DNA from: Streptomyces celluloflavus
GTDB lineage: Bacteria; Actinomycetota; Actinomycetes; Streptomycetales; Streptomycetaceae
Length of the DNA stretch: 64,000 bases
Assembly: GCA_000720995.1 (NCBI GenBank)
Contig: JOEL01000019.1
Location: forward strand, 53,823 to 117,822
Direction: 5' to 3'
Shown: positions 1-64,000 of the stretch, piece by piece
Position numbering within the stretch: position 1 is the stretch's first letter
How the letters are laid out: each line of letters opens with the position of its first letter
Notes under the pieces: generated by a model
What the model was told of the DNA's origin: nothing
What the model saw: only the letters and a program-made list of their open reading frames with translations
Databases searched by the model: none
Translations under genes and position numbers: made by a program

Positions 1-2
1 TC

Positions 3-572
<570 letters not shown>

Positions 573-579
573 TCCGCCC

Positions 580-608
580 CGGGGCGGGCCGGCACCCGGC
601 CCGCCCCG
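580..608 (+). terminator. Hairpin terminator after hppD
   Basis: A perfect 13-bp GC stem (580-592 with 596-608) and a 3-nt loop start 7 nt after the hppD stop. There is no T tract, which is usual for Streptomyces terminators. Confidence 0.75.
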
Positions 609-662
609 TGACCTTTGGCCGGTGATCTTCCCCGGGGCGCCCGCGGATGCGAGGCTGGCCGT

Positions 663-2027
663 ATGGACCTCATCGCACACCTGCGCGCCGGACTCCCCGC
701 GGAAGCGATCCTCACCGACCCCGACGTCACCGGCTCCTACGCCCACGACATGGCGAGCTTCTGCGCGGCCGGCACCCCCGCCGCCGTCGTCCTGCCGCGC
801 ACCGTCGAGCAGGTCCAGCACGTCATGCGCACCGCCACCACCCTGCGCGTCCCGGTCGTCCCGCAGGGTGCGCGGACCGGCCTGTCGGGCGCCGCCAACG
901 CCTCCGACGGCTGCATCGTGCTCTCGCTGGTCAAGATGGACCGCATCCTGGAGATCAGCCCCGTCGACCGGATAGCCGTCGTCGAACCCGGCGTCGTCAA
1001 CGCCGTCCTCTCCCGCGCCGTGGCCGAACACGGCCTCTACTACCCGCCGGACCCCTCCAGCTGGGAGCAGTGCTCGATCGGCGGCAACATCGGCACCGCC
1101 TCCGGCGGACTGTGCTGCGTCAAGTACGGCGTCACCGCCGAGTACGTCCTCGGCCTCGACATCGTCCTCGCCGACGGCCGCCTCCTGACGACCGGCCGGC
1201 GCACCGCCAAGGGCGTCGCCGGCTACGACCTCACCCGGCTCTTCGTCGGCTCCGAGGGCAGCCTGGGCATCGTCGTCCGCGCCGTCCTCGCCCTCAAGCC
1301 GGAGCCGCCGCAACAGCTCGCGCTGGCCGCCGAGTTCCCCTCCACCGCGGCCGCCTGCGAGGCGGTCTGCGAGATCATGGCCCGCGGCCACGCCCCCTCG
1401 CTGCTCGAACTCATGGACCGTACGAGCGTCCGCGCCGTCAACGCGCTGGCCCGGATGGGCCTCCCGGACAGCACCGAGGCCCTGCTGCTCGCCGCCTTCG
1501 ACACCCCCGACCCGGCCGCCGACCTCGCCGCCGTCGGCGCGCTGTGCACCGCGGCCGGCGCCACCGAGGTCGTCCCCGCCGACACCCCCGCCGAGTCCGA
1601 CCTGCTGCTCCAGGCCCGCCGGCTGACCCTGACCGCCCTGGAAGGGCTCAAATCGGCCACGATGATCGACGATGTGTGTGTCCCGCGCAGCCGCCTCGCC
1701 GAGATGCTCGACGGCACCGCCGCCATCGCCGCGAAATACGACCTCACCATCGGCGTCTGCGCGCACGCCGGCGACGGCAACACCCACCCCACCGTCTGCT
1801 TCGACGCCGACGACCCCGACGAATCCCGCCGCGCCCGCGAATCCTTCGACGAGATCATGGCCCTCGGCCTGAGCCTGGGCGGCACGATCACCGGCGAACA
1901 CGGCGTCGGCGTCCTGAAGAAGGAATGGCTGGCCCGCGAACTGGGGCCGGTGGGCCTGGAGTTGCAGCGCGGCATCAAGGACGTCTTCGACCCGCTGGGC
2001 ATCCTGAACCCGGGCAAGCTCTTCTGA
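663..2027 (+). CDS. FAD-binding oxidase, GlcD/D-lactate dehydrogenase type
   Basis: A 454-aa flavoprotein of the VAO/PCMH superfamily, like glycolate oxidase subunit GlcD and FAD-linked D-2-hydroxyacid dehydrogenases; it should oxidise a 2-hydroxyacid to the 2-oxoacid. The N-terminal FAD-binding domain contains VPQGARTGLSGAANA and SIGGNIGTASGG (pyrophosphate-binding loops) and GSEGSLGIV. The C-terminal FAD-oxidase domain has the metal/substrate segment AHAGDGNTHP and ends GITGEHGVG...DPLGILNPGKLF, as in GlcD. The ATG at 663 was chosen because GAGG lies 8 nt upstream and the family alignment begins soon after; a longer frame to 615 lacks such support. The substrate cannot be told from sequence. 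Confidence 0.9.
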   Translation: MDLIAHLRAGLPAEAILTDPDVTGSYAHDMASFCAAGTPAAVVLPRTVEQVQHVMRTATTLRVPVVPQGARTGLSGAANASDGCIVLSLVKMDRILEISPVDRIAVVEPGVVNAVLSRAVAEHGLYYPPDPSSWEQCSIGGNIGTASGGLCCVKYGVTAEYVLGLDIVLADGRLLTTGRRTAKGVAGYDLTRLFVGSEGSLGIVVRAVLALKPEPPQQLALAAEFPSTAAACEAVCEIMARGHAPSLLELMDRTSVRAVNALARMGLPDSTEALLLAAFDTPDPAADLAAVGALCTAAGATEVVPADTPAESDLLLQARRLTLTALEGLKSATMIDDVCVPRSRLAEMLDGTAAIAAKYDLTIGVCAHAGDGNTHPTVCFDADDPDESRRARESFDEIMALGLSLGGTITGEHGVGVLKKEWLARELGPVGLELQRGIKDVFDPLGILNPGKLF

Positions 2028-2556
2028 ACCCGGACGAGCTGGTGTGAACGGCGACGGGGCGGGCTCGTACGGGTGCGGGTGCGGCCGATTCCGGGTGCCG
2101 GGGTCCCGGGGGCGGCGGTGCGGGCCCCACGACCGGTGGCCGTCCGCCGAGCGGCGCACCGTCCAGGCCGCCCCGATCGCCCTCTCGTCGGACGCGACAC
2201 CGGGACCGTCCGAGATCTGCCCCCCCACTTTGGCCTCCGATCTCCGATCTCCGGCCTTCGCCCGGAACCGACCGAGCTGACCGGCACCATCACGTTCCTG
2301 CCCCGGGCCCGCGATGGCCCACCCGGCCTCGTACGGGGCCGGGGCGGAGCGCCACCGGTCCGGCGGAGGCGGCGGAGCGCCGTCCGCGTACCGGGCCGTG
2401 TACCGGACCCCGGTACGCGCCGGGCCCGGCCGGCCGCCGCGTGGCCCGGGAGGCGGCGAACCGCCGGATGCGGCCACGGTCCCCGGGGCAGAGTATGGAC
2501 GAGGACCCGCCGGGCCCCACCGGGCCGCCCATGCCCACGCAGGGAGCGATGAGCCG
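2028..2556. other. Intergenic region, no gene recognised
   Basis: This 529-bp GC-rich gap contains open frames on both strands, but none has a domain, a plausible ribosome site or convincing codon use. A short CTCCGAT direct repeat lies near 2236-2250. The promoter of the flavoprotein gene at 2557 is presumably here; no clear -10/-35 pair stands out. Confidence 0.5.
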
Positions 2557-3993
2557 ATGGCAGCGAGCGAAACGACCGAAGCCGAGTACGACGTCGTGGT
2601 CCTGGGGGCCGGGCCGCCCGGTGAGAACCTCGCCGACCGCGTCCACGCCGGCGGGCTCAGCGCGGTGATCGTGGAGAGCGAACTCGTCGGCGGCGAATGC
2701 TCCTACTGGGCCTGTATGCCCAGCAAGGCCCTGCTGCGCCCGGTCACCGCCCGCTCCGAGGCGCGCCGCGTCGCCGGCCTCAAGGACGCGGTGACCGGCC
2801 CCCTGGACGCCCCCGCCGTCCTCGCCCACCGCGACGACTTCGCCTCCCACTGGAAGGACGACGGCCAGGTGCGGTGGCTGGAGTCGGTCGGTGTCGACCT
2901 GGTGCGCGGTGTGGGCCGGCTGGACGGCCCGCGCCGGGTGGTGGTCGACGGCGGGCGGGTGCTCACCGCACGGCACGCGGTCGCGGTGTGCACCGGCAGC
3001 CGCGCGGTGATCCCCGGCATTCCGGGGCTCGCCGAGGCCAAGCCCTGGACCAGCCGCGAGGCCACCAGCGCACAGGCCGTACCGGGCCGTCTGGTGGTGG
3101 TCGGCGGCGGTGTGGTGGGCGTCGAGATGGCCACCGCCTGGCGGGCCCTGGGCGCCTCCGTCACGCTGCTGGTGCGCGGTGAGGGGCTGCTGCCCCGGAT
3201 GGAACCGTTCGCCGGCCTCCTGGTCGCCGAATCGCTCGCCGAGGCCGGGGTGCTCCTCCGTACCGGCACCGAGGTGCGCGAGGTGCGCCGGGAGGCACCG
3301 GGCGGCCCGGTGACCGTCATCCTGGACTCCGGGGAGGAGATCGTCGCCGACGAGATCCTGATCGCCACCGGCCGTGCCCCGCGCACCGACGACCTCGGCC
3401 TGGAGACCATCGGCCTGGAACCGGGCTCCTGGCTGGACGTGGACGACAGCTGCCGGGTCCGGTCGGTGGCGGGCGACTGGCTCTACGGCGTCGGCGACGT
3501 CAACCACCGCGCGCTCCTGACCCACCAGGGCAAGTACCAGGCCAGGATCGCCGGCGCCGCCATCACCGCCCGCGCGCGGCAGGTGCCGGTCCTGGAGTCC
3601 GACCGGTGGGGCGCGCACGCCGCGACCGCGGACATTGAGGCCGTCCCGCAGGTCGTCTTCAGCGACCCCGAGGCCGCCTCGGTCGGCCGCACCGCCGCCG
3701 AGGCGGAACGCGCCGGCCACCGCATCCGGGTGATCGACCACGATCTGGGCGCGGTGGCCGGCTCCGCGCTGTACGCCGACGGCTACCGCGGCCGGGCCCG
3801 GATGGTCGTCGACCTGGACCGCGAGGTACTGCTCGGCGCCACCTTCGTCGGCCTCGGCGTCGGCGAACTCCTGCACTCCGCGACGGTCGCGGTGGCCGGC
3901 GAGGTCCCCATCGAACGCCTCTGGCACGCGGTGCCCTCCTACCCGACCATCAGCGAGGTGTGGCTGCGGCTGCTGGAGGCGTACCGCGGCTGA
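2557..3993 (+). CDS. Pyridine nucleotide-disulfide oxidoreductase family flavoprotein
   Basis: A 478-aa NAD(P)H/FAD oxidoreductase of the dihydrolipoamide dehydrogenase/mercuric reductase group. The N-terminal FAD motif is VVLGAGPPGEN, and the redox-active CX4C is present in GGECSYWACMPSK. The central NAD(P) motif is VVVGGGVVGVEMA, the second FAD contact is GVGDVN, and a C-terminal dimerisation domain follows (VVFSDPEAASVG). The usual catalytic His of the HPTxxE motif is not in place: the sequence is AVPSYPTISE, as in several actinobacterial homologues not proven to be lipoamide dehydrogenases. The ATG at 2557 has AGGGAG 10 nt upstream. It stands alone, with a hairpin terminator after it. No lipoyl-dependent complex genes are nearby, so an LpdA role is unlikely. 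Confidence 0.88.
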   Translation: MAASETTEAEYDVVVLGAGPPGENLADRVHAGGLSAVIVESELVGGECSYWACMPSKALLRPVTARSEARRVAGLKDAVTGPLDAPAVLAHRDDFASHWKDDGQVRWLESVGVDLVRGVGRLDGPRRVVVDGGRVLTARHAVAVCTGSRAVIPGIPGLAEAKPWTSREATSAQAVPGRLVVVGGGVVGVEMATAWRALGASVTLLVRGEGLLPRMEPFAGLLVAESLAEAGVLLRTGTEVREVRREAPGGPVTVILDSGEEIVADEILIATGRAPRTDDLGLETIGLEPGSWLDVDDSCRVRSVAGDWLYGVGDVNHRALLTHQGKYQARIAGAAITARARQVPVLESDRWGAHAATADIEAVPQVVFSDPEAASVGRTAAEAERAGHRIRVIDHDLGAVAGSALYADGYRGRARMVVDLDREVLLGATFVGLGVGELLHSATVAVAGEVPIERLWHAVPSYPTISEVWLRLLEAYRG

Positions 3994-4008
3994 GCGCGGC
4001 CGGGCCGC

Positions 4009-4033
4009 GCCGGGCGGGCTCAGCCCGCCCGGC
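4009..4033. terminator. Hairpin terminator between convergent genes
   Basis: A perfect 11-bp stem (4009-4019 with 4023-4033) with a TCA loop lies between the flavoprotein gene and the oppositely oriented TPR gene, so it can serve both strands. Confidence 0.65.
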
Positions 4034-4094
4034 CCGCCCCGCCTGCCGGCCGGTCACCCCGCCCGTACGGCCGACCCGGGCCGCCCGTGCGGGC

Positions 4095-4556
4095 TCAGCC
4101 GCGTCCGCCGGTGTCGGCGCCCAGCGCCGCGGCGATCCGCAGGTGCGGGGCGGCCTCGGCGGGGCGGCCCTGGCGCTCCAGGGTGCGGCCCAGCATCAGC
4201 CGGGCGTACTCCTCGACCGGATCGTGCTCCAGGACGGTGCGCAACTCGGTCTCGGCGCGCCGCAGTTGGGCCGAGTGGTAGTAGGCGCGGGCGAGCAGCA
4301 GCCGGGGGGCGACCGGCCGCGGGTCCGCGTCGACCAGACCCCGGAGGATCCGGGCCGCGGCGGTGAAGTCCTTGGCCTCGAAGAACAGCCGGGCGCGTGC
4401 CCAGCGCTCGGCGGCCGTGCCGTGCTCGTGGTAGCCGGGGGCGGAAGTGGGAGTGGGACGGGACGTGGGGGCGAGAGCGGAGTCGGAGCCGTATTCGTAC
4501 CCGTGGTCGTCGGCGGTGGCGGTCGGGTCCAGGTGTGCGCGGTACGTCTCGGTCAT
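4095..4556 (-). CDS. Small tetratricopeptide-repeat protein
   Basis: A 153-aa protein. The first 40 residues are acidic and low in complexity; from about residue 47 there are two to three TPR-like helical pairs (ERWARARLFFEAKDFTAAARIL, APRLLLARAYYHSAQLRRAE, EEYARLMLGRTLERQGR). TPR domains mediate protein-protein contacts and no enzymatic motif is present. Small TPR proteins of this shape are common next to ssg genes in Streptomyces, but the partner is unknown. It lies just downstream of ssgG on the same strand (80 bp), so co-transcription is possible. Confidence 0.82.
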   Translation of the reverse strand: MTETYRAHLDPTATADDHGYEYGSDSALAPTSRPTPTSAPGYHEHGTAAERWARARLFFEAKDFTAAARILRGLVDADPRPVAPRLLLARAYYHSAQLRRAETELRTVLEHDPVEEYARLMLGRTLERQGRPAEAAPHLRIAAALGADTGGRG

Positions 4557-4635
4557 GACGGGGACAACACGGGAATTCGGTTGAATATTTCACAAGTGTG
4601 CGGGGTGACTCACCGGCGGTGGCGGCCGCCATGGC

Positions 4636-5112
4636 TCAGGCCCCGGGCTCGGGCCACTCGTCCCCGGGCCAGAGGTCGGTCGGCCACAGGTCGTCGCGGT
4701 TGGTCAGGGCGAGCAGCTCGCTCAGCTCCTTGTCGATCCCCAGGTGCTGCTGCTCGGACCCGGGCGGCACCACCCGCAGGGTGCGCTCCAGCCACGCCGA
4801 GACCGCCGCGGCCGGCGCCTCCAGCAGCGCGTCACCGTCCGGCGACGACAGCGCCACACAGACCAGGCTGCGGCCGTCCAGCTTCGTCGGCCAGACCCGC
4901 ACATCCCCGTGGCCGCACGCCCGGAACACGCCCTCGACGAGCAGTTCACGGGCGAACGTCCAGTGGACGGGGGCGTCCGAGCCGATGTGGAAGGTGACAT
5001 GGACGGCGTACGGGTCGTCCGCCCGGTACGTCAGCCGGGCCGGCACCGCGATGGTGCGCTCCGGCGACAGGACCAGGCCCAGTTCCAACTCTCGTTCCAC
5101 CACGGTGTACAT
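4636..5112 (-). CDS. ssgG: SsgA-like sporulation/cell-division protein, probably SsgG
   Basis: A 158-aa member of the SsgA-like (SALP) family, which is restricted to morphologically complex actinomycetes and controls placement of sporulation septa. Family hallmarks are visible: RLTYRADDPYAVHVTFHIG, WTFARELLVEGV, GDVRVWPT, VALSSPDGDALLEAP and VPPGSEQQHLGIDKELSELL. The start at 5112 gives the MYTVVERELELGLVLS N-terminus expected for the family; upstream codons in the frame are arginine-rich and unconserved. The symbol is inferred from its place close to hppD, where ssgG (SCO2924) sits in S. coelicolor. In that species SsgG contributes to correct septum localisation. Family is certain; the paralogue assignment is moderate. 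Confidence 0.9.
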   Translation of the reverse strand: MYTVVERELELGLVLSPERTIAVPARLTYRADDPYAVHVTFHIGSDAPVHWTFARELLVEGVFRACGHGDVRVWPTKLDGRSLVCVALSSPDGDALLEAPAAAVSAWLERTLRVVPPGSEQQHLGIDKELSELLALTNRDDLWPTDLWPGDEWPEPGA

Positions 5113-5351
5113 GCAATCCGCCTCTCTGCGCTCCCTGAACGCGTGCCCGTCAATGGGCCCACATACAGAGAGAGGCGGCAGACGCCGGATCATTACGCGA
5201 CTTCGCACAACTTTTTTCACCGGTCTCTTCCAGGTGGTCGCGGCCGGGCGCCGGCGCGGACGCGACGCGGCGTCTGATAGATGTGGACGCCGCGTTGCGG
5301 CAGACTGCACCCCACACCCACCAGGCCGAGTACAGATACGGGACTTCGGAC

Positions 5352-6995
5352 ATGAGCGCCCCTACCTCAGGATCCGCCGGCAGCCCCACGCCAGGCTTCT
5401 ATCCGGACCCGTCCATCCCCGGCTATATCCGGTACTGGAACGGTGCCGCATGGGTGCCGGGCACCAGCCGGCCCGCTCCGGCCGAGGGGGAGGCGATGCC
5501 CGCGCCGCCGCCCGGCGTCACCTCCGCGTCCCCGGCGCCCGCCCCGGTCACGCCCGCGGTCGAGGAGACCGGCCCGGTCTTCCTCGACGAGGCGGCGCCC
5601 GGCGGCGCCGCGGTGCCCGTCGTACGCCGGAGCGGTGAGACGGAGACCCGACCCGCGGCATGGGACGAGCCGGGCCGCCCGCACGGCACCGGTCCGCAGG
5701 CGGCCGCCTCCTGGCAGGCCGACGCGTCCCGGCAGAGCGGCTTCGGCGGCGAGCCGGACCGCCGGATCTCGTGGGGACCGCCCGAGGCGCCGGCCGCGCG
5801 GGGCGGGGTGCCGCCGCAGCGCGAGGAGTCCGGTGGCGGTGCTCCGGCGCCCGCCGAGTCCGCGGGCGGCGAACCGCCCGCCGCCGCGCCGCCCGCCACC
5901 CCCGCCCCGCAGGACCCCGACGTCCCGCGCGACGGGACCGTCACCATCCGTGCCGTCAACCCGGCCGCGCACACCGGCCGTCCCGCCTCCGGCGACCAGG
6001 GCACCACCGCGTTCCGTACCCCGCACCAGGAGGCCGCCGGGCCCGCCAAGGGCGGCGGGACGATGGCGTTCCGCACGGCGCCGCCCGGCGGTCCGGACCG
6101 GCCCGGTGCGCAGCCGGGCCCGCAGACCGGCCGGCAGCCGGGGCAGCCGTCCGGCCCGCCCGGCGCCGCCCCGCAGCCGCTGCCCTCCGTCGGGACCCCG
6201 CAACAGGGCCGCCCGCCCCAGTCCGCCCAGCCCCGGCAGCAGCCGTCCCCCGGGCACCCGGCTCAGCAGGCCCCGCTGCGGCAGCAGGTCCCGCCGCAGA
6301 TCCCGGCACCGCAGCCGTCCGCCCAGCAGCCGGCCGCGCCGCTCCCGCCGGCCCGGCCGCACCCGGGCCGGCAGGTCCCCGGCCAGGTACCGGCCCAGGT
6401 TCCGCACGGCGGGCCCGCGGCGCCCGCCGGACAGGACGCGGGCGCCGACGGCGTCATCCCCTGGAAGCCCCCGACCGCCGATGTCTTCTTCGCGGCGGCA
6501 CAGGCCGCGCAGGGCCACCCGGCCGGGCTCGGCCGCAGGTTCGCGGCCCGGCTGATCGACTCGGTGGTGCTGGGCGCGGCCGCCGCCGCGGTCGCCGTCC
6601 CGATGTGGGGCACCGCCGCGGACCATATCGACGCCAAGGTCCAGGCGGCCAAGCAGTCCGGCCGCCAGGTGACCGTCTACCTGCTCGACGGGACCACCGC
6701 ACCGGTCCTCGCCGCGGTACTGGCCGTCCTGCTGATCGGCGGTGGGCTCTACGAGGCGCTGCCGACCGCCAAGTGGGGCCGCACCCTCGGCAAGAAGCTG
6801 TGCCGGGTCCGGGTGCTGGACATCGAGAGCCACGACACCCCGCCCCTCGCCGCGGCGGTCAAGCGCTGGCTGGTGTACGGCGTGCTCGGCATCCTGGTCA
6901 TCGGGGTCGTGAACGCCCTCTGGTGCCTGTTCGACCGCCCGTGGCGGCAGTGCTGGCACGACAAGGCCGCGCGGACGTTCGTCGCCGCCGGCTGA
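5352..6995 (+). CDS. DUF2510 and RDD-domain membrane protein with Pro-rich linker
   Basis: A 547-aa protein. An N-terminal DUF2510 motif (PGFYPDPSIPGYIRYWNGAAWV) is followed by roughly 350 residues of Pro/Ala/Gly/Gln-rich, presumably disordered cytoplasmic linker. A C-terminal RDD domain follows from about residue 395, with the signature RFAARLIDSVVLG, two or three membrane segments, and the RTLGKKLCRVRVLD and WHDKAARTFV motifs. RDD proteins are poorly understood; some act as ion or proton antiporters. The ATG at 5352 begins directly before the DUF2510 motif. It is transcribed divergently from ssgG. The long disordered segment hints at an interaction scaffold, but that is inference. Confidence 0.88.
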   Translation: MSAPTSGSAGSPTPGFYPDPSIPGYIRYWNGAAWVPGTSRPAPAEGEAMPAPPPGVTSASPAPAPVTPAVEETGPVFLDEAAPGGAAVPVVRRSGETETRPAAWDEPGRPHGTGPQAAASWQADASRQSGFGGEPDRRISWGPPEAPAARGGVPPQREESGGGAPAPAESAGGEPPAAAPPATPAPQDPDVPRDGTVTIRAVNPAAHTGRPASGDQGTTAFRTPHQEAAGPAKGGGTMAFRTAPPGGPDRPGAQPGPQTGRQPGQPSGPPGAAPQPLPSVGTPQQGRPPQSAQPRQQPSPGHPAQQAPLRQQVPPQIPAPQPSAQQPAAPLPPARPHPGRQVPGQVPAQVPHGGPAAPAGQDAGADGVIPWKPPTADVFFAAAQAAQGHPAGLGRRFAARLIDSVVLGAAAAAVAVPMWGTAADHIDAKVQAAKQSGRQVTVYLLDGTTAPVLAAVLAVLLIGGGLYEALPTAKWGRTLGKKLCRVRVLDIESHDTPPLAAAVKRWLVYGVLGILVIGVVNALWCLFDRPWRQCWHDKAARTFVAAG

Positions 6996-7022
6996 CCCGG
7001 TCGCATCGCCGGGGCCGGGCCT

Positions 7023-7047
7023 CCCCGCGGCGCGCTCCGCCGCGGGG
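7023..7047 (+). terminator. Hairpin after first RDD gene
   Basis: A 10-bp stem (7023-7032 with 7038-7047) with a 5-nt loop lies 28 nt after the stop of the first RDD gene. Confidence 0.5.
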
Positions 7048-7120
7048 CCGTCCGGGGCCCGCGTCCCCCGAACGGCCTTCGCCGGATGCGGCGGACCGCC
7101 GTACGGGGTCGACTCGGGCC

Positions 7121-7903
7121 ATGAGTACCGACCAGCCCGGTGCCGGCTCCGGTGAACCGCCGGCGGACGAACCGTTCCCGAAGAGGCCGCAGGAACCGCC
7201 GCCGGGCGGCCCTCCCGCCGGCGGCTCTCCGTACGGCGGCGGCACGGGCGCCGAGGGCGGCGGCGCCCCGCCCCCTGGTGGTGCGCCTCCGCCCGGTGGT
7301 GCTCCGCCCCCGCCCCCGCCCCCGCCCCCGCCCGGCGGTGCGCCGCCCCCACCTCCGCCGCCCCCCGGTGGTGCCCCGCCGCACTACGGGGGAGGCCCGT
7401 ACGGCGGTACTCCGTACGGCGGGCAGTACGGTGCGGCCGATCCGCTCGCCGGGATGCCGCCGCTGGCGAACCGCGGCCGGCGGCTGGTGGCGCGGATCAT
7501 CGACTTCATCATCGTCGCCGTACCGGTCGCCGTGATCATGAACGTCCTGGTGGGCTGGGTGGATTACACCAGCACCAGCAGCGACCAGAACGGCAAGCAG
7601 GCGACGGTCTCGGGCGTCACCCTGCTCGTGTACTTCCTCTACGAGGGCCTGATGCTGACCACGCGCGGCCAGACCGTCGGCAAGATGGCGATGAAGATCC
7701 GGGTCGCGATGCTGGCGAACGGGGCGGTGCCGGCCGGTCCGCCCGGCTGGATCCGGGCCGCCGTCTATTCGGTCCCGGAGATCGTGCCGTGCTGCGGCTT
7801 CGTCTTCTGGCTCATCAATGTCCTGTGGTGCACCTGGGACAAGCCCTACCAGCAGTGCCTGCACGACAAGGCGGCCAAGACCGTGGTGGTCTCCGCGGTC
7901 TGA
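7121..7903 (+). CDS. RDD family membrane protein, second copy
   Basis: A 260-aa protein: an N-terminal Pro/Gly-rich tail of about 115 residues (PPPPPPP runs), then an RDD domain with RGRRLVARIIDFIIVAVPVAVIM, a middle membrane segment (LLVYFLYEGLMLTTRGQTVGKMAMKIRVA) and a last segment ending KPYQQCLHDKAAKTVVV. It is a paralogue of the preceding gene (compare WHDKAARTFV with LHDKAAKTVV) but lacks DUF2510. The start at 7121 is an ATG without a strong ribosome site. The tandem arrangement suggests duplication and perhaps a joint complex. Molecular function is unknown. Confidence 0.87.
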   Translation: MSTDQPGAGSGEPPADEPFPKRPQEPPPGGPPAGGSPYGGGTGAEGGGAPPPGGAPPPGGAPPPPPPPPPPGGAPPPPPPPPGGAPPHYGGGPYGGTPYGGQYGAADPLAGMPPLANRGRRLVARIIDFIIVAVPVAVIMNVLVGWVDYTSTSSDQNGKQATVSGVTLLVYFLYEGLMLTTRGQTVGKMAMKIRVAMLANGAVPAGPPGWIRAAVYSVPEIVPCCGFVFWLINVLWCTWDKPYQQCLHDKAAKTVVVSAV

Positions 7904-7912
7904 CCCGCGGCA

Positions 7913-7931
7913 CGGGGCCGGACCGGCCCCG
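7913..7931. terminator. Short GC hairpin between convergent genes
   Basis: A compact palindrome (CGGGGCC-GGACC-GGCCCCG) lies between the second RDD gene and the opposing small membrane-protein gene. It is a weak to moderate terminator candidate. Confidence 0.4.
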
Positions 7932-7937
7932 CACCGA

Positions 7938-8264
7938 CTAGCGCGCGTGCGGGCCGACGCGGGCCTCGGTGGCGCCGGCCGGCTGTGCGACGCGGGCGGA
8001 CGGGATGCGGCCGGCGGGCGACGGGCGGGGCGGCAACGCGGCCGGTGCGGCGGGGGAGTCGGCGTGGGCGGCCCGGCGGCGGGCGCGCGACCTCAGCGGC
8101 ATCGGCACCGTCAGGGCGACGAGCACCCCGATGCCGAGCCCGGCGAGCGCGATGACCGCGACCCCGATGCCGGTCTCCGTCCGGGAGAGCAGCAGCATCA
8201 CGAGGGTGGAGAGAAAGACGGTGGCCGAACCGTAGACGAGCTGGGCGGGGGTCGGACGAGGCAT
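7938..8264 (-). CDS. Small two-helix membrane protein
   Basis: A 108-aa protein with two predicted membrane helices (about residues 9-26 and 32-54: VYGSATVFLSTLVMLLLS and IGVAVIALAGLGIGVLVALTV), then an Arg-rich stop-transfer sequence and a Pro/Ala-rich cytoplasmic tail. No enzymatic motif is seen and I do not recognise a named family; similar small proteins are common Streptomyces hypotheticals. The start is ATG at 8264. It is convergent with the RDD pair and divergent from the protease gene. Confidence 0.7.
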   Translation of the reverse strand: MPRPTPAQLVYGSATVFLSTLVMLLLSRTETGIGVAVIALAGLGIGVLVALTVPMPLRSRARRRAAHADSPAAPAALPPRPSPAGRIPSARVAQPAGATEARVGPHAR

Positions 8265-8661
8265 GGCGTAATCCGTCCTCGGAACGTCGGCAGGGGGGCG
8301 GTCGACAGGAACGCACGTGCGGTGAGCCTAGGGACGTTACTTCCCGGGCGGAACGGCGAGTAAGCGTGACCTAATCCACGGTTCCGGCGCACGGGGGGCG
8401 CACGGAGCCGCCCGGTCGCCGCGAAACATTCTGCGCGGACCGGTGGAACCCCTGCTGGGGACGGGGGCGCATGACCGGCGGGCATATCCCCCCGGAGTTG
8501 CCGGGCGGCCGTCGCGCGCCGCGCGGCCGTGCCCGGCCGGTGTGACGCGCGGGCCGGACAACGTACTTCGATGACGTGCCCAAGTCAAGATCTGTCTTTT
8601 CTCCCATGCTTCCGGTCGAATTTCCCGGACACAGACCGTTCGAAGGGGAGGAAAGCATCAA
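8265..8661. other. Intergenic region upstream of secreted protease
   Basis: A 397-bp region between two divergent genes. I see no supported gene. The last 80 bp before the protease are AT-richer than their surroundings (around 8565-8625, with AAGTCAAGATCTGTCTTTTC), as expected for a regulated promoter; no specific operator can be named. Confidence 0.45.
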
Positions 8662-11064
8662 GTGAGACATCAGAGAAGGGTGTTCAGACCGGCCGCCCTG
8701 GTCACGGCCATCGCCGCGATCGGGGCGGCCGCGCTGTCGTCCGCGGCGGTCCCGGCCACCGCCGCCGCTCCGACGCCGTCCGAGCGGCGCCAGGACCCGG
8801 CCCCCGAGCGGACGGTCGACCACGACCTCAAGGGCCCGTTCAGCGACCAGCAGGCGGCGCAGCGCAAGGAAGCGCTCGAACAGGTCCTGTCCGGTGAGGC
8901 CAAGGCGACCGAGCGGAACGGCTCCAAGGTCGTCAAGCTGACCAAGGGCAAGTACAAGGGCAAGTACGTCGAGCTGGCGCGGGAGAAGACCGACAAGATC
9001 TTCACGATCCTGGTGGACTTCGGCGACAAGGTCGACAACACCACGATGTACGACCCGGACGGCGACGGCCCGCTGCCCCCGGTCAAGATGTACGGCGGCG
9101 ACCCCGGCCCCGCGCACAACCAGATAGCCGAGCCCGACCCCAAGTCGGACAACAGCACCGCCTGGCAGAAGGACTTCAGCCAGAAGCACTTCCAGGACCT
9201 CTACTTCTCGCACGACAAGAACAAGGAATCGCTGGCCAAGTACTACGAGAAGCAGTCCTCGGGCCGTTACTCCGTCGACGGACAGGTCAGCGACTGGGTG
9301 CGGGTCCCCTGGAACGAGGCCCGCTACGGCTCCAACTACTGCGGCGACACCAACTGCCCCAACGTCTGGGACCTGGTCCGCGACGGCGTCAACCAGTGGG
9401 TCACGGACCAGAAGGCCAAGGGCCGCACCGCCGCCCAGATCAAGGCGGACCTGTCCCAGTACGACCAGTGGGACCGCAACGACTACGACAACGACGGCAA
9501 TTTCAACGAGCCCGACGGCTACATCGACCACTTCCAGATCGTGCACGCCGGCGAGGACGAGTCCGCGGGCGGCGGCAAGCAGGGCACCAACGCCGTCTGG
9601 GCGCACCGCTGGTACGCGTACGGCACCGACGCCGGGAAGACCGGCCCCGCGGACAACAAGGCGGGCGGCACGCAGATCGGCGACACCGGTATCTGGGTCG
9701 GCGACTACACCATGCAGCCGGAGAACGGCGGACTCGGCGTCTACGCCCACGAGTACGGCCACGACCTGGGCCTGCCGGACGAGTACGACACCTCGGGCAC
9801 CGGCGAATCCTCGGTGGACTTCTGGTCGCTGATGTCGGCCGGCTCCTGGCTGGGCCGCGGCAAGAACGCCATCGGCGACCTGCCCGGCGACATGAGCGCC
9901 TGGGACAAGCTGCAACTGGGCTGGCTCAACTACGACAAGGCGAAGGCCGCGACGAAGTCCACCCACAAGCTGGGCGTCGCGGAGTACAACACCAAGGACA
10001 AGCAGGCGGTGGTCGTCGAACTGCCGTCGAAGTCCGTCAAGACCGATATCGTCCCGCCCGCCGAAGGCTCCAAGCAGTGGTGGAGCGGTATGGGCGACAA
10101 CCTGAAGAACACGCTCTCCCGGCCGGTGGACCTGACCGGCACGTCCAAGGCGGCGCTGACCCTCAAGGGCTGGTGGGACATCGAGCAGAACTACGACTAC
10201 CTCTACACCGAGGTCTCCACCGACGGCGGCGCCAACTGGACGCCGGTCGACGGCACCGCGGGCGGCAAGGCCATCCCGCGCGACGGCGGCGGCAAGCCCG
10301 CGCTGACCGGTACGGCCGCCGGCTACCAGGACCTCGTCTTCCCGCTCGACGCCTACGCCGGCAAGAAGATCGACCTCCGCTTCCGCTACCAGACCGACGC
10401 CGGCACCGCCCTGAAGGGCTTCGCGGCCGACGCCCTCGCCGTCGTCGCCGACGGCAGGACGCTCTTCAGCGACAACGCCGAGGGCGGTGACAACGGCTGG
10501 ACCAGTAAGGGCTTCTCGCGGATCGGCGCGTCCTACACCAAGGACTACCCGCAGTACTACATCGCCGAGAACCGCCAGTACGTGTCGTACGACAAGACCC
10601 TCAAGACCGGTCCGTACAACTTCGGCTGGACGACCGCCAAGCCGCACTGGGTCGAGCACTTCCCCTTCCAGAACGGCGTGCTGATCTGGCTGTGGGACAC
10701 CTCGCAGGTGGACAACAACGTCGGCCGGCACCCGGGCTCCGGGCGGATCCTCCCGGTCGACGCCCACCCGCAGGCCGAGCGGTGGGCCGACGGCAAGCTG
10801 ATGCGCAACCGCTTCCAGACCTACGACTCGACGTTCACGCATTACCCGACGGACGCCCTGACGCTGCACAAGGACGGCAAGGTCGTGAAGATCAAGTCGA
10901 AGAAGGGCGTCACGGTCTTCGACGACCGGCACGGCGTCTACTACGACAAGGCGAACCCGACCGGCAGCGTGATCGTTCCTGACACCAACACCCGGATCAA
11001 GATCGCCAAGGAGGCCCGGGACGGCTCCACGGTGGTCCTCCAGGTCGGCCCGGCCGGTAAGTAA
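8662..11064 (+). CDS. Secreted M6 (immune inhibitor A) metalloprotease
   Basis: An 800-aa secreted zinc protease of family M6. The N-terminus is a Sec signal peptide of about 36 residues (RHQRR charged region, hydrophobic ALVTAIAAIGAAALSSAAV, AxA cleavage near ATAAAP), followed by a propeptide. The zinc site is HEYGHDLGLPDEYD with His363, Glu364 and His367. The C-terminal half holds a beta-sandwich region with metal-binding-type acidic loops (DGGANWTPVDG, AADALAVVADG) typical of M6 enzymes. The GTG start at 8662 follows GGGGAGG about 8 nt upstream. In Streptomyces such proteases usually serve extracellular protein degradation during development. A hairpin terminator follows. Confidence 0.94.
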   Translation: MRHQRRVFRPAALVTAIAAIGAAALSSAAVPATAAAPTPSERRQDPAPERTVDHDLKGPFSDQQAAQRKEALEQVLSGEAKATERNGSKVVKLTKGKYKGKYVELAREKTDKIFTILVDFGDKVDNTTMYDPDGDGPLPPVKMYGGDPGPAHNQIAEPDPKSDNSTAWQKDFSQKHFQDLYFSHDKNKESLAKYYEKQSSGRYSVDGQVSDWVRVPWNEARYGSNYCGDTNCPNVWDLVRDGVNQWVTDQKAKGRTAAQIKADLSQYDQWDRNDYDNDGNFNEPDGYIDHFQIVHAGEDESAGGGKQGTNAVWAHRWYAYGTDAGKTGPADNKAGGTQIGDTGIWVGDYTMQPENGGLGVYAHEYGHDLGLPDEYDTSGTGESSVDFWSLMSAGSWLGRGKNAIGDLPGDMSAWDKLQLGWLNYDKAKAATKSTHKLGVAEYNTKDKQAVVVELPSKSVKTDIVPPAEGSKQWWSGMGDNLKNTLSRPVDLTGTSKAALTLKGWWDIEQNYDYLYTEVSTDGGANWTPVDGTAGGKAIPRDGGGKPALTGTAAGYQDLVFPLDAYAGKKIDLRFRYQTDAGTALKGFAADALAVVADGRTLFSDNAEGGDNGWTSKGFSRIGASYTKDYPQYYIAENRQYVSYDKTLKTGPYNFGWTTAKPHWVEHFPFQNGVLIWLWDTSQVDNNVGRHPGSGRILPVDAHPQAERWADGKLMRNRFQTYDSTFTHYPTDALTLHKDGKVVKIKSKKGVTVFDDRHGVYYDKANPTGSVIVPDTNTRIKIAKEARDGSTVVLQVGPAGK

Positions 11065-11090
11065 CCGGTAAATCCCCAGTTCAGAGCCGT

Positions 11091-11124
11091 ATCGGCCGTC
11101 GCCCCCTAGCGGGCGGCGGCCGAT
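11091..11124 (+). terminator. Terminator of the M6 protease gene
   Basis: A 14-bp stem (11091-11104 with 11111-11124, one G-U pair) and a 6-nt loop lie 27 nt after the stop. Confidence 0.75.
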
Positions 11125-11186
11125 CGCGTTTAGATGCGTCTTACGAGTTCCTTGTTGACGCAGATTCTCACGGGGGAGATATGACG

Positions 11187-11525
11187 ATGACCGGTGGCGG
11201 CTTCATCAAGCTTCCCGGCGGAAGTGTGGTGGTCGCCCTCTCGCTGCCCAGGCCCGGCGCCGGACCGCTCCCCACGCCCCACGACAGCCGCTGCCGGGTC
11301 CGGGTCCTGGTCCACGCCGTGAACCGCCAGCGCGCCCTGACCAGGCTGCGCAACCTCGGGCTGCGGGCCGTCTACCTGCGCGGCAACACCGAACCGCCGA
11401 CCCCGGACGAGATCACGGCCGTCCTGCACCACCCCGACGGCCTGGTCTGGCGCGAGACCCCCGAGGACGACACCGAGTCCTGGCACCCGATACGGACCCT
11501 GCTGCGGCCCCCGGCGCCCGCCTGA
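11187..11525 (+). CDS. Conserved small hypothetical protein
   Basis: A 112-aa protein with no recognised domain. The sequence begins MTGGGFIKLPGGSVVVALSLP and contains CRVRVLVHAVNRQRALTRLRNLGLRAVYLRGNT, then an acidic stretch and HPIRTLLRP at the end. The predicted fold is mixed alpha/beta and soluble. Two ATGs compete: 11187 has GGGGGAG at 8 nt spacing and is preferred, while 11181 is too close to it. Codon use matches neighbours. It is convergent with pncA, whose stop lies 18 bp away. Function unknown. Confidence 0.72.
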   Translation: MTGGGFIKLPGGSVVVALSLPRPGAGPLPTPHDSRCRVRVLVHAVNRQRALTRLRNLGLRAVYLRGNTEPPTPDEITAVLHHPDGLVWRETPEDDTESWHPIRTLLRPPAPA

Positions 11526-11542
11526 GCGCCGGCCCGGCCCCG

Positions 11543-12139
11543 TCAGCGGCCGGCGACCACCGGTACGCCGGTCAGCTCGGCGCCCGCCGCCCGTAGCTCG
11601 GCCAGCGCCCGCTCGGTGGTGTGCGCGGCGACCCCCGCGGTCAGGTCCAGCAGGACGCGGGTGTCCAGACCGGCGTGCAGCGCGTCCAGCGCCGTGGCGC
11701 GTACGCAGTGGTCGGTGGCGATACCGACCACGTCGACCTCGGTGACCCCGTGCTCGCGCAGCCAGTCCACGAGCGGGGTGCCGTTCTCGTCCGCCCCCTC
11801 GAAGCCGCTGTACGCGGCGGTGTAGGCGCCCTTGTCGAAGACCGCGTCGACCGCGCCGGAGGCGATGGCCGGGGCGAAGTTCGGGTGGAAGCCGCTGCCC
11901 TCGGTGCCCACCACGCAATGCACCGGCCAGGAGTTCTCGTAGTCGGGATGGTCGGAGAAGTGGTCGCCCGGATCGATGTGGTAGTCGCGGGTGGCCACCA
12001 CATGGCGGTAGCCGTCGCCGGCCGCCTGGCCCACCAGATCGGTGATGGCCGCGGCGATATCGGCCCCGCCGGCCACCGCGAGGCTGCCGCCCTCGCAGAA
12101 GTCGTTCTGCACATCGACGACGATCAGTGTCCGGTGCAT
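11543..12139 (-). CDS. pncA: Nicotinamidase
   Basis: A 198-aa cysteine hydrolase of the isochorismatase superfamily that deamidates nicotinamide to nicotinate for NAD salvage. The catalytic triad is visible as Asp9 (VVDVQNDF), Lys103 (VFDKGAY) and Cys145 (IATDHCVRATALDA). The metal-site residues Asp52, His54 and His60 are in RDYHIDPGDH. The ATG at 12139 begins directly at the conserved beta strand; upstream in-frame codons are not conserved. The product feeds pncB, which lies next to it on the same strand with a 199-bp gap; the two probably form a functional pair. Confidence 0.94.
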   Translation of the reverse strand: MHRTLIVVDVQNDFCEGGSLAVAGGADIAAAITDLVGQAAGDGYRHVVATRDYHIDPGDHFSDHPDYENSWPVHCVVGTEGSGFHPNFAPAIASGAVDAVFDKGAYTAAYSGFEGADENGTPLVDWLREHGVTEVDVVGIATDHCVRATALDALHAGLDTRVLLDLTAGVAAHTTERALAELRAAGAELTGVPVVAGR

Positions 12140-12338
12140 GGTGTGTGCCTTTCGGCCGGGAATCGGGCTGGGGACCGGGGGCGGGGGAGCGGTCGGGAAG
12201 CGGAGGGGCGCGGGGGAGGGCCGCGCGGTGGTGTAACCGAAGGTAGTTGCTGTCCGGTTGCCGCGCGAGCGGTGGCCCGCGCCCTTCCCGGCAACGGGCC
12301 ACCGCACCCGCGGGCGGGTGGGATTCAGAGGGTCCGGA

Positions 12339-13667
12339 TCACCGGTACTCGGTCGGCAGTACGGCCTCGCCGCGGGAGAGCTGGGTCGCCGACAGCGGCA
12401 GCCCGGCGCGGGCGGTGATGTGCCGGTCGCGGGCGGCGTCCAGCGGCTCGCGGCCCACCACCTCGCCCGCGCGCACCAGCGGCACCAGCAGCTGCCGGTC
12501 GGCCAGCTCGGCCGGCACCGGCCCGGTCCCGACGACCTCGGCCTCCGCGACGCCGTCCGCGTCCAGCCGCCGGGCGGCCCACTTGCGGCCGCCGACCGAG
12601 GACTTGGCGCCCATCGACTTCTTCGCGACCGGCCGCAGTGGGGCGCCCGGCTCGTCGCCGTCGGCGCGGGCGACCAGCTTGTAGACCATCGAGCAGGTCG
12701 GGTGCCCGCTGCCGGTGACCAGCTGGGTGCCGACGCCGTACGCGTCCACCGGCGCGGCGGCGAGCGAGGCGATGGCGTACTCGTCCAGATCGCTGGTGAC
12801 CACGATCTTGGTCTGCCGGGCGCCCAGCTCGTCCAGCTGCTGGCGCACCCGGTGGGCGATCAGCAACAGGTCCCCGGAGTCGATCCGGACCGCGCCGAGG
12901 CCGGGGCCCGCCACCTCCACCGCGGTACGGACCGCCTCGGCCACGTCGAAGGTGTCCACCAGCAGCGTCGTGCCGCTGCCGAGGGTGTCGACCTGGGCGG
13001 TGAAGGCGTCCCGCTCGCTGTCGTGCAGCAGGGTGAAGGCGTGCGCGCTGGTGCCGACGGTGGGGATGTTGTAGCGGAAGCCGGCCGCCAGGTCGGACGT
13101 GGTGTGGAAACCGCCGACGTACGCGGAGCGGGCCGCGGCGACCGCCGCCAGCTCGTGGGTGCGGCGGGCACCCATCTCCATCAGCGGCCGGTCGCCGGCC
13201 GCCACCGCCATCCGGGAGGCGGCCGCGGCCACCGCGGAGTCGTGGTTGAGGATCGAGAGGATCACCGTCTCCAGCACCACGGCCTCGGCGAACGTGCCCT
13301 CGATGCGCATGACCGGCGAACCGGGGAAGTAGACCTCGCCCTCCGGATAGCCCCAGATGTCACCGGTGAAGCGGTAGTCGCCCAGCCATTCGAGCGTCGG
13401 CTCGTCCAGGATGCCGCGCTCGCGCAGGAAGCCGAGGATCGTCGCGTCGAAGCGGAAGTTCTCCACGGCGTCCAGCACCCGGCCGGTACCGGCGACCACG
13501 CCGTAGCGGCGGCCCTCGGGCAGCCGGCGGGTGAAGACCTCGAAGACCGACCGCCGCTCCGCGGTCCCGGACCGCAACGCGGCCTGGAGCATGGTGAGTT
13601 CGTACTGATCGGTGAAGAGCGCGGTCGACGGCACGGCCACCGGCAGCCCCAAGTCTGCAACGTTCAC
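12339..13667 (-). CDS. pncB: Nicotinate phosphoribosyltransferase
   Basis: A 442-aa enzyme converting nicotinate plus PRPP to nicotinate mononucleotide in the Preiss-Handler NAD salvage pathway. Family motifs include [16 protein letters not shown] near the N-terminus, [38 protein letters not shown] and the phosphate-binding region [12 protein letters not shown]...[10 protein letters not shown]. The GTG at 13667 is preferred: GAGG sits about 7 nt upstream, and the protein then starts [24 protein letters not shown] as in homologues. The nearby ATG at 13673 is out of frame and stops at once. It is divergent from clpS. Confidence 0.94.
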
Positions 13668-13900
13668 TTCGGCATACCTCGCAATTCGCTCCACGCATGC
13701 CGCACCGGGCACCGGATCGGTCCGGGGACATCCCGGGAGGTGCGACAGGAAGTGATGCTACCCCCAATACTCGTCACTCTGACGATTTCCTGTTCGAGCG
13801 GCCCCGGGGGCACCCGGAGCGGGGTCCGCGCGCCCGCGCCGACGCGACCGGGCGCGGGCCGTTTGTGCGTCGCCCGCCCCCGGGTGGCAGCATGGGGCGT

Positions 13901-14302
13901 GTGAGCGCCCACCCGTCACCCATGATCATCCTCCGGCCGCACCGCTGCACCCTCGGCGTCCGTGCGTCCACCGCCGACGCCGTCCGGACGGCGCGCTGCG
14001 CGCTCAGCGTCCCGGTGGAGATCGAGCGGCCCCAGTCGAGCGAGGCGCCCTTCGCCGTCCCCGCGCCCGACGTCCCGTGGGTCACGATCGTCCACAACGA
14101 CCCCGTTAACCTCATGAGCTACGTCTCGTACGTCTTCCAGTCGTACTTCGGCTACTCCAAGGACAAGGCGCACCAGCTCATGCTCGACGTCCATCACAAG
14201 GGCCGCGCGGTCGTCTCCAGCGGCAGCCGCGAGGAAATGGAGCGCGACGTGCAGGCCATGCACGGCTACGGCCTGTGGGCGACCCTTCAGCAGGACCGCT
14301 GA
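13901..14302 (+). CDS. clpS: ATP-dependent Clp protease adaptor
   Basis: ClpS delivers N-degron substrates to the ClpA/ClpC unfoldase. The conserved core is intact: [16 protein letters not shown], then [27 protein letters not shown] and the tail [14 protein letters not shown]. The GTG at 13901 is chosen because a CAGCAT -10-like box ends 7 nt before it, a leaderless arrangement. An ATG at 13892 and a GTG near 14011 are alternatives. From 13901 the protein is 133 aa, about 35 residues longer at the N-terminus than the usual Streptomyces ClpS, which would begin near [11 protein letters not shown]. It overlaps the next gene by 1 nt. Confidence 0.92.
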
Positions 14303-14892
14303 TGGCCGGCCACTTCGAACCGCTGCCCGGCGGCGGTGCCGCCGCCCCCCTCGACGACGTCGAGATCTCCATCCTGCGCAGCCTCGCCGTGCAGCTCCTG
14401 GAACTGATCGGCCCGGGGGAGGAGCCCGCCGGGACCGACGACCTGCTCGCCTCGATCTTCAACGACGGCCCCAGTGAACCGCCCGCCGACCCGGTCCTGG
14501 CCCGCCTCTTCCCCGACGCCTACGGCGGCCCCGACCTCGTCCCCGACGACGACGTACGCGCCGCCGCCGCCGAGTTCCGCCGCTACACCGAGAACGATCT
14601 GCGCTCCCGCAAACGCGATGACGCCCTCGCGCTGGTCCGGGCGCTGGACGCGCTGACGCCCGGCGGCGACGGCGGCGCGGTGCTGCGCCTGACGCCCGAC
14701 GAGTGCCGGCAGTGGCTCGGTGCCCTCAACGATCTGCGGCTGGCCATCGGCACCCGGCTGGAGGTCACCGACGAGGACGATGGCGGCGAACTGCTGCGGC
14801 TGCCCGACACCGACCCGCGCAAGCCGATGGTCATGGCCTATCTCTGGCTCGGCGGCCTGCAGGAAACCCTCGTCGAATCGCTGATGCGGTGA
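14302..14892 (+). CDS. DUF2017 family protein
   Basis: A 196-aa acidic soluble protein of DUF2017, an actinobacterial family nearly always encoded directly after clpS. Visible features are an N-terminal helix (DDVEISILRSLAVQLLELIGP), the acidic middle LFPDAYGGPDLVPDDDVRAAAAEFRRYTENDLRSRK, and a C-terminal part ending DPRKPMVMAYLWLGGLQETLVESLM. Its ATG overlaps the clpS stop by one base, so the two are translationally coupled. A role with the Clp/N-degron machinery is suggested by linkage only. A strong terminator follows. Confidence 0.93.
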   Translation: MAGHFEPLPGGGAAAPLDDVEISILRSLAVQLLELIGPGEEPAGTDDLLASIFNDGPSEPPADPVLARLFPDAYGGPDLVPDDDVRAAAAEFRRYTENDLRSRKRDDALALVRALDALTPGGDGGAVLRLTPDECRQWLGALNDLRLAIGTRLEVTDEDDGGELLRLPDTDPRKPMVMAYLWLGGLQETLVESLMR

Positions 14893-14921
14893 GAATCACG
14901 CATCGGCTGATTCAACGCATC

Positions 14922-14959
14922 TTCGGGACACCGGTACGCTGATAGGCCGGTGTCCCGAA
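14922..14959 (+). terminator. Terminator of clpS-DUF2017
   Basis: A perfect 13-bp stem (TTCGGGACACCGG at 14922-14934 with 14947-14959) and 12-nt loop lie 29 nt after the stop. Confidence 0.8.
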
Positions 14960-15020
14960 ATCGGGGCATATCATCCAGAGCCGTTCGCTCAGCGGAGGCT
15001 CAAATCCGGATAACGATCCC

Positions 15021-15072
15021 ATCACCGCACCCGTGTGTCTTGCGGACGAGTGCGGTGATTGTCCCGTTTTTT
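15021..15072 (+). terminator. Intrinsic terminator or attenuator before permease
   Basis: A 10-bp stem ATCACCGCAC/GTGCGGTGAT (15021-15030 with 15050-15059), a 19-nt loop, then a T run at 15067-15072. It follows an already complete terminator at 14959 and precedes the permease by about 200 bp, so it more likely ends a short transcript started after 14960 or acts as a leader attenuator. T-run terminators are uncommon in this genome type. Confidence 0.6.
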
Positions 15073-15269
15073 ATGTGGCCTGCCTCACGATTTCCCCAGT
15101 CGATCTCGGAGGGGCCGTGATAAAAGTTCACGACCTGCCGCGAGTGACGCCACCCCTGTTGCCGCGGGAGCGCTGAGCCGACCGACCGTCGGCGTGCACG
15201 AACTCCATCCGGGGGGATCGGAACCCGATCCGGACAGACCGGGTCGCTATGGAGAAAGGCGCACCATTC

Positions 15270-16769
15270 ATGACCTCAGTGCAGGTCGACAAGGAGCACG
15301 ACGGCAGCGAGGCCGCTGGCCAGGCCCCCGAAGAGGGCTACCAGCGGGGTCTGGGAAACCGCCAGATCCAGATGATCGCCATTGGCGGCGCCATCGGCAC
15401 AGGTCTTTTCCTCGGGGCGGGCAAGGCGATCGAGAAGGCCGGGCCGAGCATTATCGTGGCCTACGCCATCGTCGGTCTGGTCATCTTCTTCATCATGCGG
15501 GCCCTGGGCGAACTGCTCCTGTACCGGCCCGTTTCCGGCTCGTTCGCGGAGTACGGCCGTGAATTCCTCGGCCCCTTCATAGGCTTTGTGACCGGCTGGA
15601 CCTACTGGCTGTTCTGGGTCGTCACCGGTATCACCGAAGTAACCGCGGCGGCCACCTATGTGCAGTACTGGAACAACCACATACCCCAATGGGCCGCGGC
15701 ACTTGTCTTCACCGTCGCGCTCTTCGGAATCAACCTGATCTCCGTCAAGATCTTCGGTGAGCTGGAATTCTGGTTCTCGATGGTCAAGGTCACCGCGATC
15801 ATCGGCATGATCCTCATCGGCCTCGGCGTGATCACCCTCGGTTTCTCCGACGCCGGTGACACCGCCTCCTTCTCCCTGCTCTGGTCCGACGGCGGATTCT
15901 TCCCCCGCGGTATCGGCGGCACGCTGATGACGCTCCAGATCGTGATGTTCGCCTTCCTCGCCGTCGAACTCGTCGGCGTCACCGCGGGCGAGGCGACCAA
16001 TCCGAAGAAGGTCCTGCCCAAGGCCATCAACACCGTCCCGTGGCGCATCGGCCTCTTCTACATCGGCGCGCTCATCATCATTCTCTCCGTCGTCAGCTGG
16101 ACCAACTTCCACGAAGGCGTCAGCCCGTTCGTCGCCGCCTTCCAGAAGATCGGACTGCCGGCCGGTGCGGGCATCGTCAACTTCGTCGTGCTGACCGCCG
16201 CGCTCTCCTCGGCCAACTCCGGGATGTACTCCACCGGCCGTATGCTGCGCGACCTCGCGCTCAACGGACAGGGCCCGAAGTTCTTCACCCGGCTCAGCAA
16301 GAACGGCCTGCCCACCTGGGGCACCGGCGTCTCGGTCGCGATGATGCTGGCCGGCGTCTGGATCAACTACCAGTGGCCCGGCGAGGCGTTCAACTACGTC
16401 GTCTCCTTCGCGACCATCTCCGGTATGTGGGCCTGGATCGTCATCCTCCTCTCGCAGCTGCGCTACCGGGCCAAGGCCAACCGCGGTCTGCTGCCGCAGT
16501 CCGAGTTCCGCGCCCCCGGCAGCCCCTACACCTCGATCTTCGCGCTGGCCTTCATCGCCATGGTGATCGTGATGATGGGCGTCGACCCCACCGCCCGGAT
16601 CTCGCTCTACGCCGCTCCGGTGTGGGCGATCATCCTGGCCGTCGGCTACCTGAGCATCAAGCGGCGGAACGAGGCCGCGCTGTCGGCCCCGGCCGGCGCC
16701 GCGGGCGCCTCCGCAGGGACCGGCGAGACCCCCGGCAAGACCGGCAAGGACGGCGGCGCGCAGCGCTGA
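15270..16769 (+). CDS. Amino-acid permease, APC superfamily
   Basis: A 499-aa, 12-helix proton-coupled permease of the amino acid transporter family (AnsP/GabP/CycA type). The first helix carries the substrate-binding motif IAIGGAIGTGLFLGAGKAI, followed by GPSIIVAYAIVGLVIFFIMRALGEL and GFVTGWTYWLFWVVTGITEVTAAA. Helix 8-10 motifs LSSANSGMYSTGRMLRDLALNGQGPK and SKNGLPTWG are also family-typical. The N- and C-termini are polar and cytoplasmic. The ATG at 15270 has GGAGAAAGG 10 nt upstream; an in-frame ATG at 15249 overlaps that site. The substrate cannot be fixed, though similarity of the motifs suggests GABA, asparagine or aromatic amino acids. Confidence 0.93.
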   Translation: MTSVQVDKEHDGSEAAGQAPEEGYQRGLGNRQIQMIAIGGAIGTGLFLGAGKAIEKAGPSIIVAYAIVGLVIFFIMRALGELLLYRPVSGSFAEYGREFLGPFIGFVTGWTYWLFWVVTGITEVTAAATYVQYWNNHIPQWAAALVFTVALFGINLISVKIFGELEFWFSMVKVTAIIGMILIGLGVITLGFSDAGDTASFSLLWSDGGFFPRGIGGTLMTLQIVMFAFLAVELVGVTAGEATNPKKVLPKAINTVPWRIGLFYIGALIIILSVVSWTNFHEGVSPFVAAFQKIGLPAGAGIVNFVVLTAALSSANSGMYSTGRMLRDLALNGQGPKFFTRLSKNGLPTWGTGVSVAMMLAGVWINYQWPGEAFNYVVSFATISGMWAWIVILLSQLRYRAKANRGLLPQSEFRAPGSPYTSIFALAFIAMVIVMMGVDPTARISLYAAPVWAIILAVGYLSIKRRNEAALSAPAGAAGASAGTGETPGKTGKDGGAQR

Positions 16770-16791
16770 TCGAGCCCAGCTGTCCAGCATT

Positions 16792-16830
16792 CGGGCCCGT
16801 ACGTACCAGCCCCTGGTATGTACGGGCCCG
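16792..16830 (+). terminator. Terminator of permease gene
   Basis: An 18-bp stem (16792-16809 with 16813-16830, one G-U pair) with a very short loop lies 22 nt after the permease stop and just before the mec promoter. Confidence 0.75.
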
Positions 16831-16848
16831 CTGGCTATTCTGGGCCGC

Positions 16849-17274
16849 ATGCTGACGCTTACCAAGGTTCTGTACGACCAGATCGTCGAGCACGCCCGCC
16901 AGGATCACCCCGACGAGGCGTGCGGCGTGGTCGCGGGCCCGGCCGGAGGCGACCGCCCCGAGCGCTTCATCCCGATGCTGAACGCCGCCCGCTCACCCAC
17001 GTTCTACGAGTTCGACTCCGCCGATCTGCTCAAGCTCTACCGGGAGATGGACGACCGGGACGAGGAGCCGGTGATCGTCTACCACTCGCACACCGCCACC
17101 GAGGCGTACCCCTCCCGCACCGACATCTCGTACGCGAACGAACCCGGCGCGCACTACGTCCTGGTCTCCACCGCCGACACCGACGACGCCGGCCCCTTCC
17201 AGTTCCGCTCGTTCCGCATCGTGGCGGGCGAGGTCACCGAGGAAGCGGTCGAGGTCGTGGCGGCGTACGCCTGA
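16849..17274 (+). CDS. mec: JAMM/MPN metalloprotease, CysO-cysteine hydrolase (Mec+)
   Basis: A 141-aa zinc isopeptidase of the JAB1/MPN/Mov34 family. In M. tuberculosis the orthologous Mec+ releases cysteine from the CysO-Cys adduct. The JAMM zinc motif is complete: Glu23 in HPDEACGVV, then His79-x-His81 and Asp92 in HSHTATEAYPSRTD. A -10 box TATTCT (16836-16841) lies 7 nt before the ATG, so the transcript is probably leaderless. cysO and cysM follow after a hairpin and a leader peptide, so it belongs to the CysO-dependent cysteine pathway although it appears to have its own promoter. Confidence 0.92.
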   Translation: MLTLTKVLYDQIVEHARQDHPDEACGVVAGPAGGDRPERFIPMLNAARSPTFYEFDSADLLKLYREMDDRDEEPVIVYHSHTATEAYPSRTDISYANEPGAHYVLVSTADTDDAGPFQFRSFRIVAGEVTEEAVEVVAAYA

Positions 17275-17285
17275 CCTGCCGTGAC

Positions 17286-17312
17286 GGGGGCCGGTCCGAC
17301 GGGCCGGCCCCC
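17286..17312 (+). terminator. Terminator after mec
   Basis: A 12-bp stem (17286-17297 with 17301-17312, one wobble pair) with a GAC loop separates mec from the cysteine leader and cysO-cysM. Confidence 0.6.
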
Positions 17313-17441
17313 GCGCCGTGGCCTGCGCATTCCCGTACGCCCCCGGCACCGCGCGGCCGGCCGTCCGGACCCCGTCCCACCTGGTGTACATCGGCCGTCC
17401 ACATCATGGGATGAGCTTCCCGTACCCGAACCGGGAATCGA

Positions 17442-17447
17442 TACGAT
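17442..17447 (+). promoter_or_regulatory. -10 element of leaderless Cys leader peptide
   Basis: TACGAT fits the actinobacterial TANNNT -10 box and ends 6 nt before the leader-peptide ATG at 17454, predicting a transcript that begins at or within a base of the ATG. A TTCCCG hexamer at 17418-17423 gives an 18-bp spacer as a -35 candidate. Confidence 0.6.
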
Positions 17448-17453
17448 GACGGC

Positions 17454-17627
17454 ATGGTTGACCACGACGTGAGCGAGAAGAGGCGGGGCACGCTGCCGTA
17501 CGCCCGGCTCGCCGCGCGTCGATCCGCATCCGCCCTGCTGGGCGCGTTCGGCTGCGGAAGTGCCCGGCTGCACATCGACCTGTGCCGCCTCTCCAGCGCC
17601 ATCTGTCCGCGCCGCGCCGCCGCCTGA
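17454..17627 (+). CDS. Cysteine-containing leader peptide upstream of cysO
   Basis: A 57-codon frame whose C-terminal part reads ARLHIDLCRLSSAICPRR, with Cys at 34, 44 and 51. The HIDLCR signature matches the short 'putative leader peptide' family that precedes sulfur-assimilation genes across Streptomyces. It is probably leaderless (see the -10 at 17442); GTG at 17469 is a possible shorter start. It ends 136 nt before cysO. Known polycysteine leaderless frames in mycobacteria act as cysteine-responsive attenuators, and a similar role is inferred here. No alternative hairpin pair is obvious between 17628 and 17763. Confidence 0.75.
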   Translation: MVDHDVSEKRRGTLPYARLAARRSASALLGAFGCGSARLHIDLCRLSSAICPRRAAA

Positions 17628-17763
17628 CCGCCGCGTCAGCCGGTACCCGTCGGCCGCACACCTCTCCGCAGCAGCCGCACCACCCGACGCACCCGCACCG
17701 CTCGGCCGCCGGGCACCCGGCACGTACGGCACCCGCCACCCGCACTCCCACAGGAGCACCCCC

Positions 17764-19425
<1,662 letters not shown>

Positions 19426-19693
19426 ACCCGGCTCCCTCCACGATCCCGCTCCCGCGACGGTACCGGCCGGCCGCGGGTGCGGCACAGCGGGACGGCGGCC
19501 GGTACCGGCCCACCCGGACTGGTGATTCCGCCCACAGCTCGCCCCGCCGGAGGAGCCACCGGCCCTTCGGCGCCTTACGCTCGGGGGCACCGCAAAGGCC
19601 ACCAAGGACCCGGCGCAGGCCCGGCAAGGACCGCCGAGAAATCCCGCATGGACCTGCCGACCGCCGCCCCCGCCCACGGAGGTTCACGCCCGC

Positions 19694-20446
19694 ATGAAGC
19701 TCACCGTCGTCGGATGCTCGGGGTCGTTCCCTTCCATGGAATCGGCCTGTTCGAGCTACCTCCTGGAGGCCGACGGCTTCAGGCTGCTGCTCGACATGGG
19801 CAACGGCGCCCTGGGCGAGCTCCAGCGCCACTGCGGTCTCTACGACCTGGACGCCGTCCTCCTCTCCCATCTGCACGCCGACCACTGCATCGACCTGTGC
19901 GGCTATTTCGTCGTCCGCTACTACCGTCCGGACGGCGGCCGCTGCGAGCCGATGCCGGTCTACGGGCCGGCCGGCACCGAAGCGCGGCTCAGCTCCGCGC
20001 ACGCGGACCTGCCGTACGACGGCGCGATGAGCGAGGTCTTCGACTTCCGCACGCTGACCCCCGGCACCCTGACCATCGGGCCGTTCACGGTCCGTACGGA
20101 GCGGGTCAGCCACCCGGTGACGGCGTTCGGCTTCCGCATCGAGCACGGCGGCAGCTCGCTGACGTACTCCGGGGACACCGGCACCTGCGACGCGCTGGAC
20201 CGCCTCGCCCGGGGCACCGACTTCTTCCTGTGCGAGGCGTCCTTCACCCAGGGCAAGGAGGACATCCCGGATCTGCACCTCAACGGCCGGGAGGCCGGCG
20301 AGCACGCCCGGCGGGCCGGTGTGGGCCGCCTGGTCCTGACCCATATCCCGCCGTGGACCGATCCGGACATCAGCCTCCGGGACGCGCAGAAGGTCTACGA
20401 CGGGCCGGTCGAGGTCGCCAAGGCGGGCGCGACGTACGAGATCTGA
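19694..20446 (+). CDS. MBL-fold metallo-hydrolase, RNase Z-like
   Basis: A 250-aa metallo-beta-lactamase-fold hydrolase. The metal-binding motif HLHADHCIDL is complete, with further ligands in VSHPV, TYSGDTGTCD and VLTHIPPW. The subfamily is that of RNase Z/arylsulfatase-like short proteins; phosphodiesterase or cyclic-nucleotide activities are possible but not shown. GGAGG lies about 12 nt before the ATG at 19694. It is followed by a bidirectional terminator shared with nagE2. Confidence 0.92.
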   Translation: MKLTVVGCSGSFPSMESACSSYLLEADGFRLLLDMGNGALGELQRHCGLYDLDAVLLSHLHADHCIDLCGYFVVRYYRPDGGRCEPMPVYGPAGTEARLSSAHADLPYDGAMSEVFDFRTLTPGTLTIGPFTVRTERVSHPVTAFGFRIEHGGSSLTYSGDTGTCDALDRLARGTDFFLCEASFTQGKEDIPDLHLNGREAGEHARRAGVGRLVLTHIPPWTDPDISLRDAQKVYDGPVEVAKAGATYEI

Positions 20447-20500
20447 GCGGGCGCGGCGCGGGCGGCGGCGCGCGGAGAGTACACGGCACAACGACATGAC

Positions 20501-20537
20501 GAAGGGGCCCGGAACCGAGCTGGTTCCGGGCCCCTTC
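20501..20537. terminator. Bidirectional terminator between MBL gene and nagE2
   Basis: A perfect 16-bp stem (20501-20516 with 20522-20537) and 5-nt loop between two convergent stops. Confidence 0.85.
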
Positions 20538-20560
20538 GCGGGTGTACGGGGAGTTCGCGC

Positions 20561-21817
20561 CTACACCTTGGTGAGGTCCTCGACCTCTTCCGCGGGCTCG
20601 CGGCCCGGGGTGGCGAGGTTGAACTTGGTGATCGCGAAGCGGAAGACCACGTAGTAGATGGCCGCGAAGACCAGACCGATCGGGATGATCATCCATGGCT
20701 TGGTGGCCAGCGACCAGTTGATGCCGTAGTCGATGAGGCCCGCCGAGAAGGTGAAGCCGTCGTGCACGCCCAGGGCCCAGGTGACCGCCATCGAGATGGC
20801 GGTGAGCACCGCGTGGACCGCGTACAGGACCGGGGCGATGAACATGAACGAGAACTCGATCGGCTCGGTGATACCGCAGACGAAGGAGGTCAGCGCGAGC
20901 GAGACCATCATGCCCGTGACGGCCTTGCGGCGCTCGGGGCGGGCGCAGTGCGCGATGGCGAGCGCGGCGGCCGGCAGACCGAACATCATGATCGGGAAGA
21001 AGCCCGACATGAACTGTCCGGCGGACGGGTCACCGGCGAAGAAGCGGCCGATGTCACCGTGCACGACCTTGCCCGCCGCGTCGGTGAAGTCACCGAGCTG
21101 GAACCACGAGACGGTGTTGACGAACTGGTGCATGCCGATCGGGATCAGCGCGCGGTTGATCAGGCCGAAGAGGCCGGCACCGCCGGCGCCCAGACCGGTC
21201 ATCCACTCGCCGAAGTGGGTGATGCCGTTGCCGATGGGCTCCCAGATCAGCACGAAGAGCACGCCGACCGCGGTGCCCACGAAGGCCATGATGATCGGGA
21301 CGAGCCGGCGGCCGTTGAAGAAGCCGAGCCAGTCCACCAGCTTCTTGCGGTGGTAGCGCTGCCACAGGACCGCGGCGAGCAGGCCCATGATGATGCCGCC
21401 GAGGACGCCGGGGTTGTTGACGACCGGGTCGACCCACTTGCCGCTGTCGATGTGGCCTTCGGTGACCGGGAACGCCTTGAGGACGTTGCTGTAGACCAGG
21501 AAGCCGACCAGGGCGGCGAGCGCCGTGGAGCCGTCGGCCTTCTTCGCGAAGCCGATGGCCACGCCTATGCAGAACAGCAGCGGCAGGTTGTCGAAGACCG
21601 CGCCACCGGCCGCGGCGAAGACCTTGCTGACGTCGATCCAGCCCAGACCGTCCTTGCCGAACACATCCGGCTGGCCCAGCCGGTTGAGGATGCCCGCGGC
21701 GGGCAGCACGGCGATCGGCAGCTGGAGGCTGCGGCCGATCTTCTGTAGGCCCTGGAAAAGGCCGGAGCCCCGCTTCTTTGCGGGGGCCGCCTTGGCGGCG
21801 GCAGTGGCCGAACTCAT
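20561..21817 (-). CDS. nagE2: PTS N-acetylglucosamine permease, EIIC
   Basis: A 418-aa EIIC membrane subunit of the glucose/GlcNAc PTS family with about 10 helices. Family motifs are QKIGRSLQLPIAVLPAAGILNRLG near the N-terminus, FCIGVAIGFAKKADGSTALAALVGF, and the substrate motif GITEPIEFSFMF. It lacks IIA and IIB domains, as in Streptomyces, where NagF supplies IIB. AGGAGG precedes the ATG at 21817. Two tandem dre-like operators lie 49-81 bp upstream, predicting DasR repression relieved by glucosamine-6-phosphate. In S. coelicolor the equivalent gene is the main GlcNAc transporter; the symbol rests on gene order and length. Confidence 0.92.
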   Translation of the reverse strand: MSSATAAAKAAPAKKRGSGLFQGLQKIGRSLQLPIAVLPAAGILNRLGQPDVFGKDGLGWIDVSKVFAAAGGAVFDNLPLLFCIGVAIGFAKKADGSTALAALVGFLVYSNVLKAFPVTEGHIDSGKWVDPVVNNPGVLGGIIMGLLAAVLWQRYHRKKLVDWLGFFNGRRLVPIIMAFVGTAVGVLFVLIWEPIGNGITHFGEWMTGLGAGGAGLFGLINRALIPIGMHQFVNTVSWFQLGDFTDAAGKVVHGDIGRFFAGDPSAGQFMSGFFPIMMFGLPAAALAIAHCARPERRKAVTGMMVSLALTSFVCGITEPIEFSFMFIAPVLYAVHAVLTAISMAVTWALGVHDGFTFSAGLIDYGINWSLATKPWMIIPIGLVFAAIYYVVFRFAITKFNLATPGREPAEEVEDLTKV

Positions 21818-21865
21818 CGGATTCCTCCTGGTGAGGCGGGCACTCGGAAGGGGGACGGCCCGCTT

Positions 21866-21881
21866 ATTGGTCTACACCACT
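21866..21881. promoter_or_regulatory. DasR operator (dre) 1 upstream of nagE2
   Basis: ATTGGTCTACACCACT differs at three positions from the dre consensus ACTGGTCTAGACCACT. Confidence 0.8.
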
Positions 21882-21882
21882 C

Positions 21883-21898
21883 AGTGGTTTAGACCATT
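21883..21898. promoter_or_regulatory. DasR operator (dre) 2 upstream of nagE2
   Basis: AGTGGTTTAGACCATT is a second dre-like palindrome one base from the first; the tandem arrangement should give tight repression of nagE2. Confidence 0.8.
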
Positions 21899-22081
21899 CT
21901 TAGCACGTAGCCCCGACATAAAGGAATTCATTCTCGACAGTGGCCTGAACCACATTGCGCGCCACATGACGACCGGCCCGCGGATCCCGGGACCTGCGGG
22001 CCGGCCGCGGGGGACACAAGTCCCGCCGGGGCGCCGCCGGGCTCCGCGCCGGACCGGCGCGCTCGTTCGCCCGGCGTTCTC

Positions 22082-23395
22082 CTACTTGACGTTCTCCCGC
22101 TCCAGTTCCTCCGCCAGTTCCGTCGGCTCACGGCCCGGTGTCGGCAGATTGAACTTTGTAATCACGATGCGGAAAAGAACGTAATAGACGACCGCGAAAC
22201 AGAGCCCGATCGGGATGAGCAGCCACGGTTTCGTCGCCAGCCCCCAGTTGATGACGTAGTCGATCAGCCCGGCCGAGAAACTGAAACCGTCATGCACCCC
22301 CAGCGCCCAGCTCACCGCCATCGACACACCCGTCAGCAGCGCGTGGATCACATACAGCGCCGGGGCGATGAAGAGGAACGAGTACTCGATCGGCTCGGTG
22401 ATCCCGGTCACGAACGACGTCAGACCCACCGACAGCATCATCCCCGTCACCTCCTTACGGCGGTGCGGGCGGGCGCAGTGCGCGATGGCCAGCGCCGCGG
22501 CCGGCAGCGCGAACATCATGATCGGGAAGAACCCGGTGGTGAACTGGCCGGCCGTCGGATCGCCCGCCAGGAAGCGGTTGATATCGCCGTGCACCACCGT
22601 GCCGTCCGGTTTGACGAAGTCGCCGAACTGGAACCACATGAACGTATTGAGGAACTGGTGCAGCCCGATCACCAGCAGCCCGCGGTTGGCCACCCCGAAA
22701 AGGCCGGAACCCGCCGCCCCCAGATCCGACAGCCACTTGCTGAAGCTCGTCAGCCCGGCACCGACCGGCGGCCAGACCCACAGGCAGAGCGCGGCGAACG
22801 CCAGACCGACGAAGGCCATGATGATCGGGACCAGCCGGCGGCCGTTGAAGAATCCCAGCCAGTCCACCAGCCGCACCCGGTGGAAGCGCTGCCAGCACCA
22901 CGCGGCGAAGAAGCCCATCACGATGCCGCCGAAGACCCCCGGATTCTGGAACGTCGCCGGCGCCGCGGTTCCGCCCCCGGACACGCACACCCCGCTCCAC
23001 AGCCCCGCCTGCGCGTACACCGACCCCGCCGGACAGGCCACGGGGAACTGGTGCAGGACCGCGTAATACACCAGGAAGCCGACCAGCGCGGCCAGCGCCG
23101 TCGAACCGTCCGACTTCTTCGCCATCCCGATCGCGACACCGATACAGAACAGCAGCGGCAGCCCCAGCCCCGAATCCAGCAGCGCACCGCCGGCGCCCGC
23201 GAACAGCTTGGCCACATCGGTCCAGCCCAGCCCCTCCGCGCCGAACACATCCGGCTGGCCCAGCCGGTTGAGGATGCCCGCCGCGGGCAGTACGGCGATG
23301 GGCAGCTGGAGACTGCGCCCCATCTTCTGCAGACCCTGGAAGAGCACCGACGTCCACTTCTTCCGCGGTGCCGCCGCCGCTGCCTGTGTACTCAT
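22082..23395 (-). CDS. nagE1: PTS N-acetylglucosamine-type permease paralogue, EIIC
   Basis: A 437-aa EIIC protein, paralogue of the neighbouring nagE2 with the same motifs (QKMGRSLQLPIAVLPAAGIL, GMAKKSDGSTALAALVGF, GITEPIEYSFLF). It carries an extra Cys-containing extracytoplasmic loop (CPAGSVYAQAGLWSGVCVSGGG) absent from nagE2. The ATG at 23395 follows GGGGAGGAA and starts MSTQAAAAAPRKKW; upstream in-frame codons are not conserved. One dre site lies 57-72 bp upstream, in the region divergent with nagF. The substrate is probably an amino sugar; in S. coelicolor NagE1 is dispensable for GlcNAc uptake. Confidence 0.9.
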   Translation of the reverse strand: MSTQAAAAAPRKKWTSVLFQGLQKMGRSLQLPIAVLPAAGILNRLGQPDVFGAEGLGWTDVAKLFAGAGGALLDSGLGLPLLFCIGVAIGMAKKSDGSTALAALVGFLVYYAVLHQFPVACPAGSVYAQAGLWSGVCVSGGGTAAPATFQNPGVFGGIVMGFFAAWCWQRFHRVRLVDWLGFFNGRRLVPIIMAFVGLAFAALCLWVWPPVGAGLTSFSKWLSDLGAAGSGLFGVANRGLLVIGLHQFLNTFMWFQFGDFVKPDGTVVHGDINRFLAGDPTAGQFTTGFFPIMMFALPAAALAIAHCARPHRRKEVTGMMLSVGLTSFVTGITEPIEYSFLFIAPALYVIHALLTGVSMAVSWALGVHDGFSFSAGLIDYVINWGLATKPWLLIPIGLCFAVVYYVLFRIVITKFNLPTPGREPTELAEELERENVK

Positions 23396-23451
23396 CCGGT
23401 TCCTCCCCGCTGTCGGCCCGTCCACAACCGATCCGGCGCTTGCCGCATACT

Positions 23452-23467
23452 GATGGTGTAGACCACT
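23452..23467. promoter_or_regulatory. DasR operator (dre) between nagE1 and nagF
   Basis: GATGGTGTAGACCACT matches 13 of 16 positions of the dre consensus and lies between the divergent starts, closer to nagE1, so it may control both. Confidence 0.78.
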
Positions 23468-23622
23468 TGCAGTGCGGTTGCCGGCCTCCCGGTACGCACT
23501 CCGGGTGACCGCCATCATTCGCCAGGTAGCGGATATACGCCCACATAATTGGGCTAAACGTGCGTTACGGTGTGGAAACCGCTCGGCGGAACCGCCGGCG
23601 GCCGAGACAAGCAGGAGTGGAC

Positions 23623-23856
23623 ATGGCCAGCAAGGCTGAGAAGATCGTCGCCGGGCTCGGCGGACTCGACAACATCGAAGAGGTCGAGGGCTGCATCACC
23701 CGCCTGCGCACCGAGGTCGTCGACGCCTCCCTGGTCGATGACGCCGCGCTCAAGGCCGCCGGCGCCCACGGCGTCGTCAAGATGGGCAACGCCATCCAGG
23801 TTGTCATCGGCACCGACGCCGACCCCATCGCCGCCGAGATCGAAGACATGATGTGA
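23623..23856 (+). CDS. nagF: PTS GlcNAc-specific IIB component
   Basis: A 77-aa stand-alone EIIB of the glucose family, which passes phosphate from IIA (Crr, encoded elsewhere) to the sugar taken in by NagE2. The phosphorylated cysteine is Cys24 in the signature EVEGCITRLRTEV, and the conserved GVVKMGNAIQVVIG follows. The ATG at 23623 has AGGAG 7 nt upstream; in-frame codons further upstream are Arg-rich and unlike the family. Divergent from nagE1, with a strong terminator behind it. Confidence 0.94.
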   Translation: MASKAEKIVAGLGGLDNIEEVEGCITRLRTEVVDASLVDDAALKAAGAHGVVKMGNAIQVVIGTDADPIAAEIEDMM

Positions 23857-23878
23857 GCTGACCTCCCGTCACTCCCGC

Positions 23879-23922
23879 GAGGGCCCCGTTCCGGACGCAC
23901 ACCCGCCCGGAACGGGGCCCTC
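23879..23922 (+). terminator. Terminator of nagF
   Basis: A perfect 16-bp stem (23879-23894 with 23907-23922) and 12-nt loop between nagF and rph. Confidence 0.85.
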
Positions 23923-23946
23923 GCCGTTCCCGATAGGCTCTGCGCC

Positions 23947-24678
<732 letters not shown>

Positions 24679-24958
24679 CACTCCCGACGGGACCCGCGGC
24701 GCCGCCCAGCTGGCGGCGGCGTGGGTGCCGTCGGCGCCGTGCGGTGGTGAGCCCGGCGCGTCCCGGCGATGCCGCCGACCCGGACCGGTCCCGTCCGGAA
24801 CAACGGGACGGAGCCGGGCCGCCGGGGCCGTCCCCGGCCGGTCCGGGCCACCCGGCGGACAGGTCCGAACCCCGCCCCTGGCCCCGGCGCGAGCTCCCGC
24901 CCCTCACGGACGCGACCGGTGAGATCGGCACGATCTGCACACCGGGATAATCGCCCCC

Positions 24959-25588
24959 ATGCAGCAGCAAACGGGCGGGCACGCGCCCCGCCGCCTGATC
25001 CTCGCCACCCGCAACGCCGGCAAAATCACCGAACTCCGGGCCATCCTGGAGGCCGCCGGCCTCGATGTGGAACTCGTCGGAGCCGACGCCTACCCCGACA
25101 TCCCGGACGTGAAGGAAACCGGTGTCACCTTCGCCGAGAACGCCCTCCTGAAGGCCCACGCCCTCGCCGAGGCCACCGGCCACCCGGCCGTCGCCGACGA
25201 CTCCGGCCTCTGCGTCGACGTCCTCGGCGGCGCCCCCGGCATCTTCTCCGCCCGCTGGGCCGGACGGCACGGCGACGACCGCGCCAACCTCGACCTGCTC
25301 CTCGCCCAGCTCTCCGACATCGACGAGGAGCACCGCGGCGCCCACTTCTTCTGCGCCGCGGCGCTCGCCCTCCCCGACGGCACCCAGCGCGTCGTCGAGG
25401 GCAAACTGACCGGCACCCTCCGCCACGCCCCCAGCGGCACCGGCGGCTTCGGCTACGACCCGGTCCTCCAGCCCCTGGGCGAGACCCGCACCTGCGCCGA
25501 ACTCACCCCGGCGGAGAAGAACGCGATCAGCCACCGCGGCCAGGCGTTCCGGGCGCTGGCGCCGGTGGTCCGCGAACTGCTGGGCTGA
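24959..25588 (+). CDS. rdgB: Non-canonical purine NTP pyrophosphatase (dITP/XTP)
   Basis: A 209-aa HAM1/RdgB-family enzyme that hydrolyses dITP, ITP and XTP to monophosphates and so cleans the nucleotide pool. Visible motifs are LATRNAGKITELRAIL (N-terminal substrate loop), TFAENALLKA, ADDSGLCVDVLGGAPGIFSARW (metal and catalytic Asp) and the C-terminal SHRGQAFRAL. A GATAAT -10 box (24946-24951) ends 7 nt before the ATG, predicting a leaderless transcript. A strong terminator follows, then a tRNA gene on the other strand. Confidence 0.96.
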   Translation: MQQQTGGHAPRRLILATRNAGKITELRAILEAAGLDVELVGADAYPDIPDVKETGVTFAENALLKAHALAEATGHPAVADDSGLCVDVLGGAPGIFSARWAGRHGDDRANLDLLLAQLSDIDEEHRGAHFFCAAALALPDGTQRVVEGKLTGTLRHAPSGTGGFGYDPVLQPLGETRTCAELTPAEKNAISHRGQAFRALAPVVRELLG

Positions 25589-25599
25589 GCGGACGACGA

Positions 25600-25634
25600 A
25601 GGCCCGGTCCACGGCGGTGCTGTGGACCGGGCCT
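25600..25634 (+). terminator. Terminator of rdgB
   Basis: A 13-bp stem (25600-25612 with 25622-25634) and 9-nt loop lie 11 nt after the rdgB stop; it may also end the tRNA transcript from the other strand. Confidence 0.8.
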
Positions 25635-25647
25635 CGCTGTTCATACG

Positions 25648-25731
25648 TGCGGCCGGAGGGACTCGAACCCTCAAGGGATTTCTCCCACAGCATCCTAAGT
25701 GCTGCGCGTAGGCCAATTCCGCCACGGCCGC
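25648..25731 (-). tRNA. tRNA-Leu (anticodon UAG)
   Basis: Reading the minus strand, a 7-bp acceptor stem GCGGCCG/CGGCCGC with discriminator A closes an 84-nt cloverleaf. The anticodon stem is CAGCA/TGCTG with loop CTTAGGA (anticodon TAG), there is a long class II variable arm (GGGAGAAATCCC), and the T arm is GAGGG-TTCGAGT-CCCTC. The long variable arm and anticodon identify leucine. The 3' CCA is not encoded. It decodes CUA and probably other CUN codons. No integrated element or att duplication was noticed at its 3' end. Confidence 0.95.
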
Positions 25732-25952
25732 CAGCCGCCAGCCATGGTAGCGGGCCGAGGGGAACCGGGGCACGGGGTGCCCGGCCGATCGGACATCCGG
25801 TGCGGTGTCCGGCGGTCGCCGCACCAGGTATCGGTGCGCGCGGGGTGTGCGTCCCGGGCGGACAGTCCACCGTCTCCGCTGGAAATCGGTGACGTCGAGG
25901 GGGAGTTGAGCGACCTCGCGTGGGGTGCCGCGGTGGCGCGTCGAGGGGATGC

Positions 25953-27491
25953 TCAGGCTCGCCGCTCCGTGGAGCGGGCGTTGACCAGCGCGAGGGCTTC
26001 CGCCTCGGTGGCCACGGAGGGCGGGGAGCCGGGGAGGGGCCGGCCGGCGGTCTCCTTCATGCGGGTCACGGCCGCGATGCCGACGAGGGCGGCGGCCATC
26101 GTGTAGTAGGCGGGGACCATGACGTCGTTGTCGAAGGCGTGCAGGAGGGCGGTGATGACCAGGGGGGTGGTGCCGCCGAAGAGCGAGACCGCCAGGTTGT
26201 AGCCGATGGCGAGGCAGCCGTAGCGGACGCTGGTGGGGAAGAGGGCGGGGAGGGCCGCGGACATCGTGCCCAGGAGGCAGACCAGGCAGAGGCCGAGCAG
26301 GGCCATACCGCCGATGACGGCGGGCACGCTGCCCTGCTTGACGAGGAGGAAGGCGGGGACGGAGGTGAGGAGGAAGCCGAGCATGCCGGTCATCAGCAGG
26401 GGCTTGCGGCCGAGGCGGTCGTTGAGCCGGCCGACGCTGCTGAGCAGGCACATCAGGGCGATCATCGTGCCGAGCAGGATCAGCAGACCGTGCGACTCCC
26501 GGTACCGGAGGGTGTCGGTCAGATAGGTCGGCATGTAGGAGAGCAGCATGTAGTCGGTGATGTTGTACGCGCCGACCAGGGCGACGCACAGGATCAGTGT
26601 CGGCCACTGCTGGGTGAAGATCTCGCCGAGTTTCTTCTTCGGGGCGTTCGCCGAGAGGTGCGCGAACTCGGCCTCGGCGTCGGCGGCGGAGCCGGTGGCG
26701 CGGCGGGTCCGGGACTCCGCCAGCCGCAGGAAGGCGGGGGTTTCGTCGAGTCTGAGCCGCAGGTAGAGACCGATCAGGCCGAGCGGGCCCGCGACCAGGA
26801 AGGGGAGGCGCCAGCCCCAGCGCAGCATGGCGTCGGGGCCCAGGGCGGTGTCGAGGACGAGGACGATACCGGCCGCGCCGGTGTAGCCGATGAGGGTGCC
26901 CATCTCCAGGAAGCTGCCGAAGTAGCCGCGCCTTTTGTCGGGGGCGTATTCGGCGATGAAGGTGGAGGCGCCGCCGTACTCGCCGCCGGTGGAGAAGCCC
27001 TGGACGAGGCGGCAGAGGACCAGCAGGACGGGTGCCCAGAAGCCGATGGTGGCGCGGGCCGGGATCAGGCCGATGCACAGGGTGCCGAGCGCCATCATGA
27101 TCATGGTGAGGGCGAGGACCTTCTTACGGCCGATGCGGTCGCCGAGCGGACCGAAGTAGGCGCCGCCGACGGGGCGGACGAGGAAGGCCACGGCGAAGGT
27201 CGCGAACGACGACAGGAGGCTGGTGGTGGCGTTGCCGCCAGGGAAGAAGACCTTGCCGAGGGTGATGGCGAGGTAGCTGTAGATGCCGAAGTCGAACCAT
27301 TCCATGGCGTTGCCGAGCGCGGCGGCCTGCACCGCCCGCCTGACGACTCTCTCGTCGGTGACGGTGATGTCGGTGCGCCTCAGGCGGGGGTTTCTGCGGC
27401 GGTCGGCGGCGCGGCGGAGCGTCCGGTGGCGGGTGCGCGCCGCCGGGTCCCGGTGACCGGCGGGTGCTGCTCCGGTGCTGCCGGTCGGCAC
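25953..27491 (-). CDS. MHS-family MFS transporter (ProP-like)
   Basis: A 512-aa, 12-helix secondary transporter of the metabolite:H+ symporter branch of the MFS, akin to proline/betaine (ProP) and alpha-ketoglutarate permeases. Motifs are LGNAMEWFDFGIYSYLA in helix 1, FGPLGDRIGRKKVLALTMIMM (MFS motif A), QGFSTGGEYGGASTFIAEYAP, and LNDRLGRKPLLMTGMLG in the second half. The GTG at 27491 is supported by GAGGA 7-8 nt upstream; it adds a charged cytoplasmic N-terminal extension of about 50 residues. The substrate is probably proline, glycine betaine or a carboxylate. Monocistronic. Confidence 0.92.
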   Translation of the reverse strand: MPTGSTGAAPAGHRDPAARTRHRTLRRAADRRRNPRLRRTDITVTDERVVRRAVQAAALGNAMEWFDFGIYSYLAITLGKVFFPGGNATTSLLSSFATFAVAFLVRPVGGAYFGPLGDRIGRKKVLALTMIMMALGTLCIGLIPARATIGFWAPVLLVLCRLVQGFSTGGEYGGASTFIAEYAPDKRRGYFGSFLEMGTLIGYTGAAGIVLVLDTALGPDAMLRWGWRLPFLVAGPLGLIGLYLRLRLDETPAFLRLAESRTRRATGSAADAEAEFAHLSANAPKKKLGEIFTQQWPTLILCVALVGAYNITDYMLLSYMPTYLTDTLRYRESHGLLILLGTMIALMCLLSSVGRLNDRLGRKPLLMTGMLGFLLTSVPAFLLVKQGSVPAVIGGMALLGLCLVCLLGTMSAALPALFPTSVRYGCLAIGYNLAVSLFGGTTPLVITALLHAFDNDVMVPAYYTMAAALVGIAAVTRMKETAGRPLPGSPPSVATEAEALALVNARSTERRA

Positions 27492-27909
27492 GAGGCGGTC
27501 CTCACGTTCGGTCGGCGCCCGGGGCGCGGTGCGGATACGGCGGATACGGCGGATATCAACTGGGGTCGCCCGCGCAGCGGAGTGCGGATCAGACCACTCT
27601 GGCCGGATAAGGGGATATACGTCGCGCGCGCGTGGGCCGTATGGGGGAGGAGCGCGGGGAGCGCCGGCGGCGGGCCGTGGCTGTTACAGGACTGGTACAC
27701 AGCCGAGTGGTCATCGCAGTGTTCGGGCAATCAGCCTGTGTGGCGGGGAAGGGAGAGTTGCGGGTGTCGGAACCGCGTTCCGTCGAGGTGGGTGAAGCGT
27801 TCTCCGCGGGTGGCGCGTTCTCGGTTCGCCGGGCTTCTTTCGAGGGGTGCGGCGGCGGGGGCGTCCGCCGGTGTGGGGTACGGGGTGTGGGCCCCGGGAG
27901 GAGAGGGTG

Positions 27910-28416
27910 ATGACCGACCGCGATGGGTCGCGCTGGGTTCGTGGGCGTACTGCGCTGGCGGCCTTCGCCGTGGTCACCGCGCTGGCGGCCGGCGGGGTGT
28001 GGTTCAGCCAGGCGACGGACCGGGCGTCGGCGGTGGACGCGGCGCCGAAGACGTCGGCGGCGCAGGACGTGAAGTCGGCGGGCCGGTCGTCGGCGGGACT
28101 GCCGGGTGTGCGGGCGTGCGGGATCGGCGAACCGGAGATCAAACCGCGGGTGATCACTTTGACGTGTGCGGACGCGGGGATGGTGGCGACGGCGATCACC
28201 TGGGAGCGGTACGGCGCGCAGGAGGCGGAGGGCAAGGGCGTGGTGCAGGTCGAGCGGACCGCCGCGGGGGTGGCGACGGACTCCTCGTTCCCGGCGACGT
28301 TCCGGCTCTTCGGCGCGAAGACGGTCGACGGTGCGCGGGCGTTCACGGGGCTTGAGGTGACGTACGAACGTTCGACACCGCTGGGCGATACGACGGAGAT
28401 GTACAACCTCGCGTGA
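27910..28416 (+). CDS. Small exported protein coupled to a histidine kinase
   Basis: A 168-aa protein with one N-terminal membrane or signal segment (GRTALAAFAVVTALAAGGVWFS, about residues 12-33). The extracytoplasmic domain contains two Cys that could pair (RACGIGEPEIKPRVITLTCADAG) and ends RSTPLGDTTEMYNLA. No named domain is recognised. GGGAGGAGAGG directly precedes the ATG at 27910. The stop overlaps the start of the histidine kinase gene (ATGA), so the two are translationally coupled. That coupling suggests it works with the kinase, for instance as an accessory sensor; this is inference. Confidence 0.78.
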   Translation: MTDRDGSRWVRGRTALAAFAVVTALAAGGVWFSQATDRASAVDAAPKTSAAQDVKSAGRSSAGLPGVRACGIGEPEIKPRVITLTCADAGMVATAITWERYGAQEAEGKGVVQVERTAAGVATDSSFPATFRLFGAKTVDGARAFTGLEVTYERSTPLGDTTEMYNLA

Positions 28417-29705
28417 TGGGCATCCGAGGCCGGATCGCGCTGGCCATTTCGTGTATGACGGCGCTGGCCGTGGTGGTACTGGGCTTCGCCGTGCACCACA
28501 TCGCGGACGCGGAGCGGCAGCGGTCGGCGCGGGCGTATCAGGACGACCGGCTGAGCGCGGCGCTCCAGATCTATGAGCGGGACGGGACGCTGGCGCTGGG
28601 CGCGCAGCTGGACGACGCGACGCTGCCGCTGCCGCTGCGGGAGGCCGTGTTCAAGGGCCGGTCGGGGACGTACATCAGCGGGGGCGACGATCCGCGGGTG
28701 TGGGCGGCGACGGGTGTCGGGGCCGGTGGGGGCGGGCCCGATCCGGGGCGTTCGCTGTCGGTGTCGGCGGCGTTCCCGGACGATGACGCGGCGCGGGTGG
28801 CGCTGGACCGGGCGCTGCTGATCGCGGGGGTGGGGACGGTCGCGCTGATGGCGGTGGTCTCGTGGTTCGTCTCGCAGCGGTTGTCGCGGCGGCTGCGGCT
28901 GAGCGCGGCGGCGGCGCGGCGGATCGCGGCGGGTGAGCCGCCGGACGCCGACGCGCTGGCCAGTCACGGCCGGGACGAGGTGGCCGAGTTGGGGCGCAGT
29001 GTGCATCACATGGCGACGTCGTTGGCGGCGCGGGTGGAGGCGGAGCGGGAGTTCACCGCGGATGTGGCGCACGAGCTGCGGACGCCGGTGGCCGGGCTGG
29101 TGGCGGCGGCGGAGCTGCTGCCGCAGCAGCGTGCGGTGGAGATGGTGCAGGACCGGGCGCAGGCGATGCGGCGGCTGGTGGAGGACCTGCTGGAGGTCTC
29201 GCGGCTGGACGCGGGGGTGGAGCGGGCCGATGTGGACGCCTGTGAGCTGCCGTCGCTGGTGCGCGGGATCGTGACGCGGGCGGCGCGGCAGCGCGGGGTG
29301 TCGGAGGTCTCGGTGTCCGTGGAGGGCGAACCGCAGATCGTGGAGACGGACCGGCGCCGGGTGGAGCGGGTGCTGGTGAACCTGCTGGCGAACGCGGCGA
29401 AGCACGGGCGGCCGCCGATCGAGGTGGTGGTGCGGGGCACCCGGATCGTGGTGCGGGACCACGGGCCGGGGTATCCGGCGGAGCTGTGCGCGGAGGGGCC
29501 GCGGCGGTTCCGTACGGCGGCGCCGGAGCGGGGCACCGGGCACGGCCTGGGGCTGACGATCGCGGCGGGCCAGGCGGAGGTACTGGGGGCCCGGCTGGAC
29601 TTCGGCGCCGCCGCGGACGGCGGCGCCGAGGCCGTGCTGGAGCTGCCGTCCGCGTCGGCGGTGGCGGCCGGGGAGCCGGGGGCGGTTACAGCCCCAGGTC
29701 CTTGA
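28416..29705 (+). CDS. Sensor histidine kinase without adjacent response regulator
   Basis: A 429-aa membrane kinase. TM1 is at about 7-27, an extracytoplasmic sensor at about 28-140, TM2 at about 140-160 (LLIAGVGTVALMAVVSWFV), then HAMP, then HisKA with the phospho-acceptor motif FTADVAHELRTPVAG. The HATPase domain has N-box NLLANAAKHG, G1 DHGPGYP and G2 GTGHGLGLTI. The start overlaps the preceding gene's stop by one base (GTG at 28413 is an alternative). Its last 20 bp overlap bcp tail to tail. No response regulator lies on either side, so its partner must be encoded elsewhere. The extracytoplasmic domain suggests an envelope signal. Confidence 0.92.
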   Translation: MGIRGRIALAISCMTALAVVVLGFAVHHIADAERQRSARAYQDDRLSAALQIYERDGTLALGAQLDDATLPLPLREAVFKGRSGTYISGGDDPRVWAATGVGAGGGGPDPGRSLSVSAAFPDDDAARVALDRALLIAGVGTVALMAVVSWFVSQRLSRRLRLSAAAARRIAAGEPPDADALASHGRDEVAELGRSVHHMATSLAARVEAEREFTADVAHELRTPVAGLVAAAELLPQQRAVEMVQDRAQAMRRLVEDLLEVSRLDAGVERADVDACELPSLVRGIVTRAARQRGVSEVSVSVEGEPQIVETDRRRVERVLVNLLANAAKHGRPPIEVVVRGTRIVVRDHGPGYPAELCAEGPRRFRTAAPERGTGHGLGLTIAAGQAEVLGARLDFGAAADGGAEAVLELPSASAVAAGEPGAVTAPGP

Positions 29706-30153
29706 TGATCTTGGCGACGTGGCCGGTGGCCTTGACGTTGTAGAGGGCGCGTTCGACCTTGCCGTCCTCGTCGAGGATGACGGTCGAGCGGATCACGCCG
29801 GTCACCGTCTTGCCGTAGAGCTTCTTCTCGCCGAAGGCGCCGTACGCCTCCAGGACCTGCTTGTCGGGGTCGCCGAGCAGGGTCACCTTGAGGTCCTCCT
29901 GCTCGCGGAACTTCGCGAGCTTCTCCGGCTTGTCGGGGGAGATGCCGATGACGTCGTAGCCGTGGCCGGCGAGGAAGTCGAGGTTGTCGGTGAAGTCGCA
30001 CGCCTGCTTGGTGCAGCCGGGGGTGAGGGCGGCGGGGTAGAAGTAGACGATGACCTTGCGGCCCTTGTGGTCGGCGAGCGAGACCTGTCGGCCGTCCGCG
30101 TCGGGGAGGGTGAAGGCGGGGGCGGTGTCGCCGGGCTGAAGTCGCTCGCTCAT
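29686..30153 (-). CDS. bcp: Thioredoxin-dependent peroxiredoxin, Bcp/PrxQ type
   Basis: A 155-aa peroxiredoxin reducing H2O2 and organic peroxides. The thioredoxin-like domain carries the peroxidatic Cys47 in ALTPGCTKQACDF, with Cys52 in the PrxQ-type resolving position, and the conserved Thr44. The C-terminal part VTGVIRSTVILDEDGKVERALYNVKATGHVAKI is typical. GGAGAGCC is directly before the ATG at 30153. It overlaps the histidine kinase 3' end by 20 bp on the opposite strand. Confidence 0.95.
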   Translation of the reverse strand: MSERLQPGDTAPAFTLPDADGRQVSLADHKGRKVIVYFYPAALTPGCTKQACDFTDNLDFLAGHGYDVIGISPDKPEKLAKFREQEDLKVTLLGDPDKQVLEAYGAFGEKKLYGKTVTGVIRSTVILDEDGKVERALYNVKATGHVAKIIKDLGL

Positions 30154-30391
30154 GGCTCTCCTTTGGGCTGGGTCCGTACATCCCCGAGGGTACGCAGCCG
30201 GGCGGTGGGGCGGTGCGCCGCGGTACGGCCGCCGGCGCCGCGCCTGCTCGGAAGGGGGGTGCTGTGGGGCGCACCCGGCCGTGAGCTGACAGACTGTCCA
30301 CACGAATCGGCCCGGACCCGGTGGCCGGTTCCGTACGGGGTCTCGTGCCTGGTCCCCGTACGCATCGGCCGGAGACGACGGAGGCAGCGCG

Positions 30392-30709
30392 GTGTCGGAA
30401 GCCAGGACCCCTGCGCAGATCGAGGCGGATATCGCCCGCAGGCGGCAGGATCTCGCCGTGACGCTCGACGAGATCGGTGTGCGGCTGCACCCGAAGACGA
30501 TCATCGACGATGCGAAGGCGAAGACCGCGGAGGCGGTGGACCGCACGGCGGGACGGGCGTATGTGGCCATCAACCGCGCGGTGTCGGATGTGCGCGGGCA
30601 GCTGGTGTCGGAGGACGGGGCGCCGCGGCTGGAGCGGATCGTTCCGGTCGCCATGATCGGTGTGGCCGTGGTGGGACTGCTGGTGCTGCGGGGCAAGCGG
30701 CGCCGGTAG
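30392..30709 (+). CDS. DUF3618 small membrane-anchored protein
   Basis: A 105-aa DUF3618 protein. A soluble N-terminal helical part (RTPAQIEADIARRRQDLAVTLDEIGVRLHPK) is the family hallmark, followed by a coiled segment and one C-terminal membrane helix (IVPVAMIGVAVVGLLVLR) with a basic tail. These proteins are widespread in actinobacteria, without a known function. The GTG at 30392 has GGAGGCAG upstream. It is divergent from bcp. Confidence 0.88.
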   Translation: MSEARTPAQIEADIARRRQDLAVTLDEIGVRLHPKTIIDDAKAKTAEAVDRTAGRAYVAINRAVSDVRGQLVSEDGAPRLERIVPVAMIGVAVVGLLVLRGKRRR

Positions 30710-30872
30710 CGGCGGTGGCCGGCCGCGGTTTCGGTGCGCCGCCGGTGGCCGGTTTTCGGTGGCCGTCGTCCGCTGTGGCCGGCATCCGGTGGCGGCCGGC
30801 GGGCGGTGGCGCGCCGTGCGGTGTAGCCGGGCCGAGGCGTGCCGGGCGGCGGCGGGCAGGTACGGTCGTGCC

Positions 30873-31223
30873 GTGAGCCCCAATAACACCAAGGACACCC
30901 ACGACAAGCTGCCGATCCGGATGCTGCACGACCGTGTGCTGGTCCGGACGGACATCCCCGAGGGCGAGCGCCGCTCGACCGGGGGCATCGTCATCCCGGC
31001 GACCGCGGCGGTCGGCCGCCGCCTGGCCTGGGCCGAGGTGGTCGCGGTCGGGCAGAACGTACGGACCGTCGAGGTGGGCGACCGGGTGCTGTACGACCCG
31101 GAGGACCGGGCCGAGGTCGAGGTGCGCGGTGTGGCGTATGTGCTGATGCGGGAGCGCGATCTGCACGCGGTGGCCGCGGAGCGCCTGGAGGGCTCGCAGG
31201 ACTCGACGGGGCTGTATCTGTAG
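30873..31223 (+). CDS. GroES-like co-chaperonin paralogue
   Basis: A 116-aa protein of the Cpn10 fold: LPIRMLHDRVLVRTDIPEGERRSTGGIVIPATA, then WAEVVAVGQNVRTVEVGDRVLYDPEDRAEVEVRGVAYVLMRERDLHAV. It is divergent from true GroES (no typical mobile loop with GGIVLPDTA-KEKPQ) and is not linked to groEL, so it is a second, specialised copy whose partner is unknown. The GTG at 30873 lies 6 nt after a TACGGT -10 box (30861-30866), a leaderless arrangement. A T-run terminator follows. Confidence 0.86.
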   Translation: MSPNNTKDTHDKLPIRMLHDRVLVRTDIPEGERRSTGGIVIPATAAVGRRLAWAEVVAVGQNVRTVEVGDRVLYDPEDRAEVEVRGVAYVLMRERDLHAVAAERLEGSQDSTGLYL

Positions 31224-31239
31224 CGGAGTTGGCGGAGGG

Positions 31240-31269
31240 CGGGCGGTGACCGAGGTCACCGCCCGTTTT
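31240..31269 (+). terminator. Intrinsic terminator before guanidine riboswitch
   Basis: An 11-bp stem (31240-31250 with 31255-31265), CGAG loop and a TTTT tail separate the GroES-like gene from the riboswitch-controlled gene. Confidence 0.8.
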
Positions 31270-31294
31270 GTCTGCCCTTTGCTAGGGTCGAGAC

Positions 31295-31338
31295 ACCCGA
31301 CGAGACGCGCCGTACCGGGTCACGACAAGACGACGCAC
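31295..31338 (+). ncRNA. Guanidine-III riboswitch (ykkC-III class)
   Basis: The segment follows the ykkC-III/guanidine-III consensus closely: CCGACGAG, then GCGCCGTACC, GGGTCACGACAAGACG and GACGCA in the right order and spacing, as in the crystallised Thermobifida fusca RNA. P1 is ACCCG (31295-31299) with CGGGT (31316-31320). The pseudoknot stem pairs GCGCCGT with ACGACGC downstream, with one internal mismatch. It ends about 20 nt before the GGAGG of a SugE/Gdx-type exporter, the expected regulon member. Guanidinium binding should expose the ribosome site. A -10 like TAGGGT (31283-31288) puts the transcript start just upstream. Confidence 0.87.
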
Positions 31339-31370
31339 CCCTGTTGAAGCTCTTTCACGGAGGTGCCGTC

Positions 31371-31691
31371 ATGGCATGGATCCTGCTCATGATCGCCGGA
31401 CTGCTCGAAGTCGGCTGGTCGATCGGGATGAAGTTCACCGACGGGTTCACCCGGCTGTGGCCCAGCGTGTTCACCGGCGCGGGCATCGTCGCCAGCATGG
31501 TGCTGCTCTCGTACGCGGCCCGGACGCTCCCGATAGGCACCGCCTACGGCGTCTGGGTGGGCATCGGCGCGGCCGGTGCGGCGGTGGTGGGGATGGTGGC
31601 GCTGGGCGAGCCGGCCACCGCCGCCCGGATCTTCTTCATCTGCCTGCTGCTGGTGGCGGTGGTCGGCCTCAAGGCGACGTCGGGCCACTGA
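31371..31691 (+). CDS. sugE: SMR-family guanidinium exporter (SugE/Gdx)
   Basis: A 106-aa, four-helix small multidrug resistance protein. The sequence is of the SugE/Gdx subtype: AWILLMIAGLLEVGWSIGMKFTDGFTRLWPS with the essential membrane Glu13, then LSYAARTLPIGTAYGVWVGIGAAGA. Gdx proteins export guanidinium in exchange for protons. A guanidine-III riboswitch immediately upstream supports that substrate. GGAGG lies 7 nt before the ATG at 31371; a frame to 31344 is possible but enters the riboswitch-RBS linker. SMR dimers can form from one gene product with dual topology, consistent with a single gene. Confidence 0.94.
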   Translation: MAWILLMIAGLLEVGWSIGMKFTDGFTRLWPSVFTGAGIVASMVLLSYAARTLPIGTAYGVWVGIGAAGAAVVGMVALGEPATAARIFFICLLLVAVVGLKATSGH

Positions 31692-31810
31692 CGGCGGGCT
31701 CCCGGCGGCCGGGGGCCGCCGTCCTCCCCGGTCCGCTGCGGCGGGCCCGTACGGCGCCCCGCGGGCCGTCGGGTCCGCGGCCGGGTCCGCCGCCCGTGGG
31801 GCCGTCCCGC

Positions 31811-34144
31811 TCACTCGTCCCATGCGGCACCCCGGACACCCCACGGGGACATCCGGTACGTCTGCGGCACGGTATCGCCGCCGGGCTCCGCGGTCGGGAA
31901 CTCCTCGGTGGGTTCGGCGGTCGGCGGCTGCTCGGTGGGGAAGGGCGGCGTGGACGGCTCGGCCGTCGGCAGGGTGGGGGCCTCGGTCGGCGGGGTGGCG
32001 GTGGTACCGGGCGGAGTGCTCGGGGTACCGCCGGCCGACGCCGATGCGGAGGCCGACGGCGTACCGGTGCCGGACGGCTCGGACGACTGCTGCTCGGCGC
32101 CGCTCGCCAGTTGGAGGTCGAAGTCGCGGGCCGGCTGCCCGCGCAGGGCCGCCGCGGTGTAGTCGGCCCAGATCTCGGCGGGGTAGCCGCCGCCGTTGAC
32201 CCGGTCCTGGCCCCCGGCGCCGTACAGCGGTTCCTGTGCGGCGGTCTGCGGATGCTGGCCGAGCACGGCGACCACGGTGGCGAGATCGGGCGTGTAGCCG
32301 GCGAACCAGGCGGCCTTGTCCTTCTCCGCGGTGCCGGTCTTGCCGGCCGCCGGGCGCCCGGCGGCCTGGGCCGCGGTGGCGGTGCCGCCCTCGACGACGC
32401 CGCGCAGCACCGAGGTGGTGGTGTCCGCGGCGTCCCGCCCGATGGCGATGCCCTCGGGGCGGTCCGGCAGCTGGACGTCCTCACCGAGCCGGGAGACCTT
32501 GTCCACCAGCGAGTAGGGCCGCTGCTTTCCGTGGTTGGCGAAGGTCGCGTAGACCTGCGTCATGTCCAGGACGCTGGGGGTGGCGGTGCCCAGCGAGATG
32601 GCGCCCTGGGAGGAGCCGAGACTGGGGGTGTCCTTGGGGATGCCCAGGTCGACGGCGGTGTTCTTGACCTTGGCGGGGCCGACGTCGATACCCATCTGGG
32701 CGAAGACGGCGTTGATGGACTTGTCCATACCGGCGCTGACGGTGACCGGGCCGTAGGAGCGGTCGTCCTCGTTGGCGGGATCGAAGCCGGTGGGGGAGCC
32801 GTTGCTGACCGTCATCCGCTTGTTGGTGCCGTCGTAGACGGTGTTCGGGGTGATCCGGACGCCGTCCTGGGTGGTGGAGCCGTTCTGCACGGCGGAGGCG
32901 AAGACGATCGGCTTGAAGATCGAACCGACCTGATAGTCGCGCCGGGTCGCGCCGTTGACGTACTGCTTGGCGTAGTCGATACCGCCGTACATGGCGACGA
33001 CCTTGCCGCTGGCGGGGTCGATGGAGGCGCCGCCCGCCCGGACGTAGGAGTCGACCGTCCGCGCGTCGCTGAGCTTGTCCATCAGCCGGCTGTCGACCGC
33101 GGCCACGAGGGCGTCCTGGCGCTTTCTGTCGATGGTGGTGGTGATGCGGTAGCCGCCGGCCCGCAGGGTGTCCTCGTCCACGACCTTGTTGTCGGTCAGG
33201 TAGTCGTTGACGGCCTTGACGAGATAGCCGCGCTGCCCGGACAGACCGGTCGGCGCCCGCGCCGGGCCGGGGGCGGGGAACGTCATCGTGGACCGCTGGC
33301 TCTCGCTGAGCCACTTCTGCTTGACCATGCCGTCCAGCACGTAGTCCCAGCGGGCCACCGCCCGCTGCTTGTTCTCGGGGTGGGCGGCGACGTCGTACGC
33401 GCTGGGAGCGTTGAGGAGGGTGGCCAGATAGGCGCCCTGAGCGGTGGTCAGCTGGTCGCAGTTCTTGCCGTAGTACGCCTGCGCGGCGGCCTGGATGCCG
33501 TAGGCGTTGCGGCCGTAGTAGCTGGAGTTGAGGTAGCCCTCCAGGATGTCGTGCTTGCTCACCTCGCGGTCCAGCTTGATGGCGATGAAGAACTCCTTGG
33601 CCTTGCGGGTGAGGGTCTGCTCCTGGCCGAGGTAGTAGTTCTTGACGTACTGCTGGGTGATCGTCGAACCGGACTGCTTGCCCTTGCCGGTGACGGTGTT
33701 CCAGGCGGCGCGGACCATCGCGGCGGGATCGACCGCGGACTCCGAGTAGAAGTCGCGGTCCTCGGCGGCCAGCACGGCCTGCTGGACGGTCTTGGGCACC
33801 TGGGCGAGCGAGACGTTCTCGCGGTTGACGTCGCCGTCGCGGGCCAGCTCCGAGCCGTCGGAGTAGAGGTAGACGTTGCTCTGGGCCTTGGCGGCGGTGT
33901 TGGCGGCCGGGATGTTGACGAGGAGATAGCCGGCGATCAGACCGCCCGCGACCACCAGCAGGAACAGCAGCAGAGCGCCGAAGAGCATGCGCCAGGTGGG
34001 GAAGAGCCGGCGCCAGCCGGTGCGCCGCGGACGGGATTTCCGGCCCTTGGCGCTGCGCCCGTCCGTCGACGGCGCGTCGGGACGCGGGCCCCACTTCCGG
34101 GACCCGGTGCGCTCCGGGCCGTCGTGCTGCGGATCGTGGCTCAT
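31811..34144 (-). CDS. Class A penicillin-binding protein
   Basis: A 777-aa bifunctional peptidoglycan synthase. A basic cytoplasmic tail and one membrane anchor (MLFGALLLFLLVVAGGLIAGYLLV, about residues 54-76) precede a GT51 glycosyltransferase domain with EDRDFYSESAVDPAAMVRA (catalytic Glu) and QSGSTITQQYVKN. The transpeptidase domain has the SxxK motif in GSIFKP, SxN in SINAVF and KTG in GKTGTAEKDK. The C-terminus is a Pro/Thr/Ser/Ala-rich, low-complexity tail of about 100 residues. The start is ATG at 34144. It probably acts in hyphal or spore wall synthesis. Divergent from the ABC-2 operon. Confidence 0.95.
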   Translation of the reverse strand: MSHDPQHDGPERTGSRKWGPRPDAPSTDGRSAKGRKSRPRRTGWRRLFPTWRMLFGALLLFLLVVAGGLIAGYLLVNIPAANTAAKAQSNVYLYSDGSELARDGDVNRENVSLAQVPKTVQQAVLAAEDRDFYSESAVDPAAMVRAAWNTVTGKGKQSGSTITQQYVKNYYLGQEQTLTRKAKEFFIAIKLDREVSKHDILEGYLNSSYYGRNAYGIQAAAQAYYGKNCDQLTTAQGAYLATLLNAPSAYDVAAHPENKQRAVARWDYVLDGMVKQKWLSESQRSTMTFPAPGPARAPTGLSGQRGYLVKAVNDYLTDNKVVDEDTLRAGGYRITTTIDRKRQDALVAAVDSRLMDKLSDARTVDSYVRAGGASIDPASGKVVAMYGGIDYAKQYVNGATRRDYQVGSIFKPIVFASAVQNGSTTQDGVRITPNTVYDGTNKRMTVSNGSPTGFDPANEDDRSYGPVTVSAGMDKSINAVFAQMGIDVGPAKVKNTAVDLGIPKDTPSLGSSQGAISLGTATPSVLDMTQVYATFANHGKQRPYSLVDKVSRLGEDVQLPDRPEGIAIGRDAADTTTSVLRGVVEGGTATAAQAAGRPAAGKTGTAEKDKAAWFAGYTPDLATVVAVLGQHPQTAAQEPLYGAGGQDRVNGGGYPAEIWADYTAAALRGQPARDFDLQLASGAEQQSSEPSGTGTPSASASASAGGTPSTPPGTTATPPTEAPTLPTAEPSTPPFPTEQPPTAEPTEEFPTAEPGGDTVPQTYRMSPWGVRGAAWDE

Positions 34145-34560
34145 GTGTGTATGGACTCCTAGGCCGCCGCCGATGGTTGTGCCGCGGCGGATCGGTGTCG
34201 TTCCGGCGGTGGGCGCCGTACGCCGGAAATGGGAACTCTCGCCCGATAAGGCACTCTCGCATCATGCGTCCCGGCGTCCACGGGTGGCACGCACCCGTGA
34301 CCGCTCCGTGATCGGCCGAATGGCCCCGCCGGCTGACCCGGACCGGTGACAAAACCCGTGGTGCATCCTCCCGCCGCGCCACTAGACTCCGGTGCTTTGC
34401 CATTCGGCCCGCAGCGCCGCCGTCCGGCCGCCGGACCACGCGCGCCATGAGAAATCACGCGCCACGAGCGTACGAGCGCCACGAGCGACCTCTCGCGCCA
34501 CGAGAGCCGAGAACGACGAGTCAAGAACCACGAACCACGAGAACCATCGGAACCGAACGG
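34145..34560. other. Divergent intergenic region with CACGAG-rich stretch
   Basis: No gene is supported in these 416 bp. From about 34450 to 34550 the plus strand is purine- and CACGAG-rich, with imperfect repeats of CGCCACGAGCG and CACGAACCACGAGAACC. It lies just upstream of the first ABC permease start. Promoters for both divergent genes must be here. Confidence 0.5.
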
Positions 34561-35376
34561 ATGCGGGGGAGCGCGGAGGTGTTGTACACGGCCGTGGCGG
34601 CCGGCAGCTTCAGGAGATACGCCACCTACCGGACCGCCACCGTGGCGGGCGTCGTCACCAACACCGTCTTCGGCTTCATCGTCGCCTACACCTATATCGC
34701 CCTGTGGCACGAGCGCCCGCACCTGGGCGGCTACGACCAGGCACAGGCCATGACGTTCGTCTGGACCGGGCAGGCGCTGCTGGCGGTCTCCGCGCTGATG
34801 TCCGGCGGCAACCTGGACGAGCTCCAGGAGCGCATCCGCACCGGCGATATCGCGGTGGACCTCTACCGGCCCGCCGACCTCCAGCTGTGGTGGCTGGCCG
34901 CGGACCTGGGGCGGGCCGGGCTGCAACTGATCGGCCGCGGGGTGGTGCCGATGGCGGTGGGCGCCCTGGTCTTCCCCCTGGCGCTGCCGGGCGAGGCGCT
35001 GACGTGGTGCGTGTTCCTGCTCTCGGTGCTGCTGGCGGTGGTGGTCAGCTTCGCCCTGCGCTATCTCGTCGCGCTGGCCTCCTTCTGGCTGCTCGATGGT
35101 GCGGGCCTGTCCCTGATCAGCGGGCTGGCCTGCATGTTCTTCTCGGGGATGGTGCTGCCGCTGCGGGTCTTCCCCGGCGACTTCGGCCACTTCGTACAGC
35201 TGCTGCCGTGGGCCTCGATGCTCCAGGTGCCGGCCGATGTGCTGCTCGGCGCACGGACCGGCGGCGCGCTGCTGCGGGGGCTGGCCTTCCAGGCGGGCTG
35301 GGCGGTGGCGCTGCTGGCACTGGGCCGGCTGGTGCAGCGGGCCGCGACCCGGAAGGTGGTGGTGCAGGGTGGTTAG
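34561..35376 (+). CDS. ABC-2 type exporter permease, subunit 1
   Basis: A 271-aa integral membrane protein with about six helices of the ABC-2/DUF990 type. The segment RYATYRTATVAGVVTNTVFGFIVAYTYIAL begins the membrane part, and LISGLACMFFSGMVLPLRVFPGDFGHFVQLLPWASMLQVPADVLLG is typical of these permeases. The ATG at 34561 is chosen because upstream in-frame codons come from the low-complexity CACGAG repeat region. It overlaps the next permease gene by 8 nt. With that gene and the ATPase it forms an exporter of unknown cargo. Confidence 0.85.
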   Translation: MRGSAEVLYTAVAAGSFRRYATYRTATVAGVVTNTVFGFIVAYTYIALWHERPHLGGYDQAQAMTFVWTGQALLAVSALMSGGNLDELQERIRTGDIAVDLYRPADLQLWWLAADLGRAGLQLIGRGVVPMAVGALVFPLALPGEALTWCVFLLSVLLAVVVSFALRYLVALASFWLLDGAGLSLISGLACMFFSGMVLPLRVFPGDFGHFVQLLPWASMLQVPADVLLGARTGGALLRGLAFQAGWAVALLALGRLVQRAATRKVVVQGG

Positions 35377-36286
35377 CGGGCCGGTGGCCGGACCGTCCGC
35401 GGCCGGTGGCGCCGCCGCCGGCGGCCCGGCGACGGACCGGGGCGGACCGGACGGCGGCGGGGGCCCGTCCCGGGGGGCGGCCCTGGCGCAGGGGCTGCGC
35501 GCGTACGGGCTGATCGTGCGGATGTGGGTGCGCTCCACGCTCGCGTACCGGACGTCGTTCGTGATGACGGCGGTCGGCAACTTCGCGGCGAGCGGTCTGG
35601 ACTTCGTCGCGATCATGCTGATGTTCTCGCAGATCGACACCCTCGGCGGCTTCGCCCTGCCCGAGGTCGCCCTCCTCTACGGCACCTCCAGCTCCTCGCT
35701 CGGCCTGGCCGATCTGCTGCTCGGCAGCATGAGCCGGCTCGGCCAGCGGATCCGCGACGGCACCCTGGACACCCTGCTGCTGCGCCCCGTACCGGTCTTC
35801 GCGCAGGTCGCCGCCGACCGCTTCGCGCTGCGCCGGCTGGGCCGGATCACCCAGGGCGTGCTGGTCCTGGGCTGGTCGCTGCCGCAGCTGGACGTGGCCT
35901 GGACGGCGGGCCGGATCCTGCTGGTGCCGCTGATGGTGCTGTGCGGTGCGGCGATCTACGGCGCGGTGTACACCGCCGGGGCCGCCTTCCAGTTCTGGGC
36001 GCAGGACGCCGCCGAGGTGCAGAACTCCTTCACCTACGGCGGGAACGCCATGCTCCAGTACCCGCCGACGGTGTTCTCCAAGGAGCTGGTGCGGGGCGTC
36101 ACCTTCGTCATCCCGCTGGCCTTCGTGAACTGGCTGCCCGCGCTGTTGCTGCTGGGCCGCCCGGACCCGCTGGGGCTGCCGGGCTGGGTGGCCTTCCTGG
36201 GGCCCGCGGTGGCGGGCGTGATGGGTGCGGGGGCGGGGCTGGCGTGGCGGTACGGGCTGCGGGCGTACCGGAGTACGGGGAGCTGA
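35369..36286 (+). CDS. ABC-2 type exporter permease, subunit 2
   Basis: A 305-aa membrane protein with about six helices (VMTAVGNFAASGLDFVAIMLMFSQI, LVLGWSLPQLDVAW, ILLVPLMVLCGAAIYGAVYTAGAAFQFWAQDAAEVQNSF) and the coupling region SRLGQRIRDGTLDTLLLRPVPVF, which matches ERIRTGDIAVDLYRPADLQ in subunit 1. The two permeases are paralogous and probably form a heterodimer. The GTG at 35369 overlaps the previous gene by 8 nt; a GTG some 15 nt further is possible. A Gly/Ala-rich N-terminal stretch of about 35 residues precedes the first helix. Confidence 0.85.
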   Translation: MVSGPVAGPSAAGGAAAGGPATDRGGPDGGGGPSRGAALAQGLRAYGLIVRMWVRSTLAYRTSFVMTAVGNFAASGLDFVAIMLMFSQIDTLGGFALPEVALLYGTSSSSLGLADLLLGSMSRLGQRIRDGTLDTLLLRPVPVFAQVAADRFALRRLGRITQGVLVLGWSLPQLDVAWTAGRILLVPLMVLCGAAIYGAVYTAGAAFQFWAQDAAEVQNSFTYGGNAMLQYPPTVFSKELVRGVTFVIPLAFVNWLPALLLLGRPDPLGLPGWVAFLGPAVAGVMGAGAGLAWRYGLRAYRSTGS

Positions 36287-36360
36287 GCGGTGTCCCGTAC
36301 GACGGGTGTGCGGGCGCGGGAACGGGGCGGTGGAGCGGACACGAGGCGAGGAGACGTGCG

Positions 36361-37347
36361 GTGAGCGGTACGGCGGCGGAGCAGCTGATCGAGATGGACG
36401 GTGTCGAGAAGGTCTTCTCGGTCCGCCGCAAGGAGGGCCGGCTGCGGCGGGTGCGCCACGAGGTGCGGGCCGTGGACGGCATCACCTTCCGGGTGCCGCG
36501 CGGCGAGATGGTCGGCTACATCGGCCCGAACGGCGCCGGGAAGTCCACCACCATCAAGATGCTGACGGGCATTCTGGTCCCCAGCGGCGGCCGGCTGCGG
36601 GTCGCCGGTATCGACCCGGCGCGGGAGCGGACCCGGCTCGCCCGCCGGATCGGCGTGGTCTTCGGCCAGCGCACCACCCTGTGGTGGGACCTGCCGCTGA
36701 AGGACTCCTACGAACTGGTGCGGCGGATGTACCGCGTCCCGGACGCCCGCTACCGCGACAACCTGGCGCGCTGCGTCGAACTCCTCGACCTGGCACCGCT
36801 GTTGGACGTACCGGTGCGGCAGCTCTCGCTGGGGCAGCGGATGCGCGGCGATATCGCGGCGGCGCTGCTGCACGATCCCGAGGTGCTCTATCTGGACGAG
36901 CCGACGATCGGCCTCGACGTCGTCAGCAAGGCGAAGGTCCGGGAGTTCCTGCGCGAGGTGAACGCCGAACGGGGCACCACGGTCCTGCTCACCACCCACG
37001 ATCTGACCGATATCGAGCAGCTCTGCCGGCGGGTGATGGTCATCGACCACGGGCGCCTGGTGTACGACGGACGGCTCGACGGACTGCGGGCGGCCGGTGA
37101 GGGGGAGCGGACCCTGGTGGTGGACCTGGCCCGGGAACTGCCGCCCATCGAGGGCGTGCCCGGGGCCCGCACGGTCAAGGTGGCGGGGCCGCGCCAGTGG
37201 CTGGTGTTCCCGGCCGGGCAGAGTGCGGCGCCGCTGGTCGCCGCCGTCGCCGAGCGGTATCCGCTGGTGGATCTGTCGGTCCGGGAGCCGGACATCGAGG
37301 ACGTCATCGCGAAGCTGTACGCGGGCGGGCGGGGCGGCGTGATGTGA
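36361..37347 (+). CDS. ABC exporter ATP-binding protein
   Basis: A 328-aa ABC ATPase energising the two preceding permeases. Walker A is GPNGAGKST, the Q-loop region is VVFGQRTTLWWDLP, the signature is LSLGQRMRGDIAAALL, Walker B is VLYLDEPTIGLD and the switch His is in LLTTHDLTD. The signature and LWWDLP segment fit the DUF990-linked ATPases. A C-terminal domain of about 80 residues follows. The GTG at 36361 has GAGGAG about 7 nt upstream; the same open frame extends far upstream through the permease gene but only as an off-frame shadow. Confidence 0.93.
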   Translation: MSGTAAEQLIEMDGVEKVFSVRRKEGRLRRVRHEVRAVDGITFRVPRGEMVGYIGPNGAGKSTTIKMLTGILVPSGGRLRVAGIDPARERTRLARRIGVVFGQRTTLWWDLPLKDSYELVRRMYRVPDARYRDNLARCVELLDLAPLLDVPVRQLSLGQRMRGDIAAALLHDPEVLYLDEPTIGLDVVSKAKVREFLREVNAERGTTVLLTTHDLTDIEQLCRRVMVIDHGRLVYDGRLDGLRAAGEGERTLVVDLARELPPIEGVPGARTVKVAGPRQWLVFPAGQSAAPLVAAVAERYPLVDLSVREPDIEDVIAKLYAGGRGGVM

Positions 37348-37420
37348 TTGTGACGCGATGTATCGCGTTTGACGCGTGGGGAACTACCCCGGCGCCACCG
37401 CCGCACTTTAACCTGTTCGC

Positions 37421-38143
37421 ATGACTGAAAAACTCCCCCAGTTGCGTGCTTCCGACAGCGATCGTGAGCGGGTGGCCGAGATCCTGCGGGACGCCCTGGC
37501 CGAGGGACGGCTCGTCATGGAGGAGTTCGAGGAGCGGCTGGAGAGCACCTACGCGGCCCGTACGTACGGGGAGTTGGAGAGGATCACCGCCGATCTCCCG
37601 GCGGCCGCCGGGGCCGCCCCGGCGCCGCCGTCGCTGCGCAAGGACGGCGGCACGGACAGCGGTGCGGTCACGTCCTGGTTCGGACGGATCGTCAGCGGGA
37701 CGGAGGGTTCCTCGACGGGCATCGGCGTCCTGGGCGGTTTCCAGCGCAAGGGGCGCTGGACGATCGGTCGCCGCTTCACCGCCATCTGCTGCATGGGCGG
37801 CGGGGAGATCGACCTGCGCGAGGCGAACTTCGCCGGGCCGGAGGTCGTCATCAACTGCTGGACGATCATGGGCGGGGTGGGCATCGTGGTGCCGCCGGGC
37901 GTCGAGGTCGATGTGCGGGGCTTCGGCATCATGGGCGGCTTCGACTCGCGGGAGGACGGGGTGCCGGGCGAACCCGGGGCGCCCCGGGTGATCGTCAAGG
38001 GCCTGGCGTTGATGGGCGGCGTCGGCGTCGAGCGCAAGCTGCCCGAGGCCGAGCGGCTCCGCCTCAAGGAAGAGAAGCGGCGCCTCAAGGAAGAGAAGCG
38101 GCGCCTCAAGGACGAGCGCCGGGACCGCCGGGAACTGGACTGA
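37421..38143 (+). CDS. DUF1707 protein with LiaF-like C-terminal domain
   Basis: A 240-aa protein. The N-terminal DUF1707 (LRASDSDRERVAEILRDALAEGRLVMEEFEERLESTYAARTYGELERITADLP) is a short helical domain found in many actinobacterial envelope-stress proteins. The middle part (FTAICCMGGGEIDLREANFAGPEVVINCWTIMGGVGIVVPPGVEVDVRGFGIMGGF) is a beta-helix-like LiaF/DUF2154 domain. The tail contains three near-identical heptads RLKEEKR encoded by a 21-bp repeat at about 38061-38115, forming a charged helix. Start ATG 37421. A role in sensing cell-wall stress is suggested by family only. Confidence 0.88.
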   Translation: MTEKLPQLRASDSDRERVAEILRDALAEGRLVMEEFEERLESTYAARTYGELERITADLPAAAGAAPAPPSLRKDGGTDSGAVTSWFGRIVSGTEGSSTGIGVLGGFQRKGRWTIGRRFTAICCMGGGEIDLREANFAGPEVVINCWTIMGGVGIVVPPGVEVDVRGFGIMGGFDSREDGVPGEPGAPRVIVKGLALMGGVGVERKLPEAERLRLKEEKRRLKEEKRRLKDERRDRRELD

Positions 38144-38378
38144 GCCGGACCGGTCCTCCCTGATCCACCCGGCGGGGCGCCCGCGCGGACGCCGCCGGAT
38201 GCCCCGGCCGTCGCGCCATGACCGGGATGCCGGGAACTCGTGGTTCGTTCCGGGAGTAGGCCACAGTGGGACACCCGGCCGGATCGGCGGCCGGGTGTGC
38301 GGTGGATCGCCGGGCCGGGCGCGCGGCGCGAGGACACGGCCGTACGGACTGCGGGGCACGGTGGGAACGGTGGAGCGG

Positions 38379-40607
38379 ATGGAACGGACGAAGCCGGAGA
38401 CGGCGGATACGACGCCGGACGCGGGCGCGGCGCCCCGGGCGGCCGCGGGCGGACCGGTCGGCGGGTTCCGCTACAGCGCCGCCGACGAGGAGAAGCGGCG
38501 CGCGGTACGGCGGATGAAGACGCTGGCCACCGGACTGCTGCTGGCCGTCGCGGTGGTCTACGTACTGGCGACCTGGGCCAAGTCCGCCGGGGCCGGCGGC
38601 TGGGCCGGGTTCGTCGCGGCGGCGGCGGAGGCGGGCATGGTCGGTGCGCTGGCCGACTGGTTCGCGGTCACCGCGCTGTTCAAGCGGCCCCTGGGACTGC
38701 CGATTCCGCACACCGCGATCATTCCCAACAAAAAGGATCAGCTGGGGCAGAGCCTGGGGGACTTCGTCGGGGAGAACTTCCTCTCCGGTGAGGTCGTCCG
38801 GGGCCGGCTGCGCTCGGTCGGCATCGGACGGCGGCTCGGCGCCTGGCTCGCCGAACCGAAGAACGCCGACCGGGTCACCGCCGAGCTGTCCACCGCGCTG
38901 CGCGGTGCGCTGACCGTGCTGCGCGACTCCGACGTGCAGGCGGTGGTCGGCGAGGCGATCACCCGGCGCGCGGATGCCCAGGAGATCGCGCCCGGTATCG
39001 GCGGGATGCTGGAGAAGATCGTCGCGGAGGGCGGCCACAAGCGGGTGGTGGACCTGGTGTGCACCCGCGCCCACGACTGGCTCGTCGAACACGGCGACTC
39101 CGTGATGACGGCGGTCTCCGGCGGCGCCCCCGGCTGGACCCCGCGCTTCGTCGACCGCAAGGTGGGCGACCGGGTCTACAAGGAACTGATGCGGTTCGTC
39201 ACCGAGATGCGGGACATGCCCGATCACCCGGCGCGCGGCGCCATCGACCGCTTTCTGCGGGACTTCGCGGGCGATCTCCAGTCCGACCCGGACACCCGGG
39301 CCCGGGTGGAGCGGCTGAAGTCCGAGGTGCTGGGCCGCGGCGAGGTGCAGGACCTGATCGCCTCGGCCTGGGGCTCGGTCCGGGCCATGATCGTGGCCGC
39401 CGCCGAGGACGAGCGCAGCGAGCTGCGGCTGCGGGTACGGGCCGCGCTGCTGTCCCTGGGCCAGCGGCTCTCGGGCGACGGGCGGTTGCAGAACAAGGTG
39501 GACGGCTGGCTGGAGGGCGCGGCCGTCTACGTCGTGACGACGTACCAGGGCGAGATCACGTCCCTGATCACCGACACCGTCGCAGGCTGGGACGCCGAGC
39601 ACACCTCGAAGAAGATCGAGGCGCACATCGGCCGGGACCTCCAGTTCATCCGCATCAACGGCACCGTCGTCGGCGCGCTGGCCGGGCTGTGCATCTACGC
39701 CGTCTCGCAGGCGGTCGGCGGCCGGAGCGGCGGCTGGCCGCCCCCCTGCCCCCCGTCCGCCTCGCCCGCCGGTTCTCCGCCGCCTCTGGTGGCTTGGGCC
39801 CGCAGGGCTTACGGTGCCCGCGTGCGGGAGCGGATACCGGTGGTCGTGCAGGGGCGGCGCGTTCGCCGCTCCCCGGTGGCACGCGTGCTGTGGACCGGGG
39901 CCGAGCTGGCCGTGACGCTCGGCGTTGTACTGCTGCTGCTCGTCGTCCACCAGCTGTGGTGGACCAACCGCCAGGCGTGGGACGAGGCCCGGGACCGGGT
40001 CACCCGACTGGAGCGGCAGTGGGACACGGGGCGGCCCCCGGGGCCGGGGCCCGGCGGGGCCCCGGGGAGCGGCGACGGGCCGGTGGACGGCGCGCGCACC
40101 CCGCCCGGCGGCGCGCCCGCGCGGCCCGCCGCCCGTACCCCCGCCGCACCGCCGCCCGGTCTCGCCTACGCGGTACTGCGCATCCCCCGCATCGGCGTCA
40201 CCGCGCCCGTCGCGCAGGGCATCGGCAAGGCCGCGGTCCTCGACCGGGGCTATGTCGGCCACTACCCGCGCACCGCGCAGCCCGGCGCCACCGGCAACGT
40301 CGCGCTGGCCGGGCACCGCAACACCCACGGCGAACCGTTCCGCCACCTCGACCGGCTGCGGCCCGGCGACACCGTCCGCATCGACACCGCCGACGCCCGC
40401 TACACCTACGTCGTCCGGCAGATCCTGCCGCGGACCACGCCCGGCGACGGCACCGTCATCGCCGATGTCCCGCACAGCACCACGCACCCCGCCTACCGCT
40501 TCACCGCACCGGACGCCTATCTGACCCTGACGACCTGCACGCCGGAGTTCACCTCCACCTACCGGATGGTGGTCTGGGCGGTGTTGCGGTCGACACAGTC
40601 GCGCTGA
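38379..40607 (+). CDS. DUF445 membrane protein, frame continuous with a class E sortase
   Basis: The frame encodes 742 aa. Residues 1 to about 450 are a complete DUF445 protein: a membrane helix (LATGLLLAVAVVYVLATWA), the family segment GMVGALADWFAVTALFKRPLGLPIPHTAIIPNKKDQLG, several helical repeats, and the closing helix FIRINGTVVGALAGLCIYAVSQAVGG. DUF445 proteins normally end near here, but no stop follows: the frame runs through a Pro-rich stretch (SGGWPPPCPPSASPAGSPPP) into a full class E sortase. This could be a true fusion, a lost stop or a sequencing error. An internal leaderless start at 39822 suggests the sortase is also made alone. The start ATG at 38379 has a weak GGAG close upstream; GTG 38370 is an alternative. 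Confidence 0.8.
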   Translation: MERTKPETADTTPDAGAAPRAAAGGPVGGFRYSAADEEKRRAVRRMKTLATGLLLAVAVVYVLATWAKSAGAGGWAGFVAAAAEAGMVGALADWFAVTALFKRPLGLPIPHTAIIPNKKDQLGQSLGDFVGENFLSGEVVRGRLRSVGIGRRLGAWLAEPKNADRVTAELSTALRGALTVLRDSDVQAVVGEAITRRADAQEIAPGIGGMLEKIVAEGGHKRVVDLVCTRAHDWLVEHGDSVMTAVSGGAPGWTPRFVDRKVGDRVYKELMRFVTEMRDMPDHPARGAIDRFLRDFAGDLQSDPDTRARVERLKSEVLGRGEVQDLIASAWGSVRAMIVAAAEDERSELRLRVRAALLSLGQRLSGDGRLQNKVDGWLEGAAVYVVTTYQGEITSLITDTVAGWDAEHTSKKIEAHIGRDLQFIRINGTVVGALAGLCIYAVSQAVGGRSGGWPPPCPPSASPAGSPPPLVAWARRAYGARVRERIPVVVQGRRVRRSPVARVLWTGAELAVTLGVVLLLLVVHQLWWTNRQAWDEARDRVTRLERQWDTGRPPGPGPGGAPGSGDGPVDGARTPPGGAPARPAARTPAAPPPGLAYAVLRIPRIGVTAPVAQGIGKAAVLDRGYVGHYPRTAQPGATGNVALAGHRNTHGEPFRHLDRLRPGDTVRIDTADARYTYVVRQILPRTTPGDGTVIADVPHSTTHPAYRFTAPDAYLTLTTCTPEFTSTYRMVVWAVLRSTQSR
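39810..39815 (+). promoter_or_regulatory. -10 box of internal leaderless promoter for sortase
   Basis: TACGGT ends 6 nt before the GTG at 39822, the same geometry as the other leaderless genes in this window, inside the DUF445-sortase frame. Confidence 0.5.
39822..40607 (+). CDS. Class E sortase (probable independent start)
   Basis: A 261-aa transpeptidase that joins surface proteins with an LAxTG-type signal to peptidoglycan. There is one N-terminal membrane helix (ELAVTLGVVLLLLVVHQLWWTN), a Pro/Gly-rich linker, then the sortase beta-barrel beginning VLRIPRIGVTAPVAQG. Catalytic residues are His165 (LAGHRNTHG), Cys239 (LTLTTCTPEF) and Arg248 (TYRMVVWA). The GTG at 39822 gives a normal-length sortase and lies 6 nt after a -10-like box. 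It is in frame with the DUF445 gene upstream. A candidate substrate protein is encoded at 44623-46416. Confidence 0.85.
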   Translation: MRERIPVVVQGRRVRRSPVARVLWTGAELAVTLGVVLLLLVVHQLWWTNRQAWDEARDRVTRLERQWDTGRPPGPGPGGAPGSGDGPVDGARTPPGGAPARPAARTPAAPPPGLAYAVLRIPRIGVTAPVAQGIGKAAVLDRGYVGHYPRTAQPGATGNVALAGHRNTHGEPFRHLDRLRPGDTVRIDTADARYTYVVRQILPRTTPGDGTVIADVPHSTTHPAYRFTAPDAYLTLTTCTPEFTSTYRMVVWAVLRSTQSR

Positions 40608-40639
40608 GGCGCGCTCCGGGTCATCTAGGCTCCTGCGAC

Positions 40640-40873
40640 GTGCGAAATCAGTTTTCCGGTGGACGATCCCCCGGCTCCCGAAAGCGCCCCGCGCTGCTGT
40701 GGCTGCTGCTGCCCTATGTGGCGTTCCTGGCCGTGCTGCCACTGGTGAACCGGGTGACCCCGACCGTCCTCGGCCTGCCGTTCCTCTTCTTCTGGATGCT
40801 GGTCGCGACGCTGCTGACACCGCTGTCGGTAGGGCTGGCCCGCCGTGCCGACCGCAAGCGGGGCCGCGCGTGA
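40640..40873 (+). CDS. DUF3311 small membrane protein
   Basis: A 77-aa protein with two membrane helices (LLWLLLPYVAFLAVLPLVN and VLGLPFLFFWMLVATLLTPLSVGLA), matching DUF3311, which is typically paired with a sodium:solute symporter. The GTG at 40640 lies 8 nt after a TAGGCT -10-like box (40626-40631). The stop overlaps the symporter start by 4 nt (GTGA), so the two are translationally coupled; it probably acts as a small auxiliary subunit. Confidence 0.88.
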   Translation: MRNQFSGGRSPGSRKRPALLWLLLPYVAFLAVLPLVNRVTPTVLGLPFLFFWMLVATLLTPLSVGLARRADRKRGRA

Positions 40874-42444
40874 ACGCCGCCGTCGCGACCTCCATCTTCG
40901 GCGCCTTCATGGTGCTGACCGTCGTCCTGGGCCTGCTCGCGGTGCGCGGCCGCGGCTCCGGCGGCGGGCTCACCGAATGGTCGGTGGGCGGCCGCAGCCT
41001 GGGCACCGTCTTCATCTGGGTGCTGATGGCCGGTGAGAGCTATACGAGCTTCAGCTACCTCGGCGCGGCCGGCTGGGGCTACAACTTCGGCGCCCCGGTG
41101 CTCTACGTCCTCGCGTACATGTCCTGCGGCTATGCGATCGGGTACGTCGTCGGGCCGATGCTGTGGGCCTACGCGCGCCGGCACGGCCTGGTCGGCATCA
41201 CCGACATGGTCGCGCACCGCTACGGGCGTGCCTGGCCGGGCACCGCCGTCGCCATCCTCGCCACCGTCTGCCTGCTGCCGTACATCCAGCTCCAGATCAC
41301 CGGCATGGGCGTGGTCGTCTCGACCATCTCCTACGGCGCGATCAGCCTCAACTGGGCCTATTTCCTGGGCTTCGCGGTCACCACCGGCTTCGTCGTGGTC
41401 AGCGGACTGCGCGGCAGCGCCTGGGTCTCGGTGCTCAAGGACATCCTCGTGATCGGCACCCTCGGCTTCCTCGCCGTCTACGTCCCGTTGCACTACTTCG
41501 GCGGCTACGGGCCCTTCCTGGACCGGATCGTTGCGGAGAAGCCGCAGTGGCTGACCTTCCCCGGGCACGCTTCGGGCGGTCTGGGCCAGGGCTGGTTCAT
41601 CACCACCACCCTCGTCAACTCCCTGACCGTGGTGATCTTCCCGACGACCGTGGCCGGCTACCTCGGCGCCCGCAACGCCGACGCGCTGCGCCGCAACGCC
41701 ATGTACCTGCCGTTCTACAACGTGCTGCTGTTCGTGCCGATGCTGCTCGGCCTGGCCGCGCTGTTCATCGTGCCGGGGCTGGTCGGCGCGGACTCCAACC
41801 TCGCGCTGTTCAAGCTGGTCGTGGACTCGCTGCCGGCCTGGGCGGTGGGGGTGATCGGGGTGGCCGCGGCGCTCTCCTCCATCGTGCCGATGGCCGTCTT
41901 CATGCTGGTCATCGGCACGATGTGGGGACGGAGCGTGCTCGGCGCGATCCCCCGGCTGGCCCACCGGCAGAAGCTCTGGTCCCAACTGGTCGTGGTGGCA
42001 GCCGGAGCGCTCGCGCTGCTGCTGACGTACACCGCGCCCAACACCCTCGTCCGGCTCTCGCTGATCTCGTACGAGGGCATGGCGCAGTTGGTGCCGATGC
42101 TGCTGCTGGGGCTGGTATGGCGGCGGCTGACGCTGTCTGCGGCGGTCAGCGGGCTGGTCGTCGGCTTCACGCTGGTCTGTGTGCTGGTCTTCACCGGCAA
42201 CGACCCGGTGTGGGGCATGAACGCGGGGCTCGTCGCGCTCGCCGTGAACGTGGTGGTGGCCCTCGCGGTCACCTGGCTGGGGCCGCGCGCCGCGGACGAC
42301 CGGCCGGACGCGGAGGTGCTGGCACTGGAGGACGAGTTCCCCCGGGAGGGCGCCCCTCGGGACGGGGCGCCGGGGGAGGCCGGGGTGGCCGGCGTGGCCA
42401 GGGGAACCGGAGAGGCCGGGGCGTCGGCGTCGGCGTCGGCCTGA
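40870..42444 (+). CDS. Sodium:solute symporter (SSS family)
   Basis: A 524-aa transporter with about 13 helices of the SSS family, in the branch that carries monocarboxylates, pantothenate or similar acids. Typical segments are GGRSLGTVFIWVLMAGESYTSFSYLGAAGWGYNFGAPVLY, GLVGITDMVAHRYGR, and AAALSSIVPMAVFMLVIGTMWGRSVL. The GTG start overlaps the DUF3311 gene. The C-terminal tail is acidic and Gly/Ala/Ser-rich. The substrate is not fixed; pairing with a tiny DUF3311 partner parallels PanF/YhdT. A very long perfect hairpin follows. Confidence 0.93.
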   Translation: MNAAVATSIFGAFMVLTVVLGLLAVRGRGSGGGLTEWSVGGRSLGTVFIWVLMAGESYTSFSYLGAAGWGYNFGAPVLYVLAYMSCGYAIGYVVGPMLWAYARRHGLVGITDMVAHRYGRAWPGTAVAILATVCLLPYIQLQITGMGVVVSTISYGAISLNWAYFLGFAVTTGFVVVSGLRGSAWVSVLKDILVIGTLGFLAVYVPLHYFGGYGPFLDRIVAEKPQWLTFPGHASGGLGQGWFITTTLVNSLTVVIFPTTVAGYLGARNADALRRNAMYLPFYNVLLFVPMLLGLAALFIVPGLVGADSNLALFKLVVDSLPAWAVGVIGVAAALSSIVPMAVFMLVIGTMWGRSVLGAIPRLAHRQKLWSQLVVVAAGALALLLTYTAPNTLVRLSLISYEGMAQLVPMLLLGLVWRRLTLSAAVSGLVVGFTLVCVLVFTGNDPVWGMNAGLVALAVNVVVALAVTWLGPRAADDRPDAEVLALEDEFPREGAPRDGAPGEAGVAGVARGTGEAGASASASA

Positions 42445-42451
42445 TTCCGGC

Positions 42452-42510
42452 GGGTGGCGGTGGCCGGTGGCCGGACAGCCCTGCTGTCCGGCCACCGGCC
42501 ACCGCCACCC
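42452..42510. terminator. Perfect 28-bp hairpin after symporter gene
   Basis: The left arm 42452-42479 and right arm 42483-42510 are exactly complementary over 28 bp around a 3-nt loop, starting 8 nt after the stop. It is the longest perfect stem seen in the window. No T tract. Confidence 0.85.
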
Positions 42511-42674
42511 TTCCGGTCCGGCTGCCCGCGCAGGCGGTTACCCTTGGGCAGAACCTGACGCGTCATGTCCTGACCGTGGGACAACAGCACGGCGGCGCGA
42601 CGGTCATGGCTGCACGACGGCCACCGCGGCGCGACGGTCACGGCAGCCCGGACCGTACGACAGCACGTAAGGCT

Positions 42675-42710
42675 TCAGACAGCTCAGACAGCTCAGACAG
42701 CTCAGACAGC
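42675..42710 (+). repeat. Four tandem 9-bp repeats
   Basis: TCAGACAGC is repeated four times without change, upstream of the small membrane-protein gene at 42757. Confidence 0.9.
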
Positions 42711-42756
42711 ACGGAGAGCACGGCAAGGCCCGCAGCCGAAGGAGGACGACGACTCG

Positions 42757-43062
42757 ATGTACCGCATCGTCGACGCCTGGCGGGTCTGCACCACCGCGCT
42801 GTTCTTCGTACTCGCCGGACTCCTCCTGGCGCAGAACGGTCTGACCTCGTCGCTCACCGCCGCCGCGACCACCGCCGCGGTGCTGCTGCTGTGCAGCGCC
42901 TTCCTGATCGCGGCCTTCGCCCGCCCCGTACCACCGGGCCGGATCCGTACCGCGATCCGGGACCGTGAACGGCGTACGGCGTTCCTGCCGCAGCGCGATC
43001 CCGACGCGGCCGGGCGGCCGCGTCCCCGAGCACCGGGCCGTCCCCTCCCGACGGCCGCGTAG
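42757..43062 (+). CDS. Small membrane protein, DUF6412-like
   Basis: A 101-aa protein with two membrane helices (VCTTALFFVLAGLLLAQNG and TAAATTAAVLLLCSAFLIAAFA) and a basic, Pro/Arg-rich cytoplasmic tail. It resembles the DUF6412 proteins that accompany a YidC-like gene in Streptomyces. AGGAGG is upstream of the ATG at 42757 (GAAGGAGGACG). The YidC-like gene follows after 121 bp on the same strand, so they may share a transcript. Confidence 0.8.
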   Translation: MYRIVDAWRVCTTALFFVLAGLLLAQNGLTSSLTAAATTAAVLLLCSAFLIAAFARPVPPGRIRTAIRDRERRTAFLPQRDPDAAGRPRPRAPGRPLPTAA

Positions 43063-43183
43063 GCGCTCGGCACCGCCGCAAACTCCACTCCGCTGCGCTT
43101 CGTTCGCAGGTGCCACCCGCGCCCCGCGCGGCTCGTCACGCCGATTCCACCCCGGCACGACGAGACCCGTGGAGGGCTCAGCC

Positions 43184-44242
43184 ATGTCCGTTTTCGGCTT
43201 TCTCGGTACCGCGCTGGCGCGCGGCGCCGAGCTCATCGACCCGCTCTTCGGCACCGCGGCCACGGCCGTCGCCATCGTCCTGTGCACCCTGGCGGTACGC
43301 GCCGCACTGCATCCGCTCGCCCGCGCCGCGGCCCGCGGTGAGCGGGCCCGCGCCGCGCTCGCCCCGCAACTCGCCGAGCTCCAGCGCAAGCACAAGGGCA
43401 ACCCGGAACGCCTTCGGAAGGCGATGGCCGACCTGTACGCCACGGCGGGCGCCTCGCCGCTGGCCGGCTGTCTGCCGTCGCTGCTGCAACTGCCCGTCTT
43501 CTACGTCATGTACCACCTCTTCTCCAACGGAAGCGGCGGGCTGCTCGACCACACGCTGCTGGGCGCGCCGCTCGGCGGCCGCTGGTATCAGGCGCTCGCC
43601 GACGGCGGCCTGTTCGGGCCGCGGGGCCTGGTCTATCTCGCGCTGTTCGCGCTGATCGCGGCGGTGGCCACCTGGAACTTCCGGCGGGCGCGGGCCACGG
43701 CGGCCAAGGCGCCGCAGCCGGCCGCGGGCGCCGGTGGCGGGCTGCCCGGGATGGCCGGGATGACGAAGCTGCTGCCGCTGCTGTCCTTCGGCACACTGAT
43801 CACGGTGGCCGTGGTGCCGCTGGCGGCCGCGCTCTACGTGGTGACGACGACGACCTGGACGGCGTGCGAACGGGCGCTGCTGCACCGGGACCGGGACCGG
43901 GACCAGGGCCGGGAATCGGAGCCGGTGTCGGCGTCGGCATCGGCGTTGGCGTTGGCGTCGGCCGGGAAGGCGGCACCGGAAGGGTCGAAAGCGCGGGCCG
44001 GGGCCGGGGCGCGGGCCGCGGACAAGGGGGCGGCCCGGGAGGCGACGGTGGTTCAGGAGGCCGATGGGCAGCGGCCGGCGCAGCCGCGGTCGGCCAAGAG
44101 CCGGGCGGCGCGGCAGCGGGCGGCCCGCTCCAGGGCCACCGCCAGGACCAGGGCCGACTCCCGTACCGCCGGCTCCGCCGCGGCCAACTCCCGTGCGGAC
44201 AGCGCCGGGACGGCCGACGGGAGCGCTGCCGCGGCGCTGTGA
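43184..44242 (+). CDS. YidC/Oxa1-family membrane insertase, second copy
   Basis: A 352-aa protein of the YidC/Oxa1/Alb3 family with the five-helix insertase core: ATAVAIVLCTLAVRAALHPLARAAARGERARAALAPQLAEL (with the hydrophilic-groove Arg), the cytoplasmic hairpin LQRKHKGNPERLRKAMADLY, SPLAGCLPSLLQLPVFYVMYHLF, and later helices. The shorter form lacks a large periplasmic domain, as in Gram-positives. It is not next to rnpA/rpmH, so it is an accessory paralogue. The C-terminal 120 residues are low-complexity Arg/Ala/Ser-rich (SASASALALASA, then repeated RA/SR) and presumably bind ribosomes or RNA. GGAGGG lies about 8 nt before the ATG. Confidence 0.9.
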   Translation: MSVFGFLGTALARGAELIDPLFGTAATAVAIVLCTLAVRAALHPLARAAARGERARAALAPQLAELQRKHKGNPERLRKAMADLYATAGASPLAGCLPSLLQLPVFYVMYHLFSNGSGGLLDHTLLGAPLGGRWYQALADGGLFGPRGLVYLALFALIAAVATWNFRRARATAAKAPQPAAGAGGGLPGMAGMTKLLPLLSFGTLITVAVVPLAAALYVVTTTTWTACERALLHRDRDRDQGRESEPVSASASALALASAGKAAPEGSKARAGAGARAADKGAAREATVVQEADGQRPAQPRSAKSRAARQRAARSRATARTRADSRTAGSAAANSRADSAGTADGSAAAAL

Positions 44243-44246
44243 CGGG

Positions 44247-44342
44247 CCGGTCCGCGAACGGATCCGGAGCGCGATGGACCGGTCCGCGAACGGATCCGGA
44301 GCGCGATGGACCGGTCCGCGAACGGATCCGGCGAGCGATGGA
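44247..44342 (+). repeat. Three tandem 32-bp repeats
   Basis: Three direct copies of a 32-bp unit (44247-44278, 44279-44310, 44311-44342) start 5 nt after the yidC-like stop. Copies 1 and 2 are identical; copy 3 has two changes. Each unit includes GGATCC and junctions create GGACCGGTCC palindromes. No spacers, so not CRISPR. Confidence 0.92.
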
Positions 44343-44523
44343 CCGGGCCGCCGACGGCAGGTGTGCAAGGACGCCTGACGGCCCGATGGTCTGACGGTCC
44401 GACTGCCCCGTGGTCTGACGGCCGACGGTCTGCCGACCCCACGGAGCCTCACGACCCATGGGGCGACGGCGCCTGGCCGGTGGAGCGTGGCGCGGTGGCC
44501 GGTCGTCAAGCGGTCGGTTATTA

Positions 44524-44556
44524 CGGCAGATGGCCCCTGGCCGGGGCCATCTGCCG
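44524..44556 (+). terminator. Hairpin between yidC-like gene and surface-protein gene
   Basis: A perfect 14-bp stem (44524-44537 with 44543-44556) and 5-nt loop in the 380-bp gap. The rest of the gap holds the 32-bp repeats and looser repeats of GGTCTGACGG near 44392-44432, with no supported gene. Confidence 0.7.
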
Positions 44557-44622
44557 GTCGTTTCCGGCGACTCGCCCCCGCCCTCATGTCGGGCGCGGCA
44601 ATATGTCACCATAGTGCCCGAT

Positions 44623-46416
44623 ATGCAAGGAAAGAAGACTAAATGGTGGAAAGCGGCGACCGCCGCACTGGTCGGCGCGGTGATCGCGGCTACGTTGGGC
44701 GCCTTCGCCGCCCTCGCGTTCGCCGCGCCACTGCCCGGCGGGCTGGGCCCGTGCCTGGGAAGTCAGTGCCCCAGTTCGTACCAAGACCCCCACAGCGGTG
44801 GGATCGCGGGCCGGGACGAGAACATCAATATCTTCGTCGGCGGTGACTACCGGGTGGGCGGGTCCGCGGCGGAGGCCGAGGGCAAGATCGTCACGCTCGG
44901 CGATTTCTCGATGAACAAGACCTCGGGCTCCAGCATCTACAACGTCGGCGTGGTCGGCGTCGGCTCCCGGGTCCCGCCGCCCAACGGTTCGGACTTCCTG
45001 ACCGTCGGCGGCAATCTCACCGTCGCCGAGGGGCAGCGGCTGCTCGCCGAGGAGGGCCGCGCGTCCGGCGTGGTGAAGTACGCCGGGACGCTGAGCGGCA
45101 CGGTCAGCCCGCGCGCCGTACACGATCCGGACGCGGCCGCCCCGTACCTCGGGCTGCGGCCCGAACTGACCTCGTCCAGCGCCTGTTACGCGCACGCCGG
45201 CGGCGCCGGCAGACCGGCCACCGGGACGGCCGTCAACCAGGGCTACCAGACCCTCTTCCGGGGTGACGGCACCTCGCCGATCCAGGTCTTCAACGTCGAC
45301 TTCGACATCGCCGGGCGGAACGGCGGCGACCAGGGCATCACCTTCGAGGGCATTCCGGCCGGTGCCACGGTGCTGGTCAACATGCTCGGCGAGAGCCGCA
45401 CCATCAGCACCTTCATCGGCCACGATCTGCGTCCGGCCGGCATCCGCGAGCGGCTGCTGTGGAACTTCCCGGACGCGACCCAGGTGACGATCAAGGGCAG
45501 CGCGCAGTTCCAGGGCGCCGTCCTGGTGGGCCAGCCTGGCAGCCGTACGACGGTGTCCGTCCCGGGCATGAACGGCCGCTTCTTCACGGCCGGTTCACTG
45601 GACCACATCTCCTCCTCCGGTTCGGAGTTCCACGGCTATCCGTTCAACGGCGACCTGCCGGAGTGCGGCGAGGAGCCGACGCCTACGCCTACGGAGCCGA
45701 CTGTGACTCCCACGGAGCCCACTGTCGGTCCGACGGAGCCGACGGTGACGCCGACGGAGCCGACTGTCGGTCCGACCGAGCCGACCGTGACGCCGACGGA
45801 GCCCACCGTGGGCCCCACGGAGCCGACCGTGACTCCCACGGAGCCGACGGTGACACCGACCGAGCCGACGGTGGGCCCGACGGAGCCGACCGTGACGCCG
45901 ACGGAGCCCACGGTGGGTCCGACGGAGCCGACGGTGACGCCGACGGAGCCGACTGTCGGTCCGACCGAGCCGACCGTGACGCCGACCGAGCCCACCGTGG
46001 GTCCGACCGAGCCCACCGTGACGCCGACCGAACCAACCGTGCGGCCCACCCATCCCACCGGGCGCCCGACCTGGCCGGTCCCGTCGGAGAGTTGCGACTG
46101 CTGGGACACCGGCGGACACGGACACGGGCACGGACATGGCCATGGGAAGGACCACGGTCATGGCAAGGACCACAGCCACGGAAAGCACCACTGCCACGGC
46201 AAGGACCATGACCATGACCACGGTCACGGCAAGGGCCACGGCAAGGGCCACGGCAAGGGCCACGGCTATGACCGGGACCACGGCTACGGCCACGGGGGCG
46301 AGCTGGCCCGAAGCGGTGCGCTCAGCGACCCGTGGGCGCTCGGTGCGGCGGTGGCCGCGATCGTCTCCGGCGCGGCGCTGATCGTGCTGGTCCGGATCCG
46401 CTGGACCAAGCGGTAA
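44623..46416 (+). CDS. Choice-of-anchor A surface protein with EPTV repeats and His-rich tail
   Basis: A 597-aa exported protein. The signal peptide is residues 1 to about 33 ([31 protein letters not shown]). Next is a choice-of-anchor A domain at about 60-345 ([61 protein letters not shown]), then about 120 residues of [14 protein letters not shown] repeats. A region of some 60 residues is mostly His/Gly/Lys/Asp ([15 protein letters not shown]). The C-terminus is [37 protein letters not shown]-like: motif, hydrophobic helix and basic tail, as in a sortase signal, with LARSG in place of LAxTG. The anchor is presumably cell wall through a class E sortase such as that at 39822. Metal binding by the His-rich part is inferred. 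Confidence 0.88.
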
Positions 46417-46483
46417 CGGCAGGGCGCCGGCCGTGAGTCAGGCCGGCGGACGGAACGGAACGAAGGACAGATAGGCAGGCCGT

Positions 46484-46518
46484 AGACCTGTCCGGCAGCG
46501 CATCGGCCGGACAGGTCT
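46484..46518. terminator. Bidirectional terminator
   Basis: A 12-bp stem AGACCTGTCCGG with its complement (46484-46495 and 46507-46518) between the convergent surface-protein and oxidoreductase genes. Confidence 0.75.
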
Positions 46519-46523
46519 CGCGC

Positions 46524-47648
46524 TTATGCGGACGGTTCGATCCGGACCGTGCGGCCCTCGGCGGCCGAGCGCCTGGCGGCCTCCAGGACCCGCAGGGTGG
46601 CCGCGGCCTCGGTCGCCGTCACCGGCGGTACGCCGCCGTCGCGCAGCGCCCGCGCGATGGCGGCGTAGTACGCGGGATAGTCGCCCGGCAGCGTCGGCAC
46701 GGCCGCGCCGCCACCGGTCACCGGGGACTCCCCGGCGCCGAGCCGGCCCCAGGCGGACGCCGGCTCCACGCCCCACTCCGCGCCGTCCGTGCCGGGCCGC
46801 CGGCCCGCGCGCAGGGCGGCCTCCTGCGGGTCGAGCCCGTACTTCACATAACCGGCGGCGCTGCCCAGCACCCGGAAGCGCGGGCCGAGTTGGGCGGTGG
46901 TGGCGCTCACCCACAGATGGGAGCGGACACCGTTCGCGTGCGTGAGCGCGAGGAAGGTGTCGTCGTCGGCGGCCGCACCCGGGCGGCGGACGTCGGCCTC
47001 GGCGTAGACCGAGACCACCGGGCCGAAGAGCGTCAGCGCCTGGTCGGCGAGGTGGCTGCCGAGGTCGTACAGCAGCCCGCCGAGCTCCGCCGGATCGCCG
47101 GACTCGCGCCAGCCGCCCTTGGGCCGCGGCCGCCAGCGCTCGAAGCGCGACTCGAACCGTTGGACGTCCCCGAGCGCGCCGTCCTCGATCAGGGCGCGGA
47201 CCGTGCGGAAGTCGTTGTCCCAGCGGCGGTTCTGGAAGACGGAGAGCAGCAGCCCGCGGTCGTCGGCGAGCGCGGCGAGCCGCTCGGCCTCGGCGGCGGT
47301 AGCGGCCAGCGGTTTGTCGACGACCACCGGCAGCCCGGCCGTCAGCGCGGCGGTGGCGAGCGGCACATGCGTCTTGTTCGGCGTCGCCAGCACGATCAGG
47401 TCCAGTTCGGCGGCGCGCGCGAGGACGGCCTCGGCGGTGTCGACCGTACGGACCCCGGGGTGCTCGGCGCGGGCCTGCGCCTGCCGCTCCGGGCTCGCGG
47501 TCGAGACGGTGTCCAGGACGAGGCCGTCGGTGGCGGCGATCAGCGGGGCGTGGAAGACCGAACCCGCCAGGCCGTAACCGATCAGGCCGACGCGGAACGG
47601 GCCGCGGGCGGTGGCCGGGCGGTCGGGGGTGCCGGTGGAGTCGCTCAT
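46524..47648 (-). CDS. Gfo/Idh/MocA family oxidoreductase
   Basis: A 374-aa NAD(P)-dependent dehydrogenase, usually acting on sugars, inositols or their derivatives. The Rossmann motif is VGLIGYGLAGSVFHAPLI, followed by DLIVLATPNKTHVPLA and the catalytic-site EKP-like VVVDKPLA (Asp in place of Glu). The C-terminal domain contains FESRFERWRPRPKGGWRE and GGLLYDLGSHLADQAL, with the conserved His. The ATG at 47648 begins MSDSTGTPDRPATARGPFRVGLIG. A ROK regulator is divergently encoded 55 bp away and probably controls it in response to a sugar. Confidence 0.93.
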   Translation of the reverse strand: MSDSTGTPDRPATARGPFRVGLIGYGLAGSVFHAPLIAATDGLVLDTVSTASPERQAQARAEHPGVRTVDTAEAVLARAAELDLIVLATPNKTHVPLATAALTAGLPVVVDKPLAATAAEAERLAALADDRGLLLSVFQNRRWDNDFRTVRALIEDGALGDVQRFESRFERWRPRPKGGWRESGDPAELGGLLYDLGSHLADQALTLFGPVVSVYAEADVRRPGAAADDDTFLALTHANGVRSHLWVSATTAQLGPRFRVLGSAAGYVKYGLDPQEAALRAGRRPGTDGAEWGVEPASAWGRLGAGESPVTGGGAAVPTLPGDYPAYYAAIARALRDGGVPPVTATEAAATLRVLEAARRSAAEGRTVRIEPSA

Positions 47649-47656
47649 GGATCCAC

Positions 47657-47675
47657 TTAAACAACGCTGTTGCCA
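47657..47675. promoter_or_regulatory. Candidate ROK operator
   Basis: The 55-bp divergent gap contains TTAAACAACGCTGTTGCCAA with the palindrome CAAC-GCT-GTTG at 47662-47672. AT-rich sites of this kind are typical ROK-regulator targets and this one would cover both promoters. Confidence 0.5.
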
Positions 47676-47703
47676 AAGTGCAAGGCGCACCGACAATGGG
47701 TGG

Positions 47704-48858
47704 GTGACCAGCAATGACAGCGACGCGCGTGCCGCGGCCCCGGCCGGCGGCCCCGGCAGCAACCTCTCCGCCCTCCGCGACCACAACGCCGCGCTGGTGC
47801 TCGGCCTGCTGCGCGCGGCGGGGGAGACCGGGGTGAGCCGGCTGGAGCTCGCCGCGCACACCGGGCTGACCCCGCAGGCCGTCAGCAAGATCACCGCACG
47901 GCTGCGGGCCGGCGGACTCGCGGCCGAGGCGGGCCGCCGCGCCTCGACCGGCGGCAAACCGCGGACGGTGCTGCGGCTGGTCCCCGGCGCCCGGTACGCC
48001 GTCGGGGTGCATCTGGACCGCGATGAGATCACCACCGTCCTCGCCGACCTCGCGGGCCGGGCGGTCGCGGTCCGCCACGCCCCGCTCGCCTTCACGGCGG
48101 GCGCCGACGAGGTACTGGCCACCGCCGGGCGGGAGGTCGCGGCGCTGCGGGCGGCGGCCGGCGGGCCGCCGGTACTGGGGGCCGGGGTGGCCTGCCCCGG
48201 CCCGCTGGACCACACAGCCGGGGTGCTGCACCGGGTCACCGGCGCCCCGGCCTGGGACGGTTTCCCGCTACGGGCCGCGCTCGCCGGCCGGCTCGGGCTG
48301 CCGGTGGTGCTCGACAAGGACACCAACGCGGCGGCGCTCGGCCTGGCCCAGGGATGCGGCGACGGCGCCGGATCGTTCGCGTATCTGCACCTGGGAACGG
48401 GGCTCGGCGCCGGGCTCGTCCTCGGCGGCGGCCTGTACCGCGGTCCGCGGACCGGCGCCGGGGAATTCGGCCACCAGGTGGTGGAGCGGGACGGCCCGCG
48501 CTGCGGCTGCGGGCGGCGCGGCTGTGTGGAGGCGCTCTGCCTGGCGGCGGTGGCGCGCGGCGATCTGGCGGACGCGGCGCGGGTGCTGGGGGTGGGCGCG
48601 GCCAACCTGGTGGAGCTCCTGGACATCGACCGGGTGCTGCTCGGCGGGCGCACCGTCCTCGCCCACCCCGACGGCTTCCTGCGCGGTGTGGCGGCGGAGC
48701 TGACCGCCCAGGCCCGTACGCGCGGCGGGTCCGGGCCCGGGGTGCCGGTGGCGCTCGCCCCGGGCGGTACGCGGACGGTGGCGGATGGCGCGGCGCAGCT
48801 GGTGCTGGCGCCGCTGTTCGGCCCGCACCGGCCGGCGTTCGCGGCGCAGGGGGTCTGA
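47704..48858 (+). CDS. ROK-family transcriptional regulator
   Basis: A 384-aa regulator. The N-terminal winged HTH (LRDHNAALVLGLLRAAGETGVSRLELAAHTGLTPQAVSKITARLRAGGLAAEAG) precedes a ROK sugar-binding/kinase-like domain with the phosphate motif GVACPGPLD, the DKDTNAAALG segment, HLGTGLGAGLVLGGGLYRG, and the zinc motif CGCGRRGCVEAL. ROK regulators usually respond to a sugar or sugar phosphate. The GTG at 47704 starts just before the HTH. It is divergent from the Gfo/Idh/MocA gene, its likely target. Repressor action is inferred. Confidence 0.92.
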   Translation: MTSNDSDARAAAPAGGPGSNLSALRDHNAALVLGLLRAAGETGVSRLELAAHTGLTPQAVSKITARLRAGGLAAEAGRRASTGGKPRTVLRLVPGARYAVGVHLDRDEITTVLADLAGRAVAVRHAPLAFTAGADEVLATAGREVAALRAAAGGPPVLGAGVACPGPLDHTAGVLHRVTGAPAWDGFPLRAALAGRLGLPVVLDKDTNAAALGLAQGCGDGAGSFAYLHLGTGLGAGLVLGGGLYRGPRTGAGEFGHQVVERDGPRCGCGRRGCVEALCLAAVARGDLADAARVLGVGAANLVELLDIDRVLLGGRTVLAHPDGFLRGVAAELTAQARTRGGSGPGVPVALAPGGTRTVADGAAQLVLAPLFGPHRPAFAAQGV

Positions 48859-49117
48859 GCTGATACGGCGGGTGGGCCGCTGCCCCGGTGCGGCGTGAGC
48901 CTTGCGGTTCGGCTCCCGCGGCCCTGGTACGGCGTGAGCGCTGCGGCCCTGCTCCCGCCACCTCGGCGCGGCGTAAGCCCTGCGCCCCGGCGCGGCGCAG
49001 CCACCTGGGAACGCGCGGCCCGGCTCCCGCCCCCGTGGCAGCCGCCCCCGCCCCGAGGGGGAGCCGCTTCCGTCATCCGTCGCGCCCCCGGATCCGCCGT
49101 AGTGCGAAGATCACGCC

Positions 49118-49885
49118 GTGGAGTACCCGTACGGCCAGGAACCTGGCGCACCCATCCGGTCCGGCATCCCCGAGCACGGACGTATCCCGAAGTACTACGC
49201 GGCCAAGGTCGAAATAGCCGCGCTGCTCGATGAGTTGGGCGAGGGCGAGGCGCTGCCCACCGAGCGTGAACTGGCGCTGCGCTTCGAGGTCTCCCGGGAG
49301 ACGCTCCGCCAGGCGCTGCGCGAACTGGTCCTGGAGGGACGGCTGCGGCGGATGGGACGCGGCACGGTCGTCGCGGGACCCAAGCTGGCGCAGCCGCTCT
49401 CCCTGGCGAGCTACACCGAGGGCGTACGGGCCCAGGGCCGCCGGCCCGGCCGGCACCTCGTCGGCCTCGACCGCTTCGCCTGCCCGCCGGCGCTCGCCGG
49501 TGATCTGGGCCTCCAAGTGGGCGACCCTGTATGGCACTTGGAGCGGGTGCTGCTCGCCGACGATGAACGGGTCGGGCTGGAGAGCACCTATGTCGCCGTC
49601 GGCCGGGTGCCGGCGCTGGACACCGACTTCGCGCCGGACTCCTCCTTCTACGCCTATCTCCACGAGCGGCTCGGCATCGGCTTCGGCGACGCGGACGAGC
49701 GCCTGGAGACCGTCCTGGCCACCCCGCGCGAGGCGCTGCTGATCGGCACCCCCGGCGCGCTGCCGATGCTGCTGATCCACCGGCTCTCGCGGGACACGCA
49801 CGGGCGTCCGCTGGAGCGGGTGCGCTCCCTCTACCGGGGCGACCGGTTCTCCTTCACCACCCACCTGGGGACGCCGCCGGGCTGA
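49118..49885 (+). CDS. GntR/HutC-family regulator of the aminophosphonate cluster
   Basis: A 255-aa regulator. An N-terminal winged HTH (KVEIAALLDELGEGEALPTERELALRFEVSRETLRQALRELVLEGRLRRMGRGTVVAG) is followed by a UTRA effector domain from about residue 90 (SLASYTEGVRAQGRRPG, VWHLERVLLADDERVGLESTYVAV, LPMLLIHRLSRDTHGRPLERVRSLYRGDRFSF). UTRA domains bind small metabolites. The GTG at 49118 is the natural start of the HTH region. It is 328 bp upstream of the phosphonate genes on the same strand. Two shared sites, TAACGGGTCTAG, in front of both transcription units are its likely operators. Confidence 0.92.
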   Translation: MEYPYGQEPGAPIRSGIPEHGRIPKYYAAKVEIAALLDELGEGEALPTERELALRFEVSRETLRQALRELVLEGRLRRMGRGTVVAGPKLAQPLSLASYTEGVRAQGRRPGRHLVGLDRFACPPALAGDLGLQVGDPVWHLERVLLADDERVGLESTYVAVGRVPALDTDFAPDSSFYAYLHERLGIGFGDADERLETVLATPREALLIGTPGALPMLLIHRLSRDTHGRPLERVRSLYRGDRFSFTTHLGTPPG

Positions 49886-50213
49886 CGGCGACCGCGCCCG
49901 CCCGGTCCCGGCGGGCGGCGGCCGTCCGCCGCGCCGTCGGCGCGCGGGCCCGCGCCCATGAGGTCGCGGGTGACGCGCTCTTCACCGACGTCCCGATGGC
50001 CTGCGGGTACGAGCCACCCTGGCCGCACACAACCCTGCCGCCCTGCCGGGGCCACCCCCATCCGGTCGGCCGACGGCAGGGGCGCCCAGGTGGCCTGGAA
50101 TCCGTCCAACATCTCGAAAAGATAACGGGTCTAGGCCAAACTTGCAGCCGTGTTCACCGTCCCGTCGCCGGACCGACCGGTGCGGGCCACCCACCGACGG
50201 GAGCGTCTGGGGC
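49886..50213. other. Regulatory gap before aminophosphonate operon
   Basis: 328 bp without a supported gene. The only distinctive element is the candidate GntR operator at 50123-50142, inside a locally AT-richer stretch (50111-50145) that probably contains the operon promoter. Confidence 0.55.
50123..50142. promoter_or_regulatory. Candidate GntR operator, site A
   Basis: TAACGGGTCTAGGCCAAACT contains an imperfect GGTCTAGGCC palindrome. A near-identical site occurs at 56370 in front of the last cluster gene, and the core matches the TGGTCTAGACCA class bound by HutC-type GntR regulators. Confidence 0.7.
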
Positions 50214-51362
50214 ATGCGAGTCATAGTTGTCGGAGCCGGTGTGCTGGGAACCATGCACGCCTGGCACGCAGTGGAACGGGGCCACGAGGTCCTGCACATC
50301 GAGCGGGAGGCCGAGGCCCGCGGCGCCTCGGTCCGTAACTTCGGGCAGATCTGGGTCAGCGGCCGGGCCGGCGGCGAGGAGCTCGCCACCGCACTGCGCG
50401 CCCGCGAACTGTGGGAGGGCATCGGCGCCCGGGTGCCCGGACTGGGCTTCCGCGCCGTCGGTTCGCTCACCGTCGTCAAGAACGCGGCGGAGCGCGCCGT
50501 CGCCGAGGCGGCCACCCGCCGCCCGGACGCCGCCGCCCGCGGCTACCACCTGCTGGACGCCGAGGAGACCCGCGCCCGCAACCCCGCACTGCGCGGCGAG
50601 TTCGCCGGCGCGCTGTGGTGCGAACGGGACGCGGCCGTGGAACCGCGGACCGCCCAACGCGCCCTGAAGGAGCACCTGCTGGCGTCCGGCCGGTACACCT
50701 ACCTCGGCGGCCGCGAGGTCCGCGAGGTCGTCGGCGAGCGCGCCGTACGCGACGACCACGGTGACACCCACCACGGCGATGCCGTCATCCTGTGCACCGG
50801 CGCCTGGCTCGGCGGCCTGGTCCGCGAGCTCGTCCCCGACCTGCCCGTACGCCGCGTCCGGTTGCAGATGATGCAGACCGACCCGCTCGGCGAACCGCTG
50901 ACCACCTCCGTCGCCGACGCCGACAGCTTCCGCTACTACCCGGCGTACGCGAGCGACGCACTGGACGCGATGGCCGCCGCACAGGCCCAGACGCCGACCG
51001 CCGCCGCGCACAAGATGCAGCTGCTGATGGTGCAGCGCGCCGACGGCGGCCTGACCATCGGCGACACCCACGAGTACGAGACGCCCTTCGGCTTCGACGT
51101 CGTCGAGGACCCGTACGAGCACCTCACCGGCGTCGTCGAGTCGATCCTCGGCCGGCCGCTGCCGACCGTCCGCCGCCGCTGGGCCGGGGTGTACGCACAG
51201 TGCACCGGCACCACCCCCGGCCCCGACGGGGAGCCCGTCGCCCCCGTCGTGCACCGCGAGCAGGTCCGCGACGGCGTCTGGCTGGTCACCGGGCCCGGCG
51301 GGCGCGGGATGACCTGCTCCCCGGCGATCGCCGAAACCACCGCGAACGGACTGAACTGGTGA
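50214..51362 (+). CDS. FAD-dependent amine oxidoreductase of phosphonate clusters (TIGR03364 type)
   Basis: A 382-aa DAO-family flavoprotein. The FAD-binding motif is VIVVGAGVLGTMHAWHAVERGHEVLHIERE, with NFGQIWVSGR, a substrate/FAD region around VILCTGAWLG, and the C-terminal VTGPGGRGMTCSPAIAE. This subgroup is characteristically linked to phosphonatase-like enzymes and 2-aminoethylphosphonate transporters. Related enzymes oxidatively deaminate aminoethylphosphonate or its N-methyl form to phosphonoacetaldehyde. No PhnW-type transaminase is present, so this enzyme would take that step. ATG at 50214. Co-directional with the hydrolase, 26 bp away. Confidence 0.9.
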   Translation: MRVIVVGAGVLGTMHAWHAVERGHEVLHIEREAEARGASVRNFGQIWVSGRAGGEELATALRARELWEGIGARVPGLGFRAVGSLTVVKNAAERAVAEAATRRPDAAARGYHLLDAEETRARNPALRGEFAGALWCERDAAVEPRTAQRALKEHLLASGRYTYLGGREVREVVGERAVRDDHGDTHHGDAVILCTGAWLGGLVRELVPDLPVRRVRLQMMQTDPLGEPLTTSVADADSFRYYPAYASDALDAMAAAQAQTPTAAAHKMQLLMVQRADGGLTIGDTHEYETPFGFDVVEDPYEHLTGVVESILGRPLPTVRRRWAGVYAQCTGTTPGPDGEPVAPVVHREQVRDGVWLVTGPGGRGMTCSPAIAETTANGLNW

Positions 51363-51388
51363 GTGAGCTGACCGAGGAAAGAGAGGAA

Positions 51389-52126
51389 ATGACCGTGGAG
51401 AAGAGCGAGTTGACCGTGCGCGGCACCGGGACGGACGCCGTACCGGACATTCGGCTGGTCGTCCTCGACATGGCCGGCACGACCGTCGCCGACGGCGGGC
51501 TCGTGGAGCAGGCGTTCGCAGTGGCCGCGGAACGGCTCGGCGTACGGCCGGGCAGCGCGGACCACGACGACAAGCTGGCGTACGTCCGCGCCACCATGGG
51601 CGAGTCCAAGATCTCCGTCTTCCGGCACCTGTTCGGCGACGAGGACGCGGCGCAGCGCGCCAACGCGGCCTTCGAGACGGCCTACGGGGAACTCGTCGAC
51701 GGCGGACGGATCGCGCCCCTCCCCGGCGCCCGGGAGGCGATCGAGGCACTCCAGGCGGCCGGCCGCACCGTCGTGCTCTCCACCGGCTTCGCCCGGATCA
51801 CCCAGGACGCCATCCTCGACGCGCTCGGCTGGCACGGCCTCGTCCCGCTGACGCTCTGCCCGGCCGACGCCGGCGGCCGCGGCCGCCCCTACCCCGACAT
51901 GGTGCTGGCCGCCCTGCTGCGCACCGGCGGCGCCGACGACGTACGGCAGATCGCGGTGGCCGGCGACACCTCCTACGACATGCTCGCGGGCCGCCGCAGC
52001 GGCGCCTCGGTCGTCGCCGGGGTGCTCACCGGGGCGCACGGCAGGGAGCAGCTCACCGCCTCCGGCGCCACCCACGTCCTCGGCTCGGTCGCCGAACTCC
52101 CGTCACTGCTCGGGGTGGTGACGTGA
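51389..52126 (+). CDS. Phosphonatase-like HAD hydrolase (PhnX-related)
   Basis: A 245-aa HAD hydrolase predicted to cleave the C-P bond of phosphonoacetaldehyde. The nucleophile motif is VVLDMAGTTVADGG (Asp27; the Ala two residues on is typical for phosphonatases). The cap contains TMGESK with Lys74 at the position of the Schiff-base Lys of PhnX. Later motifs are LSTGFAR, GRPYPDMVLAAL and VAGDTSYDMLAGRRSGAS. The ATG at 51389 has GAGGAAAGAG upstream; a GTG at 51359 overlapping the previous stop is possible. It overlaps the ABC ATPase gene by 4 nt. Confidence 0.9.
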   Translation: MTVEKSELTVRGTGTDAVPDIRLVVLDMAGTTVADGGLVEQAFAVAAERLGVRPGSADHDDKLAYVRATMGESKISVFRHLFGDEDAAQRANAAFETAYGELVDGGRIAPLPGAREAIEALQAAGRTVVLSTGFARITQDAILDALGWHGLVPLTLCPADAGGRGRPYPDMVLAALLRTGGADDVRQIAVAGDTSYDMLAGRRSGASVVAGVLTGAHGREQLTASGATHVLGSVAELPSLLGVVT

Positions 52127-53331
52127 CGACCGCGCCGGACAGGCCGATCGCACCGCCCGAACCGGCCCCCCGGGACCGGAACACCGGCCCGCGCGACCTC
52201 CGGGGGAAGGCGGCGGCGGGCGACGGGCGCTCGGGTATCCGCTTCGACTCGGTGACCGTGGCGTACGGCAGGCACGGGGAGCACACGGTCCTGGACCGGC
52301 TCGACCTCACCGTCGAACCGGGCGAGGTGATGGCCCTGCTCGGCCCGTCCGGCTCCGGGAAGACCACCGCACTGCGGGCGGTCGCCGGCTTCGTCCGGCC
52401 GGTCTCCGGGCGAGTGCTGATCGGTGGCCGGGACGTGACCGGACTGCCGCCGTACCGGCGCGGTATCGGCATGGTCGTCCAGCAGTACGCGCTCTTCCCG
52501 CACATGAAGGTGGCGGAGAACGTCGCCTTCGGCCTCAAGGCGCAGAAGACGCCGCGCGCCGAGATCGCCGGGCGGGTCACCGAGGCGCTGGAGATGACCG
52601 GGATGGCCGGGTACGCCGCCCGGTACCCCCGGGAGCTGTCCGGCGGGCAGCAGCAGCGGGTGGCCATCGCGCGGGCGCTCGCCATCCGCCCCGGCGTGCT
52701 GCTGCTGGACGAGCCGCTGTCCGCGCTCGACGCCCAGCTGCGGTCCGGCATGATGGCCGAACTCGCCCGCCTGCACCGTGAGTTGCCGGACGTCTCCATC
52801 CTCTACGTCACCCACGACCAGGTCGAGGCGCTGACACTGGCCGACCGCATCGCGGTGATGGACCGGGCGCGGCTGCGCGACTGCGGCACTCCGCAGCAGC
52901 TCTACCGGCGCCCGCGCACCGAGTTCACCGCCTCCTTCGTCGGCACCGCGAACCTGCTGCCGGTGACGGTGCCGGCCGACGGGGCCGACGGCGGCGGCCG
53001 GGTCCGCTTCGGCGGCCGGACGCTGCGCGTGCCCGCCGGCGGCGCGGCCGCGGGCGCCGGCGCCACCCTGTGCGTACGCCCCCACCTCGTCGGCCTCGGC
53101 GAGAGCCCGGCGGCGGACGGCAACACGCTGCGCGGCACGATCACCGAGGTCCAGTGGCGCGGCGCCACCCACCGGCTGTACGTGGCCGTGGACGGTCACC
53201 GCTTCATGGCCGACCTGCGCGAACTGCGCGAGACACCGGCCCTGGGCGACACCGTAGCGCTGCACTTCGCCCCCGAGGACGCCGTCCTCATCCCGGCGGG
53301 CCTCACGGAGGACGGTGCGCGCGATGCCTAG
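52123..53331 (+). CDS. Aminophosphonate ABC importer, ATP-binding subunit
   Basis: A 402-aa ABC ATPase of the polyamine/iron/phosphonate importer group (PotA/FbpC/PhnT-like). Walker A is GPSGSGKTT, the Q-loop is VVQQYALFPHMKV, the signature is LSGGQQQRVAIARAL, Walker B is VLLLDEPLSALD and the H-loop is YVTHDQ. A C-terminal TOBE domain follows (from about residue 270). The GTG start overlaps the hydrolase stop (GTGA). It energises the two permeases encoded next. Confidence 0.94.
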   Translation: MTTAPDRPIAPPEPAPRDRNTGPRDLRGKAAAGDGRSGIRFDSVTVAYGRHGEHTVLDRLDLTVEPGEVMALLGPSGSGKTTALRAVAGFVRPVSGRVLIGGRDVTGLPPYRRGIGMVVQQYALFPHMKVAENVAFGLKAQKTPRAEIAGRVTEALEMTGMAGYAARYPRELSGGQQQRVAIARALAIRPGVLLLDEPLSALDAQLRSGMMAELARLHRELPDVSILYVTHDQVEALTLADRIAVMDRARLRDCGTPQQLYRRPRTEFTASFVGTANLLPVTVPADGADGGGRVRFGGRTLRVPAGGAAAGAGATLCVRPHLVGLGESPAADGNTLRGTITEVQWRGATHRLYVAVDGHRFMADLRELRETPALGDTVALHFAPEDAVLIPAGLTEDGARDA

Positions 53332-54313
53332 GACGGATACGGCGGTGAGGGCGGACAGGGTGGACGCAGCGGGTGTGGCGGACACGGCGGCGCGTACGGT
53401 GCCGGACCCCGATCCGGGACCTCCCGCGCCGACGAAGCGCCGTCCGGCGGGCCGGTCGAAGGCCGGCTGGGTGCTGCCGCCCGTAGCCGCCCTCGGCCTG
53501 GTCTTCCTCTACCCGCTGGCCCTCGTGGTGTGGCAGTCCTTCACCCCCGAGGACGGCGGGCACTCCACCGCCCCGTACGCGGCGGTCCTCGCCGAGGCGT
53601 CCTTCCGCGACGCGCTGGCGAACACCGTCCTGATAGCCGTCGGCGCGACCGCCGGCGCGCTCGCCCTCGGGCTGGTGCTCGCGCTGGTCATCGCGTTCGT
53701 GCCGTTCCCCGGCGGCCGGGCGCTCAGCCGCTTCATCGACATCTTCCTCGCGTTCCCCTCCTTCCTGATCACCCTCGCCCTGCTGTTCCTCTACGGCACG
53801 GCCGGTATGGCCAACGGACTGTGGACGGACGTGACCGGCGCCGCGAGCGGTCCGCTGGACTTTCTGCGCACCCCCTGGGGCGTACTGCTCGCCGAGATCA
53901 CCTACTTCACACCGTTCGTGATGCGACCGCTGCTGGCCGCCTTCTCCCAGGTGGAGACCGGGCAGTTGGAGGCCGCCGCCGCACTGGGCGCACGGCCGTG
54001 GCGGATCATCCGCAAGGTGATCCTGCCCGAGGCGCTGCCCTCGCTCGCGGCGGGCGGCGCGCTCGTCCTGGTGCTCTGCCTCAACGAGTTCGGGATCGTG
54101 CTCTTCACCGGCGCCAAGAACGTCGTCACCCTGCCGATGCTCGTCTACACCAAGGCCATCCTCGACGGCGACTACACCGGAGCCTGCGTCGTCGCCGTCG
54201 TCAACATCGCGCTTTCCGTCGCCCTCTACGCCCTCTACCGGACGGTGGTGGCGCGCACCGCCCCGCGGAGCGGCTCGCGTACAGGAGGTGTGCGCCGTCG
54301 TGCTGGTGCATAG
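53324..54313 (+). CDS. Aminophosphonate ABC importer, permease 1
   Basis: A 329-aa membrane subunit with six helices of the binding-protein-dependent transport family. A cytoplasmic N-terminal tail of about 50 residues is followed by WVLPPVAALGLVFLYPLALVVWQSF. The EAA coupling loop is QLEAAAALGARPWRIIRKVILPEALPSLAAG. It overlaps the ATPase gene by 8 nt and the second permease by 14 nt. The ATG at 53324 has GGAGGA at 11 nt; the GTG at 53315 is too close to the ribosome site. Corresponds to PhnU/PhnV-type subunits. Confidence 0.9.
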   Translation: MPRTDTAVRADRVDAAGVADTAARTVPDPDPGPPAPTKRRPAGRSKAGWVLPPVAALGLVFLYPLALVVWQSFTPEDGGHSTAPYAAVLAEASFRDALANTVLIAVGATAGALALGLVLALVIAFVPFPGGRALSRFIDIFLAFPSFLITLALLFLYGTAGMANGLWTDVTGAASGPLDFLRTPWGVLLAEITYFTPFVMRPLLAAFSQVETGQLEAAAALGARPWRIIRKVILPEALPSLAAGGALVLVLCLNEFGIVLFTGAKNVVTLPMLVYTKAILDGDYTGACVVAVVNIALSVALYALYRTVVARTAPRSGSRTGGVRRRAGA

Positions 54314-55097
54314 CAAGGGTGCCCGCCGGGCCGTCTGGATCCTCTTCTTCGTCCTCTTCCTGCCGGTGTTCGCGCTGCCGCTGCTGGTGATCGTCGCGGC
54401 GTCCTTCGCGACGAGCTGGAGTGGTGCGCTGCCCTCCGGGCCGACCCTCGCCCACTACCAGGACATCGCGCACGGCGACGCGGGGCAGGCGCTGCTCACC
54501 AGTGTGCTGACGGCGCTGGCGGCGAGCGCCGGCGCGCTCACCGTCGGGACCTGGGCGGCGCTCGCCGCCGAACGGCTGGGCCGGCGCGCCCGGCGGCTCG
54601 TCGACGGGCTGTTCCTGCTGCCGGTCGCGGTGCCCTCCGTCGTCGTCGGGCTCTCGCTGCTGGTCGCCTTCTCGCAGCCGCCGTTCCTGCTCAACGGCAC
54701 CCCGCAGATCGTGATCATCGCGCATACGGTGCTGGTCACTGCCTTCGCCTACCAGTCCGTGACGGCCGCGCTGACCCGCCTGGACCCGGCGTACGAGCAG
54801 AGCGCGGCCGGTCTCGGCGCCCGCCCCGGCTACGTCCTGTGGCGGGTCAAACTGCCGCTGCTGCTGCCCTCGCTGACGGCGGCCGCGGGGCTCTGCTTCG
54901 CGCTGTCCATGGGGGAGCTGAGCGCCACGATGATGATCTATCCGCCGGACTGGATGCCGCTGCCGGTGCAGATCTTCGCCACCACCGACCGCGGCTCCCT
55001 CTTCGCGGGCGCCGCCCTCGCGGTGACCCTGATGGCCGCGACGCTGATCGTGCTGCTCGGCGTCTCCCGCATCCGCACGAAGGCCGCTTACCGCTGA
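54300..55097 (+). CDS. Aminophosphonate ABC importer, permease 2
   Basis: A 265-aa permease with six helices (AVWILFFVLFLPVFALPLLVIVAASFATSW at the first) and an EAA loop at YEQSAAGLGARPGYVLWRVKLPLLLPSL. AGGAGG at 54283-54288 sits 11 nt before GTG 54300, the preferred start; GTG 54288 would overlap that site. Heterodimer with permease 1. The tight overlaps show one operon. Confidence 0.9.
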   Translation: MLVHSKGARRAVWILFFVLFLPVFALPLLVIVAASFATSWSGALPSGPTLAHYQDIAHGDAGQALLTSVLTALAASAGALTVGTWAALAAERLGRRARRLVDGLFLLPVAVPSVVVGLSLLVAFSQPPFLLNGTPQIVIIAHTVLVTAFAYQSVTAALTRLDPAYEQSAAGLGARPGYVLWRVKLPLLLPSLTAAAGLCFALSMGELSATMMIYPPDWMPLPVQIFATTDRGSLFAGAALAVTLMAATLIVLLGVSRIRTKAAYR

Positions 55098-55195
55098 CCG
55101 GCCGGGAGCGGACGGCGCGGGCCGCTCCGTCCTGTCGCCCGGCCACCTCTCCCCGCCTCCCCTCCGCCCCACCCTGCCAAGGAGAACGACCCGCC

Positions 55196-56302
55196 ATGCG
55201 CACCACCCCCAGCCCTCACTCCCGTCCGCGTCCGGAACGCCTCGCGGCCCGCAAGCCGCTCGCCGCCTGCTGCGGTGCCCTCGTCCTCGGCGTCTCGCTC
55301 ACCGCCTGCGGCGGTACCGGGAGCGCCGACGCGGACGCCAAGGAGATCACCGTCTACAGCGCCGACGGCCTCAAGAGCGAGCGCGGCGACGGCTTCTACG
55401 ACCGGGCCTTCGCGGACTTCGAGAAGAAGACCGGCATCAAGGTCAACTACGTCGAGAGCGGCTCCGGCGCGGCCGTCCAGCGGCTGGCCCGCGAGAAGGC
55501 CAACACCAAGGCCGATGTGCTGGTGACCCTGCCGCCGTTCATCCAGCAGGCCGACGGAAAGGGCCTGCTGGAAACGTACCGGCCCAAGGGCTCGGAGCAG
55601 GTCGCGGCCGCGGACAAGGACCCCCAGGGCAAGTGGACCTCGATCGTCAACAACTACTTCTGCTTCATCTACAACAAGAAGGAGCTGACGCAGCCGCCGC
55701 AGTCCTGGCAGGACCTGACGGACGGCCGGTTCGCCGGCAAGCTCCAGTACTCCACCCCCGGCGTCGCCGGTGACGGCACCGCCGTCGTCATCAAGGCGCT
55801 GCACGACTTCGGCGGCCAGGGCCCGGCCATGGAATTCCTCAAGAAGCTCCAGGCCAACAACGTCGGCCCGTCCGCCTCCACCGGCCAGCTCGCGCCGAAG
55901 ACCGACAAGGGCGAACTGCTGGTCGCCAACGGCGATGTGCAGATGAACTACGCCAATATGAAGTCGATGCCGAACCAGGGCATCTTCTTCCCCGCGGCGA
56001 AGCCCGGCGCCAAGCCCGCCACCTTCGCCCTGCCCTACGCCGCGGGCCTGGTCAAGAACGCCCCGCACGCCGCGAACGCCAAGAAGCTGCTGGACTACCT
56101 GCTCTCCGAACCGGTCCAGCGGCAGGTCTCCGAGGTTGGCGGCGGCTTCACGGCCCGCAAGGACGTCAAGGCCACCGACGAGAACGCCACCGCACTCGCC
56201 AAGATCATGGCGGGGGTGGACATCTTCCAGCCGGACTGGCAGGACATCAACAAGAACCTGGACTCCTACGTCCGCGCGTGGAAGACGGCGACCGGCAGCT
56301 GA
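55196..56302 (+). CDS. Aminophosphonate ABC importer, lipoprotein binding protein
   Basis: A 368-aa extracytoplasmic solute-binding protein. A signal peptide with lipobox LTAC (Cys38) anchors it as a lipoprotein. The mature part starts EITVYSADGLKSERGDGFYDRAFADFEKKTGIKVNYVESGSGAAVQRL, typical for the iron/thiamine/2-aminoethylphosphonate binding cluster, with WTSIVNNYFCFIYNKKEL and FALPYAAGLVKNAPHAANAKKLLDYLLS. The ligand is inferred as an aminophosphonate from neighbours. AAGGAGAAC precedes the ATG at 55196. It follows permease 2 by 98 bp, and expression in excess of the permease is usual. Confidence 0.92.
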   Translation: MRTTPSPHSRPRPERLAARKPLAACCGALVLGVSLTACGGTGSADADAKEITVYSADGLKSERGDGFYDRAFADFEKKTGIKVNYVESGSGAAVQRLAREKANTKADVLVTLPPFIQQADGKGLLETYRPKGSEQVAAADKDPQGKWTSIVNNYFCFIYNKKELTQPPQSWQDLTDGRFAGKLQYSTPGVAGDGTAVVIKALHDFGGQGPAMEFLKKLQANNVGPSASTGQLAPKTDKGELLVANGDVQMNYANMKSMPNQGIFFPAAKPGAKPATFALPYAAGLVKNAPHAANAKKLLDYLLSEPVQRQVSEVGGGFTARKDVKATDENATALAKIMAGVDIFQPDWQDINKNLDSYVRAWKTATGS

Positions 56303-56369
56303 GCGTTCACCGCCACAGCCGGCCGTTCACCCACCGACCCCTGACATCCGCATAAGGATTGCGGAATAG

Positions 56370-56389
56370 TAACGGGTCTAGTCCCAACG
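56370..56389. promoter_or_regulatory. Candidate GntR operator, site B
   Basis: TAACGGGTCTAGTCCCAACG repeats site A (50123) over the first 12 bases and most of the rest. It lies 185-205 bp upstream of the alkaline phosphatase-family gene. It is followed by a CCAACGGTTGG palindrome (56384-56394). Confidence 0.7.
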
Positions 56390-56574
56390 GTTGGTGTCGG
56401 TACGGGAGTTGGCGCCGCGCGCTACGCGCAACGAGCTGCCCGCCACACGCCTCGTACGCACCCGGCGCCACGCTCCCGCCCACCCCCTACGTCCACCCCT
56501 TACGTTCACTCCCTACGTCTGCGCCGCACGCTTCACGCCGCACGCTCCATGCCCCCGAATTCCGGAGGACCGCC

Positions 56575-58218
56575 ATGCTGTCAGCGTCCCCAGCGTCCCC
56601 AGCGTCCCCAGCGTCCCCAGCGTCCCCAGTGCCGTCGGTGTCATCCGCGTCATCCGTGCCTACGACACCATCGGCGATATCCCGCTCCCGAATGGCGATA
56701 TCCCGATCCCGAATATCGAGAAGGGCCTGGCTCACCGGTGCCACCGCCGGACTCGCGGGCGCCGCACTGGCCACCGGGCCGTTCGCCGGTCTCGCCCGAG
56801 CCGCGACCGGCGGCCCCACCACCCCCAAGGTCCTGGTCATCGGGCTGGACGGGGCCGGCCGCCTGGACCGCGTCAAGGAGGCCGCCACACCCACCCTCGA
56901 CGCCCTGATGGCCACCGGCATCACCGCCCCCAGCAGCCTCTACGCGAGCCCGATGGCGCGTACGGAGTCCGCCCCCGGCTGGTCGACGATCATCACCGGT
57001 GTCTGGCCCGACAAGCACGGTGCCAAGGACAACAGCTTCACCGGCGCCGACTACGCCAGTTACCCCGACTTCCTCACCCGCGTCGAACGGGCCCGGCCCG
57101 CGCTGCGCACCTACGCCGTCGCCTCCTGGGGCCCCATCACCGAGCGGATCTTCTCCGCCGAGGTCGACACCCGCGTCTCCACACCCGGAGCGGAGTACGA
57201 CAAGGGCACCACGGCGCGCGCGGTCGCCCAGATCAGGGACGGTGACCCCGACGCGGTCTTCGTCCAGCTCGACAACGTCGACCACGCGGGCCACTCCTCC
57301 GGCGCCGGCAGCCGCGCGTACCTGGACGCCCTGCACACCGCCGACGCCCAGGTCGGCGAGGTGCTGGCGGCGGTCAAGTCCCGTCCCGGGTACGGCTCCG
57401 AGAACTGGCTCGTCCTCGTCACCGCCGACCACGGCCACACCGACGCCGGCGGACACGGCGGCTCCAGCTGGGCCGAACGGCAGACCTTCGTGATCGCCGC
57501 CGGCGGCGGTCTGCCGGCCCGTACGGTCCGCGAGGACGTCAAGCTCGTCGATGTCGCCGCCACCGCCCTGCACCACCTCGGCATCGCCGTCGACCCGGCC
57601 TGGAAACTGGACGGCCGCCCCCTCCACGAGCCCTCCGCCGACGCCTTCGACACCCTGCGCCCCCAACTCCGTACGGCGGTCGACGAGACCGGCGTGGGCG
57701 CCACGGTGCTCGGCTTCACCCACACCCCACCCGCCGGCTGGTCGGTGGAGAACACCGCCATGGGCGGCGGAGGCGTCACCGAGTGGCGCGGCTGGTCCTT
57801 CACCACCGACGAGTTCTGGACCAAGACCGCGCCCGACCAGCAGCGCGAGTCCAACGTCCGGGCGCGCGGCGTCTTCGCGGTGGCCGACGGCGACGAATGG
57901 TCCGACAAGCCCCGCACCGGCACCTTCGACTCCACGCTCGTCACCCCCGCCTGGCCGGTCCACGGTGGCACCACCGCCACCCTCTCCTTCACCTCCCACT
58001 ACCTCCAGGAGGGCACCCAGAAGGCCGAGGTGCTGGTCTCCTACGACGGCGGCCCCCCGAAGCCCGTGCTGACCTACACCGCCGACGCCATCGCCCGCAC
58101 CGAGAACCTCCCCCTGAAAATCCCCACCGGCACCCGCACCATCCAGGCCCGCTTCCGCTACACCGGCGGCAACGACTGGTACTGGGCGATCGACGGGGTG
58201 CGGCTGAGCGGGGGCTGA
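56575..58218 (+). CDS. Tat-exported alkaline phosphatase/nucleotide pyrophosphatase-family protein
   Basis: A 547-aa secreted metal-dependent phosphohydrolase. The N-terminus has five AGCGTCCCC repeats encoding Ser-Pro-Ala, then a twin-arginine signal SRRAWLTGATAGLAGAALATGPFAGLARA. The catalytic core contains VIGLDGAG (metal Asp), SAPGWSTIITGVWPDKHGAKDN (nucleophile region), FVQLDNVDHAGHSSG and TADHGHTDAGGHGG (metal ligands), as in type I phosphodiesterases and phosphonoacetate hydrolases. A C-terminal jelly-roll-like region follows (from about residue 400). GGAGG lies 6 nt before the ATG at 56575. Site B suggests co-regulation with the phosphonate genes, perhaps releasing substrate outside the cell. 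Confidence 0.87.
   Translation: MLSASPASPASPASPASPVPSVSSASSVPTTPSAISRSRMAISRSRISRRAWLTGATAGLAGAALATGPFAGLARAATGGPTTPKVLVIGLDGAGRLDRVKEAATPTLDALMATGITAPSSLYASPMARTESAPGWSTIITGVWPDKHGAKDNSFTGADYASYPDFLTRVERARPALRTYAVASWGPITERIFSAEVDTRVSTPGAEYDKGTTARAVAQIRDGDPDAVFVQLDNVDHAGHSSGAGSRAYLDALHTADAQVGEVLAAVKSRPGYGSENWLVLVTADHGHTDAGGHGGSSWAERQTFVIAAGGGLPARTVREDVKLVDVAATALHHLGIAVDPAWKLDGRPLHEPSADAFDTLRPQLRTAVDETGVGATVLGFTHTPPAGWSVENTAMGGGGVTEWRGWSFTTDEFWTKTAPDQQRESNVRARGVFAVADGDEWSDKPRTGTFDSTLVTPAWPVHGGTTATLSFTSHYLQEGTQKAEVLVSYDGGPPKPVLTYTADAIARTENLPLKIPTGTRTIQARFRYTGGNDWYWAIDGVRLSGG
56583..56627 (+). repeat. Five tandem 9-bp repeats inside the signal region
   Basis: AGCGTCCCC occurs five times without change, in frame, giving an (S)PA repeat ahead of the Tat motif of the phosphatase gene. 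Confidence 0.92.
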
Positions 58219-58241
58219 CCAGGTCCGGCGTTCCTCTGTGT

Positions 58242-58275
58242 CCGCCCGTCCGCAGGGGTGTGAGCGGACGGGCGG
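58242..58275. terminator. Bidirectional terminator
   Basis: A perfect 12-bp stem CCGCCCGTCCGC and its complement (58242-58253 with 58264-58275) between the convergent phosphatase and GntR genes. Confidence 0.8.
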
Positions 58276-58288
58276 CCTCTCACTCCGC

Positions 58289-59065
58289 TCACTCCGCCGC
58301 GAACTCGTACTGCAACTCATACAGATGACCTGCCTTGACCATCACCGTGACCTCGATGGGCCGCTCCGCGTCGCTGTAGACGACGCGCAGAGTCCGCAGC
58401 ACCGGCAGATCGCCGGGCAGCCGCAGTGCGGTGAACTGTTCCTGGGTGGGCACCCGCGCCGAGACCCGGTCCACACTGAGCCGGGGCGGATAGCCCAGCT
58501 CGGCGAGGAGACTCGGGGTGCCGCCCCTGATCTTCTGGCGCTTTGCGATCGCCGTGCCGCGGGCGAGCTCCAGCGGGTAGTAGGAGCTGACCAGTTCCAC
58601 CGGTTCGTCGTCGATCAGCAGCAGTTGGTGGCGGAGCAGGGCCATGCCGCCTTCCGAGAGCTTCAGCAGCGCGGACACATCGGCAGGCGGAGCGGTTTCC
58701 GTGACGCGGAGCAGTCTGCTGCGCGCACGGGTGCCGAGCTTCTCGGCTTCGGTGAGCCAGCGGTAGCGGTCGTCGGGGTCCACCGGGGCCATATACGAAG
58801 CCGGTCGCATGGTGCGCTGCCGGTGTTCGCGTACGGTGACGGAGGCTCCGGCCCGTCCGACGACCAGGCGTTCGCCCTTCAGAAGCTGTAGCGCCTTCTG
58901 CACGGTCGCGTTCGAGGCGGCGAACCTCGCGGTGAGCTGCGCCGTGGACGGCAGCCTGGCGCCCGGGGCCAGATCGCCGTTCATGATTTCGTCGCGCAGG
59001 TCGGCGGCGATCCGTTCGTGCAGCGAGCGGTGGTCGAAGGTGTCGTCATCGTGGGGCACCGTCAT
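58289..59065 (-). CDS. GntR/HutC-family regulator with UTRA domain
   Basis: A 258-aa regulator: winged HTH at about 15-75 (LHERIAADLRDEIMNGDLAPGARLPSTAQLTARFAASNATVQKALQLLKGERLVVGRAGASVTV) and UTRA domain at about 95-255 (RYRWLTEAEKLGTRARSRLLRV, LLRHQLLLIDDEPVELVSSYYPLELARGTAI). It overlaps by 4 nt with the stand-alone UTRA gene upstream, so the two are co-translated. The effector is unknown. A likely operator is the perfect palindrome at 59696-59711. Confidence 0.92.
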   Translation of the reverse strand: MTVPHDDDTFDHRSLHERIAADLRDEIMNGDLAPGARLPSTAQLTARFAASNATVQKALQLLKGERLVVGRAGASVTVREHRQRTMRPASYMAPVDPDDRYRWLTEAEKLGTRARSRLLRVTETAPPADVSALLKLSEGGMALLRHQLLLIDDEPVELVSSYYPLELARGTAIAKRQKIRGGTPSLLAELGYPPRLSVDRVSARVPTQEQFTALRLPGDLPVLRTLRVVYSDAERPIEVTVMVKAGHLYELQYEFAAE

Positions 59066-59604
59066 CGGATCCTGACGTCGTAGCGCAGGTGCTGATGCTG
59101 CGCGGCCATGGTCATCCTGTCGACCTGAAGTGGCTGGTCCTGAGCGTCCAGTGTGAGCCGGACCAACTGCATCACGGGCTCCCCTGGTCCGATCTCCAGC
59201 GCTTGCCGTTCTTCCTCGGTCGGCAGCCGGGCGCTGACGTCCTCGCGGGCTCGGACACCTACATGCCCGAGCTCGGCGAGCAGCGTGATGGCCCCTCCGG
59301 GAATTTTCGCCGTCCCGGCGAGGCGGGTGTCGTGGGCGATGGCCCGAGGATAATAGGTGTCCGTCAACTCGCAGGGACGGCCGTCGAGATACATGATGCG
59401 CCGGCGTACGACGACGTTGTCACCCTGGTCCAGGCCCAGGGCTTCCGCCACCTCGGCGGGCGCGGTCACTTCTCCCGCCTGCACGATGCGCTGACTGCTC
59501 TGACGGCCCTTGGCTGCGGTCTCGGCACTCCAGGCATCGCGCTGCCCGTTCTCACGCGGGGTCAGATACGGCACTGAGGTGGTGCCCCATTCGATGCTGC
59601 TCAC
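59062..59604 (-). CDS. Stand-alone UTRA-domain protein, no HTH
   Basis: A 180-aa protein that consists of a UTRA effector domain only: VVVRRRIMYLDGRPCELTDTYYPRAIAHDTRLAG, GAITLLAELGHVGVRAREDVSARLPTEEERQAL, VMQLVRLTLDAQDQPLQVDRMTMAAQ. The approximately 45 residues before it (SSIEWGTTSVPYLTPRENGQRDAWSAETAAKGR) show no HTH. The GTG at 59604 has GGAGGG 5-6 nt upstream, so the gene is complete rather than a truncation. It overlaps the full GntR regulator by 4 nt. It could pair with that protein or bind its ligand; this is inference. Confidence 0.88.
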   Translation of the reverse strand: MSSIEWGTTSVPYLTPRENGQRDAWSAETAAKGRQSSQRIVQAGEVTAPAEVAEALGLDQGDNVVVRRRIMYLDGRPCELTDTYYPRAIAHDTRLAGTAKIPGGAITLLAELGHVGVRAREDVSARLPTEEERQALEIGPGEPVMQLVRLTLDAQDQPLQVDRMTMAAQHQHLRYDVRIR

Positions 59605-59695
59605 GACACCCTCCGGTCCGGTTGGCCATCTCCCCTGTCAACCTTGCTGCTTTACAGAGTAAGTGACGCACCCGCAGCCCTCCGCAAACCTTGAT

Positions 59696-59711
59696 GCTAT
59701 TCGCGAATAGC
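59696..59711. promoter_or_regulatory. Perfect palindrome, candidate GntR operator
   Basis: GCTATTCGCGAATAGC is a perfect 16-bp palindrome between the divergent UTRA gene and the small gene at 59758, suited to a dimeric regulator controlling both. Confidence 0.6.
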
Positions 59712-59757
59712 GGTACGTTGCCGGCGCGAACGGCATCTGAGTGAGGGGTGGTCCACC

Positions 59758-60063
59758 ATGTCCCTGTCCTCGTCACACCGAGCCCGGCTGCTCCCGTGGT
59801 CCGGCCCTGAGGGCAAACCGTCCTACGTCATCGGCGAGGGAACCGGTCCGGTGTCGCGCCTCGCCGACGAGGCGGAGGCGGCGCAGCTCAGGATGGGGGT
59901 CGAGTTGCTGGGGCATGCGCGGGCGATGCTCGGTGACCGCACCGTGTCCAACGGCGAGGCGCGCTTCCTCGGTGACCGGTTGGTCGAGGCATTGCGGGAT
60001 GTGCTGCGGATCGCCGAGAGCCGGGGCGCGGAGCGAGCCGCGGCCGAGCATGCTCCCGGATGA
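59758..60063 (+). CDS. Small conserved hypothetical protein
   Basis: A 101-aa soluble protein: an N-terminal LPWSGPEGKPSYVIGEGTGPVSRLADEAEAAQLRMGVELLGHARAML segment, then helices SNGEARFLGDRLVEALRDVLRIAESRG. Similar sequences recur in Streptomyces near UTRA/GntR genes, from memory, but the family has no known function. The ATG at 59758 lies just after the palindrome region. It is divergent from the UTRA gene and probably shares its operator. Confidence 0.75.
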   Translation: MSLSSSHRARLLPWSGPEGKPSYVIGEGTGPVSRLADEAEAAQLRMGVELLGHARAMLGDRTVSNGEARFLGDRLVEALRDVLRIAESRGAERAAAEHAPG

Positions 60064-60164
60064 TCGCCCAGGGCGCCGTAGGCCCCGGCTGACTCGGGGC
60101 GGGGGCGTCGGCCGTACGTACGAGGCGTGGTCACTCGCGTCATGTGTGCCGGGTGCGGGAGCGG

Positions 60165-60395
60165 CAGGCGCCCCTGGTCAACACGTACGGCAGGAGTCTG
60201 GTCTGGACGTGCCCGGGGAGCCGATCTGGACCTCCGCGCCGGCCGCCGTCCAGTTCCTGGACGACCAGCGCCCGGCGGCACCGCGTACGTCATCGGGGAG
60301 GCGGGGCCGACCACCTCGCCGCACGACATCGGCTACGTCCCGACCGACCACGCCCCGGATTGCGTCGTCCTCGGGTACACGTATCTGGTCTTGAC
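60165..60395 (+). pseudogene. Frameshifted fragment of a HAD-IIA hydrolase
   Basis: Two plus-strand frames carry pieces of a protein like the intact HAD gene at 60481-61260. Frame 2 has GLDVPGEPIWTSAPAAVQFLDDQRP (compare GLDVPAENIWTSALATAKFLDDQHP). A shift then leads into frame 1 with GGTAYVIGEAGPTTSPHDIGYVPTDHAPDCVVLGYT (compare GGSAYVIGEAGLTTALHEVGYVLTDTDPDFVILGET). Both ends of the gene are missing and no start exists. It is opposite in orientation to the intact copy. Confidence 0.82.
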
Positions 60396-60427
60396 CTGCG
60401 GAAACGCCGATTCCAGGTGCCTTGGAG

Positions 60428-60475
60428 GGGCGCTCCGGCCGCCTGAGCGGTCCGCCCGCAGCGGCCGGAGCGCCC
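60428..60475. terminator. Terminator of the HAD-IIA gene
   Basis: A perfect 15-bp stem (60428-60442 with 60461-60475) lies 6 bp beyond the stop of the minus-strand HAD gene. Confidence 0.8.
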
Positions 60476-60480
60476 GCCGG

Positions 60481-61260
60481 TCAGATGAAGTCGACCAGGT
60501 CCGCGATGGAGTCCTTGACGTGGGTCGGCCGGTACGGGAAGCGGCCTACGTCCTCTTTGGCCGTGAGCCCGGTGAGCACCAGATAGGTCTGCATCCCGGC
60601 TTCCAGGCCCGCGAGCACATCGGTGTCCATCCGGTCGCCGATCATGGCGCTGGTCTCGGAGTGCGCTCCGATCGTGTTGAGCGCGGTCCGCATCATCAGC
60701 GGATTCGGCTTACCGATGAAATACGGCTTCTTACCGGTAGCCGCAGTGATCAGTGCTGCGACAGCCCCCGTGGCAGGAAGCGCACCCTCGGCCGACGGAC
60801 CCGTTTCATCGGGGTTGGTGGCGACAAACCGGGCCCCATCGTTGATCAGCCGTACTGCCTTCGTCATCGCCTCGAATGAGTAGGTTCGAGTCTCACCCAA
60901 GATCACGAAATCCGGGTCCGTATCCGTCAGGACGTACCCGACCTCGTGCAGTGCTGTCGTCAGGCCGGCCTCACCAATGACATAGGCGGAGCCGCCAGGG
61001 TGCTGGTCATCCAGGAACTTGGCGGTGGCCAGGGCCGAGGTCCAGATGTTCTCCGCAGGCACGTCCAGACCTATGCGATTCAGCCGAGCGTGCAGATCCC
61101 GCGCCGTATAGATCGAATTATTGGTCAGGACCAGGAATGGCCGGCCGGAATCACGCAGCTTCTTGATGAAGGCATCCGCTCCCGGCACCGGAATGCCTTC
61201 GTGCATCAGCACCCCATCCATGTCGGTGAGCCACGATTCGATGGGCTTTCGCTCTGCCAT
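60481..61260 (-). CDS. HAD-IIA family hydrolase (NagD-like)
   Basis: A 259-aa phosphatase of HAD subfamily IIA (NagD/p-nitrophenylphosphatase type). The nucleophile motif is WLTDMDGVLMHEG, motif II is VLTNNS, the cap domain spans about 80-180, and the C-terminal motifs are KPNPLMMRTAL and IGDRMDTDVLAGLEAGMQT. The substrate is probably a phosphorylated metabolite; housekeeping detoxification is possible. ATG at 61260 with AGGAGA about 8 nt upstream. Base composition is slightly lower in GC than its neighbours. A decayed paralogous fragment lies at 60165-60395 on the other strand. Confidence 0.93.
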   Translation of the reverse strand: MAERKPIESWLTDMDGVLMHEGIPVPGADAFIKKLRDSGRPFLVLTNNSIYTARDLHARLNRIGLDVPAENIWTSALATAKFLDDQHPGGSAYVIGEAGLTTALHEVGYVLTDTDPDFVILGETRTYSFEAMTKAVRLINDGARFVATNPDETGPSAEGALPATGAVAALITAATGKKPYFIGKPNPLMMRTALNTIGAHSETSAMIGDRMDTDVLAGLEAGMQTYLVLTGLTAKEDVGRFPYRPTHVKDSIADLVDFI

Positions 61261-61330
61261 GTTGCAGGTCTCCTGTACACAAGGGCTTGCTGGGCGCCGG
61301 GACGACGCTGTGCCGCGGTGCTCATAGCGT

Positions 61331-62216
61331 AGCCAGAGGGGGGCCGGTTAATTCATTCACCGCTGCTTGCCGTGGCGGCTACGTCCCGAGGCCAACGGCG
61401 AGCGGCCGTGAAGCCGGACGCCGGATCAACGACGGTATGACCCCGTGCGGCCACCGGCCACGGCGGACCGTCCCGAGCCTCTCCGCCCTGCCCGGTGAGC
61501 TCTGTCGAGTGAGGTCGCCCAGCGCTCTGCATGAACACTGATGAAGGCTGCTGGCCTGGTGGCCGGTATCGTGCCCGCCTGCTCGTCCTCGGGGCTCCGC
61601 TCCTCCGGCCCCGGTTTCCGTCACCTCGGTTGCCTCGGTTGCCTTGGTCGCTCCCGGTGACGCGGTACGGGGCGGTGGGACGGCATGGGGCGGTGGGACC
61701 GTGCGGGGCGGCGCGGGGGTGGCCGTACCGGGTGTGGACGTCGCGCCGTCCGGGATCGCTGCGCCAGCCGGGGCGGCTGTTGGGTCCGGGGATGCTGTTC
61801 CGTCCGGGACCACCACCCCGTCGGAAACCGCCGCTCCCGACGGCCGCGCCTCCTCCGGCCGTGAGCTGAGCAGTGCCGGAGCCGTCGGCCTGGTGCTGGC
61901 CGGCGGCGCCGTCCTGGTCATCGCGGGTCAACTGCTGCGGCTGAGACTGCGTATCCGGCGCGAACGGCAGGGCGGTGGCGATGGACGCTGAGGACGGCCG
62001 GGCCACCGCAGTCGGCACCGGCCACGGACACTTGCCGACCGGTGTGGCCTGAGCGGTAGGTACTGCTGTTGGGCTTGTGGCTCTGGGGGCGATGTGACGG
62101 GCGGGGGAGCGGCACGGCACCCCACCCCCTGCGATGCCGCTGCCGTCCGGCCGCCCCCCTCGAACAGGCACCCCGTACGCCTCAGCCCCACGGGTGGACG
62201 CCGCCACCACCGTCGA
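61331..62216. other. Degraded region without an intact gene
   Basis: Frames are open on both strands for hundreds of bases, but none has a clear start, ribosome site or conserved domain. On the plus strand 61644-61991 encodes a Gly/Ala/Thr/Pro-rich stretch followed by one convincing membrane helix and basic tail (AVGLVLAGGAVLVIAGQLLRLRLRIRR), like the C-terminus of an anchored surface protein, but its N-terminus is missing or shifted. It probably represents the remains of a surface-protein gene preceding the sortase-like remnant. Confidence 0.4.
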
Positions 62217-62650
62217 ACCGGCCGGATCACCATCGGTGCTCTCGGTACTTTCGGCGCACTCAGCGTGCGCGCCCGCATCGCCCGCATGGTCAGCACCGCC
62301 GGACGAGGACCCGGGCCGAACGGCGCGGTGCGCCCGCAGACCTACCACTCGACGGACCTCGTCGGCTGGTACGCCGACAGGCCGCGACCGGGAGCAGCGG
62401 GTGTCGCGGTACTGACCGGACGGTTCGGCAGCGGCAGCGGCAGAGGCAGTGGCAGTGGCAGTGGCGGTGGCAGCGATACGGGCACCGGTTCCGGCGCGGG
62501 CAGTGATACGTGCATCGGCACCGATACCGGCAGTGGCACGTGGCGGTCCGGGAGCAACGATCTGACCGGTATCAAACCGGGCATGCGGGTGGACGCACGG
62601 CGCTCGGAAGGCAGCACCGCACAGTTCACCGTCGAGGACGTCGGGACGGC
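62217..62650 (+). pseudogene. Possible class F sortase remnant
   Basis: One plus-strand frame contains YHSTDLVGWYADRPRPGAAG, then VAVLTGRF, and after a Gly/Ser/Thr low-complexity insert DLTGIKPGMRVDARRSEGSTAQFTVEDVGT. This order resembles class F sortases (VGWY..GxxPG, AVLxGH, LxPGxxVxVxRxDGSxxxFxVxxV). The expected catalytic His is Arg (LTGR), and the C-terminal part with the Cys and Arg is replaced by 13-bp repeats. No good start codon is found. It is a decayed or strongly diverged gene; the assignment is tentative. Confidence 0.42.
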
Positions 62651-62669
62651 CCACCCGGCCGGAGACACC

Positions 62670-62720
62670 GGGAAGGTGCACGGGAAAGGCGCACGGGAAA
62701 GGCGCACGGGAAAGGCGCAC
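62670..62720 (+). repeat. Tandem 13-bp repeats
   Basis: GGGAAAGGCGCAC occurs three times exactly (62682-62720), preceded by a degenerate 12-bp copy (62670-62681). Confidence 0.9.
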
Positions 62721-62893
62721 GGGACGGGTACTCGGCAAGGAGCGGCAGTCGGCGCTCCCGCCGTTTTCCACAGGGTGATGTCCGCACGTAATGGCTTGTC
62801 CACAGGCCGACTTGGGCCGCCGGGGCGTGTGCCAGGATGGATCGGGCCGGTGGTCTTCCGCCGGTCGGGTTTCCTGCTCCGAGGGGGGAGTGG

Positions 62894-63952
62894 ATGTACG
62901 GGAGTCTTCGGGGGGCCGGGGATGGATCGCCGGGCGAGCGTCGGTCCGGTCGCCCACGCACCGCGCTCGGCGCGGCGGTGGCGCTGGCGGCGCTGCTGCT
63001 GCTCACCGCCTGTTCCGGCGGCCAGGGCGACGCCATCTCCCTGGCCAAACCCGGCCAACGTCCCTTGTCCGTCGTGCCGTTCTGGGTCAACCCGGACAGT
63101 AAGGCGTCCCGCCAGGCTGGCGCGTACGGCAAGGACGGCAAGGTCACCGAAGCCCGGCTTGCCCAGCGGATCGCGGCGCAGCCGACCGCCGAATGGATCG
63201 GCACCGACGACCCGGAAGGCCAGGCGCGCGGCTTCACCGAAGCGGCCGCCGCGGCGGACCGCGAGGCCCTGCTCGTCCTCTACAACATCCCGCACCGCGA
63301 CTGCGGCAGCTACTCCCGGGGCGGCGCCTCCGACGGCGACGCCTACCGAGCCTGGCTGGACGGCGTCCGCAGAGGTATCGGCGACCGCGCCGCCACCGTC
63401 ATTCTGGAACCCGACGCGCTGCCGCACATTGAGGACCGGTGCACCCCGCAGCAGTTCCACGAGGAGCGCTACGCCCTGCTGACGGAGGCGGTCGGCGGAC
63501 TCAAGCGGCTGCCGCACACCAAGGTCTATCTGGACGCCGGCAATCCACACTGGATATCCGACCCGGGCCGGATGATCGAACCGCTCCAACGGGCCGGTAT
63601 CGAGCGGGCCGACGGCTTCGCGCTGAACATCTCCAACTACCAGACCACAGAGGAGAACGCCCGCTACGGCAAGCGGCTGTCCGAGATGGTCGGCGGCAAG
63701 CACTTTGTCATCGACACCAGCCGGAACGGCAACGGCCCGGCCTCCGGCGGTGACACGCCCGAGAACTGGTGCAACCCGCCCGGCCGCGCCCTGGGGGCAC
63801 CGCCCACGACCAAGACCGGCGACGACCGGATCGACGCCTATCTGTGGATCAAGCGCCCCGGCGAGTCGGACGGCACCTGCAAGGGCGGCCCCAAGGCCGG
63901 TGACTGGTGGCCGGACCGCGCCCTGGAACTGGCCCGCAACGCGAAGGAGTAG
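62894..63952 (+). CDS. Glycoside hydrolase family 6 lipoprotein
   Basis: A 352-aa exported beta-1,4-glucanase of GH6 (endoglucanase/cellobiohydrolase). The signal peptide ends in lipobox LTAC with Cys40, so the enzyme is probably membrane-anchored. Catalytic-domain motifs are VPFWVNPDSKA, LVLYNIPHRDCGSYSRGGA (Asp136, conserved), VILEPDALPHIE (Asp174, the general acid), VYLDAGNPHWI, GFALNISNYQTT, DTSRNGNGP and WCNPPGRALG...DAYLWIKRPGESDG. There is no carbohydrate-binding module, unlike many secreted cellulases. The ATG at 62894 follows GGGGGGAG at about 5 nt; an ATG at 62837 lacks a site. Confidence 0.93.
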   Translation: MYGSLRGAGDGSPGERRSGRPRTALGAAVALAALLLLTACSGGQGDAISLAKPGQRPLSVVPFWVNPDSKASRQAGAYGKDGKVTEARLAQRIAAQPTAEWIGTDDPEGQARGFTEAAAAADREALLVLYNIPHRDCGSYSRGGASDGDAYRAWLDGVRRGIGDRAATVILEPDALPHIEDRCTPQQFHEERYALLTEAVGGLKRLPHTKVYLDAGNPHWISDPGRMIEPLQRAGIERADGFALNISNYQTTEENARYGKRLSEMVGGKHFVIDTSRNGNGPASGGDTPENWCNPPGRALGAPPTTKTGDDRIDAYLWIKRPGESDGTCKGGPKAGDWWPDRALELARNAKE

Positions 63953-64000
63953 CGGTTACGGCCACGGTTACGGGGGAGGGGAGGACGGAGGGGGCGGAGG

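Follow-up and report, generated by a model that had tools for sequence, protein, structure and literature searches.

A candidate transaminase-free aminophosphonate scavenging cluster in Streptomyces celluloflavus with a shared HutC-type operator

We analyzed a window of 64,000 nucleotides from contig JOEL01000019.1 of Streptomyces celluloflavus, using profile searches. A sequence-only reading of this window had named a GntR regulator, an FAD amine oxidase, a phosphonatase-like HAD hydrolase with the cap lysine, a full ABC importer, and a Tat-exported phosphohydrolase, and all of these genes were found on the plus strand, in the proposed order, between positions 49118 and 58218 (Table 1). The description of the genes as overlapping held for the HAD/ATPase, ATPase/permease U, and permease U/permease V pairs but not for the phosphodiesterase gene, which is separated from the binding-protein gene by a gap of ∼270 nt that holds its own operator copy. 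A second GntR gene is located at 58289-59065. An HAD gene with an adjacent oxidase gene was present in 59 of the 121 sampled Streptomyces genomes. The GntR-FAD-HAD order recurred in 56 of 58 fetched relatives, 45 of which also had all four transporter genes, identically ordered, so the arrangement is not due to chance. One or more importer genes were missing at 11 of the 56 core loci. Two genomes (G059 and G103) contained an operator-linked operon without the FAD and HAD genes; elsewhere, both have a TIGR03351 HAD next to a divergent oxidase.

Table 1. Features of the S. celluloflavus locus, with positions in the window.
Feature	Position	Strand	Basis
GntR-family regulator, HutC type, UTRA domain	49118..49885	+	PF07702 109.9 bits, PF00392 44 bits
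Conserved leader of oxidase operon, -102 to start	50112..50213	+	near indel-free in relatives, column conservation
Operator copy 1, TAACGGGTCTAGGCC	50123..50137	+	motif match
PhoP-box-like repeats, GTTCACC at -62 and GKTCACC-like at -29	50152..50191	+	leader alignment
PbfD-like FAD amine oxidase	50214..51362	+	TIGR03364 324.4 bits (cut-off 285.1)
Phosphonatase-like HAD hydrolase, cap Lys74	51389..52126	+	TIGR03351 227.7 bits (cut-off 218.9)
ABC importer ATPase, PhnT-like	52123..53331	+	best TIGR03258 424.4 bits, below cut-off 499.15
ABC importer permease, PhnU-like	53315..54313	+	NF011624 399.8 (cut-off 247), TIGR03226 310.9 (cut-off 283.45)
ABC importer permease, PhnV-like	54288..55097	+	best TIGR03255 231 bits, below cut-off 358.7
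Lipoprotein-type substrate-binding protein, 2-AEP type	55196..56302	+	NF011620 478.7 (cut-off 310); LTAC lipobox by eye
Operator copy 2, TAACGGGTCTAGTCC, upstream of phosphodiesterase	56370..56384	+	motif match
Tat-type exported NPP-like phosphodiesterase (predicted), alkaline phosphatase superfamily	56575..58218	+	PF01663 80.2 bits (cut-off 23)

The HAD protein exceeded the cut-off of the PhnX-like family TIGR03351 and fell below that of PhnX proper (TIGR01422, 69.9 versus 220 bits). Its cap lysine, K74 within an MGxxK motif, is kept in all 59 HADs that were aligned (57 place it in the matching column and two read MGTDK), in agreement with the phosphonatase-like assignment. Of the PhnX residues His56, Tyr128, and Cys22, the first two are replaced by V77 and F134, and a counterpart of Cys22 is missing. 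As the protein is not PhnX proper, it could act on a compound related to phosphonoacetaldehyde. The importer resembles the PhnSTUV 2-AEP system in its binding protein (NF011620) and in permease U (TIGR03226 and NF011624). It differs in its partner enzymes and in missing the equivalog cut-offs for PhnT, PhnV (Table 1), and PhnS (TIGR03227, 348.4 versus 395.3 bits). The closest solved relative of the binding protein is 4r6y, a putative 2-AEP binding protein (E 9.5e-89). Matches to the PEP mutase family occurred at seven places in the genome, five of them over the cut-off. Synthesis of phosphonates by the organism itself was rejected as an explanation on the basis of four of the five translations over the cut-off, which lacked the EDK-X5-NS motif.

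The oxidase is a putative member of the PbfD clade, judged by its TIGR03364 score; an A. baumannii relative scored 286.1, and a TIGR03364 protein from A. baumannii shares 27% identity with the oxidase. The predicted absence of a transaminase was borne out by a genome-wide profile search, which returned no PhnW over the cut-off (best 83.7 versus 400.8 bits). A search for PhnJ of C-P lyase found no match in the genome while detecting the E. coli positive control. PbfD1 of A. baumannii carries the TIGR03364 annotation, and both it and PbfD2 of M. fucicola, whose host apparently lacks phnW, are described as converting N-methyl-AEP and AEP to phosphonoacetaldehyde, with M1AEP oxidation concluded to be the function of PbfD (PMC10590968). 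On the basis of the lack of a PhnW over the cut-off and of a PhnJ match, the family shared with PbfD1, and the 2-AEP type of the importer's relative, the earlier proposal of entry by oxidative deamination, possibly of an N-methylated aminophosphonate, is well founded as a prediction for this oxidase, and N-methyl-AEP is a likely substrate. Such an entry step is not new, having been proposed and shown before for distant relatives.

The PbfD/PhnX pathway (Zangelmi 2023, PMC10590968) is described as having the same logic of FAD oxidase, phosphonoacetaldehyde, and phosphonatase, and some of its clusters, like the Streptomyces cluster, are without PhnW. It employs PhnX proper, whereas the cluster here has the PhnX-like TIGR03351 protein; the main text of that paper contains neither "Streptomyces" nor "Actinobacteria", and the available portions of it describe no operator and no exported esterase. 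As reported for the Achromobacter hpnW-phnSXUT operons, HpnW (TIGR03364) takes the place of PhnW, next to PhnX and a PhnSTU importer, but those operons differ in having LysR regulation, PhnX proper, a phnW elsewhere in the chromosome, and an HD-type hydrolase without a signal sequence (PMC11203657).

The regulator combines a GntR helix-turn-helix with a UTRA domain, which makes it a HutC-type GntR protein, and scored 98.1 against the PhnF profile TIGR02325, below the cut-off of 156.8. A HutC-type operator, TAACGGGTCTRGNCC, lies in the conserved leader ahead of the oxidase gene beside PhoP-box-like repeats. Three perfect copies occur in the genome: before the oxidase operon, before the exported phosphodiesterase gene, and before an unlinked gene for a Tat-type metallophosphoesterase. 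The distance from operator to oxidase start was exactly 91 nt in 53 of 57 leaders and was 90, 92, 92, and 45 nt in the others. The exact operator was present in 58 of 59 cluster genomes versus 3 of 62 others, one of these three having a remnant cluster. Across the 121 genomes, 85 of 90 sites adjoined genes of the cluster or of exported phosphoesterases, a phospholipase C among the latter (one assignment is ambiguous), and the remaining five equaled the number given by a reversed-pattern control (5); as the genomes are related, these site counts are not independent. When contigs were scanned for the operator together with GTTCAC, 74 of the 80 loci listed preceded an oxidase gene, 4 preceded an importer gene, and 2 were truncated, with GntR upstream. 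Streptomyces with the leader and oxidase include S. lavendulae, S. coelicoflavus, and S. lydicus. Matches with up to two mismatches in the S. celluloflavus genome (63) did not exceed the reversed control (114), the two one-mismatch sites there matched no regulon query, and five sites with one or two mismatches (L112-L116) were rejected as regulon copies, the sole match to a regulon query among them being a distant ROK paralogue at L114. No operator was found before the GntR gene itself at up to three mismatches.

The PhoP-box-like units at -62 (GTTCACC, 49 of 54 leaders) and -29 (34 of 54, both at ≤1 mismatch) were the two best of 124 offsets; they are in phase at a spacing of 33 nt (3 × 11), and the units between them, at -51 and -40, matched in 4 and 1 of the 54 leaders, respectively. 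The Streptomyces PHO box is reported to consist of 11-nt repeat units with a GTTCACC core (PMC6283541). A structured RNA leader, considered because the leader is nearly indel-free, was rejected when RNAalifold returned -0.55 kcal/mol and one 2-pair helix for 54 sequences. The results favor protein-binding DNA sites, in place of RNA, as the reason for the conservation. The co-occurrence of operator and cluster suggests that the cluster GntR protein binds the operator, and PhoP would probably contribute a phosphate-starvation signal via the GTTCACC repeats.

The exported phosphohydrolase of the sequence-only reading corresponds to a predicted Tat-type enzyme whose PF01663 match and metal-ligand set assign it to the NPP/type I phosphodiesterases. 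The predicted ligands (D92, D236, H240, D285, H286, and H294) and predicted nucleophile (Ser132) were invariant in the 26 aligned of 30 retrieved homologues. Its predicted fold was nearest to Xac NPP, NPP3, and ENPP7; confidence in the models of both esterases was modest (mean pLDDT 69-70). The fold and ligand set are like those of the NPP family, including the alkaline sphingomyelinase ENPP7 and ENPP6, but NPPs have a Thr nucleophile where alignment places Ser132, and the protein here has an extra, unnamed C-terminal domain and a phosphonate ester as candidate substrate. The operator (≤2 mismatches) preceded 24 of 36 phosphodiesterase genes or fragments versus 2 of 1138 random same-locus stretches, a control that skipped stretches with TAACGGGTC; the other 12 had no coding-strand operator. 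Where the importer was full, 31 of 45 loci had a phosphodiesterase of half length or more, versus 0 of 11 loci with incomplete importers, a difference that one contiguous deletion could explain. The metallophosphoesterase (E ≤ 1e-60) was present in 10 genomes, all of which also have the cluster. General regulon membership was rejected for this protein, as the exact operator preceded only 4 of the 10 orthologues; the other six had none within three mismatches on the coding strand in the 500 nt upstream. One of these six (L140) had a match with two mismatches on the opposite strand, at -212. Phospholipase C (E ≤ 1e-100) was found in only 2 of the 121 genomes. In G098, an operator has a phospholipase-like gene (36% identity) nearby, but the assignment is ambiguous because the strands differ and the gap is common with a regulator-like gene. 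From the modeled folds and the common operator, we infer that these esterases may act on phosphonate esters.

We assign a probability of about two-thirds to the cluster being a regulon for aminophosphonate scavenging that needs neither a transaminase nor C-P lyase. In the extracellular space, the phosphodiesterase, joined in this genome by the unlinked exported metallophosphoesterase, would cut phosphonate esters to free AEP or N-methyl-AEP, which the PhnSTUV-type importer, judging from its family, would take up. The FAD oxidase would deaminate the substrate to phosphonoacetaldehyde, ammonia or methylamine, and H2O2, as shown for PbfD, and Lys74 of the HAD protein would form a Schiff base for C-P cleavage to acetaldehyde and phosphate. 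A general phosphate-starvation set, in which exported esterases supply phosphate and the operator is a common phosphate control, would account for the PhoP-like repeats in the leader, and the Pho targets known in Streptomyces include extracellular hydrolases (PMC6283541). We regard it as unlikely, however, given an operator nearly confined to cluster genomes, the metallophosphoesterase found solely alongside the cluster, and the phosphodiesterase found with full importers (subject to the single deletion noted above). It is quite improbable that the pathway serves a different aminophosphonate, with the oxidase acting on 1-hydroxy-2-aminoethylphosphonate (HAEP) and the HAD protein on hydroxy-phosphonoacetaldehyde. 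The HAD scores against PhnX and the PhnX-like family fit that proposal, as does the HAEP substrate suggested in the TIGR03364 description quoted in PMC10590968, but the PbfD enzymes oxidize M1AEP and AEP according to the same paper, and the binding protein belongs to the 2-AEP family. Very improbable is the binding of the operator by another GntR protein, whether DasR or the product of the second GntR gene, under amino-sugar or unrelated control. The operator core, GTCTAG, resembles the HutC consensus GTMTAKAC (PMC4494728). It is also like the DasR site, but DasR is general in Streptomyces, whereas the operator hardly occurs outside cluster genomes. The operator also stays beside the cluster GntR gene where the FAD and HAD genes are absent (L124 and L129), and the second GntR was not among the separate genes listed for the loci of the 58 relatives (E ≤ 1e-15). 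A non-phosphonate amine pathway with a coincidental transporter is scarcely credible: DAO-family oxidases are diverse and the identity to the A. baumannii protein is low, but TIGR03364 and TIGR03351 proteins both over their cut-offs stand beside a 2-AEP importer, and Gloeocapsa PCC 7428 has a TIGR03364 oxidase together with a related HAD (169.6 bits, short of the TIGR03351 cut-off) in the vicinity of a putative 2-AEP transporter and PhnF.

The scavenging regulon may, more tentatively and at somewhat less than even odds, be directed at phosphonolipids in many Streptomyces, one GntR operator joining importer, oxidase, and phosphonatase to exported NPP-like, calcineurin-like, and phospholipase C enzymes, all of which would serve as C-type diesterases and strip AEP or N-methyl-AEP head groups from lipids (e.g., ceramide-AEP of oomycetes and protozoa). 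Neither the operator nor the Streptomyces setting of the cluster was found described in the open-licence literature searched. A 2021 review limits phosphonate degradation to a small number of Streptomyces that have C-P lyase genes, mentions AEP breakdown by strain StA without further biochemical or genetic analysis, and states that other enzyme systems cannot be excluded (PMC7866108). The cluster is a concrete candidate for phosphonate use in about half of the 121 sampled species. Through the operator, roles can be proposed for exported phosphoesterases belonging to three families, and a path in soil leading from phosphonolipids to phosphate can be predicted. If correct, the proposal would join extracellular phosphonolipid hydrolysis and C-P cleavage in one regulon and would account for the use of AEP by a genus to which little capacity for phosphonate degradation has been ascribed.

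The regulator, oxidase, HAD protein, importer and exported phosphodiesterase of the sequence-only reading were all borne out by NCBIfam and Pfam profile searches, from which the gene names are taken (Table). A Tat motif (SRRAWL) and a lipobox (LTAC) were read by eye in the translations. The PhnW transaminase said to be missing from the cluster had no match over its cut-off of 400.8 bits anywhere in the genome (8.68 Mb, 193 contigs), where the best hit reached 83.7 bits. PhnJ of the C-P lyase had no match in this genome and was detected in the E. coli positive control, and only one gene exceeded the TIGR03351 cut-off, the next own match scoring 68 bits. An alignment of 59 HADs showed the DMAGT nucleophile motif (D27) and R166 to be invariant and D193 and D197 to be kept in 58; the previously noted cap lysine was retained in all (same column in 57, as MGTDK in two). 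The window's HAD does not retain the Bacillus PhnX residues Cys22, His56, and Tyr128, and it scored 69.9 bits on the PhnX profile TIGR01422 (cut-off 220); judged by its sequence, the protein is therefore phosphonatase-like but not PhnX.

Table. Positions and assignments of features in and around the cluster (window positions unless a genome or locus handle precedes).
Feature	Position (strand)	Assignment or observation
GntR/UTRA regulator		NCBIfam/Pfam profiles
FAD oxidase	50214-51362 (+)	TIGR03364, 324.4 bits (cut-off 285.1)
Phosphonatase-like HAD	51389-52126 (+)	TIGR03351, 227.7 bits (cut-off 218.9)
PhnT-, PhnU-, PhnV-like transporter genes		NCBIfam/Pfam profiles
2-AEP binding protein		NF011620, 478.7 bits (cut-off 310)
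Exported type I phosphodiesterase	56575-58218 (+)	PF01663
Operator	50123-50137	Oxidase operon
Operator	56370-56384	Phosphodiesterase
Operator	G000:C17:176033 (own genome)	Precedes Tat-type calcineurin-like metallophosphoesterase
TNRC-like element with operator	50112-50137	TCTC in this leader
Common C-terminal domain	57700-58215; L120 (fetched locus) 1547-4684	Phosphodiesterase; phospholipase C
Abutting GntR-like genes	58289-59065, 59062-59604 (-)	First: none listed at relatives' loci; second: apparently without DNA-binding domain
ORF	59741-60394 (+)	Pieces resemble the NagD-like HAD just beyond (by eye), as if a decayed, inverted partial duplicate
NagD-like HAD	60481-61260 (-)	
Large secreted-looking protein	44458-46416 (+)	Tandem repeats; His/Gly/Lys-rich stretch precedes C-terminus

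Across 121 genus genomes, the TIGR03351 cut-off was passed in 51 and a match of at least 152 bits was present in 59; the matches below the cut-off comprised seven at 210-218 bits and a split one at 152 bits (genome G085), and the next match below these 59 genomes scored 90 bits. All 58 HAD loci outside the window's own genome were examined, and each has an oxidase match near the HAD. At two of them (L041 and L042), from genomes whose operator-linked operon has neither gene, the oxidase paired with the TIGR03351 HAD is divergent and on the opposite strand. GntR-FAD-HAD occurs at 56/58 loci; at 45 of these the full set of four transporter genes follows in conserved order, and at 31 there is also a phosphodiesterase that reaches half length or more. 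The 11 core loci whose importer is incomplete all lack a phosphodiesterase of that length, though one contiguous deletion could remove both; shorter fragments are retained at L072 and L098. In genomes G059 and G103, the operator lies directly before the importer in a stretch with no FAD or HAD match, and a TIGR03351 HAD over the cut-off lies elsewhere, adjoined by a divergent oxidase (31-32% to the window's); the G103 pair scored 415 bits for TIGR03364 and 270 bits for TIGR03351. These swaps support the importer and oxidase/HAD functioning jointly.

The operator TAACGGGTCTAGNCC has three exact copies in the window's genome. Allowing up to two mismatches gave 63 matches, fewer than the 114 of the reversed control, so for this genome weight is given to exact sites alone, and the regulon queries had no match at either of its one-mismatch sites. 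The 121 genomes hold 90 exact sites, across 61 genomes (reversed control, 5), adjoining an oxidase (56), a truncated oxidase remnant (1), the importer ATPase (2), a phosphodiesterase (20, two assigned in a separate analysis of phosphodiesterase upstream regions), a metallophosphoesterase (4), a phospholipase C (1), or an ambiguous phospholipase-like gene (1); the other 5 sites were unassigned. The operator was present in 58/59 cluster genomes versus 3/62 others (Fisher p 1.2e-29, which ignores relatedness); one of these three has a remnant cluster (L117), and the sites of the other two, where no regulon query matched, look like chance. For 36 phosphodiesterase genes or fragments, the window's included, the upstream operator was exact in 17 and within two mismatches in 24, compared with 2 of 1138 stretches drawn at random from these loci, a control that skipped stretches with TAACGGGTC; four of the 12 lacking a site within two mismatches are fragments of at most half length (L072, L086, L091, and L098).

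Of 57 leaders, 53 have the operator exactly 91 nt upstream of the oxidase start; the exceptions are L043 (90 nt), L085 and L095 (92 nt), and L079 (45 nt). The operator core fits the HutC consensus GTMTAKAC (PMC4494728) at 7 of 8 positions. In the 54 leaders used for column counts (L079, L085, and L095 left out), GTTCACC-like units with at most one mismatch occur at -62 (49/54) and -29 (34/54), the top two of 124 offsets; they are 33 nt apart, and the units between match in 4/54 and 1/54. Streptomyces PhoP boxes are described as 11-nt repeats whose most conserved motif is GTTCACC (PMC6283541). These 54 sequences showed no notable RNA structure. Near many operator copies a TNRC-like element lies 11 nt upstream of TAAC, which suggests a longer binding module. 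A wider scan of genome_contigs (84,980 species) for the operator followed by GTTCAC matched at least 119 stretches, and the 80 loci among those listed were from Streptomyces (75), Actinacidiphila/Wenjunlia/Streptantibioticus (4), and one actinomycete MAG. At 74 of these loci the next gene was the oxidase, with the 91-nt spacing in 67 of them, and at 4 it belonged to the importer; the remaining two end too early to show it and have GntR upstream.

In 26 of 30 retrieved phosphodiesterase homologues (four long ones excluded), D92, D236, H240, D285, H286, and H294, the likely metal ligands, and Ser132, the likely nucleophile, were invariant. The closest fold to the phosphodiesterase model (pLDDT 69, pTM 0.59) was Xac NPP, followed by NPP3 and the alkaline sphingomyelinase ENPP7. 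The metallophosphoesterase (E <= 1e-60) was found in 10/121 genomes, all 10 with the cluster; an exact operator lies 30-81 nt upstream of the matched start in four, and no coding-strand operator precedes the other six. Its closest solved relative by sequence was the acid sphingomyelinase-like SMPDL3A (E 2e-4), and the nearest folds to its model (pLDDT 70) were Rv0805, purple acid phosphatase, GpdQ, and SMPDL3A/B. The operator-linked phospholipase C of genome G004 (TIGR03396, 673.4 versus 580.25) and the phosphodiesterase have a C-terminal domain of ∼170 residues in common (44.6% identity), for which the phosphodiesterase gave no Pfam match. Both the NPP and the phospholipase C family are members of the alkaline phosphatase superfamily, to which the calcineurin-like family is not known to belong. 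That a single operator is shared by three enzyme families whose relatives are of choline or sphingolipid type suggests that these esterases may release aminophosphonate head groups. Ceramide-AEP (AEP, 2-aminoethylphosphonate) has been reported from oomycetes, protozoa, and bacteria, and the extract studied also held minor N-methyl forms (PMC9174665).

Oxidative deamination, proposed earlier as the entry step, appears well founded by analogy and is already published for relatives: PbfD1 and PbfD2 convert N-methyl-AEP and AEP to phosphonoacetaldehyde, and many Terrabacteria, chiefly cyanobacteria, carry PbfD homologues away from phnWX/phnWYA clusters (PMC10590968). Neither "Streptomyces" nor "Actinobacteria" appears in the main text of that paper. 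In Achromobacter, an hpnW-phnSXUT operon that lacks phnW has been described (PMC11203657). Streptomyces diastatochromogenes, among the listed leader-scan loci (L199), is named in a figure legend, apparently of a binding-protein tree (PMC8316502), and phosphonate use in Streptomyces has been called restricted, with room left for other enzymes (PMC7866108). What appears new is how widespread the system is among Streptomyces, together with an operator linking import and oxidation to the exported diesterases.
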